61,605 bases of DNA from Gammaproteobacteria bacterium (GTDB taxonomy: Bacteria; Pseudomonadota; Gammaproteobacteria; Xanthomonadales; SZUA-36), in contig JAJFLB010000068.1 in NCBI GenBank assembly GCA_021772915.1, positions 1 to 61,605 on the forward strand. Reading direction: 5' to 3'. Made by a program: the position numbers and the translations under genes. Below the pieces are notes generated by a model. It searched no databases. It saw only the letters and a program-made list of their open reading frames with translations, and had not been told where the DNA came from. Below are positions 1 through 61,605 of this stretch, in pieces (the first letter of the stretch is position 1; every line of letters begins with the position of its first letter).

Positions 1-141
1 CATGACCAAGGACGGACGCAAGTTCGCAGACGACCTGGTGAAGAACCGCAAGTGCCTGATGATCCTCGACGAGAGCACGCGCATCAAGTCGCCCAATGCG
101 AAGCGCACGAAGAGCATCTGCATCTTCGGCAAGAAGGTGAC
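1..141. repeat. Left copy of 141-bp terminal direct repeat
   Basis: Bases 1-141 match 61465-61605 base for base. The helicase reading frame continues exactly when the two ends are merged, so this is a circular-assembly overlap or a short terminal redundancy. The unit genome length is then 61,464 bp. Confidence 0.97.
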
Positions 142-1093
142 ATACAAACGTATCCTCACCGGCACCCCGGCAGTCAGTTCACCGTTCGACCTGTATGCTC
201 AGATCAAGTTCCTTGACTGGGGATACTGGGAGAGCAAGGGGCTGAAGACGTTCGCTGCCTTCAAGGCACACCACGGCATCTATGAGCGCATCACCGACCC
301 GCGCACCGGTCGGGATATACCCATCATCGTTGGCTACAAGCACGTGAGCGAGCTGCACGAAACCGTCAAGGACGTGAGCACCCGGTTGCTCAAGGACGAC
401 GTGCTGGACCTGCCGCCCAAGCTGTTCAGCAAGAAGTACTTTGAGCTGACACCGGAACAGTCTCGGCTCTACAAGGAGATCAAGGAGGAGTTCATCACCT
501 TCCTTGATGGTGAGATGGTGAGCACCCCGCTGATCATCACCCGCATGCTGCGGCTCCAGCAGATCATCTGTGGCTTCCTGCCCACCGACGACGAGAACCT
601 CATCCGGCTCGACAAGAACCCGAGACTCGAGTTGCTCATGGGTCTGCTTGAAGAGCTGGAACACAGCGCCATCATCTGGTGCCGATTCCGCGAGGACATC
701 GACTGGGTAATGGAACGTTTAGGAGACACTGCCTTCCGATACGACGGTAAGGTCTCTCAAGAGGACCGTTTGATCGCCAAGCATGGCTTCCAGGCAGGGG
801 AGCGAAAGTTCTTCGTGGCCAACCCGGCGGCGGGTGGAACCGGGCTCACGCTGCACAAGGCGAAGTCGGTGTTCTACTACTCCAACTCCTTCAGCCCGGA
901 GGACCGACTGCAGTCCGAGGACCGTGCGCACCGCATTGGCCAGGACGGTGCCATCATTGGTGGTCAGGTGGGAGTGCACTACACCGATCTGGCTGGCTGG
1001 GGAACCATCGACGCTCACATCATTCAGTCCCTGCGCAATTCGTTCGCCATGCAGACCAAGGTCACTGGCGACATGGTTCGCAATTGGCTTTGA
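2..1093 (+). CDS. SNF2/DEAD-like helicase, C-terminal 363 residues
   Basis: This is the distal part of a gene that begins at 61097. Joined through the terminal repeat it encodes 486 residues. The DExx box appears as LDEST (about residues 145-149 of the joined protein), motif III as LTGTP, and the helicase C-terminal motifs as AAGGTGLTL and SEDRAHRIGQ. This arrangement is typical of SNF2/RapA-type phage helicases, ATP-driven DNA translocases that accompany replication or recombination genes. A terminal-repeat boundary lies inside the gene, so the ATG at 2 is an internal methionine, not the start. It is followed by a promoter-like site and the next operon. Confidence 0.93.
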   Translation: MTKDGRKFADDLVKNRKCLMILDESTRIKSPNAKRTKSICIFGKKVTYKRILTGTPAVSSPFDLYAQIKFLDWGYWESKGLKTFAAFKAHHGIYERITDPRTGRDIPIIVGYKHVSELHETVKDVSTRLLKDDVLDLPPKLFSKKYFELTPEQSRLYKEIKEEFITFLDGEMVSTPLIITRMLRLQQIICGFLPTDDENLIRLDKNPRLELLMGLLEELEHSAIIWCRFREDIDWVMERLGDTAFRYDGKVSQEDRLIAKHGFQAGERKFFVANPAAGGTGLTLHKAKSVFYYSNSFSPEDRLQSEDRAHRIGQDGAIIGGQVGVHYTDLAGWGTIDAHIIQSLRNSFAMQTKVTGDMVRNWL

Positions 1094-1124
1094 CATTTGT
1101 TCGCTGGCACTGCGCTGGTATAAT
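1090..1124 (+). promoter_or_regulatory. Early promoter with tandem -35-like boxes
   Basis: A perfect TATAAT lies at 1119-1124. TTGTTC at 1097-1102 gives a 16-bp spacer, and a second TTGACA lies exactly 7 bp upstream at 1090. The paired TTG boxes recur at other early promoters in this genome. The site overlaps the helicase stop and precedes the gene starting at 1158. Confidence 0.75.
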
Positions 1125-1157
1125 GGTCGCTCGGCTCAAGCAAAGGAAGGATCTCCC

Positions 1158-1706
1158 ATGACCGACGAAGTTGATTACTCTGGCGCAGTCACGCCAGACA
1201 GTACTGATGCCCTGGCTGAACTGAGCCGTTTGGGTACCGCATTGACGCAGGCGCAAGCCAACGTCAAGGAGCTGGAAACGTCCCTGGCGCTCGCCAAGAA
1301 AGAGGTTGTGAACCTCAGCGAGACCCAGATTCCAGAACTCATGGATGAAGTGGGGCTCACCCGCTTCACCACTCGTGAGGGCATTCCGTTCAAGGTCAGC
1401 GACCAGGTGTTCGCGTCCATCACCAAGGCGAAGAAAGCTGCGGCTCTCGCTTGGTTGGACAACAACGGCCACGGTCAGATCATGAAGCGGAAGGTCATCG
1501 TCGAGTTCGACCGTGAGCAAGAGGATGCCGCCAACGAACTCACCGCTTCCCTTGTTGGGGACTACGGTGATGACGGAGTACTCTGTGACAAGTCTGTCCA
1601 CGCTTCAACGTTGAAGGCGTGGGCTCGTGAGCAACTGGAGGCTGGGGCTGATATCCCGCTCGAGTTGTTCGGCATACACGTTCGCCGTATCGCAAAGATC
1701 GGCTAA
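1158..1706 (+). CDS. Conserved phage protein with N-terminal coiled coil
   Basis: The product has 182 residues. The ATG at 1158 was chosen because it follows an AAAGGAAGG ribosome site and lies downstream of the promoter; the frame is open further upstream, but only through the helicase gene. Residues 20-65 look like a coiled coil (TALTQAQANVKELETSLALA), followed by a compact basic/acidic domain and a C-terminal stretch ending FGIHVRRIAKI. I recognise this as a protein commonly found beside phage ssDNA-binding proteins but cannot assign a function. It sits 14 bp before the putative SSB gene, so a role in replication or recombination is inferred only from position. Confidence 0.85.
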   Translation: MTDEVDYSGAVTPDSTDALAELSRLGTALTQAQANVKELETSLALAKKEVVNLSETQIPELMDEVGLTRFTTREGIPFKVSDQVFASITKAKKAAALAWLDNNGHGQIMKRKVIVEFDREQEDAANELTASLVGDYGDDGVLCDKSVHASTLKAWAREQLEAGADIPLELFGIHVRRIAKIG

Positions 1707-1720
1707 GAAAGGACACAGTC

Positions 1721-2566
1721 ATGGCCAAGAAGGCTACGACTAAGGGTGTCTCGGAAAACCCACTCGCAACTCTGGACTTCGGCGACCTTGATGGCGCTGG
1801 GTTCGAGGGAGTGGACGAGACGCACCTGAAGGTTCCGTTCCTCAACTTGCTCCAGGACATGAGCGACGAGGTGAAGGAAGCTCACGACAACTACGTGCCC
1901 GGCGCGAAGCCAGGCATGCTTCTCAACTCTGTGACCAAGGAGCTGTTCGAGTCGGTGGAGTTCATCCCCGCCATGGTCGATCACTGCTTCGTCGAGTGGG
2001 TGCCCCGCAAGCGCGGTGGTGGCTTCGTCGGCCGTCACGACCTCAACGCTCCGGACGTGGCTGCTGCCAAGCAAGCTGCGCAAGGTTCGCTGTCGCTTCG
2101 CGTCTCCCGTGAGGACGAAGACGGCAACACCAACTTCAACGACCTGATTGAAACATTCTACATCGCTGGCGTCATCGTCAACGGTGAAGAGGTTTCCCCG
2201 TGCATCATCGCTGCGACGTCGACCAAGATCTCGCAGTACAAAGAGTGGATGACTCGGGTCAACATGTTCACCATCCCCAAGCCGGGTGGTGGCAAGCAGC
2301 GTCCCCCTCTGTTCGCGCACCGTGTGACGATCGCGTCGAAGCCTCAGTCCAACACCAAGGGCGACTTCCACAACATCACCATCACTCCGGTCACGGACAA
2401 CGATCTCAGTGCCTCGCTGATCACGAACCTCGAGTCCCCGCTGTTCCTCGGCGGACAGAAGGTCCGGGCCATGCTCGGAAGCGGCGAAGCGAAGATCGAC
2501 TACGACTCCCAAGCGGTCGGGACTGCCGGAGGTGGTGCTACCGGCTCGTCCGACGACGACTTCTAG
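1721..2566 (+). CDS. Putative single-stranded DNA-binding protein
   Basis: The product has 281 residues and starts at ATG 1721 after AGAAAGGACACAGTC. The core contains the patterns VPFLNLLQDMS, GAKPGMLLN and FVEWVPRKRGGGFVGRH, seen in a widespread phage family near replication genes. The C-terminus is a glycine/serine linker ending SSDDDF. An acidic tail with a terminal aromatic residue is the signature by which phage and bacterial SSBs recruit partner proteins. The call rests on that tail and on the flanking helicase genes. An annealing-type recombinase is the main alternative. A hairpin terminator follows directly. Confidence 0.65.
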   Translation: MAKKATTKGVSENPLATLDFGDLDGAGFEGVDETHLKVPFLNLLQDMSDEVKEAHDNYVPGAKPGMLLNSVTKELFESVEFIPAMVDHCFVEWVPRKRGGGFVGRHDLNAPDVAAAKQAAQGSLSLRVSREDEDGNTNFNDLIETFYIAGVIVNGEEVSPCIIAATSTKISQYKEWMTRVNMFTIPKPGGGKQRPPLFAHRVTIASKPQSNTKGDFHNITITPVTDNDLSASLITNLESPLFLGGQKVRAMLGSGEAKIDYDSQAVGTAGGGATGSSDDDF

Positions 2567-2584
2567 GAGAAGCCTCCTTTGCTT

Positions 2585-2631
2585 GGACCCAGGGCAGCCA
2601 CTCCCCCGTCGGCTCGCCTTGGGTCCTTTTT
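2585..2631 (+). terminator. Rho-independent terminator after putative SSB
   Basis: An 11-bp stem (2585-2595 with 2616-2626, one G-T pair) with a 20-nt loop is followed by TTTTT at 2627-2631. It lies between the putative SSB and the next small gene and probably attenuates transcription. Confidence 0.8.
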
Positions 2632-2652
2632 CAATGCCTGAAGGGACACGCT

Positions 2653-2883
2653 GTGGCTCACAACTCAGAAGAAGATATGCTGAAGGACCTCTTCAGCGAC
2701 CTGTTCGAACCCGAGAAGCCACGGGTCAAGGCAGTTCAGCCGCGCCAGATGGTATCAGAGTGGTCGGCCGAAGCGAAGGACGGCAGGGTCATCTTCACCA
2801 CACCTCACCAGAAGTACAGCATCAGTGCTGAGACCGCGTACAAGCTGGCGAAGCTGCTTGTGGACAAGGCGAGGGCAACATGA
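2653..2883 (+). CDS. Small hypothetical protein
   Basis: The product has 76 residues from GTG 2653, with an alternative in-frame ATG at 2677. The N-terminus is acidic (EEDMLKDLFSDLFEPEK), followed by a short domain ending LAKLLVDKARAT. The stop overlaps the start of the following helicase gene (ATGA at 2880), indicating translational coupling. I do not recognise a family. Confidence 0.7.
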   Translation: MAHNSEEDMLKDLFSDLFEPEKPRVKAVQPRQMVSEWSAEAKDGRVIFTTPHQKYSISAETAYKLAKLLVDKARAT

Positions 2884-4058
2884 TGTGGACCGACAGCCAG
2901 GCCGACGCCATTGAAGCGGTGTCCCGCTGGTACCAAGAGCGACCCAAGCAGTGGTTCTTCCTCGCCGGATATGCCGGCACCGGCAAGACGACGCTGGCCA
3001 AGCACATCGCCAAGGAGATCGGAGGCTACGTCATCTTCGCTGCCTTCACCGGGAAGGCCGCTAGCGTCCTGCGTAAGAGCGGCTGCCCACTGGCCACTAC
3101 GCTCCACAGCCTGATGTACCAGCCGAAGGACAGGAGCAGGAAGCGGCTCCGGGACATGCAAATTGAGCAGGCTCACACCGACCACCCCAGCTCGGAGTGG
3201 GACCGGCTCGAGTACCAGATCATCGAGGAAAAGAAGAAGCTCAAGCAGCCATCCTTCAAGCTGCTGGACGAGTCCGATATCCAAGAAGCCGACCTGCTGG
3301 TCGTCGATGAAGTCAGCATGGTCAACAAGCAAATGGGTGAGGACATACTCTCGTACGGAGTTCCCGTGCTTGTCTTGGGCGACCCTGGCCAGCTTCCCCC
3401 ACCATTCGGCGGTGGCTACTTCACCAGCGAGGATCCCGACTTCATGCTCACGGAGATCCACCGGCAGGCGAAGGGTGACCCCATCATCGACCTGGCCACC
3501 AAGGCACGCAGCGGTGAGGCGATTGCGCTCGGTGACTACGGCAAGAGTCGAGTCCAGAAGGGGCTGAAGAAGGAAGCAGCGTTGGCGTTCGATCAAGCGC
3601 TTTGCTGGACGAATGCTACCCGAAGGCGCGTGAACGCACGCTTTCGTGAGCTCAAGGGTATCGAGTCACCCTTCCCGGTTGAGGGCGACCGGCTGGTGTG
3701 CCTGAAGAACAACCACAAGAAGGCTCTGCTCAACGGCGGCATCTGGCATGTCATGGAAGCACCGCTCATGGACGACGACTCGCTTCACTGCTGGCTCGAG
3801 TCCGAAGAGGGTGACGTCCAGTTCATCACCATGCACAAGGGTCCGTTCCTCGGGGAGGACCCACCACACTGGGAATTCCAGCACGTGGAGAAGTTCGACT
3901 ATGGCTACTGCCTGACCGTGCACAAGAGCCAGGGCAGTCAGTGGAAGAAGGTGCTGCTCTTCGATGAGAGCAGCGGGATCAATAAGGCGGAGGAGCGACG
4001 CGGGTGGTTGTACACCGGCATCACTCGGGCCAGTGAACAACTACTGATAGTGAGATAG
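2880..4058 (+). CDS. RecD/Dda-like superfamily 1 DNA helicase
   Basis: The product has 392 residues. Walker A is GYAGTGKT (residues 30-37), motif II is VVDEVSM, motif III is LGDPGQLPP, and the C-terminus carries the UvrD_C_2-type motif TVHKSQGSQW and motif VI YTGITRASEQL. This is the arrangement of T4 Dda and the RecD family, ATP-driven 5'-3' helicases used in replication start and recombination. It is translationally coupled to the small upstream gene and one base from the ribonucleotide reductase gene, so it belongs to the same replication operon. Confidence 0.93.
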   Translation: MMWTDSQADAIEAVSRWYQERPKQWFFLAGYAGTGKTTLAKHIAKEIGGYVIFAAFTGKAASVLRKSGCPLATTLHSLMYQPKDRSRKRLRDMQIEQAHTDHPSSEWDRLEYQIIEEKKKLKQPSFKLLDESDIQEADLLVVDEVSMVNKQMGEDILSYGVPVLVLGDPGQLPPPFGGGYFTSEDPDFMLTEIHRQAKGDPIIDLATKARSGEAIALGDYGKSRVQKGLKKEAALAFDQALCWTNATRRRVNARFRELKGIESPFPVEGDRLVCLKNNHKKALLNGGIWHVMEAPLMDDDSLHCWLESEEGDVQFITMHKGPFLGEDPPHWEFQHVEKFDYGYCLTVHKSQGSQWKKVLLFDESSGINKAEERRGWLYTGITRASEQLLIVR

Positions 4059-4059
4059 A

Positions 4060-5769
4060 ATGCCAAAGACCGAGTTCAGCAACGAGCTGCATGCTGAGAA
4101 GTATCGCAGCCAAGGGGAGACCTTCCGCGAAGGCATGAACCGCAACGCGGGTGCCGTCACCGGAAGCCAGGAACGGTACCAGATACTCCGTGAGATCCTG
4201 CACGTTCAGCGCTTCCTCATGGGAGGTCGCAATCAGTCTGCCTTGGGCAGCACGCGCAACGTCACCCCTTACAACTGCTTCGTCAGCGGGATCATTGAGG
4301 ACTCCTTCGTCGACGGCCACGGGTCCATCATGGAACGTGCCAAGGAAGCAGCCGCAACCATGCGCATGGGCGGCGGCATTGGGTACGACTTCAGTACCCT
4401 TCGCCCAAGGGGAGCGCTGATCAAGAAGCTGGACTCCTTCAGCTCGGGTCCGGTCAACTTCATGGAGATCTTCGACGCGGTCTGCCGATGCACAGCCAGC
4501 TCCGGCCACAGGCGCGGTGCCCAAATGGGAGTGCTGCGGGTGGACCACCCCGACATCGAGGAGTTCATCCACGCGAAGCAGAATCAGCACCGGCTGCGTG
4601 GCTTCAACATCAGCGTCGGTATCACGGACGAGTTCATGGAGGCAGTGCGCGACGACCTGCCGTTCGCGTTGCGTTGGGGTGGAGAAGTGTTCCGCACCAT
4701 CGACGCACGTCGGCTCTGGGACACCATCATGCGCAGCACGTGGGACTGGGCAGAGCCAGGGGTCATCTTCATCGACCGGCTCAACGAGTTCAACAACCTG
4801 TACTACTGCGAGACCCTGACCACGACTAACCCGTGCGGTGAACAACCGCTTCCACCCTTCGGTGCCTGCCTTCTGGGGTCATTCAACCTGGTGAAGTACC
4901 TTGCACCGTACACGGAGACCGACGGCGACGACGAGATCTACCGCTTCGATTGGGATCAGTTCAAGGCGGACATCCCGCCGGTGGTCCGCGCCATGGACAA
5001 CGTGGTGGACGTTGCCACCTACCCACTCTTCGAGCAGGAGCAGGAGGCCAAGAACAAGCGGCGCATGGGACTCGGGGTCACTGGGGTGGCCAACTGCATC
5101 GAAGCGCTCGGTCACGCCTACGGATCGCCTGCGTTCATCGCCACGCTCAGCAATATCCTGGAGTTCATGCGCGACGAATGCTACCGCGCAAGCATGGAGC
5201 TGGCGAAGGAGAAGGGTCCGTTCCCTGCGTTCCAGCGCGACGCCTACATCAACAGCGAGTTCGTCAAGCAGCTCCCGGCGAAGCTGGTCATCCAGATTGC
5301 CAAGCACGGGATCCGCAACAGCCACCTGCTGAGCATCGCTCCGACCGGCACCATCAGCATGTGCGCCGACAACGTGTCGTCCGGCATTGAGCCGGTGGTG
5401 GGGTTCCGGGTGCAGCGCACGTTCCAAACCTTCGACGGTCCAGTGGAGCTGGAGGTCGAGGACTACGGTGAGAAGTTCCTCGGGGTGCGCGGCAAGACGA
5501 TCGCCACGGCCACCGTCGACGACCATCTCGCTGTCCTCGCGACCGCCACCAAGTACATGGACAGCGCGGTGAGCAAGACCGTGAACGTCCCGGAGGACGC
5601 GGACTGGGACCAGTTCAAGGAGATCTACGTCCGAGCCTGGAAGGCTGGATGCAAGGGCATCACGACCTACCGCATGGGAGGGAAGCGGGAGGGCATTCTC
5701 AAGGTTTCTGAAGAAACTACCGAGTCGTGTAAGTACGACCCAGACACGGGAATACGAGAGTGCGAGTAG
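4060..5769 (+). CDS. nrdJ: Class II (B12-dependent) ribonucleotide reductase
   Basis: The product has 569 residues. The radical-site motif NPCGEQ (N257, C259, E261), the redox cysteines C73 (PYNCFV) and C270 (GACLLGSF), and the phosphate-binding LLSIAPTGTIS are all visible. The C-terminus has KGITTYRMGGKREG followed by two cysteines (ESCKY and RECE), the tail expected of adenosylcobalamin enzymes. No NrdB-like radical subunit occurs anywhere in the window, supporting class II rather than class I. It reduces ribonucleotides to supply dNTPs, and activity would depend on host cobalamin. Gene order places it between helicases and the first promoter of the modification region. Confidence 0.92.
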   Translation: MPKTEFSNELHAEKYRSQGETFREGMNRNAGAVTGSQERYQILREILHVQRFLMGGRNQSALGSTRNVTPYNCFVSGIIEDSFVDGHGSIMERAKEAAATMRMGGGIGYDFSTLRPRGALIKKLDSFSSGPVNFMEIFDAVCRCTASSGHRRGAQMGVLRVDHPDIEEFIHAKQNQHRLRGFNISVGITDEFMEAVRDDLPFALRWGGEVFRTIDARRLWDTIMRSTWDWAEPGVIFIDRLNEFNNLYYCETLTTTNPCGEQPLPPFGACLLGSFNLVKYLAPYTETDGDDEIYRFDWDQFKADIPPVVRAMDNVVDVATYPLFEQEQEAKNKRRMGLGVTGVANCIEALGHAYGSPAFIATLSNILEFMRDECYRASMELAKEKGPFPAFQRDAYINSEFVKQLPAKLVIQIAKHGIRNSHLLSIAPTGTISMCADNVSSGIEPVVGFRVQRTFQTFDGPVELEVEDYGEKFLGVRGKTIATATVDDHLAVLATATKYMDSAVSKTVNVPEDADWDQFKEIYVRAWKAGCKGITTYRMGGKREGILKVSEETTESCKYDPDTGIRECE

Positions 5770-5789
5770 ATCAATCTTGCAGATTGTGC

Positions 5790-5818
5790 TTGCAGTCTGT
5801 TCGCTTGTAGGGTATCAT
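5790..5818 (+). promoter_or_regulatory. Early promoter upstream of modification region
   Basis: TTGCAG (5790-5795), a 17-bp spacer and TATCAT (5813-5818). A second TTGCAG lies at 5777. The leader carries AGTGTACGG (from 5822), a motif repeated downstream of several other promoters here. The ATG at 5817 falls inside the -10 and is therefore not the gene start. Confidence 0.75.
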
Positions 5819-5876
5819 GATAGTGTACGGCAGAGACGCAATCCCGCGTCGGCCACACAAAGGCAAAGGAGCCACA

Positions 5877-6356
5877 ATGTCCGGTACCGCTACTCTCCTC
5901 ACCATCGACCAGGTCATGTCCGCCTCACTCAGCGACCTCGCCAACGTCTACAACGAGTTGGCTGACAAGCCGATCAAGAAGTTCAAGGACAAGCCGACTG
6001 GCCAGCGCCGTGTGCTCGACATCCTCCGCAAGAACGGTCTGCTCGAGTCCGACGCTCCGAAGGCCAAGGCGAAGCCTGCCAAGGCCAAGAAGGCTGCCGC
6101 TGCGAAGTCCAGCGGGACGGGCACCCGTCGCACCGACTTCAACCTGGAAGGCGCGGAAGAGGTGAGAGCCTACCGCGAAGGCACGAAGCGTGCGCAAGTC
6201 ATCGACATGCTTCGCAAAGGCGCGACCATCGAGGAAGTCCAGGACGCTATCGGCTGGGACTCCCGCACGGCTCGCGAAGGCATCAAGCTGATCAACACCT
6301 ACGTCGGCTTCGGCCTGGCGGAAGATGAAGACGGCGTCATCACCCTGGTGGAGTAA
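5877..6356 (+). CDS. Putative DNA-binding protein, DUF3489-like C-terminal domain
   Basis: The product has 159 residues from ATG 5877, behind GGCAAAGGAG. The N-terminal part (ASLSDLANVYNELADKPIKKF) is a short helical motif. A lysine/alanine linker (KAKPAKAKKAAAAK, around residues 61-78) resembles histone-like tails. The C-terminal part (TKRAQVIDMLRKGATIEEVQDAIGW) resembles the winged-helix DUF3489 domain. I infer a small nucleoid-associated or regulatory protein. It is the first gene behind its promoter and three bases ahead of the amino acid:DNA transferase candidate. Confidence 0.7.
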   Translation: MSGTATLLTIDQVMSASLSDLANVYNELADKPIKKFKDKPTGQRRVLDILRKNGLLESDAPKAKAKPAKAKKAAAAKSSGTGTRRTDFNLEGAEEVRAYREGTKRAQVIDMLRKGATIEEVQDAIGWDSRTAREGIKLINTYVGFGLAEDEDGVITLVE

Positions 6357-6359
6357 GCC

Positions 6360-7253
6360 ATGGCAGGACGTACCTACGAACGTCTCGGAATTGAGGTCTT
6401 CGGTGCTCATCTGATCGAGCACGAAGACCTTGATCCCGTTTATCTCGCATTGACGCGCACCGGTCTCGACTTCGACTGGACCCTGCGCTTTCTCGTCGCC
6501 TACTGGTGCTCGTACCACGTCGGCTTCTCGTGCTTCGCGGCGGACCACCCTGCGCCTGATTACTGGGACGTCATGAGAGCGTGGGCGGTCAATGACACAG
6601 AGGCTCCCGCTGGAGGCCGCTGGCCGCGTGGACACGAACGCAGGCACGCCAGGGGTAACTCCGGCCTGACCATGGTGCGGAAGCTGGAGGAGCGCTACCC
6701 GGAGCCGGAGCAGGCAGCTTCTACCCTCGCCTGCCTTGGGCATGACGGGGTCCTCCCCTGCAAGGCTGTCATGAAGACTGTGAAGGAGGAGTACCTGTTT
6801 GGCGACTGGATCGCCTTCAAGGTGGCCGACATGGCCTACAACGTATTGGACGTGGCAATCGACTTCGACGAAGCTGCGGTGTTCATGTTCAAGGATCCAC
6901 GCAAGGGAGCCAAGCTCTTCTGGCGTGGCGAGATGATCAAAGCGGGTGCGCTGACTGCCGAGCTGGCAAAGACGGCTGAGCCCAAGGACGAGATGGCGAT
7001 GATCCACGGGGTCGTGAAGCATCTCATTGAAGTGTTCGACGGTCACCTTGCTCCGCCCAAACGGGAGCGACCTGTGGGCGTGCTGGAAGTGGAGACCGTA
7101 CTGTGCAAGTGGAAGAGCCACCTCAATGGCCACTATCCGCTGTTCAACGACATCGACGAGATTCACGAGGGTCTCGTACCGTGGAGCGCTGTGAGCGAAA
7201 GCGCAGTAGCATTCGCCGACGCAATGCCCGGACAGGAGAGACGGAATGCCTGA
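6360..7253 (+). CDS. Amino acid:DNA transferase-like protein (thymidine hypermodification)
   Basis: The product has 297 residues. Key segments are RWPRGHERRHARG (87-99), FGDWIAFKVADM (147-158) and FMFKDPRKGA (175-184). These match my memory of the ADDT/aGPT-PPlase family, whose all-helical DNA-glycosylase-like fold displaces phosphate from phosphorylated 5-hydroxymethyl-dU in DNA and attaches an amino acid. The family assignment is by pattern, not search. The gene context of kinase, hmdU synthase-like enzyme, FAD enzyme and acetyltransferase strongly supports it. The stop overlaps the next start at 7246. Confidence 0.75.
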   Translation: MAGRTYERLGIEVFGAHLIEHEDLDPVYLALTRTGLDFDWTLRFLVAYWCSYHVGFSCFAADHPAPDYWDVMRAWAVNDTEAPAGGRWPRGHERRHARGNSGLTMVRKLEERYPEPEQAASTLACLGHDGVLPCKAVMKTVKEEYLFGDWIAFKVADMAYNVLDVAIDFDEAAVFMFKDPRKGAKLFWRGEMIKAGALTAELAKTAEPKDEMAMIHGVVKHLIEVFDGHLAPPKRERPVGVLEVETVLCKWKSHLNGHYPLFNDIDEIHEGLVPWSAVSESAVAFADAMPGQERRNA

Positions 7254-7611
7254 AGCTAAGCAACCTACCCGAGTGTACCTGATCGTTCACGACATGGGGT
7301 ACGACGGGACTGAAGTGACCGGAGTGTTCAGCCAGGAAGGGCCAGCGTACAAGTACGCCAAGCTCAGTGGTGAAAACTACGACGTGGTGCCGATGATCAT
7401 CGACAAGGGGATCCACCTTGCCGACCGCACACAGCGTGCGTACTCCGTCCGCTTCAACAAGGCAGGTGAAGTCACCAGCGCCAAGGAGTGCCCCATCACG
7501 CAGCTGCGGGAAGACTTCGAAGACCGCGAAGGAAACTTCTGCATGACAGTGGTTGCAAGCGACCTCACTGCTGCCGTCGTGAAGTCGCGAACACTCCGCA
7601 AAGGAGATTGA
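7246..7611 (+). CDS. Hypothetical protein in the modification region
   Basis: The product has 121 residues and starts inside the end of the transferase gene (8-bp overlap). It looks like a mixed alpha/beta protein (RVYLIVHDMGYDG, then VVPMIIDKGIHLAD) with two cysteines and no recognisable motif. A promoter follows immediately, so it ends the first modification transcript. Function unknown. Confidence 0.75.
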   Translation: MPEAKQPTRVYLIVHDMGYDGTEVTGVFSQEGPAYKYAKLSGENYDVVPMIIDKGIHLADRTQRAYSVRFNKAGEVTSAKECPITQLREDFEDREGNFCMTVVASDLTAAVVKSRTLRKGD

Positions 7612-7639
7612 TTGCATTTTGGCCGGTCACCAGTATAAT
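7612..7639 (+). promoter_or_regulatory. Promoter for second part of modification region
   Basis: TTGCAT (7612-7617), a 16-bp spacer and a perfect TATAAT (7634-7639). The first gene downstream starts at 7668. No other promoter or clear terminator was seen until about 14.6 kb, so this site probably drives the long coupled operon. Confidence 0.78.
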
Positions 7640-7667
7640 GGGTCCAGCTCCAACGAAAGGAAATGTC

Positions 7668-7751
7668 GTGCAACGAACACGGAGACTCATACTCCTGGCC
7701 ATGACTGGCGTCGCAATCGGCTTCACGATCGCACTCGCAGTGGCACTGTGA
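7668..7751 (+). CDS. 27-residue membrane peptide
   Basis: GTG 7668 follows CGAAAGGAAATGTC. The product is a short basic head (MQRTRRL) and one hydrophobic segment with a GxxxG-free helix ending ALAVAL. It overlaps the next gene by GTGA. Its position directly after a strong promoter and the good ribosome site argue it is translated, but it may act mainly as a leader that couples translation. Confidence 0.5.
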   Translation: MQRTRRLILLAMTGVAIGFTIALAVAL

Positions 7752-7960
7752 CAATACGTCGGTTCTGTGACCGGTGCGACGAGGAGATACCCGACACCGG
7801 TGCGATGACCGACGTGTTCATCGACAAGGTTGGCATGGTGACTCACGCGGAGGTTCTGGTCCTCTGCCACATCGACGACTCGACTCAGGAACCGATCCAA
7901 CAGAGCAAAGACCTGTGTGCCCCGTGCTACATCAGGTTCAAGGAGTGGTTTGGAGACTGA
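7748..7960 (+). CDS. Small zinc-ribbon-like protein
   Basis: The product has 70 residues from GTG 7748, overlapping the upstream stop. The pairs CDRC and CAPC flank about 46 residues, a spacing compatible with a zinc ribbon. Function unknown; possible nucleic-acid or protein-binding adaptor. Confidence 0.7.
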   Translation: MTIRRFCDRCDEEIPDTGAMTDVFIDKVGMVTHAEVLVLCHIDDSTQEPIQQSKDLCAPCYIRFKEWFGD

Positions 7961-7961
7961 G

Positions 7962-8285
7962 ATGGCTCGCATTGGTGGCTTGTGGCCGCAAGTTCAGTAC
8001 GTGATCGACGTCATGACAACGGACGGTTTCGAAGAGGTCATCACGACCCTGTACGACGTGCCGTTCGCTGGTGACTGGGACCGCGACACTGACGACGTTT
8101 CTGTCGGCTGCCTCTGGTCACCACGGGAACTCTTGGCTCAAACCCGGGAAGCGCAAAACTGGAGCGACTGTGCGGTCGTCCAAGATACTGAGGAACAAGA
8201 GCAACTCGTCAACGAGCGGCTCAACATCTACTTGAAAGATGAACCATGGACCTGGCTACTCTCACCCCCCAATACACCTACTTGA
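7962..8285 (+). CDS. Hypothetical protein
   Basis: The product has 107 residues from ATG 7962, one base after the preceding stop. It is acidic, with a WSPRELLAQTREAQNWSDC segment, and has no recognised domain. Its 3' end overlaps the next gene by 40 bp, which suggests tight operon packing. Confidence 0.7.
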   Translation: MARIGGLWPQVQYVIDVMTTDGFEEVITTLYDVPFAGDWDRDTDDVSVGCLWSPRELLAQTREAQNWSDCAVVQDTEEQEQLVNERLNIYLKDEPWTWLLSPPNTPT

Positions 8286-8542
8286 TACCCGGCAACCCGA
8301 CGTTCACTCGGGACCTGGTTGATGCCATTGACGTGGCGCTGACCGACGGGCAGATCAAGCTCAAGTCGGACGGCAGCACCAAGGCTGCTTCGGCCACCGT
8401 CGTCACCATCTGTGACCTGGTCACTCCCGACGGAACCTCGGTGTCTACGGGGTACGCTTTCTGCTCCCAGGAGTTCCGCCCGGAACTCGGCAACACCATT
8501 GCGCTGGGACGAGCACTGAAGCGCATCAAGGTACTGGTCTGA
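8246..8542 (+). CDS. Conserved phage hypothetical protein
   Basis: The product has 98 residues; ATG 8246 follows GAAAGATGAACC. The C-terminal pattern FCSQEFRPELGNTIALGRAL resembles a small phage protein seen near other early genes, but I have no function for it. It shares one base with the start of the FAD enzyme gene. Confidence 0.72.
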   Translation: MDLATLTPQYTYLIPGNPTFTRDLVDAIDVALTDGQIKLKSDGSTKAASATVVTICDLVTPDGTSVSTGYAFCSQEFRPELGNTIALGRALKRIKVLV

Positions 8543-9405
8543 TGTCCCGGGTCATCGTCGTTGGTGCTGGTCTCTTCGGCAGCATCATCGCAAAAGCACT
8601 GGAGCTGGACGGCCACATCGTCACTGTGCTGGACGACAACCGACCCATGTCCGGTTCCAAGCCGTCCGCCTGCCTCATGAAGCCGAGCTGGTTCAGCAGC
8701 ATGGGCAAGGACAAGCACGAGCCAAGCCTGGCGCTGCTTGACAAGATGTACGGACTCGAGGAGTTCGACTTCAAGGTCCGACCCAGCGGCATTGCCACCA
8801 GCTCATACCGCATTGATCCAAGCAAGGCTCTCCTCATCAATCGTCCAGGCAGCTACATGGAAGGTCTGGTCACCTACGTCGGACCGGACCACGTCAAGGT
8901 GTCTGAGCTCAAGACGGAGACGGGAGTCCGCAACGTCACCATGCGAGCGGACCACATCATCGTCGCGGCTGGCGTCTGGTGTGGCAAGATCCTGGCCGAA
9001 GCAGCTCAGTGGGACATCCGCCCCACCGCCGGGATCGTCTTCCGCACGAAGGGTGCGCAGTGCTCGGAGAACCGCATTGACGTGTGGGCTCCGTACAAGC
9101 AGTTGGTTGGGTTCCAAGAGTACGACGACCAGGTCTGGATCGGGGACGGCTCTGCCATTCTCGAGAAGAACTGGAAGGACAAGCGCATCGCTCAGTCGGT
9201 TGCACGGTGCGAGAAGTTCGCTCACTCTTTGGGCGTCGCGGGGACAACCGAATCAATCCAAGGACTACGTCCGTACGTGAAGGGTGCCAAGCCGTGCCTC
9301 TTCGAGCAGGTCTCGCCCAAGGTGTGGCTGGCAACGGGTGGAGCAAAGAACGGTACAATCGCCGCTGGCTGGGTAGCCAGTGAGCTCAGGAAGGCACTCT
9401 CATGA
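8542..9405 (+). CDS. FAD-dependent oxidoreductase/lyase (DAO fold)
   Basis: The product has 287 residues. A Rossmann GAGLFG (8-13) begins the chain (MSRVIVVGAGLFGS), and a C-terminal ATGGAKNGTIAAGW (264-277) closes the FAD site, as in D-amino-acid/glycine oxidase-type enzymes. No membrane anchor is visible. Published work on thymidine hypermodification describes flavin-dependent lyases that trim an amino acid already attached to the base. With a transferase at 6360 and an acetyltransferase overlapping its 3' end by four bases, that is the most likely role here. An oxidase acting on a free amino acid is the alternative. Confidence 0.82.
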   Translation: MSRVIVVGAGLFGSIIAKALELDGHIVTVLDDNRPMSGSKPSACLMKPSWFSSMGKDKHEPSLALLDKMYGLEEFDFKVRPSGIATSSYRIDPSKALLINRPGSYMEGLVTYVGPDHVKVSELKTETGVRNVTMRADHIIVAAGVWCGKILAEAAQWDIRPTAGIVFRTKGAQCSENRIDVWAPYKQLVGFQEYDDQVWIGDGSAILEKNWKDKRIAQSVARCEKFAHSLGVAGTTESIQGLRPYVKGAKPCLFEQVSPKVWLATGGAKNGTIAAGWVASELRKALS

Positions 9406-9833
9406 AGGTGAGCATCAGACCCGCAGTCAAGGAGACAGATCACAAGCTCATCCTCGACATTGCGAAGCAATCGAAGTTCACCAAGGACTTCGGCTCCATC
9501 ATGTTCAGCTCGGACGAAAGCTACAACAAGGGGTGGATCCGGGTGGCAACGCTCGGGGATGAGATCATCGGGTTCACTTGCGTCCGGCACTGCATGCCGA
9601 AGCGCGGGGAGACGGTGCTGTACTTCATCACAGTACACGACAAGTTCCGCAGCCACTCCATTGGTGGTGTGATGATGAAAGACCTCGAAGAGCAGACACC
9701 GCACAAGCGGATTGCGCTCAACGTGGCCAAGGACAACCCGCGTGCCGTCTCTTTCTATGAGCGGCTCGGGTTCACAACGCAACACGGCGATGCGATCAAA
9801 GGCACCGCGTTCCACATGACAAAGGAGCTATGA
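9402..9833 (+). CDS. GNAT-family N-acetyltransferase
   Basis: The product has 143 residues. The acetyl-CoA site is seen in FITVHDKFRSHSIGGVMMK (75-93) and the classical late motif is NPRAVSFYERLGF (112-124). It is ATGA-coupled to the FAD gene upstream and to the cysteine-rich gene downstream. I infer that it acetylates the amine left on the modified thymidine. Acetylation of a host or phage protein cannot be excluded from sequence. Confidence 0.88.
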   Translation: MKVSIRPAVKETDHKLILDIAKQSKFTKDFGSIMFSSDESYNKGWIRVATLGDEIIGFTCVRHCMPKRGETVLYFITVHDKFRSHSIGGVMMKDLEEQTPHKRIALNVAKDNPRAVSFYERLGFTTQHGDAIKGTAFHMTKEL

Positions 9834-10843
9834 TGCACGAAGCAAGGAGGGCTGTCACCGTGGCAGTCAAAGGAGGCTTCCCCATGTTCGGGGGAGACCT
9901 GGAACTCGGTGGCACAATGGAGCTGAGGATCGGCGGCGGCAAGTCGATCACCTGTCGGTTGGTGCACGTTGACCACCTGATCGACCAAGGACAACTCGAG
10001 TACCGCTTCGAGGAAGTGCCGTCTTGCGACAAGTCGTTCGCCAACTGCCAGAACCCCACCCGCTTTGGTGGGTTCCCCGGTGGGCCGTATGGTGCCAACG
10101 TCTGTTCTCACATCTTCAAGGACACGCGGTGTGGTGTGGGCTGCTGCCCGCTCTGCGAGAACGACGTCGACAAGTGCGAGTGCGACAAGGAAGTCAACGA
10201 GCCAGATCCCAACGGATGCTACCAGAGCCCGATGTACGACAAGATCGGCAACTGCGAAGAGTGCAACCAAGTGCTCTGCTCTGGCGACGGGTACGAGTCC
10301 TACAGCGACAACTACCTGGTCTGCAAGCCGTGCGTGCACGGCAACAAACCTGTCGTTGCCGAGAGGAAACCGTTCGCCTCGGGCGGAATAGTGTCGCCAA
10401 AGACAGTAATGAAGGAAGTCGCCAAGACCCTGGTGCAGAAGATCGTCGAACAGGCGGTCAAGGATTCCTGGAAGGTCGAGCGACAGAACGTGCTGTGTGC
10501 GGACAGACAGCAGGACTGGTGCCTGTACGTGCCGCCGGTTGATGAGATGGAAGAGGCGCGGCGCATCAAGGTCGAGTGGCCTGAAGACGAAGCCGAGCGC
10601 CACTACCTCATGGACGAGATGCTGACCCTGCAGTTCGACCAGTGGGACATGCTGAAGGAGTACCGACAGCAGCTCAACACCTTCACCGACGACAACCCAA
10701 TCCCCATGTCGCTCGTCTACAAGATGCACGGCATCAAGCCATGGAAGAAGCCGGAACCCCAGTGCCTCAAGGAGACCTGCCCGCACCCAGGCAACGGTCA
10801 CAGCAAGGACTGCGCGTGGGCTCAGTGGAAAGGCATCGTATGA
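9830..10843 (+). CDS. Cysteine-rich, probable zinc-binding protein of unknown function
   Basis: The product has 337 residues, ATGA-coupled on both sides (to the acetyltransferase and to the kinase). About 20 cysteines include CCPLCEND, CECDKE, CEECNQVLC and VCKPC, suggesting two or more zinc ribbons in residues 65-170. The N-terminal 65 residues look like a beta-rich domain (ELRIGGGKSITCRLVHVDH). A helical region follows, and the C-terminus has another cysteine/histidine cluster (CLKETCPHPGNGHSKDC). I do not recognise the family. Its coupling inside the modification operon makes it a candidate DNA-binding or enzyme-scaffold component. Confidence 0.78.
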   Translation: MMHEARRAVTVAVKGGFPMFGGDLELGGTMELRIGGGKSITCRLVHVDHLIDQGQLEYRFEEVPSCDKSFANCQNPTRFGGFPGGPYGANVCSHIFKDTRCGVGCCPLCENDVDKCECDKEVNEPDPNGCYQSPMYDKIGNCEECNQVLCSGDGYESYSDNYLVCKPCVHGNKPVVAERKPFASGGIVSPKTVMKEVAKTLVQKIVEQAVKDSWKVERQNVLCADRQQDWCLYVPPVDEMEEARRIKVEWPEDEAERHYLMDEMLTLQFDQWDMLKEYRQQLNTFTDDNPIPMSLVYKMHGIKPWKKPEPQCLKETCPHPGNGHSKDCAWAQWKGIV

Positions 10844-11442
10844 TCGTCAACATCAGAGGCACGAGCGGGTCAGGGAAGTCAACCCTGGCTCGCAAGATCA
10901 TGGCCGAGTTCCCGACGCGGATCCCGCTGCTGCGTCAGGGTGCCAAGGCTGACGTGCCTGGACCGAAGTCTCGTCCTTACGCCTACCTGTTCAAGCACCC
11001 GTCGAAAGCGGTGGATGACCTGGTGGTGCTCGGGCACTACGAAGCGGAGTGCGGTGGGTGCGACACGATCCCGTCGTTCGACGCCATGTACGAGCTGGCG
11101 AGGGAAGCCTCGGACCAAGGCTTCAACGTCCTCATGGAGGGGCTCCTCCTGAGCGCGGAGAGCCGTCGCATGATCGAGCTGGCCTTCGCCCGGGACGTGC
11201 TGGTCATTGGCCTGGACGAGTCCCTAGAGACCTGCATCGACTCCGTCAATGAGCGGCGCTGGAGGAAGAACCCGGACAAGCCAGGGGTCAACCCGAAGAA
11301 CACCGAGTCCAAGTGGAAGGGAACCCGGTCGACGATGGAGAAGCTCACCGTCGCTGGAGTCACTGCCATATGGGCCGACAGAGAACAGGCGTACGAGATC
11401 CTCTACGAGGCACTCATCGACCTGCAGGAGACACCGCTATGA
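10840..11442 (+). CDS. P-loop kinase, candidate 5-hmdU DNA kinase
   Basis: The product has 200 residues. Walker A is GTSGSGKS (7-14), and later VNERRWRKNP supplies lid-type arginines. This is the AAA_33/zeta-toxin-like kinase type used as the catalytic part of phage 5-hydroxymethyl-dU DNA kinases. Those enzymes phosphorylate the hydroxymethyl group of hmdU in DNA and so activate it for amino acid transfer. In this genome the associated helical domain is in a separate gene (11642). A free-nucleotide kinase is possible but less consistent with the neighbours. Confidence 0.78.
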   Translation: MIVNIRGTSGSGKSTLARKIMAEFPTRIPLLRQGAKADVPGPKSRPYAYLFKHPSKAVDDLVVLGHYEAECGGCDTIPSFDAMYELAREASDQGFNVLMEGLLLSAESRRMIELAFARDVLVIGLDESLETCIDSVNERRWRKNPDKPGVNPKNTESKWKGTRSTMEKLTVAGVTAIWADREQAYEILYEALIDLQETPL

Positions 11443-11645
11443 GAAAGTGGCGACAGTACCTGTTCAACACCGTAGCGCTGCTGCTGTTCGCTGTGGGGTG
11501 CACCTTGCTCCCCTTGGGCACCTGGCTGCTGCTCGAACCAACCACTACCTGGGAGAAGATCGGAACGATCGTGGTCTGCCTGCCCGCCTTGGGCGTCAGC
11601 TTCATGTGCACCCTGATGGTCTTCAAATTGGTGGCTGACTCATGA
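11439..11645 (+). CDS. Two-helix membrane protein
   Basis: The product has 68 residues with two hydrophobic segments (YLFNTVALLLFAVGCTLLPL and IGTIVVCLPALGVSFMCTL) joined by a short polar turn. It overlaps both neighbours by four bases. The membrane topology is clear, the function is not; it is unexpected between two DNA-modifying enzymes. Confidence 0.7.
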   Translation: MRKWRQYLFNTVALLLFAVGCTLLPLGTWLLLEPTTTWEKIGTIVVCLPALGVSFMCTLMVFKLVADS

Positions 11646-12469
11646 TCGACGTGGGCAGCTTCTTCGAGTTTGCGAGGGAGAGGTACAGGATATTCCTCGC
11701 GAAGGAAAGCGGTGAGCCGAGGCCATGGACCGATGACCCGGTGCTACTGCGATATTCCTTTTGCAACATCTTCCGCGAGGACGACAAAGTGTCGCGTTAC
11801 CTGAAGCGTGAGGTCCGAGACCCGGTCGCCCAAAAGGCGTACTGTCTTGAGGCTGTCGCAGGTATGCGCTGGTTCAACCGGATTGAAGTCGTCGAACGCA
11901 TCAAGGACATTCTGGTTTCGCAGGGGTGGAATAGTGGTATGATCGGTGCGCGGCTCGCAGGAGTCAGCCCGCTTGTCACCGGAGCATACATGATCAAAAC
12001 ACCTGCCGGGATGAACAAGCTGGAAGGCATCTGCGACTGTATGGACAAGCTGGTCTCAATGAAGCTGGAAGTCGGCGGCATGAAGCTGCAAGACGCCCAC
12101 GCTGAGATCATGAAAGCACCGTACCTCGGCTCATTCATGGCATACGAAATCGTCACGGACCTGCGGCACACACCACTGCTCTGTGACGCACCTGACATCG
12201 ACTCTTGGACCGTTGCTGGACCAGGAGCCGCACGCGGACTTGGCTGGATCCTGTATGATGATCCGACCACGTTCAGCTACACCAGCAAGCATCAGCAAGA
12301 CCGAATGCTTGGTTACATGCGCGAACTCCTCGGAGCATCCCGTGGCGGGGACAACTGGCCACAAGGGTGGCCGGACTGGGAGATGCGCGAAGTCGAACAT
12401 ACCCTCTGCGAGTACGACAAGTGGCGTCGTGGAAGCAAAGGACAGAAACTGAAGAGGCTCTACCGATGA
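11642..12469 (+). CDS. 5-hmdU DNA kinase-type helical domain protein
   Basis: The product has 275 residues. PWTDDP (28-33), FCNIFREDDKV (40-50), LGSFMAYEIVTDL (162-174) and VAGPGAARGL (191-200) match the HMUDK helical (formerly aGPT-PPlase) family, a DNA-glycosylase-like fold. In known phages this domain belongs to the thymidine hypermodification machinery, often with the P-loop hmdU kinase. Here the kinase is a separate gene 200 bp upstream, so the two probably form a complex. Alternatively this protein is a second amino acid transferase. Confidence 0.8.
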   Translation: MIDVGSFFEFARERYRIFLAKESGEPRPWTDDPVLLRYSFCNIFREDDKVSRYLKREVRDPVAQKAYCLEAVAGMRWFNRIEVVERIKDILVSQGWNSGMIGARLAGVSPLVTGAYMIKTPAGMNKLEGICDCMDKLVSMKLEVGGMKLQDAHAEIMKAPYLGSFMAYEIVTDLRHTPLLCDAPDIDSWTVAGPGAARGLGWILYDDPTTFSYTSKHQQDRMLGYMRELLGASRGGDNWPQGWPDWEMREVEHTLCEYDKWRRGSKGQKLKRLYR

Positions 12470-13533
12470 AAGTCATCCACGCACCCAACGTTGGCTGTGC
12501 ATTGTACGAAGGAATTCGCTACCTCAAAGAGTATGGCATGGACGAGCCGTCCCGGAACGGACCCGTGAAGGTGGCTCCCAACCCGGTTGTGACGCTCTAC
12601 AACAACCCCTGCCAGCGCGTGCTTACCGACCCGGTGCGTGACGCCAACCCGTTCTTTCACTTCATGGAGTCACTGTGGATGATCGCCGGTCGCAACGACG
12701 TGGCCTGGATCTCCCGGTTCAGCAGCGGCATTGCACAGTACAGCGACGATGGTGTGATCTTCCACGGCGCGTATGGCCATAGGTGGCGGCACTACTTCGG
12801 CAGCGACCAGATCGAAGTGATATGCAACGCACTCAGGGCCAACCCTCAGTGCCGCCGACAGATCCTCCAGATGTGGGATCCGATCGCGGACCTGGGAATG
12901 GAAGGAAAGGACTTCCCCTGCAACCAGTCAGCGCACTTCCAGGTGAAACACGGGCGGCTCGAGATGACCGTCTTCAACAGGAGCAACGACGTCGTGTTCG
13001 GCGCTTACGGTGCCAACGCAGTCCACTTCTCCATGCTCCTCGAGTACATGGCCGCAAAGGTCGGCGTCCCCGTCGGAAGATACTGGCAAGTGTCGGACAA
13101 CTACCATGTCTACGACAACGTGATGACGAAGAAGAAACTGTGGGGCCTGGCTGACAAGGCACCCGACGGGTATCACACCAAGACGTATCCCGACCCGTAC
13201 GAGTGGAAAGAAATCGAACCTTACCCGATGGTCAAGGACCCAGAGAAGTGGGACCGCGACCTTCACATGTTCATGGAGAACGGCGCTGAGTGCTACGGCT
13301 ACAACGAGCCGTTCTTCCGGAGAGTGGCCGTGCCGCTGCTGCGAGCATGGAACACCTACAAGGACGGAGACAAGCGTGCCGCCATTCGTGAGCTGGACGC
13401 ATGCTCTGCTACCGACTGGAAGAAAGCGTGCACCGAATGGCTTACTCGAAGATTGACACCATCCGTTACCTCCGGGAATCAGGAAACGTCGAACGAGCCC
13501 ACAACCTCCCCCACCGGGGAAGCTACTCCGTAG
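12466..13533 (+). CDS. Thymidylate synthase-family enzyme, probable dUMP hydroxymethylase
   Basis: The product has 355 residues from ATG 12466. Visible ThyA landmarks are E68 (FFHFMESLW), YGHRWR (103-108), the R130/R131 phosphate clamp, catalytic C152 in DFPCNQ, RSND (172-175), N184 (YGAN, the uracil-reading asparagine) and DNYHVYDN (211-218). Retained N184 argues for dUMP rather than dCMP as substrate. The usual His after the catalytic Cys is Asn here and the loop before N184 is one residue longer, changes that fit a hydroxymethylase rather than a methylating synthase. The product would be 5-hydroxymethyl-dUMP. The last ~32 codons overlap the next gene. Confidence 0.82.
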   Translation: MKVIHAPNVGCALYEGIRYLKEYGMDEPSRNGPVKVAPNPVVTLYNNPCQRVLTDPVRDANPFFHFMESLWMIAGRNDVAWISRFSSGIAQYSDDGVIFHGAYGHRWRHYFGSDQIEVICNALRANPQCRRQILQMWDPIADLGMEGKDFPCNQSAHFQVKHGRLEMTVFNRSNDVVFGAYGANAVHFSMLLEYMAAKVGVPVGRYWQVSDNYHVYDNVMTKKKLWGLADKAPDGYHTKTYPDPYEWKEIEPYPMVKDPEKWDRDLHMFMENGAECYGYNEPFFRRVAVPLLRAWNTYKDGDKRAAIRELDACSATDWKKACTEWLTRRLTPSVTSGNQETSNEPTTSPTGEATP

Positions 13534-13967
13534 GCAAGCACTGCTACGACATGACAGTGCTCTGCCTGCAGCTCAACCCGGACCCGTCCGTGGAGCTACT
13601 CAGGGCCATCAACTACCACGACGTGCCAGAGCGGACCACAGGCGACCTGCCCGCTCCGGCCAAGTGGAGCTGGCCGCTCATGACGGCAGAGTACGAAGTC
13701 GCTGACCGTGCCGTGCACTCCTTCTTGGGCACCAGGGTCGAGCTGACTGAATCAGACAACAAGTGGCTCAAGGGTCTTGACGCCTTTGAGTTCTACCTGT
13801 GGTGCCTCGATGAGACCGCCATGGGAAACCGCAATGCCGAGAACTGCTTGGAGCAGATCACGGAGTACCTCGACGCGAAGGTCGACTTGCCCAAAGAGAT
13901 CAAGGAGATCTACGATGAGTACCGAGCTACCGGATGGAAGCGAACCTGTGAGCAGCTACCTCAGTAA
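13437..13967 (+). CDS. HD-domain nucleotide phosphohydrolase (YfbR-like)
   Basis: The product has 176 residues from ATG 13437. Metal-binding residues H35 (VGKHCYDM), H61-D62 and E65 (NYHDVPERTTGD) follow the 5'-nucleotidase YfbR/HD pattern. Phages with modified bases often encode an HD or other phosphohydrolase that removes the competing normal nucleotide. Here the candidates are dTMP/dTTP, keeping thymine out of the DNA. That role is inferred from position right after the probable hmdU synthase, whose frame it overlaps by 97 bp. Confidence 0.8.
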   Translation: MAYSKIDTIRYLRESGNVERAHNLPHRGSYSVGKHCYDMTVLCLQLNPDPSVELLRAINYHDVPERTTGDLPAPAKWSWPLMTAEYEVADRAVHSFLGTRVELTESDNKWLKGLDAFEFYLWCLDETAMGNRNAENCLEQITEYLDAKVDLPKEIKEIYDEYRATGWKRTCEQLPQ

Positions 13968-14271
13968 GCTGGAAGGAATCAGCGCACTCGACGTGAGTGG
14001 GTTGAAGAAGGCTGAGGAGAGTTACGGCGACTCTTGGAAGCGTCGTGGTGGAGTTGGTGCCTTTATGATGCTGGCCCGCAAGTGGGACAGGTTGGAGAAT
14101 CGAGTCAAGAGTGACCCGACTCCATACGACATCTTCAAACACATTGCCGCCGACACCCGTGGGGAAGGGCTGATCGACGACATTCGTGACCTGCGCCGAT
14201 ATCTCATGCTTGTGGAAGCAGAGATGGTTGCGCGGGGAACCCAACTCGGAGGTCACAGAGACGATGCCTAG
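13915..14271 (+). CDS. Nmad1/DUF1599-like nucleotide-modification-associated protein
   Basis: The product has 118 residues from ATG 13915 behind AAGGAG. The pattern ESYGDSWKRRGGVGAF (35-50), KWDRLENRV (56-64) and a final DIRDLRRYLMLVEAEM is the arrangement of the small helical DUF1599/Nmad1 family, described as associated with phage nucleotide modification. Its biochemical role is unknown. It overlaps the HD gene by 53 bp and is the last recognisable member of the modification set. Confidence 0.7.
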   Translation: MSTELPDGSEPVSSYLSKLEGISALDVSGLKKAEESYGDSWKRRGGVGAFMMLARKWDRLENRVKSDPTPYDIFKHIAADTRGEGLIDDIRDLRRYLMLVEAEMVARGTQLGGHRDDA

Positions 14272-14623
14272 TGGATCAATTTCGTTCGACTTGCCGCTGT
14301 CAGTCAACGTTGACTGCATGCCGCCGGTCACGGTCACCCTCATCAGCAACAGCCAAGTGCTCGCCATTGGTGAGCCGGTGGTGTACGAGGTTCGCTTGAC
14401 GAACCCCAAGCAGTTCCCCATTCTTGTTGACAACTTCGTGCCGACCAACATCCCGCCGGGTGTCGCGTCGGACGTGGTGGTCTCATTCAGCCTGTCCTCG
14501 ATCACGATCCCTGCCGGGGAGACTCGAGTCAATATCGTGACGGTCACTGCGCAGCCCACGCTGTCGGTACAGGACGTCGAGTTCGAACTCAACATCACTG
14601 CCGACGCAGACGCTGCGCCTTGA
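14264..14623 (+). CDS. Small beta-sandwich (Ig-like) protein
   Basis: The product has 119 residues from ATG 14264 behind GGAGG. The sequence is almost all alternating beta strands (MPPVTVTLISNSQVL, PVVYEVRLTN, GETRVNIVTVTAQP), like a bacterial Ig/CARDB-type domain, without a signal peptide. The role is unclear in an early operon. A promoter follows directly. Confidence 0.7.
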   Translation: MPSGSISFDLPLSVNVDCMPPVTVTLISNSQVLAIGEPVVYEVRLTNPKQFPILVDNFVPTNIPPGVASDVVVSFSLSSITIPAGETRVNIVTVTAQPTLSVQDVEFELNITADADAAP

Positions 14624-14630
14624 TTGCAAC

Positions 14631-14665
14631 TTGACAGTTGGCATTTGGCCGTTGGTTGCTATGAT
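14631..14665 (+). promoter_or_regulatory. Early promoter with tandem -35-like boxes
   Basis: TATGAT at 14660-14665. TTGGCA at 14638-14643 has a 16-bp spacer, and TTGACA lies 7 bp further upstream at 14631. It precedes the operon that contains the DNA polymerase. Confidence 0.75.
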
Positions 14666-14717
14666 TGTGGGATTGGTTTACTTTCCCCCAACCCCGTTCG
14701 CTTAGGAGGCGAAACCC

Positions 14718-15215
14718 ATGACTGTAGCGACCAACAACAACTTCCACCCCGAAGTCGCAGGGGTGATCCAGATCACACGCAAGAGGGACAAGCGTCCCAA
14801 CCTGTGCGTGAACCTGGCCGACATCACCAACACCACGTGCCGCATGGCGCGGCTGGCCAACGAGGCACTCGGCTTCGACGTCACTGTCCCCGTCCAGAAG
14901 ATCGTTGCTCTCATCGAGGGCAGGGAAATCAAGAACAACGGCACCCGCCGTGCGTTCTTCATCCTCTGGAAGTCGGACCTTGAAGGACTCGGAGTCGTCT
15001 TCCACGCTCACAGCCGCAACGTGACGGACGACGTCACGCCCATCAACAAGGCGACCTCCCACCTTACTGCACGTGAGTTGCTCGGGCGAGTCAACGCTCC
15101 GTCCAAGAGCGACAACGTGAACCTGACCACGTTCTTCAACGAGATCCGTGCACGGTACCCCGGCAAGAACATCATCGTCAACGCTCTCACAGAGACGTTC
15201 GAGGTGGTGGACTAA
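14718..15215 (+). CDS. Hypothetical protein
   Basis: The product has 165 residues, from ATG 14718 behind TTAGGAGGCGAAACCC. It has an N-terminal beta region (GVIQITRKRDKRPNLCVNLAD) and a C-terminal helical part (LTTFFNEIRARYPGKNI). No family is recognised. It is the first gene of the polymerase operon, directly followed by the band 7 gene. Confidence 0.75.
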   Translation: MTVATNNNFHPEVAGVIQITRKRDKRPNLCVNLADITNTTCRMARLANEALGFDVTVPVQKIVALIEGREIKNNGTRRAFFILWKSDLEGLGVVFHAHSRNVTDDVTPINKATSHLTARELLGRVNAPSKSDNVNLTTFFNEIRARYPGKNIIVNALTETFEVVD

Positions 15216-15761
15216 GTGGGGCTCGAAAAGCTCTTTGATCTCCTGCTCGAATTCCTTGACCTCTTCCGTTTCTGGCAAGTGGTTGATCAATACGAGCAGG
15301 GGATCGTTCTCCAACTGGGGAAGTTCAGGCGCGACCTGAAGACTCCTGGACTCAAGATCATCTGCCCGTTCGGCATTGACCAGGTGTTCACCGTGAACGT
15401 GACCCTGCACACGATGAACCTGCGGACGCAGACGCTGACCCAGAAGGACGGCAAGACGATTGTGATGTCTCCGGTCCTGAGCTACCGGATCCGCGATGCG
15501 AAGAAGTTCACGCTGGAAGCTGAGTCGGCCGACGACGCACTGGCTGACATCACCTACGGCACGGTGGCGGAAATGGTTCGCCAGTCCACCATGGAAGAAA
15601 TGATGGACGACACGTGGCATGAGCTGCTGTACAAGGAAGTGCGGCGGCAAGGCTTCGCCTTCGGCATTGAAGTGCTGGCGGTAAGGTTGAGCGACTTCGG
15701 TGCGCTGCGCACCATCAGGCTCATCAACTCGGACGATGCAACGGCAGGCGAAGAAGAGTGA
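15216..15761 (+). CDS. SPFH/band 7-like protein
   Basis: The product has 181 residues from GTG 15216, immediately after the previous stop. An amphipathic N-terminal helix (LFDLLLEFLDLFRFW) precedes the stomatin/prohibitin signature YEQGIVLQLGKFRRDLKTPGLKI and later QTLTQKDGKTIVMSPVLSYRI. Such proteins assemble on membranes. The phage role is unknown, though it may anchor replication at the membrane. It overlaps the polymerase start (GTGA). Confidence 0.82.
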   Translation: MGLEKLFDLLLEFLDLFRFWQVVDQYEQGIVLQLGKFRRDLKTPGLKIICPFGIDQVFTVNVTLHTMNLRTQTLTQKDGKTIVMSPVLSYRIRDAKKFTLEAESADDALADITYGTVAEMVRQSTMEEMMDDTWHELLYKEVRRQGFAFGIEVLAVRLSDFGALRTIRLINSDDATAGEEE

Positions 15762-17755
15762 CATACCCGGTACTGTTCCCACCCAAGTCTGACTGGAGGC
15801 CACCAGCCCGCAAGGACTGGATCGACTTCCGCAAAGAGAAGCGCATTGCGCTCGACTTGGAGACGAAGAACCCTGCCATCAAGACGCTCGGTGCGCGTGA
15901 CCCGGACGGTGCCATCATCGGCTTCGCCGTCGCCACACCGGACGGTCGCAGCATGTACCTCCCCATTGGGCATGCCGGCGACAACCTCGATGAGACTGAA
16001 GTCATCGAGTTCATGGTTCACCAGTTTCAATACTTCGAAGGCGACATCGTTGGGGCCAAGCTCGAGTACGACATGGACTGGTGCCTTCAGTACGGCATCA
16101 CGTTCCCCAAGGTCCACCGGTGGCGCGACATTCAGGTGGCCGAGCCGCTCATCGACGAGAACCAAGACCGGTACGCACTGGACCTGGTCGCCCAACGGTA
16201 CGGCATTCCAGGCAAGGACGAGTCACTCCTGAAGGAAGCTGCCCTCGCCTTCGGCGTCCACCCGAAGAAGGAGATGTACAAGCTCCCGGCACGGTACGTG
16301 GGCGCTTACGCTGAGCAGGACGTGGACCTGCCTCTGGAGCTGCTAGAGCGCCAGGAAAAGCTCATCGTGGAGCAGGGTCTGGAGGACATCTACGACCTCG
16401 AGTGCAAGCTCACCCCGATCCTTGTGGCCATGCGTCGACACGGCGTCCGCATGGACCTAGCCCGCATGGATGAGATCGAGCTGTGGTCACTGAACGAGGA
16501 GGAAGCGGCGCTGCGTGAGGTCCGAGACTTCACCGGCTGCGAGATCCGACCCGGCGACATGCAGAAGGCAGCAATCGTGGCTCCGTGCATCGAAGCACTG
16601 GGGTTCCGCGTGCCTCTCTCACCGAAGACCCAGAAGCCAAGTATCACCGACGAGTTCATGGAGTCGCTGGAACACCCAGTGGCCGAGCACTTGCGTCGTG
16701 CCAGGAAGATGGCGTCAGTGCGGACCAAGTTCTTGAACGGCTGGAGGGCTCACCTGGTTGGCGACCGTCTGCACGGCACGTTCAACCAGCTCAAGTCGGA
16801 GAGGGAGGACGGGAAGGGTAAGGGCACCGTGTCCGGCCGACTGAGTTCAACGAGTCCCAACCTGCAGCAGATTCCCGCAAGGGATCCGGAGTTGGGACCG
16901 TTGCTCAGATCGTGCTTCTTGCCAGACGAAGGTATGGAGTGGGCGTCAATCGACTACAGCCAGCAAGAGCCACGCATGACCGTGCACTACGCCACGCTGC
17001 GCAAGCTGCAGAAGGCACTGTTCACCGCCGAGCTGTACCGGGATGACCCGAAGGCTGACCACCACAACATGATGGCGACCCTGATCTACGGACCCGGGTT
17101 CACCAAGCAACAGCGCGGGTACGCCAAGGAGATCTTCCTCGGCCTGGCCTACGGCATGGGCGGTGCAAAGCTCTGTGACAAGCTCGGACTACCGACCCGG
17201 TGGTCGGTGTTCTGGAAGGGTGGCAACCGTCGCCCCATGGAACACTTCCAGAAGGAGTCGGAAGCACGCAAGGTCGCACGCGACAGCCAGGGCATCTGCT
17301 TCCGGTCTGCCGGCAAGGAAGGCCAAGCGATCATCGACGCCTTCAACAAGTCGGTGCCGTTCGTGAAGAAGCTCGCCAAGGAGTGTCAAGCGAAAGCTGA
17401 GAAAGCATACCGGATCAAGACCCTTCTTGGGCGACTCTGCCGGTTCGTCAAGAACAAGTATGGCAAGTACGACTTCCACAAAGCACTGAACCGCCTGATC
17501 CAAGGCTCGTGCGCGGACATGACCAAGAAGGCACTCATCGACTGCTTCGAAGCCGGGTACTTCATCCAGCTCCAAGTGCACGATGAGTTGTGTACCTCGG
17601 TCCGCGACCGGGCTCACGCTGACGGAATTGCCACCGTCATGGAGGACTGCGTCGACCTGCTGTTGCCGGTCGGCACTGACGTGGAGATGGGCCCAAGCTG
17701 GGGCCACTCAATGGTGCCCAAGGAGAAGTGGGCTGAGAAAGGACTAGCAGCATGA
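15758..17755 (+). CDS. polA: Family A DNA polymerase with 3'-5' exonuclease
   Basis: The product has 665 residues from GTG 15758. Exo I is ALDLETKNP (D33, E35). Exo II is KLEYD (101-105; the usual Asn is Lys). Exo III is YAEQDVD. Polymerase motif A is SIDYSQQEPR (D399), motif B is RGYAKEIFLGLAYG (R453, K457), and motif C is QVHDEL (H608-D609-E610). There is no 5' nuclease domain. The position equivalent to E. coli Phe762 is Leu461. This is the replicative polymerase and would have to accept hmdUTP if the modification model is right. Confidence 0.96.
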   Translation: MTYPVLFPPKSDWRPPARKDWIDFRKEKRIALDLETKNPAIKTLGARDPDGAIIGFAVATPDGRSMYLPIGHAGDNLDETEVIEFMVHQFQYFEGDIVGAKLEYDMDWCLQYGITFPKVHRWRDIQVAEPLIDENQDRYALDLVAQRYGIPGKDESLLKEAALAFGVHPKKEMYKLPARYVGAYAEQDVDLPLELLERQEKLIVEQGLEDIYDLECKLTPILVAMRRHGVRMDLARMDEIELWSLNEEEAALREVRDFTGCEIRPGDMQKAAIVAPCIEALGFRVPLSPKTQKPSITDEFMESLEHPVAEHLRRARKMASVRTKFLNGWRAHLVGDRLHGTFNQLKSEREDGKGKGTVSGRLSSTSPNLQQIPARDPELGPLLRSCFLPDEGMEWASIDYSQQEPRMTVHYATLRKLQKALFTAELYRDDPKADHHNMMATLIYGPGFTKQQRGYAKEIFLGLAYGMGGAKLCDKLGLPTRWSVFWKGGNRRPMEHFQKESEARKVARDSQGICFRSAGKEGQAIIDAFNKSVPFVKKLAKECQAKAEKAYRIKTLLGRLCRFVKNKYGKYDFHKALNRLIQGSCADMTKKALIDCFEAGYFIQLQVHDELCTSVRDRAHADGIATVMEDCVDLLLPVGTDVEMGPSWGHSMVPKEKWAEKGLAA

Positions 17756-18012
17756 GCTGGGGTAGTGGAGCCTGCCTTCTGGAAGACGTTCTCGGATTGG
17801 TCGAGAAGCACATCCCGAAGAAGCAGCGCAAGAAGGTCGTGAAGAAGATGGCGGCACTGTTCGAAGAACTGGACGCGGACGTGTTCGGGTACGAGTGCAC
17901 TTCGCCAACGCTTCAAGAGCTACGGCTTGAGAAGTACGGGCCAGAGTGCAAGTGCGGCTGCGGCGCGTTCCTCAAGGAAGAGGACTGCTACGGCGAGGAG
18001 GACGAAGAATGA
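17752..18012 (+). CDS. Small cysteine-containing hypothetical protein
   Basis: The product has 86 residues, ATGA-coupled to the polymerase. A basic helix (KHIPKKQRKKVVKKM) is followed by CKCGCG and a very acidic tail (EEDCYGEEDEE). It may bind a metal and a nucleic acid; no family is recognised. Confidence 0.75.
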   Translation: MSWGSGACLLEDVLGLVEKHIPKKQRKKVVKKMAALFEELDADVFGYECTSPTLQELRLEKYGPECKCGCGAFLKEEDCYGEEDEE

Positions 18013-18284
18013 TCTGTTACAAGGACATGACGTTCTGTCGGCGCAAAGACTGCGCCAACTTCGGAGTGGGATGTCACCGCTCATTCACCCAGGAGGTCGC
18101 GGACGGAGCGGTGGAGTTTGGACTACCTGTTTGCTTCGCGCACTTCACTGACTGCTTCGAGGAGAAGCCTGATGTTCATCGACAAGGAAATGCGGAACAT
18201 GATCCGCGAGTTCAAGAAGACCCAACCGCACGGGGTGAGGAACCAAGTACAACGCCAGATGAGGGCAGCGTACGAGGGAGCTGA
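18009..18284 (+). CDS. Small zinc-finger-like phage protein
   Basis: The product has 91 residues from ATG 18009, four-base overlap with the preceding gene. The pattern MICYKDMTFC, CANFGVGCHRSFT and LPVCFAHFTDCF contains seven cysteines and resembles a short metal-binding protein common in phage genomes. The C-terminal ~37 residues overlap the next gene in another frame and look unconstrained. Confidence 0.75.
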   Translation: MICYKDMTFCRRKDCANFGVGCHRSFTQEVADGAVEFGLPVCFAHFTDCFEEKPDVHRQGNAEHDPRVQEDPTARGEEPSTTPDEGSVRGS

Positions 18285-18483
18285 CCCTGAGCTCAAAGCG
18301 CAGATGAAGGAGCAGCTACGTGCCCACCTCAACGGAGAACTCCCAGCCAATGTCACCGACGACTTGGCAGTCCCGATTCATGAGTATGTCCCAACTCGTG
18401 GCCTCATGGAGCAAGGATCCATCAACCCAAGTCGGGGCAGTGATAGTCAACCAGAAGCGTCGGGTGGTGGCAACGGGGTATAA
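18172..18483 (+). CDS. Hypothetical helical protein
   Basis: The product has 103 residues from ATG 18172 behind GAGGAGAAG. It is a charged helical protein (MRNMIREFKKTQ, ELKAQMKEQLRAHL). The 5' third lies inside the preceding zinc-finger-like gene and the 3' third lies inside the dCMP deaminase gene, so only the middle is free coding sequence. Function unknown. Confidence 0.6.
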   Translation: MFIDKEMRNMIREFKKTQPHGVRNQVQRQMRAAYEGADPELKAQMKEQLRAHLNGELPANVTDDLAVPIHEYVPTRGLMEQGSINPSRGSDSQPEASGGGNGV

Positions 18484-18778
18484 TGGGTTCCCCGCTGGCG
18501 TAGAGGACCTCACCGAGCGCTACGAAAACCGCGACCTGAAGTACAAGCTGGTGGTTCACGCTGAGGCGAACGCCATACTCAACGCGGTGGCCTCTGTGGA
18601 AGGGTGCTGCATCTTCGTGACGCAGCCGCCATGCCAGGAGTGCGCCAAGCTCATCATCCAATCCGGCATCACCTACGTGGTGTCGCCCACCCCGACTGCC
18701 GAGTTCCTGGCGCGGTGGGACTCAACCGCAACCGAACTCATGTTCGCCGAAGCAGGCGTGAGTTGGGAATGCATCTAA
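18350..18778 (+). CDS. dCMP deaminase
   Basis: The product has 142 residues. Zinc ligands are H70 in VHAEANA (with catalytic E72) and C95/C98 in PPCQEC. The N-terminus WQSRFMSMSQLVASWSKDPS matches family members. I prefer ATG 18350 (behind AACGGAGAACTCC); the frame is also open from GTG 18320. The enzyme makes dUMP from dCMP, which would feed the TS-family hydroxymethylase at 12466. Confidence 0.93.
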   Translation: MSPTTWQSRFMSMSQLVASWSKDPSTQVGAVIVNQKRRVVATGYNGFPAGVEDLTERYENRDLKYKLVVHAEANAILNAVASVEGCCIFVTQPPCQECAKLIIQSGITYVVSPTPTAEFLARWDSTATELMFAEAGVSWECI

Positions 18779-19062
18779 TGGACGAAGAAGAGTACAAGGC
18801 AGGCGAGCCTGAAGGCGAAAAGAAGCCGGACCCTGCCAAGAACGTCCACAAGCTGCGTGCCGCTGTGGACCAAATGTCGATGATGAACCGGGAAGTCGTC
18901 CCGCTCATCGTCAACTTCTGGAACGACCTGGCCCAGACCGGCCTGCCGCCCGACCTTTGTGGCGTGCTGGTCCGCGACTACTACTCATTCCTGCTGCGTC
19001 CAAAGATGCCGTGGGAAGTTGACCAACAACAAGAAGGAGACTCCGATGGAGGAGACTTTTGA
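18778..19062 (+). CDS. Hypothetical protein
   Basis: The product has 94 residues, start overlapping the deaminase stop by one base. Acidic/lysine-rich N-terminus, then a helical domain (LIVNFWNDLAQTGLPPDLCG) resembling small phage proteins of unknown role. Its end overlaps the next start. Confidence 0.7.
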   Translation: MDEEEYKAGEPEGEKKPDPAKNVHKLRAAVDQMSMMNREVVPLIVNFWNDLAQTGLPPDLCGVLVRDYYSFLLRPKMPWEVDQQQEGDSDGGDF

Positions 19063-19324
19063 TACGTTCGAAGAGTTCCTGGCCGCCAAAATGATCGACA
19101 CCAGCAACATCCCAACCAGCACGTATGATGTTGAAGAAGCAGACGAGTACGACGTCGATGAGGACGACCATGACCACGTCCCGTTCGTTGGCACCGTCAT
19201 CGAGTTTACGTCACCGCGCAAGCCGAACAACTGGGAGGTCGGCATCAGGCAGGTGCTCACCTCCCCGCAGAAGTCGCACGTGGCGCTGTTGGCCTGCAAC
19301 GAACTGAAGGCTCGTATCCTATGA
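19046..19324 (+). CDS. Acidic hypothetical protein
   Basis: The product has 92 residues; ATG 19046 follows AAGAAGGAGACTCCG. The middle is strongly acidic (DVEEADEYDVDEDDHDH), like small DNA-mimic or inhibitor proteins, but that resemblance is compositional only. It overlaps both neighbours slightly. Confidence 0.7.
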   Translation: MEETFDTFEEFLAAKMIDTSNIPTSTYDVEEADEYDVDEDDHDHVPFVGTVIEFTSPRKPNNWEVGIRQVLTSPQKSHVALLACNELKARIL

Positions 19325-19839
19325 GCGAACAGGACCAGCGACAGACGATCATCAAACTCCTCCGACCGCTGGATGCCATGTCGGTGGAGAACACCATCTG
19401 TTGTCCCGGCACGCCGGACGTCAACTACGGTGGTGAGTACGAACTGACTATCCCGTGCTCGGTGATCAAGGACGCTGGTCCGAAGCCGGGTGCCAAGACC
19501 CAGAGAGGTGAAGGCACGATCAAGCGCAACGTGTACCTTGAAGGCTGGATCGAGCTGAAGTGGGAGCGACACTGGCCGGTGCGCGGTGGACCGTTGCGCG
19601 TTCCCCACTACACCACGCAACAGAAGGTGTGGGCGCGGAAGCGTCGGCATCGTGGCGGTCAGTGCCGTCTCTTGCTGCAGTGCTCCAACGATTGGATTCT
19701 CCTTGATGGTGCGGTGGCTGCCACCCTCCCCTTGGGCGACGCCACCCGGGAGCAGTTGATTGAAGCTGCTGAAATGCACTGGACCCAAACACCAACCAGG
19801 GAGGACCTCATCAGGTGCTTGTTACCAACGGCGAACTGA
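19321..19839 (+). CDS. VRR-NUC-like PD-(D/E)XK nuclease
   Basis: The product has 172 residues. D33 in GTPDVNY and E78-x-K80 in GWIELKW form the PD-(D/E)XK catalytic set, and VPHYTTQQKVWARKRRHRGG provides the conserved downstream helix (Q...W). This pattern fits the VRR-NUC group, often Holliday-junction or flap nucleases next to phage replication genes. Structure-specific DNA cleavage is inferred. Confidence 0.72.
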   Translation: MSEQDQRQTIIKLLRPLDAMSVENTICCPGTPDVNYGGEYELTIPCSVIKDAGPKPGAKTQRGEGTIKRNVYLEGWIELKWERHWPVRGGPLRVPHYTTQQKVWARKRRHRGGQCRLLLQCSNDWILLDGAVAATLPLGDATREQLIEAAEMHWTQTPTREDLIRCLLPTAN

Positions 19840-20126
19840 GCTATCTTCGGAGGCTACGCAATGAGCGGAGCCAGGCAGAAGAAGCGGAAGTGCAAGGAAT
19901 CAGCCGATACGCATATCGGCAAATCGAAGCGCTCGACGACAAGATGTATGAACGTCGCGTTAGCAAGTACGAACGGCTCGTGCTGCTGCGGCGCAGGAGT
20001 GGTTGGACCATCGCCGAAGTGGCGGAGGAATACGGGTGCTCCCCGTTCTGGTACCGTGAGTTGGAGAAGCAAGCACACCCGGACGTTGAGGAGCTACTGT
20101 GCGCACTGACACCCGACTATCCCTAG
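19815..20126 (+). CDS. Helix-turn-helix regulator-like protein
   Basis: The product has 103 residues from GTG 19815. SGWTIAEVAEEYGCSPFWYRELE is a recognisable HTH, and LRRLRNERSQAEEAEVQGISRYAYRQIE is a second, degenerate copy, suggesting a duplicated HTH. It overlaps the nuclease gene by 25 bp and the primase start by 28 bp. Possible early/late switch regulator. Confidence 0.68.
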   Translation: MLVTNGELSYLRRLRNERSQAEEAEVQGISRYAYRQIEALDDKMYERRVSKYERLVLLRRRSGWTIAEVAEEYGCSPFWYRELEKQAHPDVEELLCALTPDYP

Positions 20127-22453
20127 ACTTCCTTGAACGGTTCCGCCCAAGTGGACCGTGGGTGGTCACGCGGATCCGTTCCAACCTGACAGGCATTGAC
20201 ACAGCCTGCTTCACTGACCCAGCCGAGCTGGAGAAGTGGCTGATCAAGTACAACGGCAGCGAGAAGGAGAACATCTACTTCACCGGCAACTCCCACGTTG
20301 ACGGCATCAACTTCTCGTCGCGGTCAATGAAGAAGCTGTCGCGCCAGCACATCAAGAGCATGGACTGGCTGCACGTGGACATTGACCCCGACGGCAGCAA
20401 GGACATCGAGCTGGAGCAGAAGCGGATCCTGGCCACGCTCAACAACCCGCCGGAGGGCATTCCGCAGCCAACGTTCATCGTGTACTCTGGTGGCGGGTAC
20501 CAGGCGTTCTGGCGGCTCGACGAATCGTTCATGATCAACGGTGACGAGGCACTGTACGAAGAGGCGAAGCTCTGGAACATCTACCTGGAGAAGAACCTTG
20601 AAGGCGACTCGTGCCACAACGTTGACCGGCTCATGCGACTGCCCGGCACCATCAACTGGCCGACGCAGCGCAAGGAGGCAAAGGGTCGCGTGCCCGTGCT
20701 CGCCACCCTAGTCGAGAGCAACCCGGTCAGCTATGACCTCAATTCACTCAAGAAGGCTGTCCCCCAGGCTGGAAAAGACCAGGGAATTGCGGGTGATTCT
20801 GTCGTAGTGAGTGGCAACGTCCGTCGGCTCGGCAACATCAACGAACTCGGACCCGACGTTCCTGACAACGTCAAGGCACTCATCGTGCAGGGTGCCAACT
20901 CGGAGACCAACACCGGCACTGAGTACGAGTCCCGCAGCGACGCTGTTTGGTACGTGGTGTGTGAGCTGGTGCGCCGCAACGTGGACGACGATACGATCTA
21001 CTCGGTCATCACGGACGAGGACTTCGGCATCAGTGAGCACGTCCGAGCGCAACCGCGTCCGGAGAAGTACGCCATCAGGCAGATTGAGCGTGCACACGAG
21101 TTCGCCGAGGACCCACTGCTGATGGAGTTCAACGAGAAGTATGCACTGATCCAGGACATGGACGGCGGCAAGTGCAGGATCCTCAAGCGCACCTACGATG
21201 AGGCCACCAGCCGCATGGTGTACGGGTTCCAAACCGCCACCGACTTCCACCTGTCCCTGGTGAAGCTCGTGGTCGGCACCGGCAAGACTGAGCAGCCTGC
21301 GTCCAAGTGGTGGCTGAAGCACCCGAAGGGTCGACAGTTTGCTGGCATCGTCTTCATGCCTGGCTCAGAGCCACCCACCGGCTACCTCAACATGTGGGAC
21401 GGGTTCGCCTACCCTGCGATACAGGGTAACTGGCAGTGCCTCCAGGACCACGTCCTGACCAACGTGTGTGGTGGTGACCAGGAGCTGTTCGACTACGTCA
21501 TGAACTGGATGGCTCGGGGAGTCCAGCTCCCGGGTGAGCCTGGCCAGACCGCCATCGTCATGCGCGGCAAGCAAGGCGTCGGGAAATCGTTTCTCGCCAA
21601 GATGTACGGCGCACTCTTTGGGCACCACTACCTGGCGACATCGAACGCCAAACAAATCACGGGACAGTTCACCGGGCACCTCAAGAACGTTGCGTTCCTC
21701 TTCGGTGACGAAGCGTTCATTGCTGACGACCCGGCTCACGTCAGTGCGTTGAAGACCCTCATCACCGAGACCATGGCGGTGTACGAGAAGAAAGGGGTGG
21801 ACGCCCAAAGCGGGAGGAATTGCATCAAGCTCATGCTGGCGTCCAACGAGAAGTGGGTGGTGCACGCTGACGGACTCGAGCGTCGCTTCCTGGTGCTTGA
21901 CGTCGGGGAAGGCTCGATCCAGGACAGTGCCTACTTCGGTCGCATTGCGAACCAGATGCACAACGGTGGCTTCGAAGCGATGATGTACGACCTGATCAAC
22001 CGTGACCTCAAGGACTTCAACGTCTACCACGTGCCCGGCACCACGGCCATGCAGGAGCAGAAGGAGTTCAGCATGACTCCTTCAAAGGCGTGGGTGCGTC
22101 AGTGCCTGGAGCATGGCTTCCTGCTGGACGGCACGACGTGGGAAGACTTCCACCCGAGTTCGTCGCTGGCATGGGCCTGCCGCACGTTTGACAAGGACAT
22201 GAACCCGGACAGGCTGGGTCGCATGCTGCGTCCGTTCGTTGCTGACCGGGTGCGGCTCACACGTGAGCACCGGTCGCTGGAGACCGGCCTGATGCAACGC
22301 GGTGTGTGCTGGGGCTACAGGTTCAAGCCACTCGAGGAGTGCCGCGACCAGTGGCGCAAGGACACCGGCATGATCATCAAGCCAACGACATGGGAGGAGG
22401 TACCGCATGACCCCGAAGCCGAAGCCGACGAAGAAGGCCACCAAGACTTCTAG
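20099..22453 (+). CDS. Primase-helicase: AEP-like primase fused to SF3/D5-like helicase
   Basis: The product has 784 residues from GTG 20099. The N-terminal half has LHVDIDPDG (D94, D96), SGGGYQAFWRL and NVDRLMRLPGTINWP, as in archaeo-eukaryotic-type phage primases. The C-terminal half has Walker A GKQGVGKS (490-497), FLFGDEAF and LASNEKW with a downstream arginine finger (LERRFLVL), as in D5/DUF5906-type SF3 helicases. Both activities at a replication fork would be provided by one polypeptide. The family names are from pattern recognition. Confidence 0.88.
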   Translation: MRTDTRLSLDFLERFRPSGPWVVTRIRSNLTGIDTACFTDPAELEKWLIKYNGSEKENIYFTGNSHVDGINFSSRSMKKLSRQHIKSMDWLHVDIDPDGSKDIELEQKRILATLNNPPEGIPQPTFIVYSGGGYQAFWRLDESFMINGDEALYEEAKLWNIYLEKNLEGDSCHNVDRLMRLPGTINWPTQRKEAKGRVPVLATLVESNPVSYDLNSLKKAVPQAGKDQGIAGDSVVVSGNVRRLGNINELGPDVPDNVKALIVQGANSETNTGTEYESRSDAVWYVVCELVRRNVDDDTIYSVITDEDFGISEHVRAQPRPEKYAIRQIERAHEFAEDPLLMEFNEKYALIQDMDGGKCRILKRTYDEATSRMVYGFQTATDFHLSLVKLVVGTGKTEQPASKWWLKHPKGRQFAGIVFMPGSEPPTGYLNMWDGFAYPAIQGNWQCLQDHVLTNVCGGDQELFDYVMNWMARGVQLPGEPGQTAIVMRGKQGVGKSFLAKMYGALFGHHYLATSNAKQITGQFTGHLKNVAFLFGDEAFIADDPAHVSALKTLITETMAVYEKKGVDAQSGRNCIKLMLASNEKWVVHADGLERRFLVLDVGEGSIQDSAYFGRIANQMHNGGFEAMMYDLINRDLKDFNVYHVPGTTAMQEQKEFSMTPSKAWVRQCLEHGFLLDGTTWEDFHPSSSLAWACRTFDKDMNPDRLGRMLRPFVADRVRLTREHRSLETGLMQRGVCWGYRFKPLEECRDQWRKDTGMIIKPTTWEEVPHDPEAEADEEGHQDF

Positions 22454-22745
22454 GAAGACAGGCGGCAAGAAGGCCAAGATATGGCCGGTGGTGTTCTGTG
22501 GCGAGGAGCAGAAGCTGTGCACGTGCCCTCACCGGAAGCGTCTGGTGGTGGTCAAGAACGAGGAGGGAGCCCGCAAGGGGTTCTTCATCCGGAGGGCAGA
22601 GGACGGCGCTCTGGTGTGCTGGGCCAGGCTCAAGGGGCACGCCACCGAAGCCATGGAGAAGCTGGAGGACCTGCTGGACCTCTGTGGAGGGAAGCTCCAG
22701 GAGAAGACCGTCCGCCACTTCCGACACGAGCTGTCGGAGCTGTAG
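22407..22745 (+). CDS. Small lysine-rich hypothetical protein
   Basis: The product has 112 residues. The first 25 are strongly basic (KPKPTKKATKTSRKTGGKKA), suggesting nucleic-acid binding. CGEEQKLCTCPHRK contains three cysteines. It overlaps the primase-helicase end by 47 bp and ends just before a promoter. Confidence 0.7.
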   Translation: MTPKPKPTKKATKTSRKTGGKKAKIWPVVFCGEEQKLCTCPHRKRLVVVKNEEGARKGFFIRRAEDGALVCWARLKGHATEAMEKLEDLLDLCGGKLQEKTVRHFRHELSEL

Positions 22746-22762
22746 CTTACGAGAAACTTGCG

Positions 22763-22798
22763 TTGCAGTTTGTGCGCTTCTCGATAGTGTCGTATGAT
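22763..22798 (+). promoter_or_regulatory. Early promoter with tandem -35-like boxes
   Basis: TATGAT at 22793-22798 with TTGTGC (22770-22775) 17 bp upstream and TTGCAG another 7 bp upstream (22763). The leader begins AGTGTAACG and ends CACTCACAGCAAAGGAGG, a layout shared with later cassettes. Confidence 0.75.
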
Positions 22799-22841
22799 GA
22801 AGTGTAACGAATGTCAATCACTCACAGCAAAGGAGGCAACC

Positions 22842-23003
22842 GTGTCCATCAAATCACTCGCTCGCACCGTCCTGATCGTCGGCTTCACCCTGACCCTGGT
22901 CATCGTTGCCCACGAGCTGTGCTCTGGCTTCGAAGCAATGTGTGAAGCGAGCAAGAACGGGACTCCCGGCTTCATGGGCTCCATGGGTCAGGTCGCCAAG
23001 TAG
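22842..23003 (+). CDS. Single-pass membrane peptide
   Basis: The product has 53 residues from GTG 22842 behind AAAGGAGGCAACC. One hydrophobic segment (VLIVGFTLTLVIVAHEL) is followed by a small polar tail with two cysteines. It has its own promoter and no recognised family; possible host-takeover or membrane-effector peptide. Confidence 0.65.
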   Translation: MSIKSLARTVLIVGFTLTLVIVAHELCSGFEAMCEASKNGTPGFMGSMGQVAK

Positions 23004-23005
23004 GT

Positions 23006-23034
23006 TTGCCCCGTTCGGAATCGTGCTGCATACT
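23006..23034 (+). promoter_or_regulatory. Promoter of TTGC-N17-CATACT type
   Basis: TTGCCC (23006-23011), a 17-bp spacer and CATACT (23029-23034), then a CAAGTGACTCAAGCAAAGGAG leader to the gene at 23065. Confidence 0.7.
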
Positions 23035-23064
23035 TCAAGTGACTCAAGCAAAGGAGATGGAACC

Positions 23065-23382
23065 ATGGGAAATCGCGCCAACGTCCAATTCACTGACGGA
23101 CACGACGTTTCACCGTCCGTTTACCTGCACAACATGGGTGGAATGGTCCAGGACCTGCTGTCCGAGACCAAAGCGCTCATGGGTGGTCGGAACGACCTGG
23201 AGTACATCGCTGCCCGCTTCGTCGGGGTGTGCTGCTCCAAGGACCCCAACAGTGGCCTCAGCATCGGCATGCAGAACGAGAAGAACACCGACATCGTGGA
23301 CCACGGCGACGCTGGGGTGTTCATCGTCGACATCAACACCTGGACCGCCAAGGTGAGAGGCCTGAAGGTGGTGATCGAATGA
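23065..23382 (+). CDS. Hypothetical early protein
   Basis: The product has 105 residues from ATG 23065 behind AAAGGAGATGG. Beta/alpha pattern (GNRANVQFTDGHDVSPSVYL, ending TAKVRGLKVVIE). It resembles small phage proteins of unknown role. It heads a short operon with four further coupled genes. Confidence 0.75.
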   Translation: MGNRANVQFTDGHDVSPSVYLHNMGGMVQDLLSETKALMGGRNDLEYIAARFVGVCCSKDPNSGLSIGMQNEKNTDIVDHGDAGVFIVDINTWTAKVRGLKVVIE

Positions 23383-23609
23383 GCGGGGACGCGGACTGGA
23401 CCTACAAGGGTCACCGCTGTCGGATCGAACTCGACTACGAAGAGGACAACGTGAAAGCGTTCCACTTCGTGGTCGCCCCTGACGGCACCGAGCACTTTGC
23501 GGACATCAGTCCGTACGACCAAAGCGAACGCACTGTTGAACTCTGGATCGACGCTGGCTACCCGAAGCGCACTGGCATTGGCCCACTACACAAGGAGGAC
23601 TTGGTATGA
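23379..23609 (+). CDS. Hypothetical early protein
   Basis: The product has 76 residues, ATGA-coupled to the gene upstream. A compact beta-rich sequence (YKGHRCRIELDYEEDNVKAF) with no motif I recognise. Confidence 0.7.
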   Translation: MSGDADWTYKGHRCRIELDYEEDNVKAFHFVVAPDGTEHFADISPYDQSERTVELWIDAGYPKRTGIGPLHKEDLV

Positions 23610-23881
23610 AAGCGACTGAAGCACTCGAGATCCTGTCGTTGGCCGACGCCAACCAGAACGTCACGCTCATCGTCCACGACGTTGAGGAGCCGGACAGCGC
23701 CGTGCTCACGAAGCTGCACCACACCGCACCCGACGAGCTGGAGCGCATGCTGAAGCAGCTCGAGTTGAACAAGGTGCTGCCGCACTCGCAGCAGATGCGC
23801 TTCCCCCGTGGCGTCACCCGCGCCGTCGTGAACAACATCCTGTCCCAGATCGAGGAGGCACGCAATGGCGAGCAGTCCTAA
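23606..23881 (+). CDS. Hypothetical early protein
   Basis: The product has 91 residues, ATGA-coupled. Helical sequence (ELERMLKQLELNKVLPHSQQ) with a basic C-terminal half. Function unknown. Confidence 0.7.
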   Translation: MKATEALEILSLADANQNVTLIVHDVEEPDSAVLTKLHHTAPDELERMLKQLELNKVLPHSQQMRFPRGVTRAVVNNILSQIEEARNGEQS

Positions 23882-24194
23882 CGACAAGGTCATCGACCTG
23901 CTGACCCTGGACGACGACGACAAGGACATGGGCTCCTTCGTCATCCCGGCTGACCAGCGTGGCTTCCTCCGCGCCGTGGCTGCCATGGCCCCGAACGTCA
24001 ACACCATCGACTTCTTCGTCAAGCTCAGCCTCGCCTTGGGCAACCGTCGCGCCAAGAAGGTCGTCAACTACCTCATGGACCACGCTGAGGTGCAGGACGC
24101 CAGAGGGAACGCTGTGTGGCGTGACGGCCACGAGGTCCGACCCGATTGCAAGCTCCGCCTGGTGGACGACTGCGGTGAGGAGCTGACGTTTTGA
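23865..24194 (+). CDS. Hypothetical early protein
   Basis: The product has 109 residues, overlapping the upstream gene by 17 bp. The N-terminus is acidic (DLLTLDDDDKDMG), followed by a helical domain with a NRRAKKVVNYLMDHAEV segment. Function unknown. Confidence 0.7.
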   Translation: MASSPNDKVIDLLTLDDDDKDMGSFVIPADQRGFLRAVAAMAPNVNTIDFFVKLSLALGNRRAKKVVNYLMDHAEVQDARGNAVWRDGHEVRPDCKLRLVDDCGEELTF

Positions 24195-24343
24195 CAGACA
24201 AGCCGAAGCGCACCGGACCCATCATCGCTCGAGTCGAGCCCAAGGAGCCGGAGCTGTCCGAGCGCACCAAGCGCAGGAAGCGGATCATGGCCGAGGAGGG
24301 ACTCACCCGCAAGGAGTTCGCTCAGAAGTACGGCAGCAAGTAG
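24191..24343 (+). CDS. Small basic peptide with TTG start
   Basis: The product has 50 residues from TTG 24191, overlapping the upstream stop by four bases. It is highly charged (ERTKRRKRIMAEEG), ending LTRKEFAQKYGSK, which resembles a short helix-turn-helix tip. Support is the coupling and the terminator placed directly after its stop. Confidence 0.5.
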   Translation: MTDKPKRTGPIIARVEPKEPELSERTKRRKRIMAEEGLTRKEFAQKYGSK

Positions 24344-24368
24344 ACACAACGAAACCATCTCCTCCTGA

Positions 24369-24409
24369 GGCGACGCTGGGATTCCCAACCCGGTGTCGTC
24401 TCTTTCTTT
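24369..24409 (+). terminator. Rho-independent terminator
   Basis: A 12-bp stem including G-T pairs (24369-24380 with 24389-24400) with an 8-nt loop and a TCTTTCTTT tail. It ends the 23.0-24.3 kb operon. Confidence 0.8.
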
Positions 24410-24432
24410 ACGTCGAATCGCGATCGAGCGGG

Positions 24433-24460
24433 TTGCGGCTCCTCGAGAGTGTTGCATACT
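24433..24460 (+). promoter_or_regulatory. Promoter of TTGC-N-CATACT type
   Basis: TTGCGG (24433-24438), a 16-bp spacer and CATACT (24455-24460), followed by GAGAGTGTACGGAACG. The same leader string occurs after the promoter at 24896. Confidence 0.72.
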
Positions 24461-24506
24461 GAGAGTGTACGGAACGTCGCTCACTCACTCGCAAAGGAGA
24501 CACGAC

Positions 24507-24869
24507 ATGGCTCTCAATCTCAACAACATCCAGGCTGGCACCCACTGCCTCTTCGCTTCCGCTCAACGCCAGGAGTTCGAGCCAATGCTCTTCCTCGGCT
24601 TCACCGCCTGCCACGAGAAGTACGCCAAAACGCCGAAATTCGACACCCTCAAGGAAGCCAAGGCGTTCTACGACGTGAAGAAGAACGCGGAACTCGAGGA
24701 CATCGGCGACTCCCTCGGACTGCCGTACGGACACAGCGTCTACGCCATGTTCCGCGCTGTGGGGCGGGACGGAGAGACCTACGACTTCGGCTGCTACCTC
24801 TTCGAAGGTCGCTGGACCTGCGGCTCGGGTGCGGACCGGATCCAGCTCGCAAGTCAAGCCTGCCTGTAG
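24507..24869 (+). CDS. Hypothetical early protein
   Basis: The product has 120 residues from ATG 24507 behind GCAAAGGAGACACGAC. A mixed sequence with FTACHEKYAKTPKFDTLKEA and a cysteine-containing C-terminus. It forms a single-gene transcription unit with its own promoter. Confidence 0.75.
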   Translation: MALNLNNIQAGTHCLFASAQRQEFEPMLFLGFTACHEKYAKTPKFDTLKEAKAFYDVKKNAELEDIGDSLGLPYGHSVYAMFRAVGRDGETYDFGCYLFEGRWTCGSGADRIQLASQACL

Positions 24870-24895
24870 GCTTGCGTCGAAAGCGGCTCGTCGGT

Positions 24896-24924
24896 TTGCG
24901 CGTCTCTCGGTAGTGTTCGATACT
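24896..24924 (+). promoter_or_regulatory. Promoter of TTGC-N17-ATACT type
   Basis: TTGCGC (24896-24901), a 17-bp spacer and GATACT (24919-24924), then the repeated GAGAGTGTACGGAACG leader and CACTCAAGCAAGGAG. Confidence 0.75.
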
Positions 24925-24966
24925 GAGAGTGTACGGAACGCAACTCACTCAAGCAAGGAGACACAA

Positions 24967-25314
24967 ATGTCCGAACTCACCCAGACCGATCTCGCTCCTG
25001 TCCTCGAACTCGCCACTCTCGTCAACGGCAACGTCATGTCCCAGAGCCGGTCGTACGAAGAGCCGAACCCGGAAGCGGTCCACGGCTGCGTGGTCGGCTT
25101 CGCCAAGGACGCCAACACCCACTCCTTCGCCGTCGAGGTCCGGGTCGACGTGCGCAGTGCCTACGGTGACCCGCGCAAGATCCACGTCGAGCACTCCTGG
25201 TCTTCCAACGGCAACCGCTCCATCATGCAGATGCAACTCGGTCTCTCGCAGGCTGCTGCGTTCATCGAGCTGGTCAAGAACTGGGGTTTCTCGATGGAAG
25301 TGGAGGTCCACTAG
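24967..25314 (+). CDS. Hypothetical early protein
   Basis: The product has 115 residues from ATG 24967 behind CAAGGAGACACAA. It has an N-terminal helix and a beta-rich middle (SFAVEVRVDVRSAYGDPRKI). Single-gene cassette; function unknown. Confidence 0.75.
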   Translation: MSELTQTDLAPVLELATLVNGNVMSQSRSYEEPNPEAVHGCVVGFAKDANTHSFAVEVRVDVRSAYGDPRKIHVEHSWSSNGNRSIMQMQLGLSQAAAFIELVKNWGFSMEVEVH

Positions 25315-25343
25315 TTGCGCGTTTCTCGATCGTGATGCATACT
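25315..25343 (+). promoter_or_regulatory. Promoter of TTGC-N17-CATACT type
   Basis: TTGCGC (25315-25320), a 17-bp spacer and CATACT (25338-25343), starting directly at the end of the previous gene. Confidence 0.75.
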
Positions 25344-25364
25344 CTAACTGAATGGAGGCAACTG

Positions 25365-25583
25365 ATGACACTCTTCCCGAAGAAACCCGCTCCACGCACC
25401 TGGCACGCCAAACTCGGAATCAAAGTCGGCGACCGCTTCCAGGAAGTTGAGCGTGGCGACTGGTGGCGCGTCGAGTCCGCGTCGCATGGCCAAGTCAACC
25501 TCGGTTCCAGTCGGTGGGCAGGCGCTCACCGCATACGCTCGGAGCAGGAACTCCGGGACACGTTCGACGTCCGCACCAAGTAG
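25365..25583 (+). CDS. Small hypothetical protein
   Basis: The product has 72 residues from ATG 25365 behind ATGGAGGCAACTG. It resembles a small SH3-like beta fold (IKVGDRFQEVERGDWWRVES). Function unknown. Confidence 0.7.
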   Translation: MTLFPKKPAPRTWHAKLGIKVGDRFQEVERGDWWRVESASHGQVNLGSSRWAGAHRIRSEQELRDTFDVRTK

Positions 25584-25611
25584 TCTACCCCGTCTTCGAA
25601 AGGACGACCCA

Positions 25612-25818
25612 ATGACCGTTCAAACACCCGACCAAACCAGCCTGTTCTTCTACATCGGAGGGTCCGTCCGAGGCGAGTGGAGACGCGTCCTGTGCACCCC
25701 AGCGGAGTTCGCGGTGAAGGAGCAGGAGCTGAAGCGAGCAGGCTACCTCAGCCGCCGAGCAGTGTCGGCTCCCCAGACCCGTCCGTCCCGGGAACGACAG
25801 TTCATGCTCCTTGGATAG
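25612..25818 (+). CDS. Small hypothetical protein
   Basis: The product has 68 residues from ATG 25612 behind GAAAGGACGACCC. A basic C-terminal half (LSRRAVSAPQTRPSRERQF) follows a short beta region. No family recognised; cotranscribed with the gene at 25365. Confidence 0.65.
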   Translation: MTVQTPDQTSLFFYIGGSVRGEWRRVLCTPAEFAVKEQELKRAGYLSRRAVSAPQTRPSRERQFMLLG

Positions 25819-25840
25819 AGGGAGTTGCAGATCGTTCCAG

Positions 25841-25876
25841 TTGCAGGTTGTTCGTTCCCAGTGGATGAGGTATGAT
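25841..25876 (+). promoter_or_regulatory. Early promoter with tandem -35-like boxes
   Basis: TATGAT at 25871-25876 with TTGTTC (25848-25853) 17 bp upstream and TTGCAG a further 7 bp upstream (25841). An additional TTGCAG lies at 25825. It drives the DUF932 gene. Confidence 0.75.
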
Positions 25877-25925
25877 CTAAGTGAGTGAGGCAATTCCGCC
25901 TCGCTCAGAAAAGGAGATGGTTACC

Positions 25926-26945
25926 ATGGCTCACGAAATCACCAACACCGATCGTTACGGCGAGGTCCGCACCGGAGGCAAGCGTGCCTGGCACGGTCTC
26001 GGAGAAGAGATCCAAGAGGGACTCGGCGCTGTCGCTGCCGCTGAAGAGGTCGGTGTCGGCTGGACCACGTCGCTGAGCGACGTCTTCTGCAAAGAGACGT
26101 CGATCGACGACAACGGGGACGTGTCGGAGAACCTGGTGGTCCTCCCGTCCCACAAGCTCCACATCCGCGACGACAACGCCTCCCACTTGGGCATGGTGTC
26201 GTCCGGCTACCAGATCTTCGACAACATCGAGGTCTGCAAATTCGCCGACGCACTGGCTGGCCTCGACTCCGCCATCAGCGTCGAGACGATCGGAACCCTG
26301 CGCGGTGGCAAGCGCTTCTTCGTTCTCGTCAAGCTCCCCAAGGTCATCCAGGCCGGTGCCAATGATCCCCTCGCCCAATACGTGCTGCTGTCCAACGGAC
26401 ATGGTGGCGTGGCTGCGTTCAACGCCTACCCCACCTCGATCCGCGTCGTGTGTGCTAACACGCTGCGCTGGAGTGAGCGGGACGTGCTGAAGGGGTGCCG
26501 CTTCCAGCACACTGGCGACCTCGAGTCGAAGCTCGGCGAGGTGCAGGCTGCCCTCGGCATCGCCCTGAAGGAGACCGACAAATTCGAGCAGCAGGTGCTC
26601 GCGCTGTCCGGCTCCAAGGTCGGTGGTGGCTCCAAGAAGCGTGCCGCTGAGGAGCTGGCCGCGTACTTCACTGGCGTGTACGACGCCACGGAGCTGCGTC
26701 TGTCGGACAACGAAGACCGCAAGGGTCGGGTCATCGAAGCCTGGACCGCCAACATGGAAGACGAGCGTCAGCTCGGCGGTGCTTCCCTCTGGACCGCGTA
26801 CAACTCCGTCTCGCAGTGGTACGACCATGAGCGTGGGCGCTTCAAGGAAGTCGCTGACAGCCGTGGTCGCGTGAACTCCAACCTCTTCGGGACTGCTGAT
26901 CGCTTCAAGCGGGTCGCCTACAACCAGGCACTCGAGCTGGTGTAG
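25926..26945 (+). CDS. DUF932 phage/plasmid-like protein
   Basis: The product has 339 residues from ATG 25926 behind AAAAGGAGATGGTTACC. RAWHGLGEEI, GMVSSGYQIFDN, YVLLSNGHGG, PTSIRVVCANTLRW and the later YNSVSQWYDHERGR are the landmarks of the DUF932 family found in many phages and plasmids. The molecular role is unknown, though it is usually one of the more highly expressed early proteins. It has a private promoter and a following stem-loop. Confidence 0.9.
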   Translation: MAHEITNTDRYGEVRTGGKRAWHGLGEEIQEGLGAVAAAEEVGVGWTTSLSDVFCKETSIDDNGDVSENLVVLPSHKLHIRDDNASHLGMVSSGYQIFDNIEVCKFADALAGLDSAISVETIGTLRGGKRFFVLVKLPKVIQAGANDPLAQYVLLSNGHGGVAAFNAYPTSIRVVCANTLRWSERDVLKGCRFQHTGDLESKLGEVQAALGIALKETDKFEQQVLALSGSKVGGGSKKRAAEELAAYFTGVYDATELRLSDNEDRKGRVIEAWTANMEDERQLGGASLWTAYNSVSQWYDHERGRFKEVADSRGRVNSNLFGTADRFKRVAYNQALELV

Positions 26946-26965
26946 AAATCTCCTTTGTTCGGTTT

Positions 26966-26995
26966 GGGTCGGGCTGCCTTCGGGTGGTCCGGCCC
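26966..26995 (+). terminator. Stem-loop with UUCG-type tetraloop
   Basis: A 13-bp fully paired stem (26966-26978 with 26983-26995, several G-T pairs) capped by TTCG. No T-run follows, so it may stabilise the mRNA 3' end or act as a weak terminator rather than a classical one. Confidence 0.6.
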
Positions 26996-27021
26996 ATGCT
27001 TTGGTGGAAGGAGACCACTCC

Positions 27022-27243
27022 ATGTCTGGAGCCAGAGATTACATCGAAAGCCTGCAGGAGAAGCTGCGGGAGAAGGACCAGATCATCACCAAACTAGGTG
27101 ACCACTACGGTGCGCTGCTGGAAGCCAAGGACCAGCGTATCAGGGAAGCAGAGAGAACCATCTCGGAGTTGATTCGAAGGAAGCAAGAACTCAAGCGAGA
27201 GGCTGCTGAATGCTCGTCCACGAACTCATCAAAGAGCTGCTGA
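27022..27243 (+). CDS. Short coiled-coil protein
   Basis: The product has 73 residues from ATG 27022 behind GGAAGGAGACC. Nearly the whole chain is a charged heptad helix (YIESLQEKLREKDQIITKLG). It probably oligomerises; function unknown. Its 3' end overlaps the next gene. Confidence 0.7.
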   Translation: MSGARDYIESLQEKLREKDQIITKLGDHYGALLEAKDQRIREAERTISELIRRKQELKREAAECSSTNSSKSC

Positions 27244-27422
27244 AGCAGCCTCAGTCCCACCCCGTGATCCTGTACGGGAACATCATCGAACTCGACGTCC
27301 GCAGGCTGCCGTCTGGCGCTGTGCTGGTCGGACCTAAACCCGAACGGGAATACCTCAAGAAAGGACCCCGTGATGAACCACCTTCTCAGGCTGACCTTGA
27401 TGATTGGGATCTGCGTCGGTAG
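27210..27422 (+). CDS. Small hypothetical protein
   Basis: The product has 70 residues starting within the coiled-coil gene. LVHELIKELLKQPQ is followed by a short beta segment. It overlaps the following lipoprotein gene by about 50 bp. Confidence 0.6.
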   Translation: MLVHELIKELLKQPQSHPVILYGNIIELDVRRLPSGAVLVGPKPEREYLKKGPRDEPPSQADLDDWDLRR

Positions 27423-27690
27423 CTCCGGCTGCATGTTCGCTTCGAAGGTCTTTGACACCAACCACTACCGTGAGCGTTGGATCTCCCAGAATGAGGTCGC
27501 GCCACACCATGCGGACATGATCCGCCAGCACCGCTTCATGATTGGCATGTCGCTGCAAGAGGCACGTGTGGCCTGTGGCGTCGGCTCGACGTTCTTCCAA
27601 CTCGGCAACTCCTGGGTCATCAACCGGCAGTGGATCGTGACGATTGGACCGAACAATCGTATTGCAACATTGACGCGCTACGGCTACTAA
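27373..27690 (+). CDS. Lipoprotein, BamE/SmpA-like
   Basis: The product has 105 residues from ATG 27373 (GTG 27370 is an alternative). The signal peptide MNHLLRLTLMIGICVGSSGC has a lipobox-like end at Cys20. The mature part contains FMIGMSLQEARVACG and a later RIATLTR strand, like the small BamE/SmpA fold. It would be exported and lipid-anchored, possibly altering the host envelope. The match is by pattern only. Confidence 0.65.
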   Translation: MNHLLRLTLMIGICVGSSGCMFASKVFDTNHYRERWISQNEVAPHHADMIRQHRFMIGMSLQEARVACGVGSTFFQLGNSWVINRQWIVTIGPNNRIATLTRYGY

Positions 27691-27703
27691 CCTGCGGTAT
27701 AAT
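27670..27703 (+). promoter_or_regulatory. Promoter-like site before 27731
   Basis: A perfect TATAAT (27698-27703) followed by GCTCAAGCAAAGGAG, as at other cassettes. The best -35-like hexamer, TTGACG at 27670, is 22 bp away, longer than ideal, so the -35 assignment is weak. Confidence 0.6.
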
Positions 27704-27730
27704 GGTGGCGCTCAAGCAAAGGAGTCACCC

Positions 27731-27952
27731 ATGAAATTGACCAACGGCTGGTACATGCGGCCATCATCTGACTGGACGCACCCCATCATCGTCGACAAGG
27801 ACAACCAGCAGGTTGCGAATGACGACATTCTGTACAGACTGCAGTTGCTGGAGAAGCAGCTGCTCCACTTTGGGCACACACCCGGTGTGATGCCTCAACC
27901 GAGAGAGGTTCCGAATGACGGAGACCAATGTGACGCAGCTTCCGGCTGCTGA
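27731..27952 (+). CDS. Small hypothetical protein
   Basis: The product has 73 residues from ATG 27731 behind CAAAGGAGTCACCC. NDDILYRLQLLEKQLLHFG suggests a short amphipathic helix. It overlaps the MazG-like gene. Confidence 0.7.
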   Translation: MKLTNGWYMRPSSDWTHPIIVDKDNQQVANDDILYRLQLLEKQLLHFGHTPGVMPQPREVPNDGDQCDAASGC

Positions 27953-28430
27953 CGAAACCCAGATGACGATTGTCGACTGGGCCAACGAAACGTTCGGCGC
28001 TGCCGACGACATGACCATCGTGGCGGCTCGCTGCTGTGAAGAGTCGAGTGAGCTGGTGTCGGCGTACTTCAGCGCTGGTGCCGAGTGTGCCGAGGCGATT
28101 GTCGACGAGATCGCTGACGTGTTCGTCGTGGCCTGCCAGGTCGCTGCCCGCTACAACGTGCGCATGGTGTTCCATGACGACCTGCGTCCGCAGAACCACC
28201 GCGTGCTGGTGCCACAGGTTCTCAACCTCACCGCCGTCATGCTGGCCGCAACTGTCGACGAGGGCATTCACATCACCCCTCACCTGCGTACTCTCGAGAA
28301 GGTGCTCGGGTCGCTGGCCGTTTCGGTCGGTGCCGAGAATCTGCAGACTCTCGTCAACGCCAAGATGCAGATCAACCGCAACCGCGAGTGGACCGTCGAC
28401 GGGAATGGGGTCGGTCAGCACGTCGAGTAG
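27915..28430 (+). CDS. MazG-like nucleotide pyrophosphohydrolase
   Basis: The product has 171 residues. CCEESSEL (E42, E43, E46) and IVDEIADV (E65, D68) form the metal-binding set of the all-alpha NTP pyrophosphatases. KMQINRNREWTVDGNGVGQ near the end is characteristic of a phage branch. Such enzymes hydrolyse (d)NTPs or the alarmone ppGpp. In a phage with an altered nucleotide pool it could also purge an unwanted dNTP. It is the last gene before the early/late junction. Confidence 0.8.
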   Translation: MTETNVTQLPAADETQMTIVDWANETFGAADDMTIVAARCCEESSELVSAYFSAGAECAEAIVDEIADVFVVACQVAARYNVRMVFHDDLRPQNHRVLVPQVLNLTAVMLAATVDEGIHITPHLRTLEKVLGSLAVSVGAENLQTLVNAKMQINRNREWTVDGNGVGQHVE

Positions 28431-28502
28431 GCTCGAGTCCCGGGACGGTATTTTGTCCTGGACGAATCCTTCTCTGCCCAAGCAGGGGGATCACGTAAGA
28501 TC

Positions 28503-28537
28503 GGGGACTGTCGGTGCATAACTGACAGTCCCCCTTC
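28503..28537 (+). terminator. Terminator at end of early region
   Basis: A perfect 10-bp stem (28503-28512 with 28524-28533) and an 11-nt loop, followed by a pyrimidine run CTTCTT. It closes the early operons. Confidence 0.75.
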
Positions 28538-28576
28538 TTGTGTTCCTAGCGAGTTGGGTGGAGCAGGCAGTATGGA

Positions 28577-28628
28577 GTGCTCTCTATACTATCTCTCTAG
28601 AGAGAGAGAAGAGAGATAGTTATAGCAC
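28577..28628. repeat. Imperfect AG/CT-rich inverted repeat
   Basis: The left arm from 28577 (GTGC, then ACTATCTCTCT) pairs with the right arm AGAGAGATAGT-TATAGCAC ending 28628, with a small internal gap. The centre itself contains the palindrome CTCTCTAGAGAG. It is far more AT-rich than the surrounding sequence. Confidence 0.7.
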
Positions 28629-28746
28629 AATCTTAGTTGCTGCTGTGATTTAGTGTCGTCCCTCTTTCCGTCCCGCATCCCACTTGGATTCCCGCTCACT
28701 CCTTGGGCGACCCACCAGAATCCTCCGCGCCACAGCCGCTGGCCGA

Positions 28747-28774
28747 TTGCCCTCCATCCTCCATGAGCTATCAT
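28747..28774 (+). promoter_or_regulatory. Candidate late promoter upstream of terminase
   Basis: TTGCCC (28747-28752), a 16-bp spacer and TATCAT (28769-28774). Its position 55 bp before the small terminase gene supports use as the late-operon promoter. Confidence 0.55.
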
Positions 28775-28828
28775 CGTGCCTGTGAAATCGGTGATCCACC
28801 GCCTGTCTTAGACAAAGGAAACTCTCGA

Positions 28829-29278
28829 ATGGCAGTCTCGAACAAACGCAAGGAAGTCTTTCTCGAATCCATGGCCACCACTGGCCGGATCACGGAGAGC
28901 TGCCAAGTGGCTGGCATCAGCTACGAAGCAGTGCGCGTCTGGCGCAAGGAAGACGAAGCATTCATTGCCGCGTTCGAGGAGTCTGAAGCGAGGTACTGCG
29001 ACAAGATCGAAAAGGAAATTGAACGGCGTGCGATTGAAGGCTGGGACGAACCCGTGTTTCAGAACGGGACCGAAGTCGGCAAGAAGCGACGCTTCAGTGA
29101 TACGCTTCTCCTTGCGCTCACCAAGAGCCGCATGGCGAAGTACCGTGACAAGGCAGAGGTTGATGTCCGCGTCAAAGGGCAGATCCTCGCCATTCCCATG
29201 CTGGCTCAGACCGAGGAAGGTTTCGATGAACTCGTACGTAAAAGTGATAGCGGAGACGCTGAAGGAGCGCAGGACTGA
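28829..29278 (+). CDS. Terminase small subunit
   Basis: The product has 149 residues from ATG 28829 (GACAAAGGAAACTCTCGA upstream). The N-terminal HTH (TGRITESCQVAGISYEAVRV) recognises DNA. The central charged helix (ARYCDKIEKEIERRAIEGW) and the segment RFSDTLLLALTKSRMAKYRD are typical for phage small terminases. It would select the packaging start site for the large subunit encoded at 31317. The gap of seven genes between the two subunits is unusual. Confidence 0.8.
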   Translation: MAVSNKRKEVFLESMATTGRITESCQVAGISYEAVRVWRKEDEAFIAAFEESEARYCDKIEKEIERRAIEGWDEPVFQNGTEVGKKRRFSDTLLLALTKSRMAKYRDKAEVDVRVKGQILAIPMLAQTEEGFDELVRKSDSGDAEGAQD

Positions 29279-29564
29279 CTATGCGCATCCCGCAGATAAC
29301 CACCAACTCACAGCGGAACTGTTGAGCGCATGGCTGACCCACAGAACGGGACAGAAGATCGAACTGAGTGCCGAGGACGTCTGTGCCGTGAACGTCCTTC
29401 AGAAGCTGAGCCGATTGGCGCATGTCACAAAGGACGATTCATGGCTGGACGTAGTGGGCTATGCTGAAAACGTTGCTATGCTCGATGCTGCTCAGCGCAA
29501 CTCTGTGCCTGGGAACAGTCGCAGTGCTGACGGACGAGAACCCGGCACCGGTGATGCGGATTGA
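29226..29564 (+). CDS. DUF6378-like phage protein
   Basis: The product has 112 residues from ATG 29226, starting within the terminase gene. TLKERRTDYAHPADNHQLTA and VCAVNVLQKLSRLAHVTKDD are typical of a common phage family of unknown function. The C-terminal ~25 residues overlap the protease gene. Confidence 0.72.
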   Translation: MNSYVKVIAETLKERRTDYAHPADNHQLTAELLSAWLTHRTGQKIELSAEDVCAVNVLQKLSRLAHVTKDDSWLDVVGYAENVAMLDAAQRNSVPGNSRSADGREPGTGDAD

Positions 29565-30129
29565 CACCGACATGGGGATGGCCAGTGCTTGGGTCATTGA
29601 CTGCGACCCGGTGGTGACCGAGGACGGCATCGTGTTTGACGTCACCGTCGCCACAGCAGGCCACTTCATTCGCCACGAGGAGTTCGACTTCTTCAGTGGT
29701 GAGCTGGTCATGGTTGAGAACCCTGGCCCCTACACGCTCACCTTCCCGAACGGACTCGAGCTGTGCACCGAAGAGGAGGCACGAGTCCACCCCACCGAGG
29801 ACTTCGCTCTGCTCACCTTCCGCTCCAGCTCCTACCACGAGCCCAGAGCGCTTGACCCGCGTGCCCTTCAGTACGGTGAGCGGCTCTTCCTGGACGGCTT
29901 CCCTGCAGGCGAGGGACCGTACCACAGGGACGGCTATTCGGGAGGAGCCGACCGCACGAGCACACCGGCCTGGCCAGGAGACTCTGGTGGGCCAATCACT
30001 GATGCCGACGGCGAGGTCGTTGGTATACTCATCCAAGTAATAGCGAGCCCACAAGGGTTCGTGTCGTTCGCAGGCACGATGACGCGCCTGACGGACATCA
30101 ATGAATGGCTGCAAGAGCAGCTCAACTGA
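29461..30129 (+). CDS. Secreted trypsin-like serine protease
   Basis: The product has 222 residues. The N-terminus MLKTLLCSMLLSATLCLG is a signal peptide. The triad is visible as H68 (ATAGHFI), D114 (TEDFALLTF) and S175 (WPGDSGGP), with the order and spacing of S1/HtrA-type proteases. It has no PDZ domain. An exported protease between terminase genes is unusual. It may process envelope or structural proteins, or act on the host surface. It follows the DUF6378-like gene with a 104-bp overlap. Confidence 0.85.
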   Translation: MLKTLLCSMLLSATLCLGTVAVLTDENPAPVMRIDTDMGMASAWVIDCDPVVTEDGIVFDVTVATAGHFIRHEEFDFFSGELVMVENPGPYTLTFPNGLELCTEEEARVHPTEDFALLTFRSSSYHEPRALDPRALQYGERLFLDGFPAGEGPYHRDGYSGGADRTSTPAWPGDSGGPITDADGEVVGILIQVIASPQGFVSFAGTMTRLTDINEWLQEQLN

Positions 30130-30140
30130 AAGGGTCTCAC

Positions 30141-30392
30141 ATGAGTGGACCAATCGAGAAGGTCGCGGATTACCCACTGGAAGTCGCCATCTGGAAGAAC
30201 GAAGGAAGCGACGGCCGTCCGTACTACAACGCCTCGCTCCAACGCACTTTCACTGTCGATGATCCGCAGACCGGCAAGAAGGAGTACAAGCGTACGACTC
30301 AACTCCGCAAGCAGGACCTGTGCGCAGCTGCGGAACTGATGCGTGTCGCCTACCACAAGATCCGCGCACTCGAGGAGAAGGACAGGGCATGA
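30141..30392 (+). CDS. Small hypothetical protein
   Basis: The product has 83 residues from ATG 30141 behind GAAAGGGTCTCAC. A short beta hairpin region (YPLEVAIWKNEGSDGRPYYN) and a C-terminal helix resemble small phage proteins of unknown role. Confidence 0.75.
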   Translation: MSGPIEKVADYPLEVAIWKNEGSDGRPYYNASLQRTFTVDDPQTGKKEYKRTTQLRKQDLCAAAELMRVAYHKIRALEEKDRA

Positions 30393-30775
30393 CCCGGAGC
30401 GGAGTCAAGACCACTGAGTTCTGGCTGACGCTGGTGAAGGGAATGGTGGGCCCACTGCTCGCCATTCTCGTTGCCAGTGGTACGCTGACGCCTGACAGCG
30501 TCTCTGAGGACGAGGTGGTTGGCCATATCGACACAATCGTTGGTGGTGTGATGGCGCTCGTTGCGCTGTTCATGTCGGGTCGTGCGGTTCAGACGTACAC
30601 CGAAGCTCGCACCGCCGTGAAGCAACTCGAGATCCAGGCCTCTGTGGCCACCGCTGAAGGTGGTGAGTCTGCGATCGGTTTCCATGCTGACATGGAGGAA
30701 GAGGACGACGATGAGGACGACTCGGACGAGTCTGATGCTGATGCTGATGGCACTGGCATTCGTCTCGGTTACTAG
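30389..30775 (+). CDS. Holin-like membrane protein
   Basis: The product has 128 residues from ATG 30389, ATGA-coupled. Two hydrophobic segments (LVKGMVGPLLAILVASGTL and IVGGVMALVALFMSGRAV) precede a very acidic C-terminal tail (MEEEDDDEDDSDESDADADG). This layout and the nested lipoprotein gene suit a holin, but other membrane roles are possible. The acidic tail is encoded by DNA that also serves as the start region of the next gene. Confidence 0.6.
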   Translation: MTRSGVKTTEFWLTLVKGMVGPLLAILVASGTLTPDSVSEDEVVGHIDTIVGGVMALVALFMSGRAVQTYTEARTAVKQLEIQASVATAEGGESAIGFHADMEEEDDDEDDSDESDADADGTGIRLGY

Positions 30776-31058
30776 CGGCTGCGCCCTATTCGACAGGGAT
30801 GCGTCGCCACGCGACAAGTACATCGAGACCCAGGAGGCATTCACCCTCGTGGTTGGCTCGGTGCTTGACGCCAAGAGGGCTGGCTTGATTGAGCAGGAGC
30901 ACTACGACGATGTCGTGCTGCCGCTCATCGTGGAGGGCAGTCGTCTGCTCGACTCGATGGAGATCATGTTCCAGCAGGACAAGTTCGATGAGGTGGAGCT
31001 GCTCCGGCAGGCTCTGCTGGCCATCGTGCTGAAGCTATCCGCGGAAGGTGGTGACTAA
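30711..31058 (+). CDS. Lipoprotein, spanin candidate
   Basis: The product has 115 residues from ATG 30711 behind GGAGGAAGAGGACGACG, nested 65 bp into the holin-like gene. The signal peptide ends in a lipobox (VSVTSGC) followed by an exported helical domain. A small lipoprotein overlapping a holin-type gene is the usual setting of outer spanins. No separate inner spanin was recognised. Confidence 0.65.
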   Translation: MRTTRTSLMLMLMALAFVSVTSGCALFDRDASPRDKYIETQEAFTLVVGSVLDAKRAGLIEQEHYDDVVLPLIVEGSRLLDSMEIMFQQDKFDEVELLRQALLAIVLKLSAEGGD

Positions 31059-31234
31059 TGGACCCCAGTGTCATCGCTGCCCTCCTCAGTGTCAGTGTGC
31101 GAGTCCTGGACTTTCTCGAGTCCAAGGGCGAGGTGCTGACTGACGAAGAGCTGGCTGCTCGAACCACCATGCGCCGTGCGCTGGTGCAACAAGCAATCGA
31201 CGAAGGAACCGGAGCCGATTCGGACCCCGAGTAG
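31058..31234 (+). CDS. 58-residue hypothetical protein
   Basis: ATG 31058 overlaps the upstream stop by one base (TAATG). The product begins MDPSVIAALLSVSVRVLDFL, a short amphipathic or membrane-associated helix, with an acidic tail. It ends just before a terminator. Confidence 0.6.
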   Translation: MDPSVIAALLSVSVRVLDFLESKGEVLTDEELAARTTMRRALVQQAIDEGTGADSDPE

Positions 31235-31248
31235 GGTCGAACGGTCAT

Positions 31249-31284
31249 GCCGCCTGCCCCACCTTGGGCATGGCGGCTCTTTTT
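31249..31284 (+). terminator. Terminator before large terminase
   Basis: An 11-bp stem with one bulged T (31249-31259 with 31266-31277) and a 6-nt loop, followed by TCTTTTT. It separates the lysis-like genes from the packaging and head genes. Confidence 0.8.
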
Positions 31285-31316
31285 CGAACTCAATAGGACG
31301 GAGTCCGCTGGATCTC

Positions 31317-32867
31317 ATGCTAGGTGTGCAGTGGAAAGAGAATGCTAAGGGTGAGCTGAAGGCATTCCACCAGAAGTCACTCAACGTGCCTGTGGTGGAA
31401 CTCGGCTGGTGCCCTCTCCCCGGCAGTCAGGAGCTATTCCTGGCATGCCCGACCTACGAGGTGCTCTATGAAGGCACACGTGGTCCCGGGAAGACTGCTG
31501 CTCTGCTGGTGGACTTCGGCAAGGACTGTGGCAAAGGGTACGGTGCTGCGTGGCGTGGCATCCTGTTCCGCCGAACGTACCCTGAACTCCAAGACGTCAT
31601 CGAGAAGAGCAAAGAACTCATCCCGATGATCTGGCCAGAGGCACGATACAACGAGTCCGAGCACTTCTGGACGTGGCCGACTGGCGAGAAGCTCAGCTTC
31701 AGGCAGTTCGACAAGCCACGCGACTACTGGAAGTATCACGGTCACGAGTACCCATGGATCGCATGGGAGGAATTGACCAACTGGCCGAGTGACGAAGGCT
31801 ACTGCAAGATGATGTCGACCTCCCGGTCGAGCAACCCCAACATCAAGTGCCGTGTCCGTTCCACCTGCAACCCGCATGGTGTCGGACACAACTGGGTCAA
31901 GCACCGCTTCCGTTTGCCCCTCAATCAAGGCCAGAAGGTTGGCCCTCTGATCGCAGATAGCCGTGACCTTGAAGGCGAACTCGAGCCACCACGTCGTGCT
32001 GTCCATGGGGAGTTGGACGAGAACCTTGTCCTGCTGCACGCCCAACCGGACTACAAGCAGAAGCTGAGAGCAGCAGCGACCTCCGAAGCAGAGCTGAAGG
32101 CGTGGCTGTATGGCGACTGGAACATCGTGTCCGGTGGCATGTTCGACGATCTGTGGTCGCCCAAGCTGAACGTGGTCAAGCCATTCGACATCCCACCAGG
32201 GTGGCGTATCGATCGGTCCTTCGACTGGGGCAGCAGCGCACCCTTCTCTGTGGGATGGTGGGCTGAGAGCGATGGATCCGACGTGTGGACCGAGGACGGT
32301 TGGCGAAGCACTGTCCGTGGTGACCTCTATCGCATTGCCGAGTGGTACGGGTGGACCGGAAAACCGAACAAGGGCACAAAGATGCTGGCGACGGAGATCG
32401 CAGCCGGTATAGTCGAGCGCGAGATCAACTGGAAGATCCACGATCGGGTCAAGCCAGGTCCCGCAGACAGTGCGCTGTGGAAAGCTGAGAACGGCAACTG
32501 TGTCGCCACCGACATGGAGAAGCAGGTGAGGGTCAACGGTCTCGTCTACAAAGGCGTGTTCTGGACTCGAGCCGACAAGAGTCCCGGCAGTCGTGCGACT
32601 GGTTGGGAAGCGATGCGCAAGATGATCAAGCACGCGCAACCAGAAGAAGTTGAACCAGGCCGGTTCATCCCTCGGGAGAGTCCCGGTCTGTTCGTGTTCG
32701 GAACCTGTCAGCAGTTCCTGCGTACCGTTCCGGTACTACCGCGCGATGAGCGCAAGCCGGATGACGTTGACACTGACGCTGAGGATCACATCGGTGATGA
32801 GGTCCGTTACCGAGTGCGCTTTGTTGGGAACAGACCCAAGCAAAGCAAGCACGTTGGAATGTACTAG
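31317..32867 (+). CDS. terL: Terminase large subunit
   Basis: The product has 516 residues from ATG 31317; AGGACGGAG lies somewhat far upstream. Walker A is GTRGPGKT (53-60), Walker B is WIAWEE (147-152), and the nuclease domain begins near residue 302 with SFDWGSSAPFS, all in the usual order. It is the ATP-driven DNA-packaging motor and headful or site-specific nuclease. It lies eight bases before the portal gene. Confidence 0.95.
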   Translation: MLGVQWKENAKGELKAFHQKSLNVPVVELGWCPLPGSQELFLACPTYEVLYEGTRGPGKTAALLVDFGKDCGKGYGAAWRGILFRRTYPELQDVIEKSKELIPMIWPEARYNESEHFWTWPTGEKLSFRQFDKPRDYWKYHGHEYPWIAWEELTNWPSDEGYCKMMSTSRSSNPNIKCRVRSTCNPHGVGHNWVKHRFRLPLNQGQKVGPLIADSRDLEGELEPPRRAVHGELDENLVLLHAQPDYKQKLRAAATSEAELKAWLYGDWNIVSGGMFDDLWSPKLNVVKPFDIPPGWRIDRSFDWGSSAPFSVGWWAESDGSDVWTEDGWRSTVRGDLYRIAEWYGWTGKPNKGTKMLATEIAAGIVEREINWKIHDRVKPGPADSALWKAENGNCVATDMEKQVRVNGLVYKGVFWTRADKSPGSRATGWEAMRKMIKHAQPEEVEPGRFIPRESPGLFVFGTCQQFLRTVPVLPRDERKPDDVDTDAEDHIGDEVRYRVRFVGNRPKQSKHVGMY

Positions 32868-32875
32868 GAGCACAC

Positions 32876-34390
32876 ATGGCTGTTGACAGCAAGCACCCTC
32901 AGTTCACAACGTTCCTCCCCGACTGGGTCGCCATGCGCGATACCTTCCGGGGTGAGCGCACTGTGAAGGAGAAGGGTGTGGTCTACCTGCCTGCCACCAA
33001 GGGCATGATCCTTGACGGCATGATCAAAGGCCAACCAGGGTACGAACAGTACCAGTCGTACCGCACTCGAGCGGTGTACCACAACTTCGTCGGCGAGGGT
33101 GTTGAAACCCTGCTCGGCATGATGTGGATGAAGCCACCCACCATTGAGCTGCCGCCTGGCATGGAGCCGATGATGGAGAAGGCCACCGTCAAGGGCGAGT
33201 CGCTGGAGATGGTGCTGCGGCGCATCAACGAGGAGCAGCTCATCACTGGTCGCGTGGGCCTGATGCTGGACCTGCCCGCTGGGGAGACGCAAGACCCGGA
33301 CGTGATGCCGTACATCGCCATGTACCACGCAGAGCGCATCATCAACTGGGACGACGGACGTCGGGACGAGCTGGTGCTCCAGAACCTCAACCTGGTAGCT
33401 CTGGACGAGAGTGAAGACGAACGGAATACCGAGTTTGAGTGGGAATTCGAGACCAAGACTCGCCTGCTCCTCCTTGGGCAAGCCGACCCCAACGAAGCCA
33501 GTGGCCTCTACACGCAAGGTGTCTTCCGCGACGAGAACGCCAGCTTCAACGAGTCGGAGATGATCGCACCGTCCTTCCGTGGCAACACTCTGGACCAACT
33601 GCCGTTCGTCATGATCAACAGCAAGGACATCGTTGCCGACCCTGATGACCCACCGCTGCTGGATCTCGCCAAGCTCTGCCTCGGCATCTACCGAGGTGAA
33701 GCGGACTACCGGCAGTCGCTCTTCATGCAAGGGCAAGACACGCTGGTCATCGTCGGCGGCTCGAGCGAAGATAGCTACCGCACTGGCGCAGGCGCGGTCA
33801 TTGAGGTGCAGCAAGGAGGCGACGCGAAGTTCATTGGCGTCTCCAGCGAAGGCTTGAAGGAGCAACGCGAAGCACTGGAGAACGACAAGACGATCGCTGC
33901 CAAGAAGGCAGGCGGCATGGCCCAAAAGGGTGCGCAGGTGGAGTCCGGCGACGCAATGAAGCTGCGCATGGGAAGCGCCACTGCCAGTCTCACTCAGCTC
34001 GCCATCACTGGTGCGTTCGGACTGCAGTCGCTGCTGCGGATCCAAGCAGAGTGGATGGGGTTCGATCCGGAGGACGTTGTTGTCACTCCGAACATGGACT
34101 TCACCGACGAGCGCATGGAAGCACGAGCGCTGGTTGACTGGATGAGTGCCAAGGCACTCGACGCACCACTGTCCAAGGAGAGCATTCACGCACGCATGGT
34201 CGAGCAAGGTGTGACCGACATGGACTTCGACGAGGAAATGGCGAAGATCGAGGAAGAAGCTCCAGATGACACAGGACGAGACGGGCTCGGGGTCGAACTC
34301 GAAGAAGGAACGGAACAAGAAGTTCCTTCCGGATCCGACGAAACCGGAGCCGCCGGAGCTGCCGAAGTGGAAGCACCCGAGGGAACGTAA
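32876..34390 (+). CDS. Portal protein (DUF4055 type)
   Basis: The product has 504 residues from ATG 32876. The order (after terL), length and segments such as RTRAVYHNFVGEGVETLLGM, EEQLITGRVGLMLDLPAG and YHAERIINW fit the DUF4055 portal family. It forms the dodecameric DNA channel at the head vertex. The acidic, glycine/alanine-rich C-terminal ~42 residues overlap the next gene by 125 bp in a different frame. Confidence 0.9.
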   Translation: MAVDSKHPQFTTFLPDWVAMRDTFRGERTVKEKGVVYLPATKGMILDGMIKGQPGYEQYQSYRTRAVYHNFVGEGVETLLGMMWMKPPTIELPPGMEPMMEKATVKGESLEMVLRRINEEQLITGRVGLMLDLPAGETQDPDVMPYIAMYHAERIINWDDGRRDELVLQNLNLVALDESEDERNTEFEWEFETKTRLLLLGQADPNEASGLYTQGVFRDENASFNESEMIAPSFRGNTLDQLPFVMINSKDIVADPDDPPLLDLAKLCLGIYRGEADYRQSLFMQGQDTLVIVGGSSEDSYRTGAGAVIEVQQGGDAKFIGVSSEGLKEQREALENDKTIAAKKAGGMAQKGAQVESGDAMKLRMGSATASLTQLAITGAFGLQSLLRIQAEWMGFDPEDVVVTPNMDFTDERMEARALVDWMSAKALDAPLSKESIHARMVEQGVTDMDFDEEMAKIEEEAPDDTGRDGLGVELEEGTEQEVPSGSDETGAAGAAEVEAPEGT

Positions 34391-36695
34391 GTACCTCGAC
34401 GTTGACACTGACAAGATGCAAGCGGCTCTGTACCGGAACCGCAAGCGTCGAATCGCAAGGCAGACTCCCAACGCACCAATTCTGATCTCCGTCCTCCCGG
34501 CATCAGGCTCGGAGGACGGTGGAACCGCAATTGTGCTCACAGGGCACTTCTTCACGGCTGACGCAACGGTGGATATCAACGGCGTGGCGTGCACCTCGGT
34601 CGTCTTCGTCAGTGACACCACCATCAACTGCACCACACCCGCTACCGTTCCCGCTAACACCCCTGGCTTTGAAGATATCACAGTCACACAGGCCACTGGG
34701 GCCAGTACGCTCACGCTCGGATACAGGTACCTCTCGGACGCTCCTCTGATCACCAGCATCACCCCGGACCACGGTCCTCTGGTGGGTGGCCAGGCAGTGG
34801 CGATTCTCGGGGAGTTCTTCGACCCCACCACGGGAGTCACCATCGACGGCGACGCCTGCACCAGCATTGTCGTCATCGACGAAGAGAACATCACCTGTGT
34901 CACCCCAAGCAACCTGGGTGCTGGCTTCAAGGACGTTGAGGTACTGACACCTGGCGTCGGCAGTGACCAACTGCTGCTCGGCTATGAGTACCTGCCAGTG
35001 CCAAGCATCACCAGCCTGGACGTGGCGTGTGGTCCGCTAGTTGGGGGCACTGCAGTCACCATCACCGGAACCAACTTCGTCAATGAGAACCTCACGGTGG
35101 AGTTTGACGGAGTACCGGCCACCGGCATCGTGTTCCAGAACAGTACCACCATCGATTGCATCACTCCAGCAGGAAGCGCTGGCTCTGTTCAGGTGGACGT
35201 GAGCTGTATCGCCGGGGACGCTGCCTTGGCGGATGGCTTCGAGTACGTGGCTGTGCCAATCCTCACGTCGCTGGACGTGACCTGTGGTCCTCTGGCAGGA
35301 GGCACCTCCATCACGCTGACCGGCATGTTCAACGCACAGGACCTTGCGGTCGAGTTTGACGGGGTGGCAGCAACGAGCGTGGTGTGGGTCAACAGCACAA
35401 CGGTGACCTGTGACACTCCAGCAGGCACCACAGGAGACGTTGACGTGGAAGTGTTCGACTGCGGCGGCAGCGACACCCTCCTGGCTGCCTTCGAGTACAT
35501 CCCGGTCCCAATCGTCAGTAGCCTGGACGTGGTATGCGGTCCGATTGCTGGCAGCACTGCCATCACCATTACCGGCTCCTTCTTCAACCCGGCTAACCTC
35601 ACGGTGGAGTTCGACGGGGTCACGGCAACGAGCATCGTGTTCGTCAACGACACAACTATCACTTGCGTCACTCCGGCTGTCAGTGCGGGTGATGCGGACG
35701 TCACCGTCACACACTGTGGAGGCAGCGGCACCCTCATCAATGGCTACGAGTTCGTTGCCGAACCAACCATCACCAGCATCGACATCGTCATCGGTACGGA
35801 GAACGGTGGAACGGCAGTGGTGCTGACTGGTACTTTCCACGACAGCATCACCACACTCGAGTTCGGCGGTGAGCAAGCAAGCAGTGTGGTGTACGTCAAC
35901 GCAACGACGGTCAACTGCGTCACCCCGGATTACAGCGGTGTCATGGGAGTGCCCATCACGGAGCTGGTCAACATCGAGATCGCTGACTGTGGAGGTTCCG
36001 GTGAGCTGGTCAACGGCTTCACGTTCCACCACGACCCTGAGTACGTCAGCATCAACCCGACGTTCATCAGCGAGTGTGACACCCCTGGCGGCATCGTCAC
36101 CATCACAGGCGACTACTTCACGAACACCGGAGACATGCAGGTGGAGTTCGGCGACCCAGGCATTCCGGTCGCGCACACCTACGTCAGCCAGACTAGCATC
36201 ACCGTCACTCGAGCTGCGATCCTCGCTGCCTTCCCTGGATTCCTTGACGGGGACCTACTGGACGTGCACGTTCTCAACCAGTACGGCGGAGCCACCGGAA
36301 TCGACCAGCTGACATTGTTCGCCATGTCTTGGGCACCCACCCTTCATGTGCTCATCGGCACGGCGACCAACCATGCGTCCAGCACGAGACACATCGCTGC
36401 CTTCCATGAGTGGACTAACGGAGTGCTGACATTCACCCGCGTGTGGTTCACGGACCACATGCACCAGGATCTGCTGATCAACGCCTCGGCAATCGAGTCG
36501 GGCATCAACCTTTCTCCTTGTCCACACGTCGTGAAGCAGACACGATTGCTGGACGGTTCGACATTGTACTTCGTCGAGGAGCACGTCTGTTCAATTGAGG
36601 AATGGCAGAAGAAAAGCATGCTGATGACTAAGGGTCATTGGGTGTTCCATCTTGGATCAACATACAGCAGCGTCTTGACGCTACTAACAACGTAA
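34266..36695 (+). CDS. IPT/TIG-repeat virion protein
   Basis: The product has 809 residues. Seven Ig-like IPT/TIG repeats of about 85 residues begin near residues 72, 161, 247, 332, 415, 501 and 593, each with the pattern S-D-x-x-x-GPxxGGT-xxxITG-xxF, a strand like VEFDGVxAT and TTxxCxTPA. The last ~120 residues are a separate domain that is also present as the stand-alone protein at 36706. Likely a surface or head decoration protein that binds carbohydrate or cells. The start is uncertain: ATG 34266 lies within the portal gene, and ATG 34416 would avoid the overlap but has no ribosome site. Confidence 0.82.
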   Translation: MTQDETGSGSNSKKERNKKFLPDPTKPEPPELPKWKHPRERKYLDVDTDKMQAALYRNRKRRIARQTPNAPILISVLPASGSEDGGTAIVLTGHFFTADATVDINGVACTSVVFVSDTTINCTTPATVPANTPGFEDITVTQATGASTLTLGYRYLSDAPLITSITPDHGPLVGGQAVAILGEFFDPTTGVTIDGDACTSIVVIDEENITCVTPSNLGAGFKDVEVLTPGVGSDQLLLGYEYLPVPSITSLDVACGPLVGGTAVTITGTNFVNENLTVEFDGVPATGIVFQNSTTIDCITPAGSAGSVQVDVSCIAGDAALADGFEYVAVPILTSLDVTCGPLAGGTSITLTGMFNAQDLAVEFDGVAATSVVWVNSTTVTCDTPAGTTGDVDVEVFDCGGSDTLLAAFEYIPVPIVSSLDVVCGPIAGSTAITITGSFFNPANLTVEFDGVTATSIVFVNDTTITCVTPAVSAGDADVTVTHCGGSGTLINGYEFVAEPTITSIDIVIGTENGGTAVVLTGTFHDSITTLEFGGEQASSVVYVNATTVNCVTPDYSGVMGVPITELVNIEIADCGGSGELVNGFTFHHDPEYVSINPTFISECDTPGGIVTITGDYFTNTGDMQVEFGDPGIPVAHTYVSQTSITVTRAAILAAFPGFLDGDLLDVHVLNQYGGATGIDQLTLFAMSWAPTLHVLIGTATNHASSTRHIAAFHEWTNGVLTFTRVWFTDHMHQDLLINASAIESGINLSPCPHVVKQTRLLDGSTLYFVEEHVCSIEEWQKKSMLMTKGHWVFHLGSTYSSVLTLLTT

Positions 36696-36705
36696 GGAGC
36701 CATTC

Positions 36706-37071
36706 ATGGCCATCACCATGCAAAACTACGTGCTGCTGGACGGACTCACCGCGTGGTCCCTGCAACACAATCAGTTCTGCTACGTCATCCCGCAGAACCA
36801 AGCTGCGACTACAAGCAGGATCTTCATCGTCGACCACATGCATCAGGACGTGACCACGGCACCTTCTACCGTGAACACTCAGATGATCCTAGCCGGGTTG
36901 GTCATGCACACCTACACGATGATCGACGGAGCGACCATTGCGTACATCAATGAAGCCCAAGTGTCGAGCATCGAGCCGCGCACCAGCCAGATCACGCGGA
37001 TCCACTTTGAAGGTCACTGGATCCTCGAAGTGCGGGCACCCTACGCCACGGTGCTTGCTGACCTGACGTGA
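36706..37071 (+). CDS. Stand-alone copy of the IPT protein C-terminal domain
   Basis: The product has 121 residues from ATG 36706 behind GTAAGGAGCCATTC. It shares DHMHQD, a following ...IDGATIAYINE/LDGSTLYFVEE segment, SSIE/CSIE and GHWILEVRAPYATVLADLT / GHWVFHLGSTYSSVLTLLT with residues ~690-809 of the upstream protein, so the two are paralogues. Probable virion component partnering the IPT protein. Confidence 0.78.
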   Translation: MAITMQNYVLLDGLTAWSLQHNQFCYVIPQNQAATTSRIFIVDHMHQDVTTAPSTVNTQMILAGLVMHTYTMIDGATIAYINEAQVSSIEPRTSQITRIHFEGHWILEVRAPYATVLADLT

Positions 37072-37083
37072 GAGGAGCCCAAG

Positions 37084-37254
37084 ATGAACCCGGTCGAGTT
37101 CACGCTCACTTCCGGACGTAAGACAGCCGTCAATCCAGTGCACGTGGTGTACTGGATGGAGCGGAACAACAGCACTCGGATCATCACCGTTCGCGGCACA
37201 TTCGAAGTGCGTGAAGAATACGCCGACGTGACAGCGGCATTGACAGGAGCATAG
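37084..37254 (+). CDS. 56-residue hypothetical protein
   Basis: ATG 37084 behind GAGAGGAGCCCAAG. The product is a small beta sheet-like peptide (FTLTSGRKTAVNPVHVVYWM, then RIITVRGTFEVREEY), similar to short phage head-region proteins. It ends one base before the next gene. Confidence 0.62.
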   Translation: MNPVEFTLTSGRKTAVNPVHVVYWMERNNSTRIITVRGTFEVREEYADVTAALTGA

Positions 37255-37255
37255 A

Positions 37256-38446
37256 ATGGCCACCGCCAACGAACAATTCTTCGACGCCATGGTGCGGCAC
37301 CAGATTGGACTGCTGCGCCTGAGTGGGAGCATCCGCAAGGAAGTCTTCGCTCTGCTCAATGCGACGGAGGAGGACTTGGCGAGGCGCATCAGGAACGGCA
37401 TTCGGCCCGGTGGGGTCACCCCTGCAAACATCAAGCGAGCACAAGCGCTCGAGGTCGTCGTGAGGAACCTGCGTGGGGAGGCCTGGAAGAAGGTCGCCAA
37501 GCTGTGGCGCAAGGAGTTCAACGAGCTCGCTGTGGCCAATCCGCAGTTCGTCGCCAACGCGGTCCAGACCGTCATGCCGGTGACCGTGTCTCTCAACATG
37601 CCGTCTCCAGAGCTGCTTCGGACTCTCGTCACTACGAACCCGTTCGAAGGCAAAGTGTTGAGCCAGTGGGCGAAGTCGATTGCCTCGACCGACATCAACC
37701 GTATCATCGACCAGGTACGAATCGGCATGGTTCAGGGCGAGGGCTCTGATGCGATCGCACGCAGGGTAGTTGGCACGAGAGCAGCCGGAGGTCGCAATGG
37801 AGTCACCGAGATTACCAGACGGGGAGCAGAAGCGATCACCCGAACCGCCGTCAACCACTATTCCAACCAGGCCAACCGAAAGTTCTTCGAGGACAACAAA
37901 CGGATCTTCCCCCGAGAAGTCTACGTCGCAACGCTTGACGATCGCACTACGCTCATCTGTGGCAAACTTGATGGAGAGCGCTTCCCGACTGGCGAAGGTC
38001 CGATCCCGCCCCTCCACTTTCGATGCCGATCACTGCGTGTTGCCGTCATCAACGATGAGGTTGTGGGAACTCGGTTCGCTAAGCCTGTGGCGCAACGGGG
38101 ACTTCTCAGAGACTTCGCCAAGGAGCGGGGTATTAATCCGGTGTCAAGACGGAGTGCCCTACCTCGTGGGACCAAGGGGGACTTTGACCGTTTTGCGCGT
38201 GCCCGTACAAAGCAAATGATCGGTAAAGTGCCCGCCAAAGTAACATACCAAGAATGGTTGGGTCGTCAGTCGACCCAGTTTCAGAACGACGTTCTGGGGA
38301 ATGCACGCGGACGTTTGTTCCGTGACGGCAAGCTGCCTCTGAGCAAGTTCGTCAATCGTGCGGGAGATGATATCCCGCTCCGTGACCTGGCACGGTTTCA
38401 ACGCCAGGCGTTTCTTGATGCCGGGTTGGATCCCGACGTCTTCTAG
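37256..38446 (+). CDS. Mu gpF/SPP1 gp7-like minor head protein
   Basis: The product has 396 residues. The C-terminal half carries EAITRTAVNHYSNQANRKFF and TLDDRTTLICGKLDGERF with PPLHFRCRSLRV, the signature of the Phage Mu protein F-like head morphogenesis family. The N-terminal ~170 residues are helical. Such proteins sit in or near the portal and may be ejected with DNA. Position between portal and scaffold agrees. Confidence 0.88.
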   Translation: MATANEQFFDAMVRHQIGLLRLSGSIRKEVFALLNATEEDLARRIRNGIRPGGVTPANIKRAQALEVVVRNLRGEAWKKVAKLWRKEFNELAVANPQFVANAVQTVMPVTVSLNMPSPELLRTLVTTNPFEGKVLSQWAKSIASTDINRIIDQVRIGMVQGEGSDAIARRVVGTRAAGGRNGVTEITRRGAEAITRTAVNHYSNQANRKFFEDNKRIFPREVYVATLDDRTTLICGKLDGERFPTGEGPIPPLHFRCRSLRVAVINDEVVGTRFAKPVAQRGLLRDFAKERGINPVSRRSALPRGTKGDFDRFARARTKQMIGKVPAKVTYQEWLGRQSTQFQNDVLGNARGRLFRDGKLPLSKFVNRAGDDIPLRDLARFQRQAFLDAGLDPDVF

Positions 38447-38472
38447 CCACATGGTGGCATGAAAGGAAGAGC

Positions 38473-39285
38473 ATGGCTCTTGCAGATCTACGTGGAGTTC
38501 TTACCCCTGACGCGCACGCTGCGCTGGAGGATGATGAAAAGGAACTCTACACCGAACGTGACGGCAACTTCGAGCTGACTGGCATTCAGGGTGTCAAGTC
38601 TGAGGCCGATGTCCGTCGACTACAACTGTCCCTGGAGAAAGAGCGAGGTGATCATAAATCTACCCGTGACAAAGCCAAGGTCTGGGGAGAAATGGACCAT
38701 GAGGAAGTCATGGGTCGGCTCGACCGAATTCCTGAGTTGGAAGCGGCTGCTGCAGACAAGATCGACGAAGCCAAGCTCGAAGAGATGGCTGAGTCCCGAG
38801 CGCTGACTCGTCTGAAGCCGCTTGAACGCACGAACCTCACGTTGACGGAACAGGTCGCCGCCAAAGACGCACTCATCCTCGAATTCCAGACCAAGGAGGA
38901 AAACCGGGTCATCTCCGACTCGCTCCGGAAAGCTGGTACCGAACTCAAAATGCTGGACTCGGACGATGCTGTCACCTTTGGGCGAGCAGCCTTCCGAATC
39001 AATGAAGCTGGCGAGGTCGTCACCGAAGACGGTCTCACTCCCGAGCAGTTTCTCATCGACCTCCAGGTGAGGAAGTCTCACCTCTGGGCTCCGTCTGTCG
39101 GCGGTGGCGCAACGGGTGGCGGTGGAGGCAGCTCCTTCGGCAAGAACCCCTTCTCGAATGACCACTGGAACGTCACCGCGCAGGGAGCAATTGTCAACGA
39201 GCACGGTCTTGAGCGTGCGCGAGCAATGGCCAAGGCGGCGGGTACAACCGTCGGCGGTGGTCGGCCCAAGGTGAAAGCGAAGTAA
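38473..39285 (+). CDS. Putative scaffolding protein
   Basis: The product has 270 residues. The centre is a long charged coiled-coil (residues ~50-150), then a glycine-rich hinge (GGGATGGGGGSSFGKNPF) and a basic C-terminus (VGGGRPKVKAK). A helical, glycine-hinged protein immediately before the capsid gene is typical of scaffolds, the basic end contacting the coat protein. Confidence 0.8.
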   Translation: MALADLRGVLTPDAHAALEDDEKELYTERDGNFELTGIQGVKSEADVRRLQLSLEKERGDHKSTRDKAKVWGEMDHEEVMGRLDRIPELEAAAADKIDEAKLEEMAESRALTRLKPLERTNLTLTEQVAAKDALILEFQTKEENRVISDSLRKAGTELKMLDSDDAVTFGRAAFRINEAGEVVTEDGLTPEQFLIDLQVRKSHLWAPSVGGGATGGGGGSSFGKNPFSNDHWNVTAQGAIVNEHGLERARAMAKAAGTTVGGGRPKVKAK

Positions 39286-39293
39286 AGGATCGC

Positions 39294-39322
39294 TTGTCGA
39301 TCGGCGTCGAGGTCGCTATAGT
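39294..39322 (+). promoter_or_regulatory. Late promoter before capsid gene
   Basis: TTGTCG (39294-39299), a 17-bp spacer and TATAGT (39317-39322) in the 149-bp gap upstream of the capsid gene, leaving a leader of about 105 nt. It would give the capsid extra transcription. The design differs from the early TTGC promoters. Confidence 0.68.
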
Positions 39323-39434
39323 CTCGGATAGACTTTCTCATGGAGAAGGTGTGTCGAGCAAGCCATGGTGCTGCGCTCTCGAATTGTGAAATCCGTCGAG
39401 CCATCACAACAGAACCCTCGAAAGGTAATCTAAC

Positions 39435-40457
39435 ATGGCTGCTGGTCCCATCACTCAGGTAGCTGACATTGTCGTTCCCGCGATTTTCACGGGGTACGTG
39501 CAACAGCTCACTGAAGAGAAATCCCGGCTCATTCAGTCGGGTGCACTCGTTCGTAGTCCCCTCCTCGACCAACTGCTGGCCGGTGGCGGGATCACGTTCA
39601 ACGTGCCATCGTTCCGCGATCTCGACAACGACGCCGATCGCGTTTCCACTGACACCGCTGTTGACGACTTCACCGGCGGAACCGCTCGTCCTGACCCCTT
39701 CAAGATCGAAACCGACACCGAGATCGCTGTCCGCCTGAGCCGTAACGGTTCCTGGTCGTCCGCTGACCTCGCTGCTGCGCTCGCTGGCGAAGATCCGATG
39801 GACGCAATCGCAGGTCGCGTCGCCGAGTACTGGCGTCGGCGTCTGCAGCTCGTCTTCGTCGCCGTCGTGACGGGTGTTGTCGCTGACAATACCGCGAACG
39901 ACTCCGGTGACTACACCAACGACATCTCCGGTGCTTCGTACCTGCCAGGTGTCACCGACTTCTCCGCCGAAGCGTTCATCGACGCCACGCTCACCATGGG
40001 TGACTCCATGGAGGACACCGGCATGATCATGGTTCACTCCGTGGTCTACGCTCGGATGAAGAAGAACAACCTCATCGACTTCATCCCGGACGCCCGTGGC
40101 GAAGTTCAAATCCCGACCTTCCACGGTCGTGAAGTGATCGTTGATGACGGCATGCCCGTCGCGACGAACGTGTACGACTCCTGGCTCTTCGGAGCGGGTG
40201 CCGTGCAGCTCGGCGTTGGTACTCCCAAGGTGCCGACCGAAATCGAGCGTGAGGCTGGCGGCGGTAACGGTGGTGGTCAGGAAATCCTGTACTCCCGCCA
40301 AGAGTGGACCATGCACCCTGAAGGTCACGCCTACACTGGCGCGGCTGCACTCGGTGGACCCACCAACGCTGTCCTCGATGACGCTGCCTCCTGGAACCGG
40401 GTCTACCCGGACCGGAAGCAGATCAAGTTCGCTCGCCTGGTGACGCGCGAAGCATAA
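39435..40457 (+). CDS. Major capsid protein (HK97-fold type)
   Basis: The product has 340 residues from ATG 39435 behind CGAAAGGTAATCTAAC. ITFNVPSFRDLDND, DAIAGRVAEYWRRRLQLVFV and FHGREVIVDDGMPVATNVYD (the coat-protein P-domain strand pattern) fit the phage coat protein family. It is preceded by scaffold and its own promoter and followed by a GC-rich stem-loop. Confidence 0.9.
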   Translation: MAAGPITQVADIVVPAIFTGYVQQLTEEKSRLIQSGALVRSPLLDQLLAGGGITFNVPSFRDLDNDADRVSTDTAVDDFTGGTARPDPFKIETDTEIAVRLSRNGSWSSADLAAALAGEDPMDAIAGRVAEYWRRRLQLVFVAVVTGVVADNTANDSGDYTNDISGASYLPGVTDFSAEAFIDATLTMGDSMEDTGMIMVHSVVYARMKKNNLIDFIPDARGEVQIPTFHGREVIVDDGMPVATNVYDSWLFGAGAVQLGVGTPKVPTEIEREAGGGNGGGQEILYSRQEWTMHPEGHAYTGAAALGGPTNAVLDDAASWNRVYPDRKQIKFARLVTREA

Positions 40458-40481
40458 CCGAAACATCTGCCTTAGGACCGG

Positions 40482-40504
40482 GGGAGGGTGGCTGATACCC
40501 TCCC
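40482..40504 (+). terminator. Stem-loop after capsid gene
   Basis: A perfect 8-bp GC-rich stem (40482-40489 with 40497-40504) with a 7-nt loop, then TTCCCCGCCTTCTTT. It is a partial terminator or processing hairpin between capsid and the next gene. Confidence 0.6.
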
Positions 40505-40538
40505 TTCCCCGCCTTCTTTGGTCTGAAAGGAATTCCAT

Positions 40539-41063
40539 ATGAAGGGTCTCGCACGATCCATCAAGCGCGGCGGTCTCGGTGGGGCAGTACCTGTCCGGCG
40601 ATCGATTGCGCTCAATGGGTCCATGGACATTACCGGCGTGGCCGCTGCGGTCGATGCTGGTGAGTTCGTCATTGAAGGGCTGCCCGAGGGCAACATTCTC
40701 TTCCTTGGCGCGGTCGCCAACATCATCGTCTCGGCTGTCGATGCCGATGTGCTCATCGACTGGGCTGGCGACTTCGGTATCGGTACCATTCCGAACGCCG
40801 ACGTTGACCTGGCCGATGCCGGTGATGACGACCTCATCCCCAGCACTGCGCTTCTGGCCGACACTGGCACCAAAGCCACCCTGGCCACCCGTGGTGCGTC
40901 GACTGCGACCGAACACGGTCTGATCATCGACAACACTGCTGGTGCTCTCGAACTCAACTTCAACCTGCTAGTCGACGACAACTTCATCACCGACGCTGCG
41001 GTCGGGACCTTCACGGTCACCGGTACGCTCGAGCTGGTGTACATCGTCCTCGGCGACGACTAA
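40539..41063 (+). CDS. Putative head decoration protein
   Basis: The product has 174 residues from ATG 40539 behind TGAAAGGAATTCCAT. It is a beta-rich, acidic protein (NIIVSAVDADVLIDWAGDFG) ending in strands (FTVTGTLELVYIVLGDD), directly after the capsid and flanked by hairpins. A capsid-stabilising role is inferred from position and fold class. Confidence 0.68.
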   Translation: MKGLARSIKRGGLGGAVPVRRSIALNGSMDITGVAAAVDAGEFVIEGLPEGNILFLGAVANIIVSAVDADVLIDWAGDFGIGTIPNADVDLADAGDDDLIPSTALLADTGTKATLATRGASTATEHGLIIDNTAGALELNFNLLVDDNFITDAAVGTFTVTGTLELVYIVLGDD

Positions 41064-41070
41064 CGATCCT

Positions 41071-41118
41071 GGGGTCCACGGTGCCAAGTGTACACACCGT
41101 GGGCTCCGGGCTCTTTTT
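41071..41118 (+). terminator. Terminator after decoration protein
   Basis: A 13-bp stem with two G-T pairs (41071-41083 with 41095-41107) and an 11-nt loop, followed by TTTTT at 41114-41118. Confidence 0.75.
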
Positions 41119-41153
41119 CACTCTCGGCCATGGAGCCGGAAAGGACTAGAGGC

Positions 41154-41723
41154 ATGGACCTCAAAGAAGCACTTCAACTCCTGGAGTTCGACAACGAGAA
41201 CCACTGGACCAGTGATGGTCTCCCTGTGGTTGCTGTCGTGTCGGAGATCCTCGATCGTACGGTGACCCGCAAGGAGATCACTGAGGCAGACCCGAGTTTT
41301 ACCCGCGCAACCCTCGCTCCCAAGGACGAGTCCGTGGAGGCTCCAGAGGCTTCCGAGGAGGAGCTGGAAGAACGACCCGACCCACGTGAGCTGCTGGAAA
41401 CGGCAGACCGCGAGCTGGCCGTCCTCGAGGCCGAGCTGAAGACCCTCCAGGGTCGTGTCCGTGACAAGGTCGCGGAGCGCCAGGAGCTGGATCGTCAGGT
41501 CACCGAGGAGTACGACTTCAAGACCGACCAAGACCGGCGCATGGCCCACATCAGGGCTGGCAACGAGCGTCGACACAAACTGGCTCTCGAACGGCAAGCG
41601 CTGCTCAAGACCATCGACCCGAAGGTGCTTGCCCAAGTGCAGGCTCCGATCGACCAAGCGGCGCGGACTCGAAAGGGTCAGCAGCACAAAGTTCCCCCTC
41701 GGATTTTCAACCAAACGGAGTAG
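41154..41723 (+). CDS. Coiled-coil hypothetical protein
   Basis: The product has 189 residues from ATG 41154 (AAAGGACTAGAGGC upstream). The N-terminal ~60 residues are a small domain (PVVAVVSEILDRTVTRKEI), then an acidic hinge and a coiled coil (ELAVLEAELKTLQGRVRDKV). The frame is also open from GTG 41088, which lies in the terminator. Position suggests a virion or head-assembly role. Confidence 0.72.
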   Translation: MDLKEALQLLEFDNENHWTSDGLPVVAVVSEILDRTVTRKEITEADPSFTRATLAPKDESVEAPEASEEELEERPDPRELLETADRELAVLEAELKTLQGRVRDKVAERQELDRQVTEEYDFKTDQDRRMAHIRAGNERRHKLALERQALLKTIDPKVLAQVQAPIDQAARTRKGQQHKVPPRIFNQTE

Positions 41724-41729
41724 GACGCC

Positions 41730-42302
41730 ATGGCGGATCAACGACAATCTCTTCTCCACAGCCAGCGCGAACGGCGCAATGAGCTGCGCGATCCGTCAAG
41801 TCACCTCACCCGAGCAGCAGAGTACCTCCCCGGTACTGAGGCAGATATCGGCCTGGCCCTCAACGTGCCCATCACGGTCAAGTTGAAGGTCACGGCTGAT
41901 ACTCTCGCCACTGCTGCTGGTGTGCTGTTCGCTTTGGGCGACGCCACCACCTGCTTTGGCATGGCAATCGACGGGTCCGGTGGGCTCGAGATCGCAATCG
42001 GGGACGTCGGTGACGGCATCCTCGAAACCGTCGCCAGCGTATTCCTCGCTGACGGCCACACCGTTGAAATCGTAGCAGCCGTGATCCCTGGAGGTGGCCC
42101 TTGCCGCGTCTGGATCAACGGCGCTGAAGTGCTCCGTGACACCATCACCACCGCTGCAGTAGCGGCTGATGCTAGTCTGGGTGTCGGTGAGTCCAACGGT
42201 GTCACCCGCCTAGTCAATTCCGGAGCCTTGACCGACGCCACGATCGTTCGTGGCTTGAACGTATTCCTGGGGCAAACTCCCCGGCAGTTGACGGCAGGGT
42301 AG
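41730..42302 (+). CDS. Beta-rich hypothetical virion protein
   Basis: The product has 190 residues from ATG 41730. After an arginine-rich N-terminus it contains strands and PCRVWINGAEVLRDT, reminiscent of a concanavalin/LamG-like sandwich. Not identified further. It is four bases upstream of the connector gene. Confidence 0.65.
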   Translation: MADQRQSLLHSQRERRNELRDPSSHLTRAAEYLPGTEADIGLALNVPITVKLKVTADTLATAAGVLFALGDATTCFGMAIDGSGGLEIAIGDVGDGILETVASVFLADGHTVEIVAAVIPGGGPCRVWINGAEVLRDTITTAAVAADASLGVGESNGVTRLVNSGALTDATIVRGLNVFLGQTPRQLTAG

Positions 42303-42305
42303 AAC

Positions 42306-42851
42306 ATGGCATTCACAGTTGAAGATGGTACTGGCCTGGCAGCAGCAAACGCATACGTGAGCGTTGCCGACTTCAAAGCGTACCATGACGACCGACTCAA
42401 CGACTACAGTGCCTTCACGGACCCTCAGATCGAGGACGCCATTGTGAAGGGCACCGACTACATGGACCGCCGGTACCGCAACAGGTTCATCGGACGACGC
42501 AAGGAAGTCGACCGAAGCACCACCGCGACCACCCCGGCACAACGACTCGAGTGGCCACGTATCGCAGCAGTGCACCCCAGCGGTGCTCTCATGAACGAAG
42601 ACGTGGTCCCAATCGAAGTCGAGGAAGCGTGCTACGAGTACAGCTTCCGCGCACTGACCATCACCCTGGCTCCGGACCCAACGGTCAACGCAGCCAACGT
42701 TCCTGTGACTGGGGAGCGAGTGAAGGTCGGCCCAATCGAGACAGAAACTCAATTCGCCGAAGGTGGCGTGCCTTTTGAATTCCGGACGTATCCCGAGGCC
42801 GACGCGATCCTGCGCGGCATCGTGCTACCCAAGGGAAGGGCATTCCGCTGA
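42306..42851 (+). CDS. Head-tail connector (DnaT-like/gp6-like)
   Basis: The product has 181 residues. DFKAYHDDRLNDYSAFTDPQ, KGTDYMDRRYRNRFIGRR and EWPRIAAV are the landmarks of the so-called DnaT-like phage family, which corresponds to head-tail adaptors. It sits at the junction of head and tail genes as expected. Confidence 0.8.
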   Translation: MAFTVEDGTGLAAANAYVSVADFKAYHDDRLNDYSAFTDPQIEDAIVKGTDYMDRRYRNRFIGRRKEVDRSTTATTPAQRLEWPRIAAVHPSGALMNEDVVPIEVEEACYEYSFRALTITLAPDPTVNAANVPVTGERVKVGPIETETQFAEGGVPFEFRTYPEADAILRGIVLPKGRAFR

Positions 42852-43252
42852 TGGCAGTTGACTATGTAGCACTTGCGAACCAAGCACTCACCCTGATTAC
42901 GGACAACGGTAGGAGCGTGACGTTCCGCCGACTGGACCGTACTCCGGCGGACCCTGCGATGCCATGGCGTGGCGCAGCGGATCCACGAGCGACTCCGGAC
43001 GCAAGTGTCGCGGGACCTGCAGTCGCGGTACCACCTTCGGGTGCTGCCGCACTTGGGCTCCGTGTGGAAGACAGTGAGCTGGTCAAACGCAGCGAGCAGA
43101 TCTTCATTGTGGCGCTGGGTGCAACCAGCACGGACGATCTTACGACCTTTGACGAAGTGCTCGACGGTACTGAGTTGTGGAAGATCGTTGGTGTTGAGAA
43201 GCTCCGGCCTGCGGCGACGACTCTGCTTTACTTTGTGGGGGTGGCGCGATGA
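42851..43252 (+). CDS. Putative head closure protein
   Basis: The product has 133 residues, one-base overlap with the connector gene. A loop region rich in Ala/Pro/Gly and a C-terminal beta region (EQIFIVALGATSTDDLTTFD) resemble small neck proteins. Assignment rests on gene order. Confidence 0.7.
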   Translation: MAVDYVALANQALTLITDNGRSVTFRRLDRTPADPAMPWRGAADPRATPDASVAGPAVAVPPSGAAALGLRVEDSELVKRSEQIFIVALGATSTDDLTTFDEVLDGTELWKIVGVEKLRPAATTLLYFVGVAR

Positions 43253-43671
43253 GCCTCACCGTCAGTGCTGCACGAGACGAGATTCTCACTCTCTTCAAGA
43301 CCGCGTGGGATGCTGGCGCTCCTGCGGTACCGGTCCACTACTGGGACATGTCGACTGACACTCCCGGCACCAGCAATGCTGCATGGGCAGCCATTCGTGC
43401 GCAATGGACCCTCGGACGCCAACGTGGCCTGTCTGTTGGAACGAAGCGGTACGAGCGTGAAGGTATCGTGACCGTCCAGATCTTCACTCCCTTTGGATCT
43501 GGGTTGTCTCAAGCGGATGATCTCTCTAAGATTGCCTACGATGCCTTCGAAGGTGTTGACACTCCTAACGGGGTGTGGTTCCGCAACGTCCGCGTCAACA
43601 CTGTCGGGCAGTCCGGCGAGTGGTTCCAAACGAACGTGATTGCGGATTTCATTTACGAAGAGGTGAAGTAG
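43249..43671 (+). CDS. Tail completion protein
   Basis: The product has 140 residues, ATGA-coupled to the previous gene. The pattern ARDEILTLFKTAWDAG, RYEREGIVTVQIFTP and NGVWFRNVRVNTVG, ending in strands, is like phage tail terminator/completion proteins (gpU/gp17-like). It directly precedes the tail tube gene. Confidence 0.78.
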   Translation: MSLTVSAARDEILTLFKTAWDAGAPAVPVHYWDMSTDTPGTSNAAWAAIRAQWTLGRQRGLSVGTKRYEREGIVTVQIFTPFGSGLSQADDLSKIAYDAFEGVDTPNGVWFRNVRVNTVGQSGEWFQTNVIADFIYEEVK

Positions 43672-43672
43672 C

Positions 43673-45202
43673 ATGGCGCAAGTCAGCAGCATTAGTAGCA
43701 ACGCTACCGGGCTGAAGATCGCCGAAGAAAGTACGCCTGGCGTGCTCCTAGGAACTAGCGCGGATATCTTCCGCACCTACGAGCCCAACACGTACGCTGA
43801 CTTCGGCGCTGAAATCGGCACTACTCCTCGTGCACCCATCAATCCTTCTCGGCAACGTAAGAAGGGTGTGACCACCAGCCTCAACGCTAGTGGCGGTTTC
43901 AATACCGACCTCACCCAGAACAACCTCCAGGATATCTTCCAGGGGTTTCTCTACGCTGACCACCGATCGAAGGATGAACTGAGTGTCACGACTACCACTG
44001 GTGCCACGGAGACGTACAACGTCGCGGCGGGCGGAGCTGGCTTCATCGCCGGTGACCTCCTGTTTGCGAAGGACTTCGCGATCGCGGGGACGAACGGTCT
44101 CAAGACTGTGGCGTCTTCGACCGCGACGACTGTTGTGGTCAACGAGGATATCGAAGACGACACTACTGGCATCATCAGTAAGGTCGGCCACCAAGCAGGA
44201 GCTGGGGACATCGACGTCGACGCCAGCGGAACCCTGCCCACCCTGACGTCCACAACTTTCGACTTCACGACCCTTGGCCTCGTGCCTGGTGAATTCATCT
44301 ACATCGGTGGCGACACCGTCGGTGAGCTGTTCCTGACTGCGGCCAACAACGGCTTCAAGCGGGTGCGCTCGATCACGGCGAACGTCCTGACGATCGACAA
44401 GAGTGATTCCACCATGGTCACCGAAGCCTCTACCGCAGAGACGATCCGGATCTACATCGGCCGTGCGCTGAAGAACGAATCCGACCCGACCCTGCAAGTC
44501 ATCCGCACCTACACGTGTGAACGCACGCTGGGTGCTCCCGATGACGCTTCCCCGGCACAGGTCCAGGCTGATGGTCTCACGGGTGCGTACCCGAACGAGA
44601 TGACCTTCAACCTGCCGCCCGAAGACAAGGTCACGATGGACCTCGGTTTCGTGGCGCTGTCTGGCCTGACCGTTGATGGTCCCACTGCTCTGCCAAGCGC
44701 AGCAGGAACGATCGTCCCGGTTGCCGAGGCGTCTGCTTTCAACACTTCGAGCGACTTCAGCCGCATTCGACTGGCCACTGCGGGCAGCACGGATGAAGCG
44801 CCCACTCCGCTGTTCACGTTCGTCGAGGAAATCACCCTCACCATCAACAACAACGTCACGCCGAACCCGGCGCTGGCGGTGCTCGGTGCTGCTGTGGTCT
44901 CCCTCGGTACGTTCGAGGTCGGCGGCTCCCTCACTGCGTTCTTCCAGGACACGGTTGCCACCACTGCGGTGACCAACAACACCAACCTGACCCTGGACTT
45001 CGCACTGGTGAAGGAAAACGCTGGTATGGTCTTCGATGTTCCTCTGCTCACTTTGGGCGACGGTCGTCCGACGGTTGAACTCGATGCCCCAATCAAGCTG
45101 CCTCTGGGAACGGAAGCCGCGACTGCTGCGCTGATTGATTCGACTCTGGATCACACGCTGTTCGTCGTGTTCTTCGACTACCTCCCAACTGCGGCTGAGT
45201 AA
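43673..45202 (+). CDS. Major tail tube protein
   Basis: The product has 509 residues, larger than most tube proteins, so it probably carries an extra Ig-like insertion (residues ~110-260). The opening LKIAEESTPGVL and GGFNTDLTQNNLQDIFQGFL, and the ending EITLTINNNVTPNPALAVLG with a C-terminal strand, fit tube proteins of siphoviruses. Gene order (terminator, tube, chaperones, tape measure) agrees. Confidence 0.85.
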   Translation: MAQVSSISSNATGLKIAEESTPGVLLGTSADIFRTYEPNTYADFGAEIGTTPRAPINPSRQRKKGVTTSLNASGGFNTDLTQNNLQDIFQGFLYADHRSKDELSVTTTTGATETYNVAAGGAGFIAGDLLFAKDFAIAGTNGLKTVASSTATTVVVNEDIEDDTTGIISKVGHQAGAGDIDVDASGTLPTLTSTTFDFTTLGLVPGEFIYIGGDTVGELFLTAANNGFKRVRSITANVLTIDKSDSTMVTEASTAETIRIYIGRALKNESDPTLQVIRTYTCERTLGAPDDASPAQVQADGLTGAYPNEMTFNLPPEDKVTMDLGFVALSGLTVDGPTALPSAAGTIVPVAEASAFNTSSDFSRIRLATAGSTDEAPTPLFTFVEEITLTINNNVTPNPALAVLGAAVVSLGTFEVGGSLTAFFQDTVATTAVTNNTNLTLDFALVKENAGMVFDVPLLTLGDGRPTVELDAPIKLPLGTEAATAALIDSTLDHTLFVVFFDYLPTAAE

Positions 45203-45230
45203 TCAACCTCCCCCGGAGGAAGGAAGCAAC

Positions 45231-45668
45231 ATGTCTCTGTACGAACAGTTCTCAATGGATCACGACGCCGAGGTTCACGGCGTTCTCTTGGACTACGGCT
45301 CCGCTGGACGGATTCGGATCGCCCGTGCGGGTGGGAAGAACATCAAGTTCCAGCGCAGGGTCGAAGCATTCCAAAAGCGCTACAAGCGTCAACTCGACCT
45401 TGAAGTGCTGGAGGATGAGATCGCCACTCGTGAGCTGATCTCCATCTACGCTGACACAATCGTTCTCGGTTGGGAAAGCGGTGACGTGGAGAAGCCCAAG
45501 GTGGGGGTCATTCCAGGACCCGACGGAAAGGACCTGAAGTTCACTCGCGACGCGGTCGTGAAACTTCTGGGTGACTTGCCGGACCTGTTTGCGGACATCC
45601 GCAATCAGTCCATGCAACTGTCCCTGTTCAGGGAAGCGGTGAAACAAGCAGACGCGGGAAACTCGTAG
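45231..45668 (+). CDS. Tail assembly chaperone (G-like)
   Basis: The product has 145 residues from ATG 45231 behind GGAGGAAGGAAGCAAC. RRVEAFQKRYKRQLDLEVLE and FADIRNQSMQLSLFREAV are typical of the short chaperone that binds the tape measure protein. Six bases before its stop lies a -1 frameshift site that joins it to the gene at 45686. Confidence 0.85.
   Translation: MSLYEQFSMDHDAEVHGVLLDYGSAGRIRIARAGGKNIKFQRRVEAFQKRYKRQLDLEVLEDEIATRELISIYADTIVLGWESGDVEKPKVGVIPGPDGKDLKFTRDAVVKLLGDLPDLFADIRNQSMQLSLFREAVKQADAGNS
45656..45662 (+). promoter_or_regulatory. Programmed -1 frameshift site GGGAAAC
   Basis: The heptamer G GGA AAC is in the correct phase of the chaperone frame (codons GCG GGA AAC). 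Slipping back one base continues through CTC GTA GAG without a stop directly into the downstream chaperone frame. The fused product would be 253 residues. Confidence 0.85.
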
Positions 45669-45991
45669 AGGTTCTCGAATATTGGTTGGTCTGGGGGTCG
45701 AGAGAGAGTCGTCTTGCGCAACAGTATCGGAAAGGCAACCTGCGGCAACTGCCGGAGAAAGTGCTCGGGGCTCCGTCCCTGTGGCCTGGCCTCGAGCTGT
45801 ACTGGATCGCATACGCCGAACTCTCGACCTGCAGGCCGCCGTCATTCGGGGACCTGCTCCCAATCCCGTGGACTGCAATCGATCGGTACGCCGAGCGATA
45901 CGAATTCAGTGAAGATCAATTCGAGTGGCTGGTGTGCTGCAGCCGTGAGATGGACAAAGCCATGGCAGCATACTACAAGAACATGGGGTAA
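45662..45991 (+). CDS. Tail assembly chaperone (T-like), made by -1 frameshift
   Basis: The -1 frame is open from the slip site at 45662 to 45991 (109 residues); the only start-like codon near its beginning is TTG 45686, without a ribosome site. PSLWPGLELYWIAYAELSTC and IPWTAIDRYAERY match the C-terminal half of siphovirus G-T chaperones. The normal product is therefore the frameshifted fusion. Confidence 0.85.
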   Translation, partial: LVEVLEYWLVWGSRESRLAQQYRKGNLRQLPEKVLGAPSLWPGLELYWIAYAELSTCRPPSFGDLLPIPWTAIDRYAERYEFSEDQFEWLVCCSREMDKAMAAYYKNMG

Positions 45992-45996
45992 GTAGC

Positions 45997-46455
45997 GTGG
46001 CGCGACGTGAGGGTTTCAAGGGACTGGGAAGAGCCATGGGCGAGCTGAAAGGCAAGTTCAAGGACAGTTCCGAGGACATCATGAAAGGTGCCGCTGGTCG
46101 GGCGCTGCAGGTCGCAGTGTTCGCCACTCGAGTGGACACCGGTCGCGCCAGGGGCGGTTGGATCATCACCCTTGGCAGTACTGCGCCAGGCGGACCCGCA
46201 ACACGCGGTGCCGACGGCAAGTTCAAGAAGGCTGAAACCCCAGAGGACCCCAGCGGCTCGTCCACAATTGCCGCTGGCCAGCAAGAGATTGCCCGCTTCC
46301 GAATCGAAGACGGCAGGATCACCCTGGCGAACAACGTGGAGTATATCCTGTTCCTTGACCAAGGTTCCCCAACTAACGCTGCGGACATGATGGTTGAACA
46401 AGCCACGCAAGCAGCGATCGCCTTCATCAAACAAGGGAAGTTCTTGGGAAGCTAG
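45997..46455 (+). CDS. HK97 gp10-like minor tail/neck protein
   Basis: The product has 152 residues from GTG 45997. The pattern AGRALQVAVFATRVDTGRARGGWI and NNVEYILFLDQGS is that of the HK97 gp10 family. Position between the tail chaperones and the tape measure is unusual, since this family is more often in the neck gene cluster. Confidence 0.75.
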   Translation: MARREGFKGLGRAMGELKGKFKDSSEDIMKGAAGRALQVAVFATRVDTGRARGGWIITLGSTAPGGPATRGADGKFKKAETPEDPSGSSTIAAGQQEIARFRIEDGRITLANNVEYILFLDQGSPTNAADMMVEQATQAAIAFIKQGKFLGS

Positions 46456-49203
46456 ATGGCTACTGAGACCGTAGTAATTAGGTTCCGTGCGGACGGAACG
46501 CGAGTGGTCGAGCGAGGAATCGACCGCATTCAAAAGAAGTCGGCTGGTGCTGCCACCACCGTTGGCTTCCTGAAGCGAGCGCTTGGCTTCGTCGGTGTCG
46601 CTGCTGCCCTACGTGGGCTCATCGGCACGATTGCCAAGTTCGAGCAGGCCATCAGTACGGTCGGCGCGGTCAGTGGTGCAACAGCTTCGCAACTCGCGGA
46701 CCTGGAGAACAAGGCGAAGGAACTCGGCGCAACGACCCGGTTCAGTGCCACGCAAGCGGCGGAAGGGCTGACCTTCCTGTCCCGCGCTGGCTTCGACGTG
46801 AGCGAATCCCTCGAAGCAATCGGACCAACCCTCCAACTCGCCCAAGCGGGTGCGCTCGACCTTGGGCGTGCAGCAGACATCGCGTCCAACATTCTTCAAG
46901 GCTTCCGCCTGGAGACTAGCGAGACCACGCGGGTGGTTGACGTGCTGGCGAAGGCTGCCAACTCGAGCAACACCAACGTGGCGCAGCTCGGGGACGCAAT
47001 GGCCAAGGCGGCACCAATTGCCTCTGGCCTCGGCATCAGCATCGAAGAAACCACTGCGGCAATCGGCGCACTGAGCAACGCTGGTATCCAGGGTGAGTCC
47101 GCAGGGGCTGGCCTGGTGCGGGTGCTGAGCGAACTCGAGTCTCCGTCCAGCAAGACCATCAAGCTGTTCAAGACGCTGGGTGTCGAAGCCAGTCAGTTCA
47201 AGGTCAGTCAAGTCGGCCTGACCGCTGCCATCAAGACTCTGGCTGAAGCCGGTGTCGACGCTGGCAACTCGCTGGAAGCGTTCGGCGTCCGTGGTGGCCC
47301 GGCATTCGAAGTGCTGAGCAGCTCGATCCCCGACATCGAGAAACTCAACACCGAGCTGGACAACGCAGCCGGTACTGCGGCCAAAGTCAGCGCTGTGATG
47401 GACGACAACCTCAACGGTGCGCTGCTGTCGGTCAAGTCGGCATTTGAAGCGGTCGTCCTCGCGATCGGTGACCTCCAGGGGTCCGGTCTAGAGACCTTCT
47501 TCCGAGGCCTCGCAAGCGGGCTCCGCTTCGTCGCGAACAACGCAGAGGAACTCGCCAAGGCGGTCGGCGCAGGGCTCCTCGTGCCTGCTCTGCTCCTTGC
47601 AGCGAGCGCTGTGCGGAAACTGACCCTGGCCATGGCCAGCAACCCGGCTGGACTGTTCGCGGTGGCAATCTCGAGCGCCGTCGCGGCGCTGGTGTTCTTC
47701 CGCAAGGAGATCAAGCTGAGCGAAGATGGTGTTGTCTCGCTGGACAACGTCATCGGGGTCTTCGTCGACAACATTGCTATCAGCTTCAACTTCGTCAAGG
47801 ATCTACTGAGCGACGTGTTCGGCCCGTTCGCTGACTCGAGCGAGAAGGCAGTCGGCGAGGCTGAAGGCAGCTTCTTCGGTTTCGCTCGGACGATCGCGAA
47901 GATCGCAGACATCATCACGTTCCCGTTCCAGAACGCTGTGGCGCAGATTGCACTGGCGTTCCGCTTTGGGTTTGACGCGATCCGGTCCGGAGTCGTTCAA
48001 GCGGTCAACTTCATCATCCGCAAGATCGACGGGTTCCTGATCTCGATCCAGCGCAACCTCAACGAAGTCATCCGTCTCACGAACAAGGTCACCGCGCAAG
48101 CCAGTGCAGCAGTTGGGCTGGCAGGCAAGGGACTGGACATCAAGAACGTGGTCGTCGGGCAGATCGGAGAGATCGAAAACAGCTTCGCCGGTGCTGGTGA
48201 AACGTGGGCGCGTGCCTCGGTTGACTCGTTCAAGAAGCTCAGTGAAGGGCCAGGTGGCTTTGAGCAGATCCTAGAGTCGATCGTCGCACAGTCGCGGCTG
48301 AAGGCTGAAGAGGCTGCGGCTGCAGCAAGCAACGCAGCTCTGCTCGCCCCTGAACGCCAAGAGCTGCCAACCAGCGGAGGTGGTGCTGCCACTGCTGCGG
48401 ACGTGACCGGCGGTGGGGACGAGAAGGAAAACCAACTGCTGCGGGACAAGGCTTCCATCCTTGCCCAAGTGACTGAGCAGCGCAAGGTCGCGGCAGAGCA
48501 ACTGGTCATCGACACACAGAACCTGACCACGCTGAACGAGCTGCGAGCAAGCGGCGCGATCACGCAGGAAGAGTTCAACATGCTCATCGACGAGATGGGC
48601 ATCAAGATGACGGAGAACACTGGCCCCATGGAAGGGTTCAGGAAGGCGTTCGAAAAGATCGGGACCACGGCTGAAGACGTGGGCAACCAGATTGGGAACG
48701 CACTGGTCGGTGCAATCGGCAAGGCGTCGGACGCGCTGGCAGACTTCGCGGTCAATGGCTTCCAGGATGTCGACTCGCTGCGTGAAGCGTTCGCCGACCT
48801 GCTGAAAGACCTGGCCAAGCAGATCATCAAGATCATCATCCAGACCTTGATCCTCAAAGCGATCCAGGCTGGACTGGGTGGTGCAGGTGGCGGAACTGGA
48901 CAGGTTGTCGGTACTGCCGTAGGCTCGGCTGCGGGAGGTGCGGCCACGTCCGGCGCACGCGCAGCAGGAGGTCCTGTCTCCGGTGGGGATCCGTTCCTTG
49001 TCGGCGAGAGAGGACCGGAGGTATTCACTCCGACTCGAACTGGTAACATCACTCCGATGTCGCCAGAGTCGATGAAGCCAGAAGTCAACGTCCAGGTGGT
49101 CAACGTTCAAGACCCCAACGACGTGACCGAGGCGATGAACTCCCCGGAAGGACAACAGACCATCTTGAACACAATCCGACAGAACCCGGAGGCACTCCAA
49201 TGA
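46456..49203 (+). CDS. Tape measure protein
   Basis: The product has 915 residues. The N-terminal third is the TP901-type tape domain (ATTRFSATQAAEGLTFLSRA, GISIEETTAAIGALSNAGIQ). The middle has hydrophobic helices (residues ~370-420), and the end has GGDPFLVGERGPEVFTPTRT, seen in many tape measures. At about 1.5 A per residue it predicts a tail of roughly 135-140 nm, so a siphovirus. Its stop overlaps the next start (ATGA). Confidence 0.93.
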   Translation: MATETVVIRFRADGTRVVERGIDRIQKKSAGAATTVGFLKRALGFVGVAAALRGLIGTIAKFEQAISTVGAVSGATASQLADLENKAKELGATTRFSATQAAEGLTFLSRAGFDVSESLEAIGPTLQLAQAGALDLGRAADIASNILQGFRLETSETTRVVDVLAKAANSSNTNVAQLGDAMAKAAPIASGLGISIEETTAAIGALSNAGIQGESAGAGLVRVLSELESPSSKTIKLFKTLGVEASQFKVSQVGLTAAIKTLAEAGVDAGNSLEAFGVRGGPAFEVLSSSIPDIEKLNTELDNAAGTAAKVSAVMDDNLNGALLSVKSAFEAVVLAIGDLQGSGLETFFRGLASGLRFVANNAEELAKAVGAGLLVPALLLAASAVRKLTLAMASNPAGLFAVAISSAVAALVFFRKEIKLSEDGVVSLDNVIGVFVDNIAISFNFVKDLLSDVFGPFADSSEKAVGEAEGSFFGFARTIAKIADIITFPFQNAVAQIALAFRFGFDAIRSGVVQAVNFIIRKIDGFLISIQRNLNEVIRLTNKVTAQASAAVGLAGKGLDIKNVVVGQIGEIENSFAGAGETWARASVDSFKKLSEGPGGFEQILESIVAQSRLKAEEAAAAASNAALLAPERQELPTSGGGAATAADVTGGGDEKENQLLRDKASILAQVTEQRKVAAEQLVIDTQNLTTLNELRASGAITQEEFNMLIDEMGIKMTENTGPMEGFRKAFEKIGTTAEDVGNQIGNALVGAIGKASDALADFAVNGFQDVDSLREAFADLLKDLAKQIIKIIIQTLILKAIQAGLGGAGGGTGQVVGTAVGSAAGGAATSGARAAGGPVSGGDPFLVGERGPEVFTPTRTGNITPMSPESMKPEVNVQVVNVQDPNDVTEAMNSPEGQQTILNTIRQNPEALQ

Positions 49204-50921
49204 GTTTCATCGCAAGCGGCGCTGGCGCAGGAAACGAATGGCGGACTGCCCCGGACGCACTCAACTACATCGACATGGTCCGCAAGCTCCAGCAGCTCGC
49301 GGACAACAACAACGAAGGTGTCAGTTCCAACGCTGACATCACTGCCATCGTTCTAGGAGGTACCGGATATGCCGTTGGTGATATTGTTCGTGTTGCTGAT
49401 GGTAATGGTGACGCTGCCGGCACCGTGGCCCACCCCAGCACGCACGCAGGAAACACGACCACCTTTGAGGTCACGGCCGTCTCGGGAGGAGTTGTTACGG
49501 CACTACGTCTCCGAAACTCTGGATGCTACTCCACCAATCCAGCCAACAACGGAACAGCAGGAGAGTACGACACCGTCGCCATCACGGGCACCGGGGACGA
49601 CCTCCTCACCGTAGACCTGACCTTCAGCGGCAACGGCTGGACTATTGACCGGGTCACGCAGGAGATCGCGACCGCAGCCGTCGGCGCTGTTGCCGGAACT
49701 GGCTACTCGGCTGCCGACACCATTGAGCTGACCGAAGGCGACAGCCGTCAAGGGTACACTGCTCCGCGAGCAGAGAACCGCAGCATCCTGACACTTGTTG
49801 GGCTGACCACCGGAAGCGCAATGACCGTGACCGACGCGGGCATCTTCCACCGGCAGCCGCCTACGAACGAAGCTGTGACCAACGTGCTCACCGGCGGCGG
49901 TGACAACGCCATGACTGCGGACCTGACCTTCCAGGAGTTCACGGACACCACGACCGACATTGAGGTCATGATGACCGGAGCTGCCAGCTCGATCGGCATC
50001 CGCAGCTTCAACAACGGTTCCTCGATCTACAACCTCGAGATTGCCGGGTGGCAGACCTACGAAGCGGCCAACGACTGGGAAGCCCAAATCAACAAGAGCC
50101 CGGGCAGCTATCCCGACAACTCCGACGGCTCGTATGTCATCACCGAGAACGAAGCGTTCAACTACTTCATCAGCATCACGGACCGTCGCATCTGCTGTGT
50201 GTTCCGTCTGGCTGTTGGGGTGTACGCCAACATGTACCTCGGATCGTTCGACCCGTATGGAACTGCGCTGGAACACCCTGACCCAACTCTGGTCATTGGC
50301 TGTTCGAGCGAGAAGGGACTCAACCAGGGTTCCGCTGACTCGCGGTGGGCAGGTATGAACCTCTGCATCGCCAGTGAGAATGCCGACCCTGGACCCGGTG
50401 CGGTACTGACTGCGGCTGGTGCCTGGGTCATTGTCCAGAACGGACAAGGCAACGGCAACAACGGCGATATCGACAAGACTGCCGGGTACACCAAGGCACT
50501 GATCCTCCCCGGCGGTGACTTCGACGTCTTCGGCTCCAAGTTCGAAGACCAGGATGAGATGCTCGGGGACACTGGCAACGGCAACCTGCGCGAACGGTGG
50601 GCACACTGGTGCCTCTGCGAAGACCCGGACGGGTTCAGCGGCATTGGCGCACTGGCGAACGACTATCGCTGGATCACCATGGGCAACGTCGGGGAAGACC
50701 TCCCGATGATGTTCACTTGCACGGTTGTTGACATGCTCAGTGCGGCACCGGCAGTGGTCGGGGAGCTGGACGGAATCAAGTTCGTGGACCAACGGGTTGA
50801 CGGAGGTTCCGGGTTCCTGGCGGCTGAGGACGAAATCGATGACGGCACGGACTACTGGTACGTGTTCTCCAACTGCCGGTTGGACCGTCACTGGACCCAC
50901 TTCACGATGCGAGGAAGCTAA
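49200..50921 (+). CDS. Distal tail/virion protein
   Basis: The product has 573 residues, ATGA-coupled to the tape measure. The N-terminal region has repeated YxVGDIVRVADG / ITAIVLGGTGYAVGD-like beta elements, and the C-terminal part has FDPYGTALEHPDPTLVIGCS. It probably forms part of the baseplate or a tail-side appendage. Family not recognised. Confidence 0.75.
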   Translation: MSFIASGAGAGNEWRTAPDALNYIDMVRKLQQLADNNNEGVSSNADITAIVLGGTGYAVGDIVRVADGNGDAAGTVAHPSTHAGNTTTFEVTAVSGGVVTALRLRNSGCYSTNPANNGTAGEYDTVAITGTGDDLLTVDLTFSGNGWTIDRVTQEIATAAVGAVAGTGYSAADTIELTEGDSRQGYTAPRAENRSILTLVGLTTGSAMTVTDAGIFHRQPPTNEAVTNVLTGGGDNAMTADLTFQEFTDTTTDIEVMMTGAASSIGIRSFNNGSSIYNLEIAGWQTYEAANDWEAQINKSPGSYPDNSDGSYVITENEAFNYFISITDRRICCVFRLAVGVYANMYLGSFDPYGTALEHPDPTLVIGCSSEKGLNQGSADSRWAGMNLCIASENADPGPGAVLTAAGAWVIVQNGQGNGNNGDIDKTAGYTKALILPGGDFDVFGSKFEDQDEMLGDTGNGNLRERWAHWCLCEDPDGFSGIGALANDYRWITMGNVGEDLPMMFTCTVVDMLSAAPAVVGELDGIKFVDQRVDGGSGFLAAEDEIDDGTDYWYVFSNCRLDRHWTHFTMRGS

Positions 50922-51910
50922 TGGCTCTGAGCCAACTCAACGACAAGAACGTCACCTCGACTGACGACATCATGGAAGCCATTCACGTGTGGCTGACCAC
51001 GACGATCACCAACACCTGGAACTCGGTTGATGGACTCGACCTCGTCGGCAACACGCTGGACCTGGACACCGGCACGTGCTTCGTGCAGTTCTCCTGGGAC
51101 ACAGCAACGATCGACTTCAGCCAGTCCGTCAGCTCTCTCACTCCGGTCGCGCTGGGCGCTGAAGCCGGTGACGTTGGCCGCGACTCCCGTGCGGAGTTCC
51201 CGGCTGCGGTCACTCAGGCCGAGCTGTGGGGTTTCACGAACGACACCGCGACTGCTGGAGACCAATACGCACACTTCGTGGTCGAGTTCAACAAGGACGG
51301 TCGCTTCATCCACTTCGGCTTCGGCCACGTCCCGGCGGCGGACAAGTACTTCCCCTGGAGTGGTGGGGCCTACAAGTACGGTGGTGAATGGGAAGAGCTG
51401 AGTCAGGGAGACGAGCCGTGGTCGTTGAGCCACCGCATCGGTCTTGACGGAATGCCTACCAACACCACCATCAACGTGGCCACCATGCTCGCCACTGGCA
51501 TCCGCGACCAGCCTGCTAGCAGCAAGGCGGGCATGTTCAGCGAAGCCTCTGTAGCAACGGTCAACGCTTTCGTTGACGCGGACACCGACCCGCTCACCTG
51601 TTGGTTCGGTTTCACTCGGTACGGACCGTGGGTCAGCATGGCACTGTTCCAGCGAGTCAGCCCGAACAACTCCGCGATCCACCTGATCCCGATCGTCATC
51701 GGACAGCGGGTGAGCAACGCAGCCTACATGCCAATGGGCGAGCAGCCGGACACCAAGATCTGCAACATCGGCAACATTCAGCCGAAGGACAGCATCACGT
51801 TCGACTCGGAGACGTACCAATTCTTCCCGTGGGCGCAGAAGCTGACGCTGCTCTCGGATCAAAACATCGAAGCCAGCCGAAATGGCGGCATTGCATATAG
51901 GACTGCCTAA
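50921..51910 (+). CDS. Distal tail/virion protein
   Basis: The product has 329 residues, start overlapping the upstream stop by one base. It resembles the C-terminal part of the neighbouring 573-residue protein in general style (FIHFGFGHVPAADKYFPWSG), and may be a duplicated baseplate component. Function inferred from position only. Confidence 0.72.
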   Translation: MALSQLNDKNVTSTDDIMEAIHVWLTTTITNTWNSVDGLDLVGNTLDLDTGTCFVQFSWDTATIDFSQSVSSLTPVALGAEAGDVGRDSRAEFPAAVTQAELWGFTNDTATAGDQYAHFVVEFNKDGRFIHFGFGHVPAADKYFPWSGGAYKYGGEWEELSQGDEPWSLSHRIGLDGMPTNTTINVATMLATGIRDQPASSKAGMFSEASVATVNAFVDADTDPLTCWFGFTRYGPWVSMALFQRVSPNNSAIHLIPIVIGQRVSNAAYMPMGEQPDTKICNIGNIQPKDSITFDSETYQFFPWAQKLTLLSDQNIEASRNGGIAYRTA

Positions 51911-53622
51911 TGGCCTCATTCACTGGCGTGTGCTTCCCTACCATGCCCTGGCTGGAACTCACTCCGGGCATTGTCCCTGGTGACGCAACGACCCGACCCC
52001 AGCCGAAGGCATGGATCGAGGGAGTGGGCTGCCTGGGGACTGGCGGCGCAGTGCTTGAAGCTGGTGAGCAGAACCCTGCCAGGTTCCGCAAGAAGTTCAG
52101 CGGCTCATGCGACGGTGGAATCGGAGACGTCTTCTTCGACAAGATCTACGTGCTGCCGCGAAGCATTGACGCGGGCATCATCATCTCCGACCAAGTCTAC
52201 AACATCGACATCTACTCGAGCTACCGCACGCAGACGGTCAACTGGACCGCATACAGTGACGTTGCCTTGGGCGTGGGGGCTGACATCAGCACTCCTGTGC
52301 CACCGGCATCGATCCCGTTCCCTCCCCAGTCGGGAGCGCAGCGGGTGCTCACCCTCGACGACATCGGTCCTCCGAAGATCGACGGCGACATCATCTTCAC
52401 GTTCGACGTGGGCGGTGCTACTATCCCGGTCACCGGGAGTCGGTCCCAGCTCCTTCCTTACGAGCCGGAGAACGACCTAACCGAGGACCTGCTGTTCCTC
52501 ACCAACATCCTGGAGGGACGCTCTGGACTCGAGCAACGGGTTGCTCTGCGTGCCCAGCCGAGGAGCGTTCTGAAGTACCAGGTGCTGGTGGACGACATCG
52601 ACATGCAGAAGCTGGAGAACCAGCTATTCGACGGACAGAACCGAGCGTTCGGACTCCCGCGCTGGCACGAGGCCACGCAGTCGACTGCGGCGGTCATCCC
52701 CACCGACACGACTATCTCGATCCACACTACCGACTACGCTGACTTCAGGGCTGACGGACTGGCGGTCATGTGGGTGGACGCCTTCAACTTTGAGGTGCTG
52801 CAGATTGCCACCGTCAACCCAACTACGCTCGTGTTCAACTCTCCGTTCCAGTCCTCGTTCCCCGCCGGAACCCGGGTGATGCCAGTCAGCACCGTCATCT
52901 TGGGCAAGGGGATCCAGTCCAGCCGCCACCGTCAAGGTCTGACCGCCATGGACTTCATCGGCACGGTCCTGGACAACAGCGCCGACCACGCGGACACCAG
53001 TGCGTACTCCACGTACAACAGCAAGGTGTTCCTGGACGACACCAACTTCCTTCTGGCCGAACTGCTCAACGAGTCGTTTACTGCCCAAAGGCGTCAACTG
53101 GACAACCGCACTGGCTCTCCGGAGATCTTCTCCGACCAAGCCGTGTCGCGGCGCACGTCCAGCAAGGGTTTCATCACGGTCGACCGGCAGTCGGCCTGGC
53201 AAGTACGGCAGCTCCTTCACGCTTTGAAGGGCAAGCAGACTTCCTTCTACATGCCGTCGTTCAAGAACGACTTCGTGGCAACTGGCTCGGTGACCAGCGC
53301 AGGCACTAGCGTTGACGTGACCGACGTGCAGTACAGCACGCTCGTCCAACAACGGCAGCCACGGGACATCATCCGCATCGTCCTCAAGGACGGCACGGTA
53401 AGCGACCCGAAGGTTGTCACAGGCTCCACCATCCCCACTCCTGGCACCGACCGGATCTCCATCTCCCCTGATACCTGGGGAGTTGACGCAGCTCCGGCGG
53501 ACATCGAGCGAATTGAGTATGTCCACAAAGTTCGGTTGGACAGCGACAAGATTTCCATGCGATTCCGACATAGCAACGGTAACATGAGGGTCGGGATTCA
53601 GACAAAGGAGGTACTCGATTGA
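51910..53622 (+). CDS. Distal tail protein
   Basis: The product has 570 residues, sharing one base with the upstream stop. Two regions (residues ~170-260 and ~380-440) have the pattern of phage tail proteins that link tube and tip (ITVDRQSAWQVRQLLHALKG, SFYMPSFKNDF). Located between the tape measure cluster and the DUF2163-like gene, it probably is the hub component. Confidence 0.75.
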   Translation: MASFTGVCFPTMPWLELTPGIVPGDATTRPQPKAWIEGVGCLGTGGAVLEAGEQNPARFRKKFSGSCDGGIGDVFFDKIYVLPRSIDAGIIISDQVYNIDIYSSYRTQTVNWTAYSDVALGVGADISTPVPPASIPFPPQSGAQRVLTLDDIGPPKIDGDIIFTFDVGGATIPVTGSRSQLLPYEPENDLTEDLLFLTNILEGRSGLEQRVALRAQPRSVLKYQVLVDDIDMQKLENQLFDGQNRAFGLPRWHEATQSTAAVIPTDTTISIHTTDYADFRADGLAVMWVDAFNFEVLQIATVNPTTLVFNSPFQSSFPAGTRVMPVSTVILGKGIQSSRHRQGLTAMDFIGTVLDNSADHADTSAYSTYNSKVFLDDTNFLLAELLNESFTAQRRQLDNRTGSPEIFSDQAVSRRTSSKGFITVDRQSAWQVRQLLHALKGKQTSFYMPSFKNDFVATGSVTSAGTSVDVTDVQYSTLVQQRQPRDIIRIVLKDGTVSDPKVVTGSTIPTPGTDRISISPDTWGVDAAPADIERIEYVHKVRLDSDKISMRFRHSNGNMRVGIQTKEVLD

Positions 53623-54437
53623 GCTACGCAGGATTTGAAACAGCTGGGGAAACGGGCAACCCGCTCGAACTCTACCTGTTCACTTTGTCTGGTGTCCCGT
53701 ACGCGCTGAACAACGGCGAGGTCACTTGGACGTTCAACGCTCAAGACTACGATCCGGAGTTCGTCCGGCGCGGAGCGATCAAGAACGAAGCTGACAAAAG
53801 TGGCAGCCAACTCGAGATCAACATCTCATCTGACCACGACTTCGCCCAGCTCTTCATCGGGGTGGTGCCTGGAGAACGCGCGACTGTCGAAGTCTTTCAA
53901 GTCCACCGCACGGATACCCCTGGATTCGAGACAAAGCAGATCTTCGAGGGCACCGTGGCCACCGTGGCGTTCCACGACGACGGCAAGCAGGCGAAGATCA
54001 TCTGCCGTCCTCTGACCTCTGCAGGCGAACGACCAATCCCAAGGCGGACCTACCAAGGTCTGTGCAACCACATCCTCTTCGACTCCCGCTGCGGACTCCT
54101 CGAGGCTGCGTTCACAGAGACCGGACCCGTCACCGTGGTGAGTGGACGCTTCGTCACCATCACCGGCCTGACCAACGTCGGCGGTGGGGATGACTACTGG
54201 GAGGCAGGCTACATCAGGTTCGGTGATGAGCGCAGGCTCATTGTCGCTCAGGCAGCAAACGTCTTCAAACTCAACATTGAATTCCGCGACAGCCCACTGC
54301 TGCAAACAGTGAGCGTCATCCCCGGGTGTAAGCTGCGGCGCGTGACCGATTGCGCGACAAAGTTCAACAACGTGCTCCGCTTTGGCGGGTTCAGCTACGT
54401 TCCCCTCAAGAACCCCTTTGATTCAGGAATTGACTAA
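53619..54437 (+). CDS. DUF2163/BR0599-like tail protein
   Basis: The product has 272 residues from TTG 53619, which follows AAAGGAGGTACTCGA and overlaps the upstream stop. RTYQGLCNHILFDSRCGL and IPGCKLRRVTDCATKFNNVL with FGGFSYVPLKNPF are diagnostic of the family found in GTA and siphovirus baseplates. In gene transfer agents and relatives a NlpC/P60 peptidase gene follows, and here it is missing. Confidence 0.9.
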   Translation: MSYAGFETAGETGNPLELYLFTLSGVPYALNNGEVTWTFNAQDYDPEFVRRGAIKNEADKSGSQLEINISSDHDFAQLFIGVVPGERATVEVFQVHRTDTPGFETKQIFEGTVATVAFHDDGKQAKIICRPLTSAGERPIPRRTYQGLCNHILFDSRCGLLEAAFTETGPVTVVSGRFVTITGLTNVGGGDDYWEAGYIRFGDERRLIVAQAANVFKLNIEFRDSPLLQTVSVIPGCKLRRVTDCATKFNNVLRFGGFSYVPLKNPFDSGID

Positions 54438-57400
54438 TGCTCAGGGCTCAGCGCGAGAAACTATGCAATTGGCTGGACGAGTGCAATGGCCAGAAGCTCC
54501 CACCGGAGACGCGACCGGCCAAGTGGAAGATCCTCCTCGGCGGAGTGCTGTCCGCACTGTACCTGGCATACATGCCAGAGCAGGAAGTGGACCCGACCGT
54601 CCCGCCTGTCCAACAAGCAGCCATCATCACGGCCATCGTCGTCGGGCTGATCATGGCGGCTGTTTCCCTCGTGCTGTCCGAGCTGCTGCGACCCAAGCCG
54701 AAGTTCCAGGACGCCAAGCCTGCCGGCAACGGTGACTTCAAGTTCCCCACTGCGGTGGAAGGACGACCGGTCCCGGTCATCTGGGGTCGCAACAAGATCG
54801 CTGGTCCCAACGTTGTGTGGTGGGGCGACTTCACCCAGCTCCCAATCAAGGACCGCATCAAGACCGGCCTGTGGTCCAAGAAGACCATCACGACCGGCTG
54901 GCGCTACAACGTCGGCATGCAAATGGGGCTGTGTCATGGCACGTCCCTCGGAGGCACCCGGCTGAAGCGAGTGTGGATCGGCGACAAGGAAGTCTTCAGC
55001 GGCAGCCTTGACCACGAAGACAGCACCACGCTGAACGACCCAAACCTCTTCGGCGGTGACAAGTTCGGCACCGGTGGCATCAACGGTGAGTTCCGCTTCC
55101 ATGATGGCCGCTACGGGCAAGCCGTCAACAGCTACCTGTCCAACCAGCAGGACGGTAGCAATACTCCCGGCTACGGCGGCACGACCTACGTCGTGTGGGA
55201 AGGTGGCTACATTGGCAACTCGACGCAGATCCAGAAGTGGTCGTTCGAGCTGCAGCGCTTCCCCGACAACCTCGGCCTGACCGGAAGCAACCACCGCATT
55301 GGTGATGACGCCAACCCGGCGGAGTGCATCTACGAATCCCTCATCGACGCGGACTGGGGAGCAGGCAGGAACACGAGCAAGATCGACCTCGCCTCCTTCC
55401 AAGCTGCCGGTGAGACCCTCTTCACCGAGGGCAACGGATTCAGTATGGTGCTCGACCGGAGCATCCCTGGCTCCGAGCTGCGCCAACTGATCCTTGACCA
55501 GATCGACGGGGTGCTCTTCCAGGACCGCGTCACCGGCCTGTACACACTGAAGCTCGCTCGCGACGACTACGTCGTTGCCAGCCAGCAACGGCTGACCGAT
55601 GACAACATGATGGAGATCAAAGACTTCTCCCGCCAGACCTGGGACAACACCACGAACCAGGTCCGCATCGGTTTCACCGACCGCAGCCGCGACTACTTCG
55701 ACACCTTCGCCGTGTCCAACGACATGGCCAACCAGCGCATGCAGGACAACGAGATCGTCAGCGCCACCATCAAGTACCCTGGTGTCAAGTCGAAGACCCT
55801 CGCGGTCGCACTCGCTGCACGTGAGCTTCGCTTCTTGGGCTACCCGCTTGCTAAGTGCACCGTTGTGGTCAACCGCGAATTCTGGGACACCAACATCGGT
55901 GATGTGAAGCTGTTCAACGATGCTCAGTTTGGGCTCGTCGACCTGCCCATGCGAGTGCTTCGGGTGGACTACGGCAACTTCACGAGCAACAAGATCACGC
56001 TCACTCTGATGCAGGACATCTTCTCCCTGGAGACCGGGTTCTTCGGTGAGCCGGAGGATCCTTCTTGGACCGACCCAGTGCAGGGTGTGGCGCAGATTCC
56101 ACTGGACGACCAGTTCGTGCAGGAAGCGCCCAAGGCAGTCATCGACCGCGACCCCAACTTCCCGGACCGACTCAACCGGGTGTGGTGTGGTGCAATTGCC
56201 CAAGGAGGGGAGAACGCAATCGAGATTCGTCAGCGGAACCACCCGACCGTTCCGGTTGGGGACTTCGCTGCGGACGGTGAAGTATTCGGCATGACCATCG
56301 TTGGTGAGCTGAACGTCGGCATCAACATCAACGACCCGAACCCGACCACGTCGATCCAGTTGAACGCCAACGAAAGCTCGATCCCAATCCTGGACTTCGC
56401 CTTCGACGGCAACGTGTTCAGTGAGGCCACCATTGGCCAGGACCTGGCTGGACTGATGTACATCGACGGCGAGTTCATCGGGGTGGAAGCGGTCATCAGC
56501 AGCACCAGCACGACCATCACCATGGGAGCCGTGCACCGTGGCCTGCTGGACTCCGTGCCGAAGAACCACCTGACTGGCACGAAGGTCTGGATCCTCTTCA
56601 GCTACATGGGGCTGTCCGACACTGACCTGCCGGACACGCAGGTGGTGGACGTCAAGCTGATCACGGAGAGCCGGGACGACACTCTGCTGGAAGCCACTGC
56701 GCTGACCAACCAAGTGACCTTCGTGAATCGGTATGACCGTCCGTATCCACCGAGCCGGGTGGACCTCAACGGTGTGCGTTTCGACGAAACACTCGTCACC
56801 TTGGACAACGTCATCGTGAACCCGAGTGGGGACGACCAGGGAATCAACTACGCTTGGTTCCGTCGAGACTTTGAACTCACGGACGAGGTCGCGGCGCTGG
56901 ACGTTGACGACACAAGCGTCAGCTCGCACACGCAGGAGCAGCGGCTGACCGTGTATGGCATCGACGCCAATGGAGTCGTCTCTGCAGTCCCGCTAACGGA
57001 CTCCGGGTGGGCTGCCGGGACCACCGGCCAGAGCGACCGTGCATCGATCCTCGGCTTCCACAACGGCGTGGACACGAACCCCTCGATCCGGTCGATCGTC
57101 GAGACCCGACACACCAACGGTGGTGTGCTCGAGTCCATCAACCAGGTCAGTGTCGACAGTACCGTCGACTCTCCAATCATTGGTGGCCTCTTCAACTTCG
57201 GCAAGATCCCTGCCAACTCTCCACAAGGTCCGTACACCATCGCCAATGGTGCGCTTGACCTCAACTTCGAGCTGCGCTCTGCAATCGGTGGCAACGTCGA
57301 GTATCGCATCAATGCGGGTGCGTGGACCAACCTGATCACCGCTGGCGGAACGACCGGGCAGATTGCCAACGCACTGCTGACCACCAGCGACCTCATCTAC

Positions 57401-58216
57401 ATCCGCCACCTGGACAACGCGGGCACTCCGGACCACACCTTCATGGACGTGGAAGAAGGAACCACCAACGTGGCCTACGGGATCCTGGACACCACCGCGT
57501 CGTTCGATGCGCTGATGGGCTGGTACCCGTTCAACGAGTCTGGTGGAGCAAGGGTGAGCCGCTTCGGTTCCAACGCTCCGGACTTCGACGACAACAACAC
57601 CGTGCTGTCAGTGGCCGGTCAAGCCAACTACGGTGACGCTGCTAACATGACCGAGGCAGCCGGAACGGTTGAGTACCTCTCCATTGACGACGCGGACATG
57701 GCGGACATGCAGTTCCCAGGGACCACTGGTGATGCCTGGACCGTGACCTTCTGGGTCAAGCACGCCAGCTTCGCGGTCAACCCGGTCTTCCAGCAAGTGA
57801 TCGGCAAGGCGGACTACGACAGCGGCAGTCCGTTCACCAACAGGAGCTGGTACGTCTTCAGTGACGACTCGAGTTCCAACCGCATGGTGTTCGTTGCTAT
57901 CGGAGCAAGCGGCACGGCGTACAGCGCAATCAAGAGCAGTCTTAGCACGGAAACTTGGTATCATTGTGCCCTGGTTTGGGAGCGTGGGCAGACCATCAAG
58001 TTCTACCTCGACGCTTCCGTGACCGCTGGCTCAAGCATCGGCGAAGACCTGCAGACCTCAAGCGAACCGCTCAGTGTCGGTGCATCGTTCCGCACCGGTG
58101 CCGTGGAAGCGACTGAATCGCAAGATGACATGGACATGCAAGACCTCCGCATCTACCACCGAGTACTCAGTGGGTCGGAGATCACTGCAATGCACGGTCT
58201 TGGCCAACCACTATAG
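54437..58216 (+). CDS. Tail tip/host-recognition protein with LamG-like C-terminus
   Basis: The product has 1259 residues. A hydrophobic segment near residues 55-82 (AIITAIVVGLIMAAVSLVLS) precedes the TipJ/GTA gp15-like body (GRPVPVIWGRNKIAGPNVVW, LRQLILDQIDGVLFQDRVTG, FDTFAVSNDMAN). The last ~220 residues (from LMGWYPFNESGGA through TWYHCALVWERGQTIKFYLD to IYHRVLSGSEITAM) form a concanavalin/LamG domain, probably the receptor-binding unit. Confidence 0.9.
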   Translation: MLRAQREKLCNWLDECNGQKLPPETRPAKWKILLGGVLSALYLAYMPEQEVDPTVPPVQQAAIITAIVVGLIMAAVSLVLSELLRPKPKFQDAKPAGNGDFKFPTAVEGRPVPVIWGRNKIAGPNVVWWGDFTQLPIKDRIKTGLWSKKTITTGWRYNVGMQMGLCHGTSLGGTRLKRVWIGDKEVFSGSLDHEDSTTLNDPNLFGGDKFGTGGINGEFRFHDGRYGQAVNSYLSNQQDGSNTPGYGGTTYVVWEGGYIGNSTQIQKWSFELQRFPDNLGLTGSNHRIGDDANPAECIYESLIDADWGAGRNTSKIDLASFQAAGETLFTEGNGFSMVLDRSIPGSELRQLILDQIDGVLFQDRVTGLYTLKLARDDYVVASQQRLTDDNMMEIKDFSRQTWDNTTNQVRIGFTDRSRDYFDTFAVSNDMANQRMQDNEIVSATIKYPGVKSKTLAVALAARELRFLGYPLAKCTVVVNREFWDTNIGDVKLFNDAQFGLVDLPMRVLRVDYGNFTSNKITLTLMQDIFSLETGFFGEPEDPSWTDPVQGVAQIPLDDQFVQEAPKAVIDRDPNFPDRLNRVWCGAIAQGGENAIEIRQRNHPTVPVGDFAADGEVFGMTIVGELNVGININDPNPTTSIQLNANESSIPILDFAFDGNVFSEATIGQDLAGLMYIDGEFIGVEAVISSTSTTITMGAVHRGLLDSVPKNHLTGTKVWILFSYMGLSDTDLPDTQVVDVKLITESRDDTLLEATALTNQVTFVNRYDRPYPPSRVDLNGVRFDETLVTLDNVIVNPSGDDQGINYAWFRRDFELTDEVAALDVDDTSVSSHTQEQRLTVYGIDANGVVSAVPLTDSGWAAGTTGQSDRASILGFHNGVDTNPSIRSIVETRHTNGGVLESINQVSVDSTVDSPIIGGLFNFGKIPANSPQGPYTIANGALDLNFELRSAIGGNVEYRINAGAWTNLITAGGTTGQIANALLTTSDLIYIRHLDNAGTPDHTFMDVEEGTTNVAYGILDTTASFDALMGWYPFNESGGARVSRFGSNAPDFDDNNTVLSVAGQANYGDAANMTEAAGTVEYLSIDDADMADMQFPGTTGDAWTVTFWVKHASFAVNPVFQQVIGKADYDSGSPFTNRSWYVFSDDSSSNRMVFVAIGASGTAYSAIKSSLSTETWYHCALVWERGQTIKFYLDASVTAGSSIGEDLQTSSEPLSVGASFRTGAVEATESQDDMDMQDLRIYHRVLSGSEITAMHGLGQPL

Positions 58217-58224
58217 GAGATGGA

Positions 58225-58476
58225 ATGAACGCACCACACGACCCGCAGCAAGTTGAGGACCTGGTCAAAGCGACCGTCAAGGAAACGCTCCTGCAATTGG
58301 GAGCGGACGTGGACAACCCACGTGAAATGCAAGCAGACTTCCAAGCGCTGCGTGAGTGGCGCGAGGCGTACTCTTCTGTCAAGAAGAAAACGCTCCTAAC
58401 TTTCATTGGAATCCTGGTCGGTGGGCTCGTTGCCGCCGTCTGGGTTGGGCTCAAAAGTTACATCGCACCCCAGTAA
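58225..58476 (+). CDS. Small membrane protein, DUF6127-like; holin candidate
   Basis: The product has 83 residues from ATG 58225 (TAGGAGATGGA upstream). The first ~50 residues are a helical head (DVDNPREMQADFQALREWRE), then one membrane segment (LLTFIGILVGGLVAAVWVGL). This resembles a short phage family near tail tip genes, and a holin role has been suggested by position. The other holin candidate is at 30389. Confidence 0.7.
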   Translation: MNAPHDPQQVEDLVKATVKETLLQLGADVDNPREMQADFQALREWREAYSSVKKKTLLTFIGILVGGLVAAVWVGLKSYIAPQ

Positions 58477-58488
58477 GGAAGGCAGCCT

Positions 58489-59859
58489 ATGCCGGCACCT
58501 ACTACTGACCAGGTCCGAAAGATGGTCACTCTGCGCAAGCAGGGTCTGTCTATGCGGGCCATTGGTCGCGAACTCGGATTCGCAACAGCAACAATCACGA
58601 AGTACATCAGGGACTTCGCCGGAGAGGGTGGCGGTGGCATCGTCACGGAAGCGGGCACCGCTCCACCAAAGAACCACTCACACAACAAGCTGGTCGATAG
58701 CACAGACATTGACGGGACGATTGAGCTGGTGAGGCTTGACCGTCCCGCTTCGCCAGAAGAGCTGGCCGCACTGGCTGGCCTCGACCCCAAGAAGTGGGTT
58801 CCCACTCACTCCCGCGTCAACACCTGGCAGGGGTACGGCAAACTCAAGAGCACGGTCGGTGACGTCACAACCGAGACCATGGACAAGATCCAGCTCTACC
58901 AGTCCAAGGCTTCCTTCAAGCGGCTCATCACGGAGAACGTTGAGGAAGCGGTCGCCGACTTCATGCGCTCCAACGTCAAGCCACTGCCGAAGCCAAGCAA
59001 GGCGGAGCTGAAGAAGCGCAAGCTGTCCGCCGAGGCACAGATGCTGTGCTGGGGATTCTGGGACGCGCACCTCGGCATGTACGCCTGGAACAAAGAGGTC
59101 GGTGAGGACTTCGATCTCGACATTGCCATGAAGCGCATCTTCAACTCGATCGACGACATGATCGAGGAGCTGAAGGGGTACGAGATCGAGAAGCTGATCA
59201 TGCCCTGCGGCAACGACTTCCTGCACTACGACAGCGTCAAGAAGACCACCACCTTCGGCGACCACTATCTCGACTGCGACAGCCGGTACGGCAAGGTCTT
59301 CCAGGGTGCCCTGATGGCGCTGGCCTACATGGTCGAGAGAGCGCTCGAGTTGACCGACGATGTCGAGATCCTCTACGTCCCTGGGAACCACGACTACACC
59401 TCCGCCTTTGGGCTGTGCGTTGCCCTGGACCAGCGCTTCCGGAACGATCCTCGCGTATCCTCCGACCTCTCCATGAACCCTCGGAAGTACCGGACCTACG
59501 GCGGCACCCTGCTCGGCTTCGACCACGGCAAGGACGTCAAGGCGACCAGCTACCCGGTGGTCGTGGCCACCGAGGCCAAGGAAATGTGGGCCAACTCGAC
59601 CTGGCGAGAGATGCAAATCGGGCACACCCATCAGCGTCGAGAGACCATGTACCACGGAATGACCCCGGTGAACGGGATCCTGGTCCGGACCAACCCGAGC
59701 CTCAGCAACGTGGACGCATGGCACCATTCGAAGGGGTTCTTGGGCGAACCACTGAAGTCGGTGGAAGCCTGGCGATACGATCGAACGGGATACCGAGGCA
59801 GCCACGTGGTGTTTGCGCGTGACGTCCGGGACGAAGAAGGCCAAGAGGGACGGACGTAA
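58489..59859 (+). CDS. HTH plus calcineurin-like metallophosphoesterase
   Basis: The product has 456 residues from ATG 58489. An N-terminal HTH (LRKQGLSMRAIGRELGFATA) is followed by phosphoesterase motifs in order: WDAHLG (~191), CGNDF (~240), GNHDYT (~300) and GHTHQRR (~378). The two-metal core is complete. It could process phosphorylated nucleic acid ends or small nucleotides, with DNA targeting by the HTH. It is the last late gene. Confidence 0.88.
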   Translation: MPAPTTDQVRKMVTLRKQGLSMRAIGRELGFATATITKYIRDFAGEGGGGIVTEAGTAPPKNHSHNKLVDSTDIDGTIELVRLDRPASPEELAALAGLDPKKWVPTHSRVNTWQGYGKLKSTVGDVTTETMDKIQLYQSKASFKRLITENVEEAVADFMRSNVKPLPKPSKAELKKRKLSAEAQMLCWGFWDAHLGMYAWNKEVGEDFDLDIAMKRIFNSIDDMIEELKGYEIEKLIMPCGNDFLHYDSVKKTTTFGDHYLDCDSRYGKVFQGALMALAYMVERALELTDDVEILYVPGNHDYTSAFGLCVALDQRFRNDPRVSSDLSMNPRKYRTYGGTLLGFDHGKDVKATSYPVVVATEAKEMWANSTWREMQIGHTHQRRETMYHGMTPVNGILVRTNPSLSNVDAWHHSKGFLGEPLKSVEAWRYDRTGYRGSHVVFARDVRDEEGQEGRT

Positions 59860-60253
59860 GTTGAATGGCTGCTGTGCCCAAAGGGGGAGGACTCCTTCTT
59901 CTCCTTCTTCTAGTAAGAGTTAGTATAGGGACCGCTTTCCACTGCTCCACTGCAAGTGGGGGAGGGGGATAGCGGGAAACCGGGACATCATCGAGCCTTC
60001 CTCCTTGTTGGGCATGGTCGCCTGTCACCAGTCCAACACTACATAAGCCAGGCACGACCCGGTCGCCGGACCTGAGCCCTCCGGTTGCCGGGTCACTTTT
60101 TGCCGGTATGCTTGCAGCTTGGCTTCCTCGCCAATGAGTCCCGAGCGACAGTGCGGTTGTGACCAGTGTGGCTGCTAACTACCTGGTGACGATTCAAAGG
60201 GTCGGACCCGACAAGGACATCGTGCTCACGCGGCGGGGAGCCATCTTTACATT
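59860..60253. other. Non-coding spacer between late region and tRNA genes
   Basis: This holds no supported gene. It contains a pyrimidine-rich run near 59890, the terminator at 60056-60101 and about 150 bases of unassigned sequence before the first tRNA. No convincing tRNA promoter was seen. Confidence 0.7.
60056..60101 (+). terminator. Strong terminator at end of late region
   Basis: A 15-bp stem with a single mismatch (60056-60070 with 60080-60094), a 9-nt loop and a CACTTTTT tail. It ends the late transcript before the tRNA cluster. Confidence 0.85.
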
Positions 60254-60330
60254 GGTCCTGTAGCCCAACTGGCAGAGGCGTCGGTCTCAGAAACCGAAGG
60301 TTGTTGGTTCGACTCCAACCAGGACTACCA
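60254..60330 (+). tRNA. tRNA with CAG anticodon, short variable arm
   Basis: The acceptor GGTCCTG pairs with CAGGACT, discriminator A and encoded CCA at 60328-60330. Anticodon loop CTCAGAA gives CAG (reads CUG, Leu). The T-arm is canonical. The body is only 74 nt with a five-base variable loop, whereas bacterial tRNA-Leu is class II with a long arm, so identity by anticodon may not be the charged amino acid. Confidence 0.8.
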
Positions 60331-60331
60331 T

Positions 60332-60405
60332 GGCGATGTCTTCCAGCGGTCCAGGAACCCTGGTTTTCAACCAGTGCAACGCGGGTTCGAATCCCGCCAT
60401 CGTCA
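60332..60405 (+). tRNA. tRNA-Glu (TTC)
   Basis: The acceptor GGCGATG pairs with CATCGTC, discriminator A, and CCA is not encoded. Anticodon loop TTTTCAA gives TTC. D-arm TTCC/GGAA and T-arm GCGGG/CCCGC are good. It begins two bases after the preceding tRNA. Confidence 0.88.
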
Positions 60406-60421
60406 CTTTTCAGAAACGAAT

Positions 60422-60497
60422 GGGGTCGCATGTTCCAAGGAGGCGACTGAACCTTGCAAGTTCGGTGTGGTGAGTTCGATTCTCACCGACTCCACCA
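60422..60497 (+). tRNA. tRNA-Ala (TGC)
   Basis: The acceptor GGGGTCG pairs with CGACTCC, discriminator A and encoded CCA at 60495-60497. Loop CTTGCAA gives TGC. The T-arm GTGAG/CTCAC is sound. The D-arm is poorly paired (best three weak pairs). Confidence 0.8.
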
Positions 60498-60509
60498 TTT
60501 GAAATCAGG

Positions 60510-60586
60510 TGCGCGGTGGACTGGAGTGGCTCCAGCTCGGTCTCATAAGCCGAATGACGTGGGTTCGATTCCCACCCGCGCCACCA
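60510..60586 (+). tRNA. tRNA-Met (CAT), possibly initiator
   Basis: Anticodon loop CTCATAA gives CAT. The acceptor TGCGCGG/CCGCGCC has a T-C mismatch at position 1-72, as in initiator tRNAs, but the anticodon stem lacks the three G-C pairs of a canonical initiator. CCA is encoded. An Ile2-type function is another possibility. Confidence 0.82.
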
Positions 60587-60598
60587 TTTGAAAACTGT

Positions 60599-60673
60599 TC
60601 AGGGGTAGCTCAGTGGCAGAGCGTCCGGCTGTTACCCGGTTGGTCGGAGGTTCGACTCCTCCCCCCTGAGCCA
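60599..60673 (+). tRNA. tRNA-Asn (GTT)
   Basis: The acceptor TCAGGGG pairs with CCCCTGA, discriminator G and encoded CCA. Loop CTGTTAC gives GTT. The D-arm GCTC...GAGC and T-arm GGAGG/CCTCC are regular. Confidence 0.9.
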
Positions 60674-60679
60674 TTGAAT

Positions 60680-60753
60680 TTGTACGTAGCTCAACGGCAG
60701 AGCACCGCACTGTGAATGCGGAGACGTGGGTTCAACTCCCACCGTACAACCCA
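60680..60753 (+). tRNA. tRNA-His (GTG)
   Basis: The acceptor TTGTACG pairs with CGTACAA, discriminator C (expected for His) and encoded CCA. Anticodon stem CCGCA/TGCGG with loop CTGTGAA gives GTG. Confidence 0.9.
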
Positions 60754-60754
60754 A

Positions 60755-60833
60755 CAGAGAGTGGGAGAGTTTGGCCGTCTCCGCCCGGCTTGGACCCGGG
60801 AGATCGCAGGTTCGAATCCTGCCTCTCTGACCA
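60755..60833 (+). tRNA. tRNA-Pro (TGG)
   Basis: The acceptor CAGAGAG pairs with CTCTCTG, discriminator A, encoded CCA. Stem CCCGG/CCGGG with loop CTTGGAC gives TGG. Confidence 0.88.
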
Positions 60834-60841
60834 ACAACAAG

Positions 60842-60918
60842 TGTCCGGTAGCTCAGTCGGTTAGAGCTCAGGTCTGATACGCCTGGTGTCGGAGGTTCGA
60901 TCCCTCCCCGGACAACCA
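60842..60918 (+). tRNA. tRNA-Ile (GAT)
   Basis: The acceptor TGTCCGG pairs with CCGGACA, discriminator A, encoded CCA. Stem CAGGT/GCCTG with loop CTGATAC gives GAT. The D-arm is a standard GCTC/GAGC. Confidence 0.9.
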
Positions 60919-60920
60919 AA

Positions 60921-60991
60921 ATTCGACCCGGGTGGCCGGACTCTGGACTCCAAATCCGGAAGACGGGGTTCGACTCCCCGGTCGTTTGCCA
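60921..60991 (+). tRNA. tRNA-Trp (CCA), degenerate
   Basis: Anticodon stem CTGGA/TCCGG with loop CTCCAAA gives CCA, discriminator G and encoded CCA. The T-arm CGGGG/CCCCG is good. The acceptor has two T-T mismatches at positions 2 and 3, and the D-arm is about four bases shorter than normal. It may be a decayed gene. Confidence 0.6.
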
Positions 60992-60992
60992 C

Positions 60993-61068
60993 AGGGGTGT
61001 AGTTCAGTTGGTAGAACGCCTGGTTTTGATCCAGGAAGTCGTGGGTTCGAGTCCTACCACCCCTGCCA
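60993..61068 (+). tRNA. tRNA-Gln (TTG)
   Basis: The acceptor AGGGGTG pairs with CACCCCT, discriminator G, encoded CCA. Stem CCTGG/CCAGG with loop TTTTGAT gives TTG. Confidence 0.9.
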
Positions 61069-61096
61069 TTTTCTTCGCTCACCGCAAAGGAGCAGC

Positions 61097-61605
61097 ATGA
61101 GTCCGGCTCTGTACTTCAAGACCAAGCCATTCCCGCACCAGTACGAAGAATGGGAGCAGTCGCGCAGCAGCGAGACTCGAGCCATCTTCTGGGAACCAGG
61201 CCTCGGCAAGACCAAGATCTCCATCGACACTGCCAGTCACTTGTACCGCGCCGACAAGATCGACTGCCTGTTCGTCCTCGCACCCAACGGAGTTCACGAC
61301 AACTGGATCGCAGACGAGGTGCCGATCCACATGCCCGATCACTGCGACACCTTGGGCATGGCGTACCATTCCCGTAAGGCCAAGACCAAGAAAGCCCAAA
61401 GAGAACGAGCTGCGGCGCTGACCCACGAGGGACTGCTGGTCGTGGCGATGACCTACGAAGGGTTCATGACCAAGGACGGACGCAAGTTCGCAGACGACCT
61501 GGTGAAGAACCGCAAGTGCCTGATGATCCTCGACGAGAGCACGCGCATCAAGTCGCCCAATGCGAAGCGCACGAAGAGCATCTGCATCTTCGGCAAGAAG
61601 GTGAC
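61097..61605 (+). CDS. SNF2/DEAD-like helicase, N-terminal part (continues at base 1)
   Basis: ATG 61097 follows CCGCAAAGGAGCAGC, right after the tRNA cluster. Helicase motif I is EPGLGKT (residues 33-39). The frame runs off the window end and, through the 141-bp repeat, continues exactly into 2-1093 to give a 486-residue protein. The DExx and C-terminal motifs are described in that entry. Confidence 0.93.
   Translation, partial: MSPALYFKTKPFPHQYEEWEQSRSSETRAIFWEPGLGKTKISIDTASHLYRADKIDCLFVLAPNGVHDNWIADEVPIHMPDHCDTLGMAYHSRKAKTKKAQRERAAALTHEGLLVVAMTYEGFMTKDGRKFADDLVKNRKCLMILDESTRIKSPNAKRTKSICIFGKKV
61465..61605. repeat. Right copy of 141-bp terminal direct repeat
   Basis: Identical to bases 1-141, lying within the helicase gene. 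See the left copy for interpretation. Confidence 0.97.

What the first reader, a model, noticed from the sequence alone, without database searches (positions are those of the whole stretch)
6360..14271. Complete candidate thymidine hypermodification pathway
One + strand region encodes an amino acid:DNA transferase-like protein (6360), FAD enzyme (8542), GNAT (9402), P-loop kinase (10840), hmdU-kinase-type helical protein (11642), TS-family probable dUMP hydroxymethylase (12466), HD phosphohydrolase (13437) and Nmad1-like protein (13915). Work on phages ViI and M6 described this logic: 5-hmdU in DNA is phosphorylated, an amino acid is attached and then sculpted by flavin enzymes or acetyltransferases. 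dCMP deaminase (18350) would supply dUMP.
Basis: partly seen in the sequence, partly recalled or inferred. Interest (0 to 1): 0.92.

Follow-up and report, generated by a model that had tools for sequence, protein, structure and literature searches.

The report
Phage gene cassette decorating its thymines
A complete phage genome, far from any phage record compared, carries a gene set that very probably turns part of its thymine into a bulkier, amide-capped form to dodge bacterial DNA-cutting enzymes; it is a distant new member of a system already known from Pseudomonas phages.

Summary
The 'Nmad1-like' protein at 13915 matches no such family. The window is a circularly closed siphovirus genome.

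The best model is not M6 or ViI but Pseudomonas phage PaMx11, whose cassette is colinear. The transferase and FAD protein align full length with PaMx11 gp46 (PDB: 5-phosphomethyl-dU glycinyltransferase) and gp47 (PDB: flavin-dependent lyase). M6's gp52 and gp53 have no counterpart here. Predicted route: 5-hmdU in DNA is phosphorylated, receives glycine, is cleaved to 5-aminomethyl-dU, then acylated by the GNAT, probably to 5-acetylaminomethyl-dU. Virion DNA chemistry is untested.

One result goes further. Of 32 distinct flavin-lyase loci, 8 carry this GNAT, 16 an amidoligase-like protein with glutamine-synthetase-type structural neighbours, 8 neither, none both. 5-aminomethyl-dU looks like a branch point finished in alternative ways. 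The window itself is a new member of a known kind; the amidoligase branch is the part worth pursuing.

The parts
4060..5769 (+). Ribonucleotide reductase large subunit, upstream neighbour as in PaMx11
   Evidence: Pfam PF02867 E=4.4e-108; same position as PaMx11 nrdA
6360..7253 (+). Amino acid:DNA transferase, predicted 5-phosphomethyl-dU glycinyltransferase
   Evidence: PF18724 1.2e-19; PDB 8z2m Glycinyltransferase E=6.8e-76, which is PaMx11 gp46 residue for residue
7246..7611 (+). Small ORF inside the cassette, function unknown
   Evidence: DUF7336 1.3e-4, below cut-off; no match at E<=1e-4 in any other locus
7917..8285 (+). Small ORF inside the cassette (start uncertain; overlaps the end of a mechanical ORF at 7619-7960), conserved in the nearest relative
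   Evidence: no Pfam match; homologue in L012 E=1.1e-33
8246..8542 (+). Small ORF inside the cassette, conserved in the nearest relative
   Evidence: weak Phage_gp49_66 0.013, below cut-off; homologue in L012 E=1.3e-19
8542..9405 (+). Flavin-dependent lyase: predicted to convert N-alpha-glycinyl-dT to 5-aminomethyl-dU
   Evidence: PDB 8z2o/8z79 Flavin-dependent lyase E=2.5e-71 = PaMx11 gp47; best NCBIfam relative glycine oxidase ThiO 2.8e-10, far below its cut-off; alignment A1
9402..9833 (+). GNAT acyltransferase predicted to cap the 5-aminomethyl group
   Evidence: PF00583 3e-13; 45-67% identical to GNATs in the same slot of PaMx11, Ab18, Epa5, L012, L021, L026 and 40% to L027
9830..10843 (+). 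Cys-rich orphan, 4-base overlaps on both sides
   Evidence: no Pfam, PHROG, NCBIfam, phage tblastn or IMG/VR relative
10840..11442 (+). P-loop kinase, predicted catalytic subunit of the 5-hmdU DNA kinase
   Evidence: 47-48% identical to PaMx11 gp49 and kin; 29% over 146 residues to M6 gp54; HMUDK_HMUD1 0.0018, below cut-off; Zeta_toxin above cut-off
11313..11645 (+). Small ORF before HMUDK_hel (start uncertain), function unknown
   Evidence: no Pfam match; no relative among the loci
11642..12469 (+). HMUDK_hel protein, predicted DNA-handling partner of the kinase
   Evidence: PF18723 8.9e-38; AlphaFold2 pLDDT 93.2; best but not significant structural neighbours gp46 and DNA glycosylases
12466..13533 (+). 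Thymidylate-synthase-family enzyme, predicted dUMP hydroxymethylase
   Evidence: phrog_5131 6.9e-126; shares RSND followed by GxxGAN with SPO1 gp29, where T4 gp42 has Asp for the Asn and the C56 protein lacks RSND
13437..13967 (+). HD phosphohydrolase (YfbR-like), probably acts on a deoxynucleotide such as dTMP
   Evidence: PF12917 1.4e-7, PRK03826 5'-deoxynucleotidase 4.5e-7, below cut-off; same slot as PaMx11 gp52
13915..14271 (+). Small conserved protein of unknown function (not shown to be Nmad1)
   Evidence: no Pfam match at E<=10; homologues in L012 4.8e-52 and L016 1.3e-16
15758..17755 (+). DNA polymerase (family A type), the enzyme that would incorporate 5-hmdUTP
   Evidence: phmmer match to ORFs annotated DNA polymerase in PaMx11, Ab18, M6, MW2, Sonora and TM26; not scanned against Pfam
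18350..18778 (+). dCMP deaminase, supplies dUMP
   Evidence: PF00383 1.6e-24; position as PaMx11 gp56

Best explanation
The region is a post-replicative thymidine hypermodification cassette of the PaMx11 type in a new phage. (1) dCMP deaminase supplies dUMP and the TS-family enzyme makes 5-hydroxymethyl-dUMP; the HD enzyme lowers the competing dTMP pool. (2) After conversion to the triphosphate by host kinases, 5-hmdU replaces T during synthesis by the phage polymerase. (3) The P-loop protein with its HMUDK_hel partner phosphorylates 5-hmdU in DNA to 5-phosphomethyl-dU. (4) The ADDT protein displaces the phosphate with the amino group of glycine, giving N-alpha-glycinyl-dT. (5) The flavoenzyme oxidises the glycine Calpha-N bond and releases a two-carbon fragment, leaving 5-aminomethyl-dU. 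(6) The GNAT acylates that amine, probably to 5-acetylaminomethyl-dU. The modified DNA would resist restriction enzymes. Shown: gene content, order, and orthology of steps 4 and 5 to enzymes of solved structure. Inferred: glycine as the amino acid, kinase assignment, dUMP specificity, the HD substrate, acetyl as the acyl group, sites and extent of modification.
For: Gene order colinear with PaMx11 gp44-gp59. The ADDT aligns full length to PDB 8z2m, identical to PaMx11 gp46 and titled '5-phosphomethyl-2'-deoxyuridine (5-PmdU) glycinyltransferase gp46/PUGT'. The FAD protein aligns to 8z2o 'Flavin-dependent lyase', identical to PaMx11 gp47; its best NCBIfam relative is glycine oxidase ThiO (2.8e-10, 39.8 bits against a cut-off of 250.8), which fits oxidation of a glycine Calpha-N bond. 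TS-family sequence features match SPO1 gp29 dUMP hydroxymethylase. HMUDK_hel E=8.9e-38. M6 gp52 and gp53 find no window ORF at E<=1. Six junctions (8542, 9402, 9830, 10840, 11642, 12466) overlap the preceding ORF by 1-4 bases. All 15 phage records with this GNAT at E<=1e-5 are among the 18 with the flavin lyase (four phages appear twice in each list). GNAT and amidoligase never occur together in 32 distinct flavin-lyase loci, as expected if both act on the same amine.
Against: No nucleoside analysis exists. The P-loop protein scores under the Pfam cut-off for HMUDK_HMUD1 and above it for Zeta_toxin. The closest PDB relative of the GNAT found by phmmer is YpeA (E=2.4e-5), so its substrate is not anchored by a structure, and in its acetyl-CoA loop it has Ser where 6 of 7 aligned relatives have Gly (L027 has Lys; the motif is recalled). 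Amino acid choice is not deducible from sequence alone. At least five ORFs inside the cassette have no counterpart in PaMx11 and could alter the product. The papers on PaMx11 and M6 enzymes (Lee 2022, Wen 2024) are not held and their content is recalled.
Confidence: 0.78

Rival explanations
1. The pathway stops at 5-aminomethyl-dU, and the GNAT is inactive on DNA or acts on another substrate (a protein or metabolite).
For: Phage Sonora and other loci have transferase plus flavin lyase and no such GNAT: 8 of 32 distinct loci have neither GNAT nor amidoligase. The GNAT loop residue is atypical.
Against: This GNAT type overlaps the lyase gene by 4 bases in the window, occurs in 8 distinct loci between lyase and P-loop gene, and where it is missing an amidoligase lies in the same slot in 13 loci.
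Confidence: 0.15
2. A different amino acid or a longer acyl group is used, or the extra cassette proteins (7246-8542, 9830-10843, 11313-11645) elaborate the base further, so the product is a new base.
For: Transferase only 47% identical to PaMx11 gp46; at least five ORFs with no PaMx11 counterpart lie inside the cassette, one of them with 4-base overlaps on both sides.
Against: The 9830 gene is absent from the nearest relative L012, which has an unrelated 117-aa ORF there and keeps the core; no enzyme domain was found in the orphan; the transferase residues invariant across ten relatives are kept.
Confidence: 0.15
3. An M6-type pathway ending in 5-(2-aminoethyl)-dU.
For: Shared transferase, kinase pair, TS and HD genes.
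Against: M6 gp52 and gp53 find nothing in the window at E<=1, while they find phage MW2.
Confidence: 0.03
4. A collection of nucleotide-metabolism genes without DNA hypermodification.
For: No chemistry has been measured.
Against: Same core genes in the same order in PaMx11 and Ab18 and, by profile, in Epa5 and IMG/VR contigs; ADDT and HMUDK_hel are named for DNA hypermodification (Pfam descriptions).
Confidence: 0.03

Closest known systems
Pseudomonas phage PaMx11 gp46-gp56 cassette (Abidjanvirus, Bradleyvirinae, Mesyanzhinovviridae)
   Same: Same core enzymes in the same order: transferase, FAD enzyme, GNAT, P-loop, HMUDK_hel, TS-family, HD, polymerase, dCMP deaminase
   Different: 45-48% protein identity for four proteins (transferase, FAD, GNAT, P-loop); at least five extra ORFs inside the cassette; by megablast the 16-kb region shares no more than 70 bases with any of 50,697 phage records
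Pseudomonas phage M6 / YuA cassette (Yuavirus)
   Same: Transferase, P-loop and HMUDK_hel pair, TS-family, HD, polymerase, dCMP deaminase
   Different: M6 has gp52 and gp53 (PLP and radical-SAM by recall) and no flavin lyase or GNAT of this type in the stretch searched; its base is 5-(2-aminoethyl)-dU (PMC6449724, passages seen)
Salmonella phage ViI 5-(2-aminoethoxy)methyl-dU system
   Same: 5-hmdU intermediate (PMC6449724, passages) and HMUDK_hel relatives in Salmonella, Klebsiella, Serratia and Escherichia phages of about 155-161 kb
   Different: There HMUDK_hel is 21-25% identical over 53-93% of the query, or 42-47% over only 16-19% (listed rows; ViI itself not listed); tailoring genes not compared
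Stenotrophomonas phage Sonora
   Same: Transferase followed directly by flavin lyase, then nucleotide kinase, HMUDK_hel and TS
   Different: No GNAT found; a PF18757-annotated protein lies between HMUDK_hel and TS
Phage Simon (PQ683277, an unverified record from raw sewage) and 15 distinct IMG/VR contigs with an amidoligase
   Same: Flavin lyase with transferase, P-loop and HMUDK_hel in the contigs long enough to show them
   Different: No GNAT; amidoligase-like protein instead, in 14 of 16 with an LMW phosphatase-like protein; 13 of 16 in the GNAT slot, 3 upstream of the lyase

Membership tests
PaMx11-type thymidine hypermodification cassette | Glycinyltransferase orthologous to gp46 | tested here: met
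   Full-length match to 8z2m, E=6.8e-76; 47% identity
PaMx11-type thymidine hypermodification cassette | Flavin-dependent lyase orthologous to gp47 | tested here: met
   E=2.5e-71 to 8z2o; 46% identity
PaMx11-type thymidine hypermodification cassette | GNAT next to the lyase, orthologous to gp48 | tested here: met
   45% identity, same slot; activity not tested
PaMx11-type thymidine hypermodification cassette | P-loop plus HMUDK_hel pair | tested here: met
   P-loop 48% to PaMx11 gp49; HMUDK_hel matches the PaMx11 ORF at 1.2e-66 and is 43-45% identical in Lucjan, Ab19 and Epa43; kinase activity not tested
PaMx11-type thymidine hypermodification cassette | 5-aminomethyl- or acetylaminomethyl-dU in virion DNA | not testable with these tools
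   no virions, no mass spectrometry
dUMP hydroxymethylase (TS superfamily) | Catalytic Cys, uracil-reading Asn, and hydroxymethylase-type sequence as in SPO1 gp29 | tested here: met
   alignment with SPO1 gp29, T4 gp42 and the TS-family protein on contig C56: Cys kept, Asn of GAN kept (Asp in T4 gp42), RSND shared with SPO1 gp29 and T4 gp42; the role of these residues is recalled and activity is not tested
M6-type (5-NedU) pathway | Relatives of M6 gp52 and gp53 next to the transferase | tested here: not met
   no window ORF of 50 aa or more at E<=1; both find MW2 and M6
Nmad1 / DUF1599 | Match of the 13915 protein to the family | tested here: not met
   no Pfam match at E<=10, no NCBIfam match at E<=0.1
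Mesyanzhinovviridae | Replication and modification module colinear with members; siphovirus genes; genome about 60 kb | tested here: met
Mesyanzhinovviridae | Placement by whole-genome or gene-sharing tree | not tested
   not run
5-hmdU DNA kinase HMUDK_HMUD1 (PF18748) | P-loop protein above the curated cut-off | tested here: not met
   18.2 bits against 27; called a kinase by position and homology to PaMx11 gp49 and M6 gp54, not by this model
Amidoligase_2 (PF12224), for the proteins in related loci | Score above the curated cut-off | tested here: inconclusive
   one of three proteins scanned reaches it (23.0 against 22); two are below (15.7 and 16.5)

The most novel reading that the evidence does not exclude
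5-aminomethyl-dU is a modular branch point. Flavin-lyase phages finish it in alternative ways: left free, acylated by a GNAT (this window), or joined to a carboxylic or amino acid by a glutamine-synthetase-type amidoligase that usually travels with a small phosphatase-like protein. The last would give aminoacyl- or peptide-like side chains on DNA. Phage lineages seem to have exchanged these modules, mostly in the same gene slot.
Probability: 0.45. Interest if true: 0.68.

Novelty: new member of a known kind. Interest (0 to 1): 0.42.

Why it matters
It puts a near-complete cassette for a capped aminomethyl-thymine in a phage far from the sequenced Pseudomonas isolates, in an assembly whose bacterial family shows the transferase in no other of 38 genomes searched. 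It gives enzymes 46-47% identical to the solved gp46 and gp47 for testing which residues choose the amino acid. The mutually exclusive GNAT and amidoligase loci offer a concrete way to look for new DNA bases: the amidoligase branch predicts aminoacylated DNA and names one sequenced phage (Simon) in which to look.

Tried and rejected
Rejected: M6-type product (no relatives of M6 gp52 or gp53). Rejected: Nmad1 for 13915. Rejected: 'terminase small subunit' for the P-loop protein, the PHROG label and that of several records; it sits in the modification cassette beside HMUDK_hel, and a packaging module with large terminase lies at 31176. Dropped on recheck: a claim that loss of a ThyA Trp marks the window enzyme as a hydroxymethylase. 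In the alignment the two Trp of the C56 protein fall on a gap and a Tyr in the window (gap and Phe in SPO1 gp29), but T4 gp42 keeps one of them, and I am not sure which Trp the literature means.

Led nowhere: relatives of the 9830 orphan (none; 3 pattern matches in IMG/VR, none confirmed); Rfam on the window (only tRNAs reached the threshold); PADLOC on nine proteins (none at E<=0.01); genome-contig scan with the flavin lyases (one partial match, 40% over 50 residues, on a Planctomycetota MAG contig, not pursued), which did not name the host. Host identity remains unknown. HMUDK_hel gave no significant PDB match (best E 0.31). In the flavin-lyase tree only 10 of 29 inner branches were well supported, so the number of module swaps is uncertain.

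Rows dropped before counting: of 37 flavin-lyase rows I dropped 5 near-copies, judged by equal record length (L014 = PaMx11, L029 = Epa5) or equal ORF starts (L025 = L024, L019 within L020, L038 = L036), leaving 32. The Planctomycetota fragment L042 was not counted. Close but not identical pairs were kept (for example L031/L032, L035/L041, L003/L011). L041 and L039 are partial contigs. Only 6 of the 18 phage records with the flavin lyase were fetched. Notebook entry 3 overstates two points: not all loci without GNAT carry the amidoligase, and phage Simon is a sewage record not shown to be cultured. Entry 4's remark on Trp is superseded as above.

Full report
What the window is. The 61,605-base window is the whole of contig C65 in a 4.68-Mb, 71-contig assembly. 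Its first and last 141 bases are identical, as in a circular contig closed by the assembler, so the unique length is 61,464 bases. Of ten large ORFs scanned, PHROGs names large terminase, portal, head morphogenesis, major head, minor tail, tape measure, structural, tail and exonuclease proteins; there are nine tRNAs. It reads as a complete siphovirus genome. By megablast, DNA similarity of the 16-kb region around the cassette to phage records is almost nil: three of 50,697 records match stretches of 63-70 bases. Protein-level relatives are mostly phages of Mesyanzhinovviridae.

The observation. ADDT, HMUDK_hel, thymidylate synthase family, GNAT, DAO-type flavoprotein, YfbR-like HD and dCMP deaminase pass curated Pfam cut-offs. 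The P-loop protein does not pass the cut-off of the 5-hmdU kinase model (18.2 bits against 27); the one model it does pass is Zeta_toxin (25.7 against 22.3). It is 47-48% identical to the protein in the same place in PaMx11 and relatives and 29% identical over 146 residues to M6 gp54. The 13915 protein has no Nmad1 match. ORFs overlap the preceding one by 1-4 bases at 8542, 9402, 9830, 10840, 11642 and 12466, which suggests translational coupling; the ORFs preceding 8542 and 11642 are small ones of unknown function.

Closest system. PaMx11 has the order nrdA, gp45, gp46, gp47 FAD, gp48 acetyltransferase, gp49, gp50, gp51 TS, gp52 HD, gp53, gp54, gp55 polymerase, gp56 dCMP deaminase. phmmer with window proteins identifies gp46 as transferase, gp49 as P-loop and gp50 as HMUDK_hel. 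The window has the same order with at least five extra ORFs inside. Two PaMx11 enzymes have crystal structures. The PDB chain called Glycinyltransferase (8z2m) is gp46 residue for residue, with the entry title '5-phosphomethyl-2'-deoxyuridine (5-PmdU) glycinyltransferase gp46/PUGT'. The chain called Flavin-dependent lyase (8z2o, 8z79) is gp47. The window proteins match them over nearly their full length at E=6.8e-76 and 2.5e-71. From recall only, since the papers are not held: Lee et al. 2022 reported that thymidine hypermodifications derive from free amino acids trimmed by radical-SAM, PLP, flavin and acetyltransferase enzymes, and Wen et al. [quoted passage not shown] Passages of PMC9599517 already group TS and aG/PT-PPlase1 of M6-like and PaMx11-like phages with thymidine hypermodification, and passages of PMC11946847 do so for a Pseudomonas phage of the same family.

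Chemistry. The best NCBIfam relative of the flavoprotein is glycine oxidase ThiO (2.8e-10, well below that model's cut-off), which fits oxidation of the glycine moiety to leave an aminomethyl group. The same change, carboxymethylaminomethyl to aminomethyl on uridine, is made in tRNA by MnmC (recalled). The TS-family protein was aligned with SPO1 gp29 (dUMP hydroxymethylase), T4 gp42 (dCMP hydroxymethylase) and a TS-family protein on contig C56 of the same assembly. The window enzyme keeps the catalytic Cys, has RSND followed by GxxGAN as in SPO1 gp29, and lacks the Asp that T4 gp42 has for that Asn; the C56 protein has RSAD and FNIAS. This supports dUMP hydroxymethylation; the meaning of these residues is recalled.

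Not the M6 branch. M6 carries gp52 and gp53, annotated threonine dehydratase and DNA repair photolyase (PLP and radical-SAM enzymes by recall), between transferase and kinase. phmmer with these two finds phage MW2 and M6 itself but no window ORF of 50 aa or more at E<=1. M6 DNA contains 5-(2-aminoethyl)-dU and ViI 5-(2-aminoethoxy)methyl-dU (PMC6449724, passages). There 44 of 77 resistant restriction sites in M6 contained TG or TC (same passages), a pattern worth testing here.

HMUDK_hel. An AlphaFold2 model of the 11642 protein is confident (pLDDT 93.2, pTM 0.89). No PDB match is significant; the five best are gp46 (8z2n, 8z2m) and DNA glycosylases, E 0.31 to 0.62. It may be a base-flipping DNA-binding partner of the P-loop kinase; this is weak inference.

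A branch point. Thirty IMG/VR loci encode relatives of the flavin lyase; with six fetched phage records and the window, 37 loci carry it. Removing five near-copies leaves 32. A profile search at E<=1e-5 finds the GNAT in 8, an amidoligase-like protein in 16, neither in 8, both in 0. Of all 37 rows: 10 GNAT only, 17 amidoligase plus phosphatase-like, 2 amidoligase only, 8 neither. In 13 of the 16 distinct amidoligase loci the gene lies downstream of the lyase, in the GNAT slot; in L023, L034 and L037 it lies upstream. Pfam Amidoligase_2 reaches its cut-off in one of three proteins scanned (23.0 against 22) and is below it in two; the small partner matches LMWPc in three of three. An AlphaFold2 model of one amidoligase (pLDDT 90.9, pTM 0.88) was compared with the PDB: 248 matches with E<=10, nine with E<=0.001, and the 50 shown are glutamine synthetases, gamma-glutamylcysteine or glutamate-cysteine ligases, glutathione synthetases and YbdK. 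The best E is 1.3e-4, but superposition is loose: TM normalised to the query 0.32-0.44 and rmsd 16-20 A for those nine. This points to the carboxylate-amine ligase superfamily, and the substrate amine could be 5-aminomethyl-dU. On the flavin-lyase tree GNAT needs 5 changes (shuffled mean 7.3, 9 of 500 shuffles as low) and amidoligase 6 (mean 10.9, 3 of 500), with at least 2 each forced by supported branches. Modules seem to have been exchanged more than once, but the labels are also clustered, the tree is poorly resolved, and the loci are not independent. Among 50,697 phage records tblastn with the Simon amidoligase finds only Simon itself and one Vibrio phage at 31%. One paper search (amidoligase + phage + DNA modification) gave four papers; I saw passages of two and listings of two, none linking an amidoligase to thymidine. 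Lee 2022 may contain it and was not read, so I do not claim it is unpublished.

Verdict. A well-supported, near-complete PaMx11-type thymidine hypermodification cassette in a new phage: real and coherent, a new member of a known kind. The more open question is how the aminomethyl intermediate is finished in different phages.

Noticed in passing
L008, L013, L015-L018, L020, L022-L024, L030, L033, L034, L036, L037, L039: Amidoligase-like protein with glutamine-synthetase-type structural neighbours in 16 of 32 distinct flavin-lyase loci, none of which has the GNAT; 13 in the GNAT slot, 14 with an LMW phosphatase-like protein.
   Followed up: partly
window 9830-10843: 337-aa Cys-rich protein with no relative in the libraries and collections searched, overlapping its neighbours by 4 bases; absent from the nearest relative L012.
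   Followed up: partly
window 15216-15758: SPFH/Band_7 domain protein (PF01145 1.4e-16) just upstream of the DNA polymerase, an unexpected membrane-type domain where PaMx11 annotates a hypothetical protein.
   Followed up: no
window 10840-11442; PaMx11 gp49; M6 gp54: The predicted 5-hmdU kinase P-loop protein belongs to a PHROG named 'terminase small subunit', a label repeated in several records, probably a propagated misannotation.
   Followed up: partly
window 60254-61068: Cluster of nine tRNA genes near the end of the contig; the Trp gene at 60921 does not reach the Rfam threshold.
   Followed up: no
window 25881-26945: DUF932 protein (PF06067 5.4e-41; phrog_1221), unknown role.
   Followed up: no
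L009:11456-12166 (phage Sonora): A protein annotated with PF18757 lies between HMUDK_hel and TS; it has relatives in M6 gp56, MW2 and L028 (E about 1e-9), none found in the window.
   Followed up: partly
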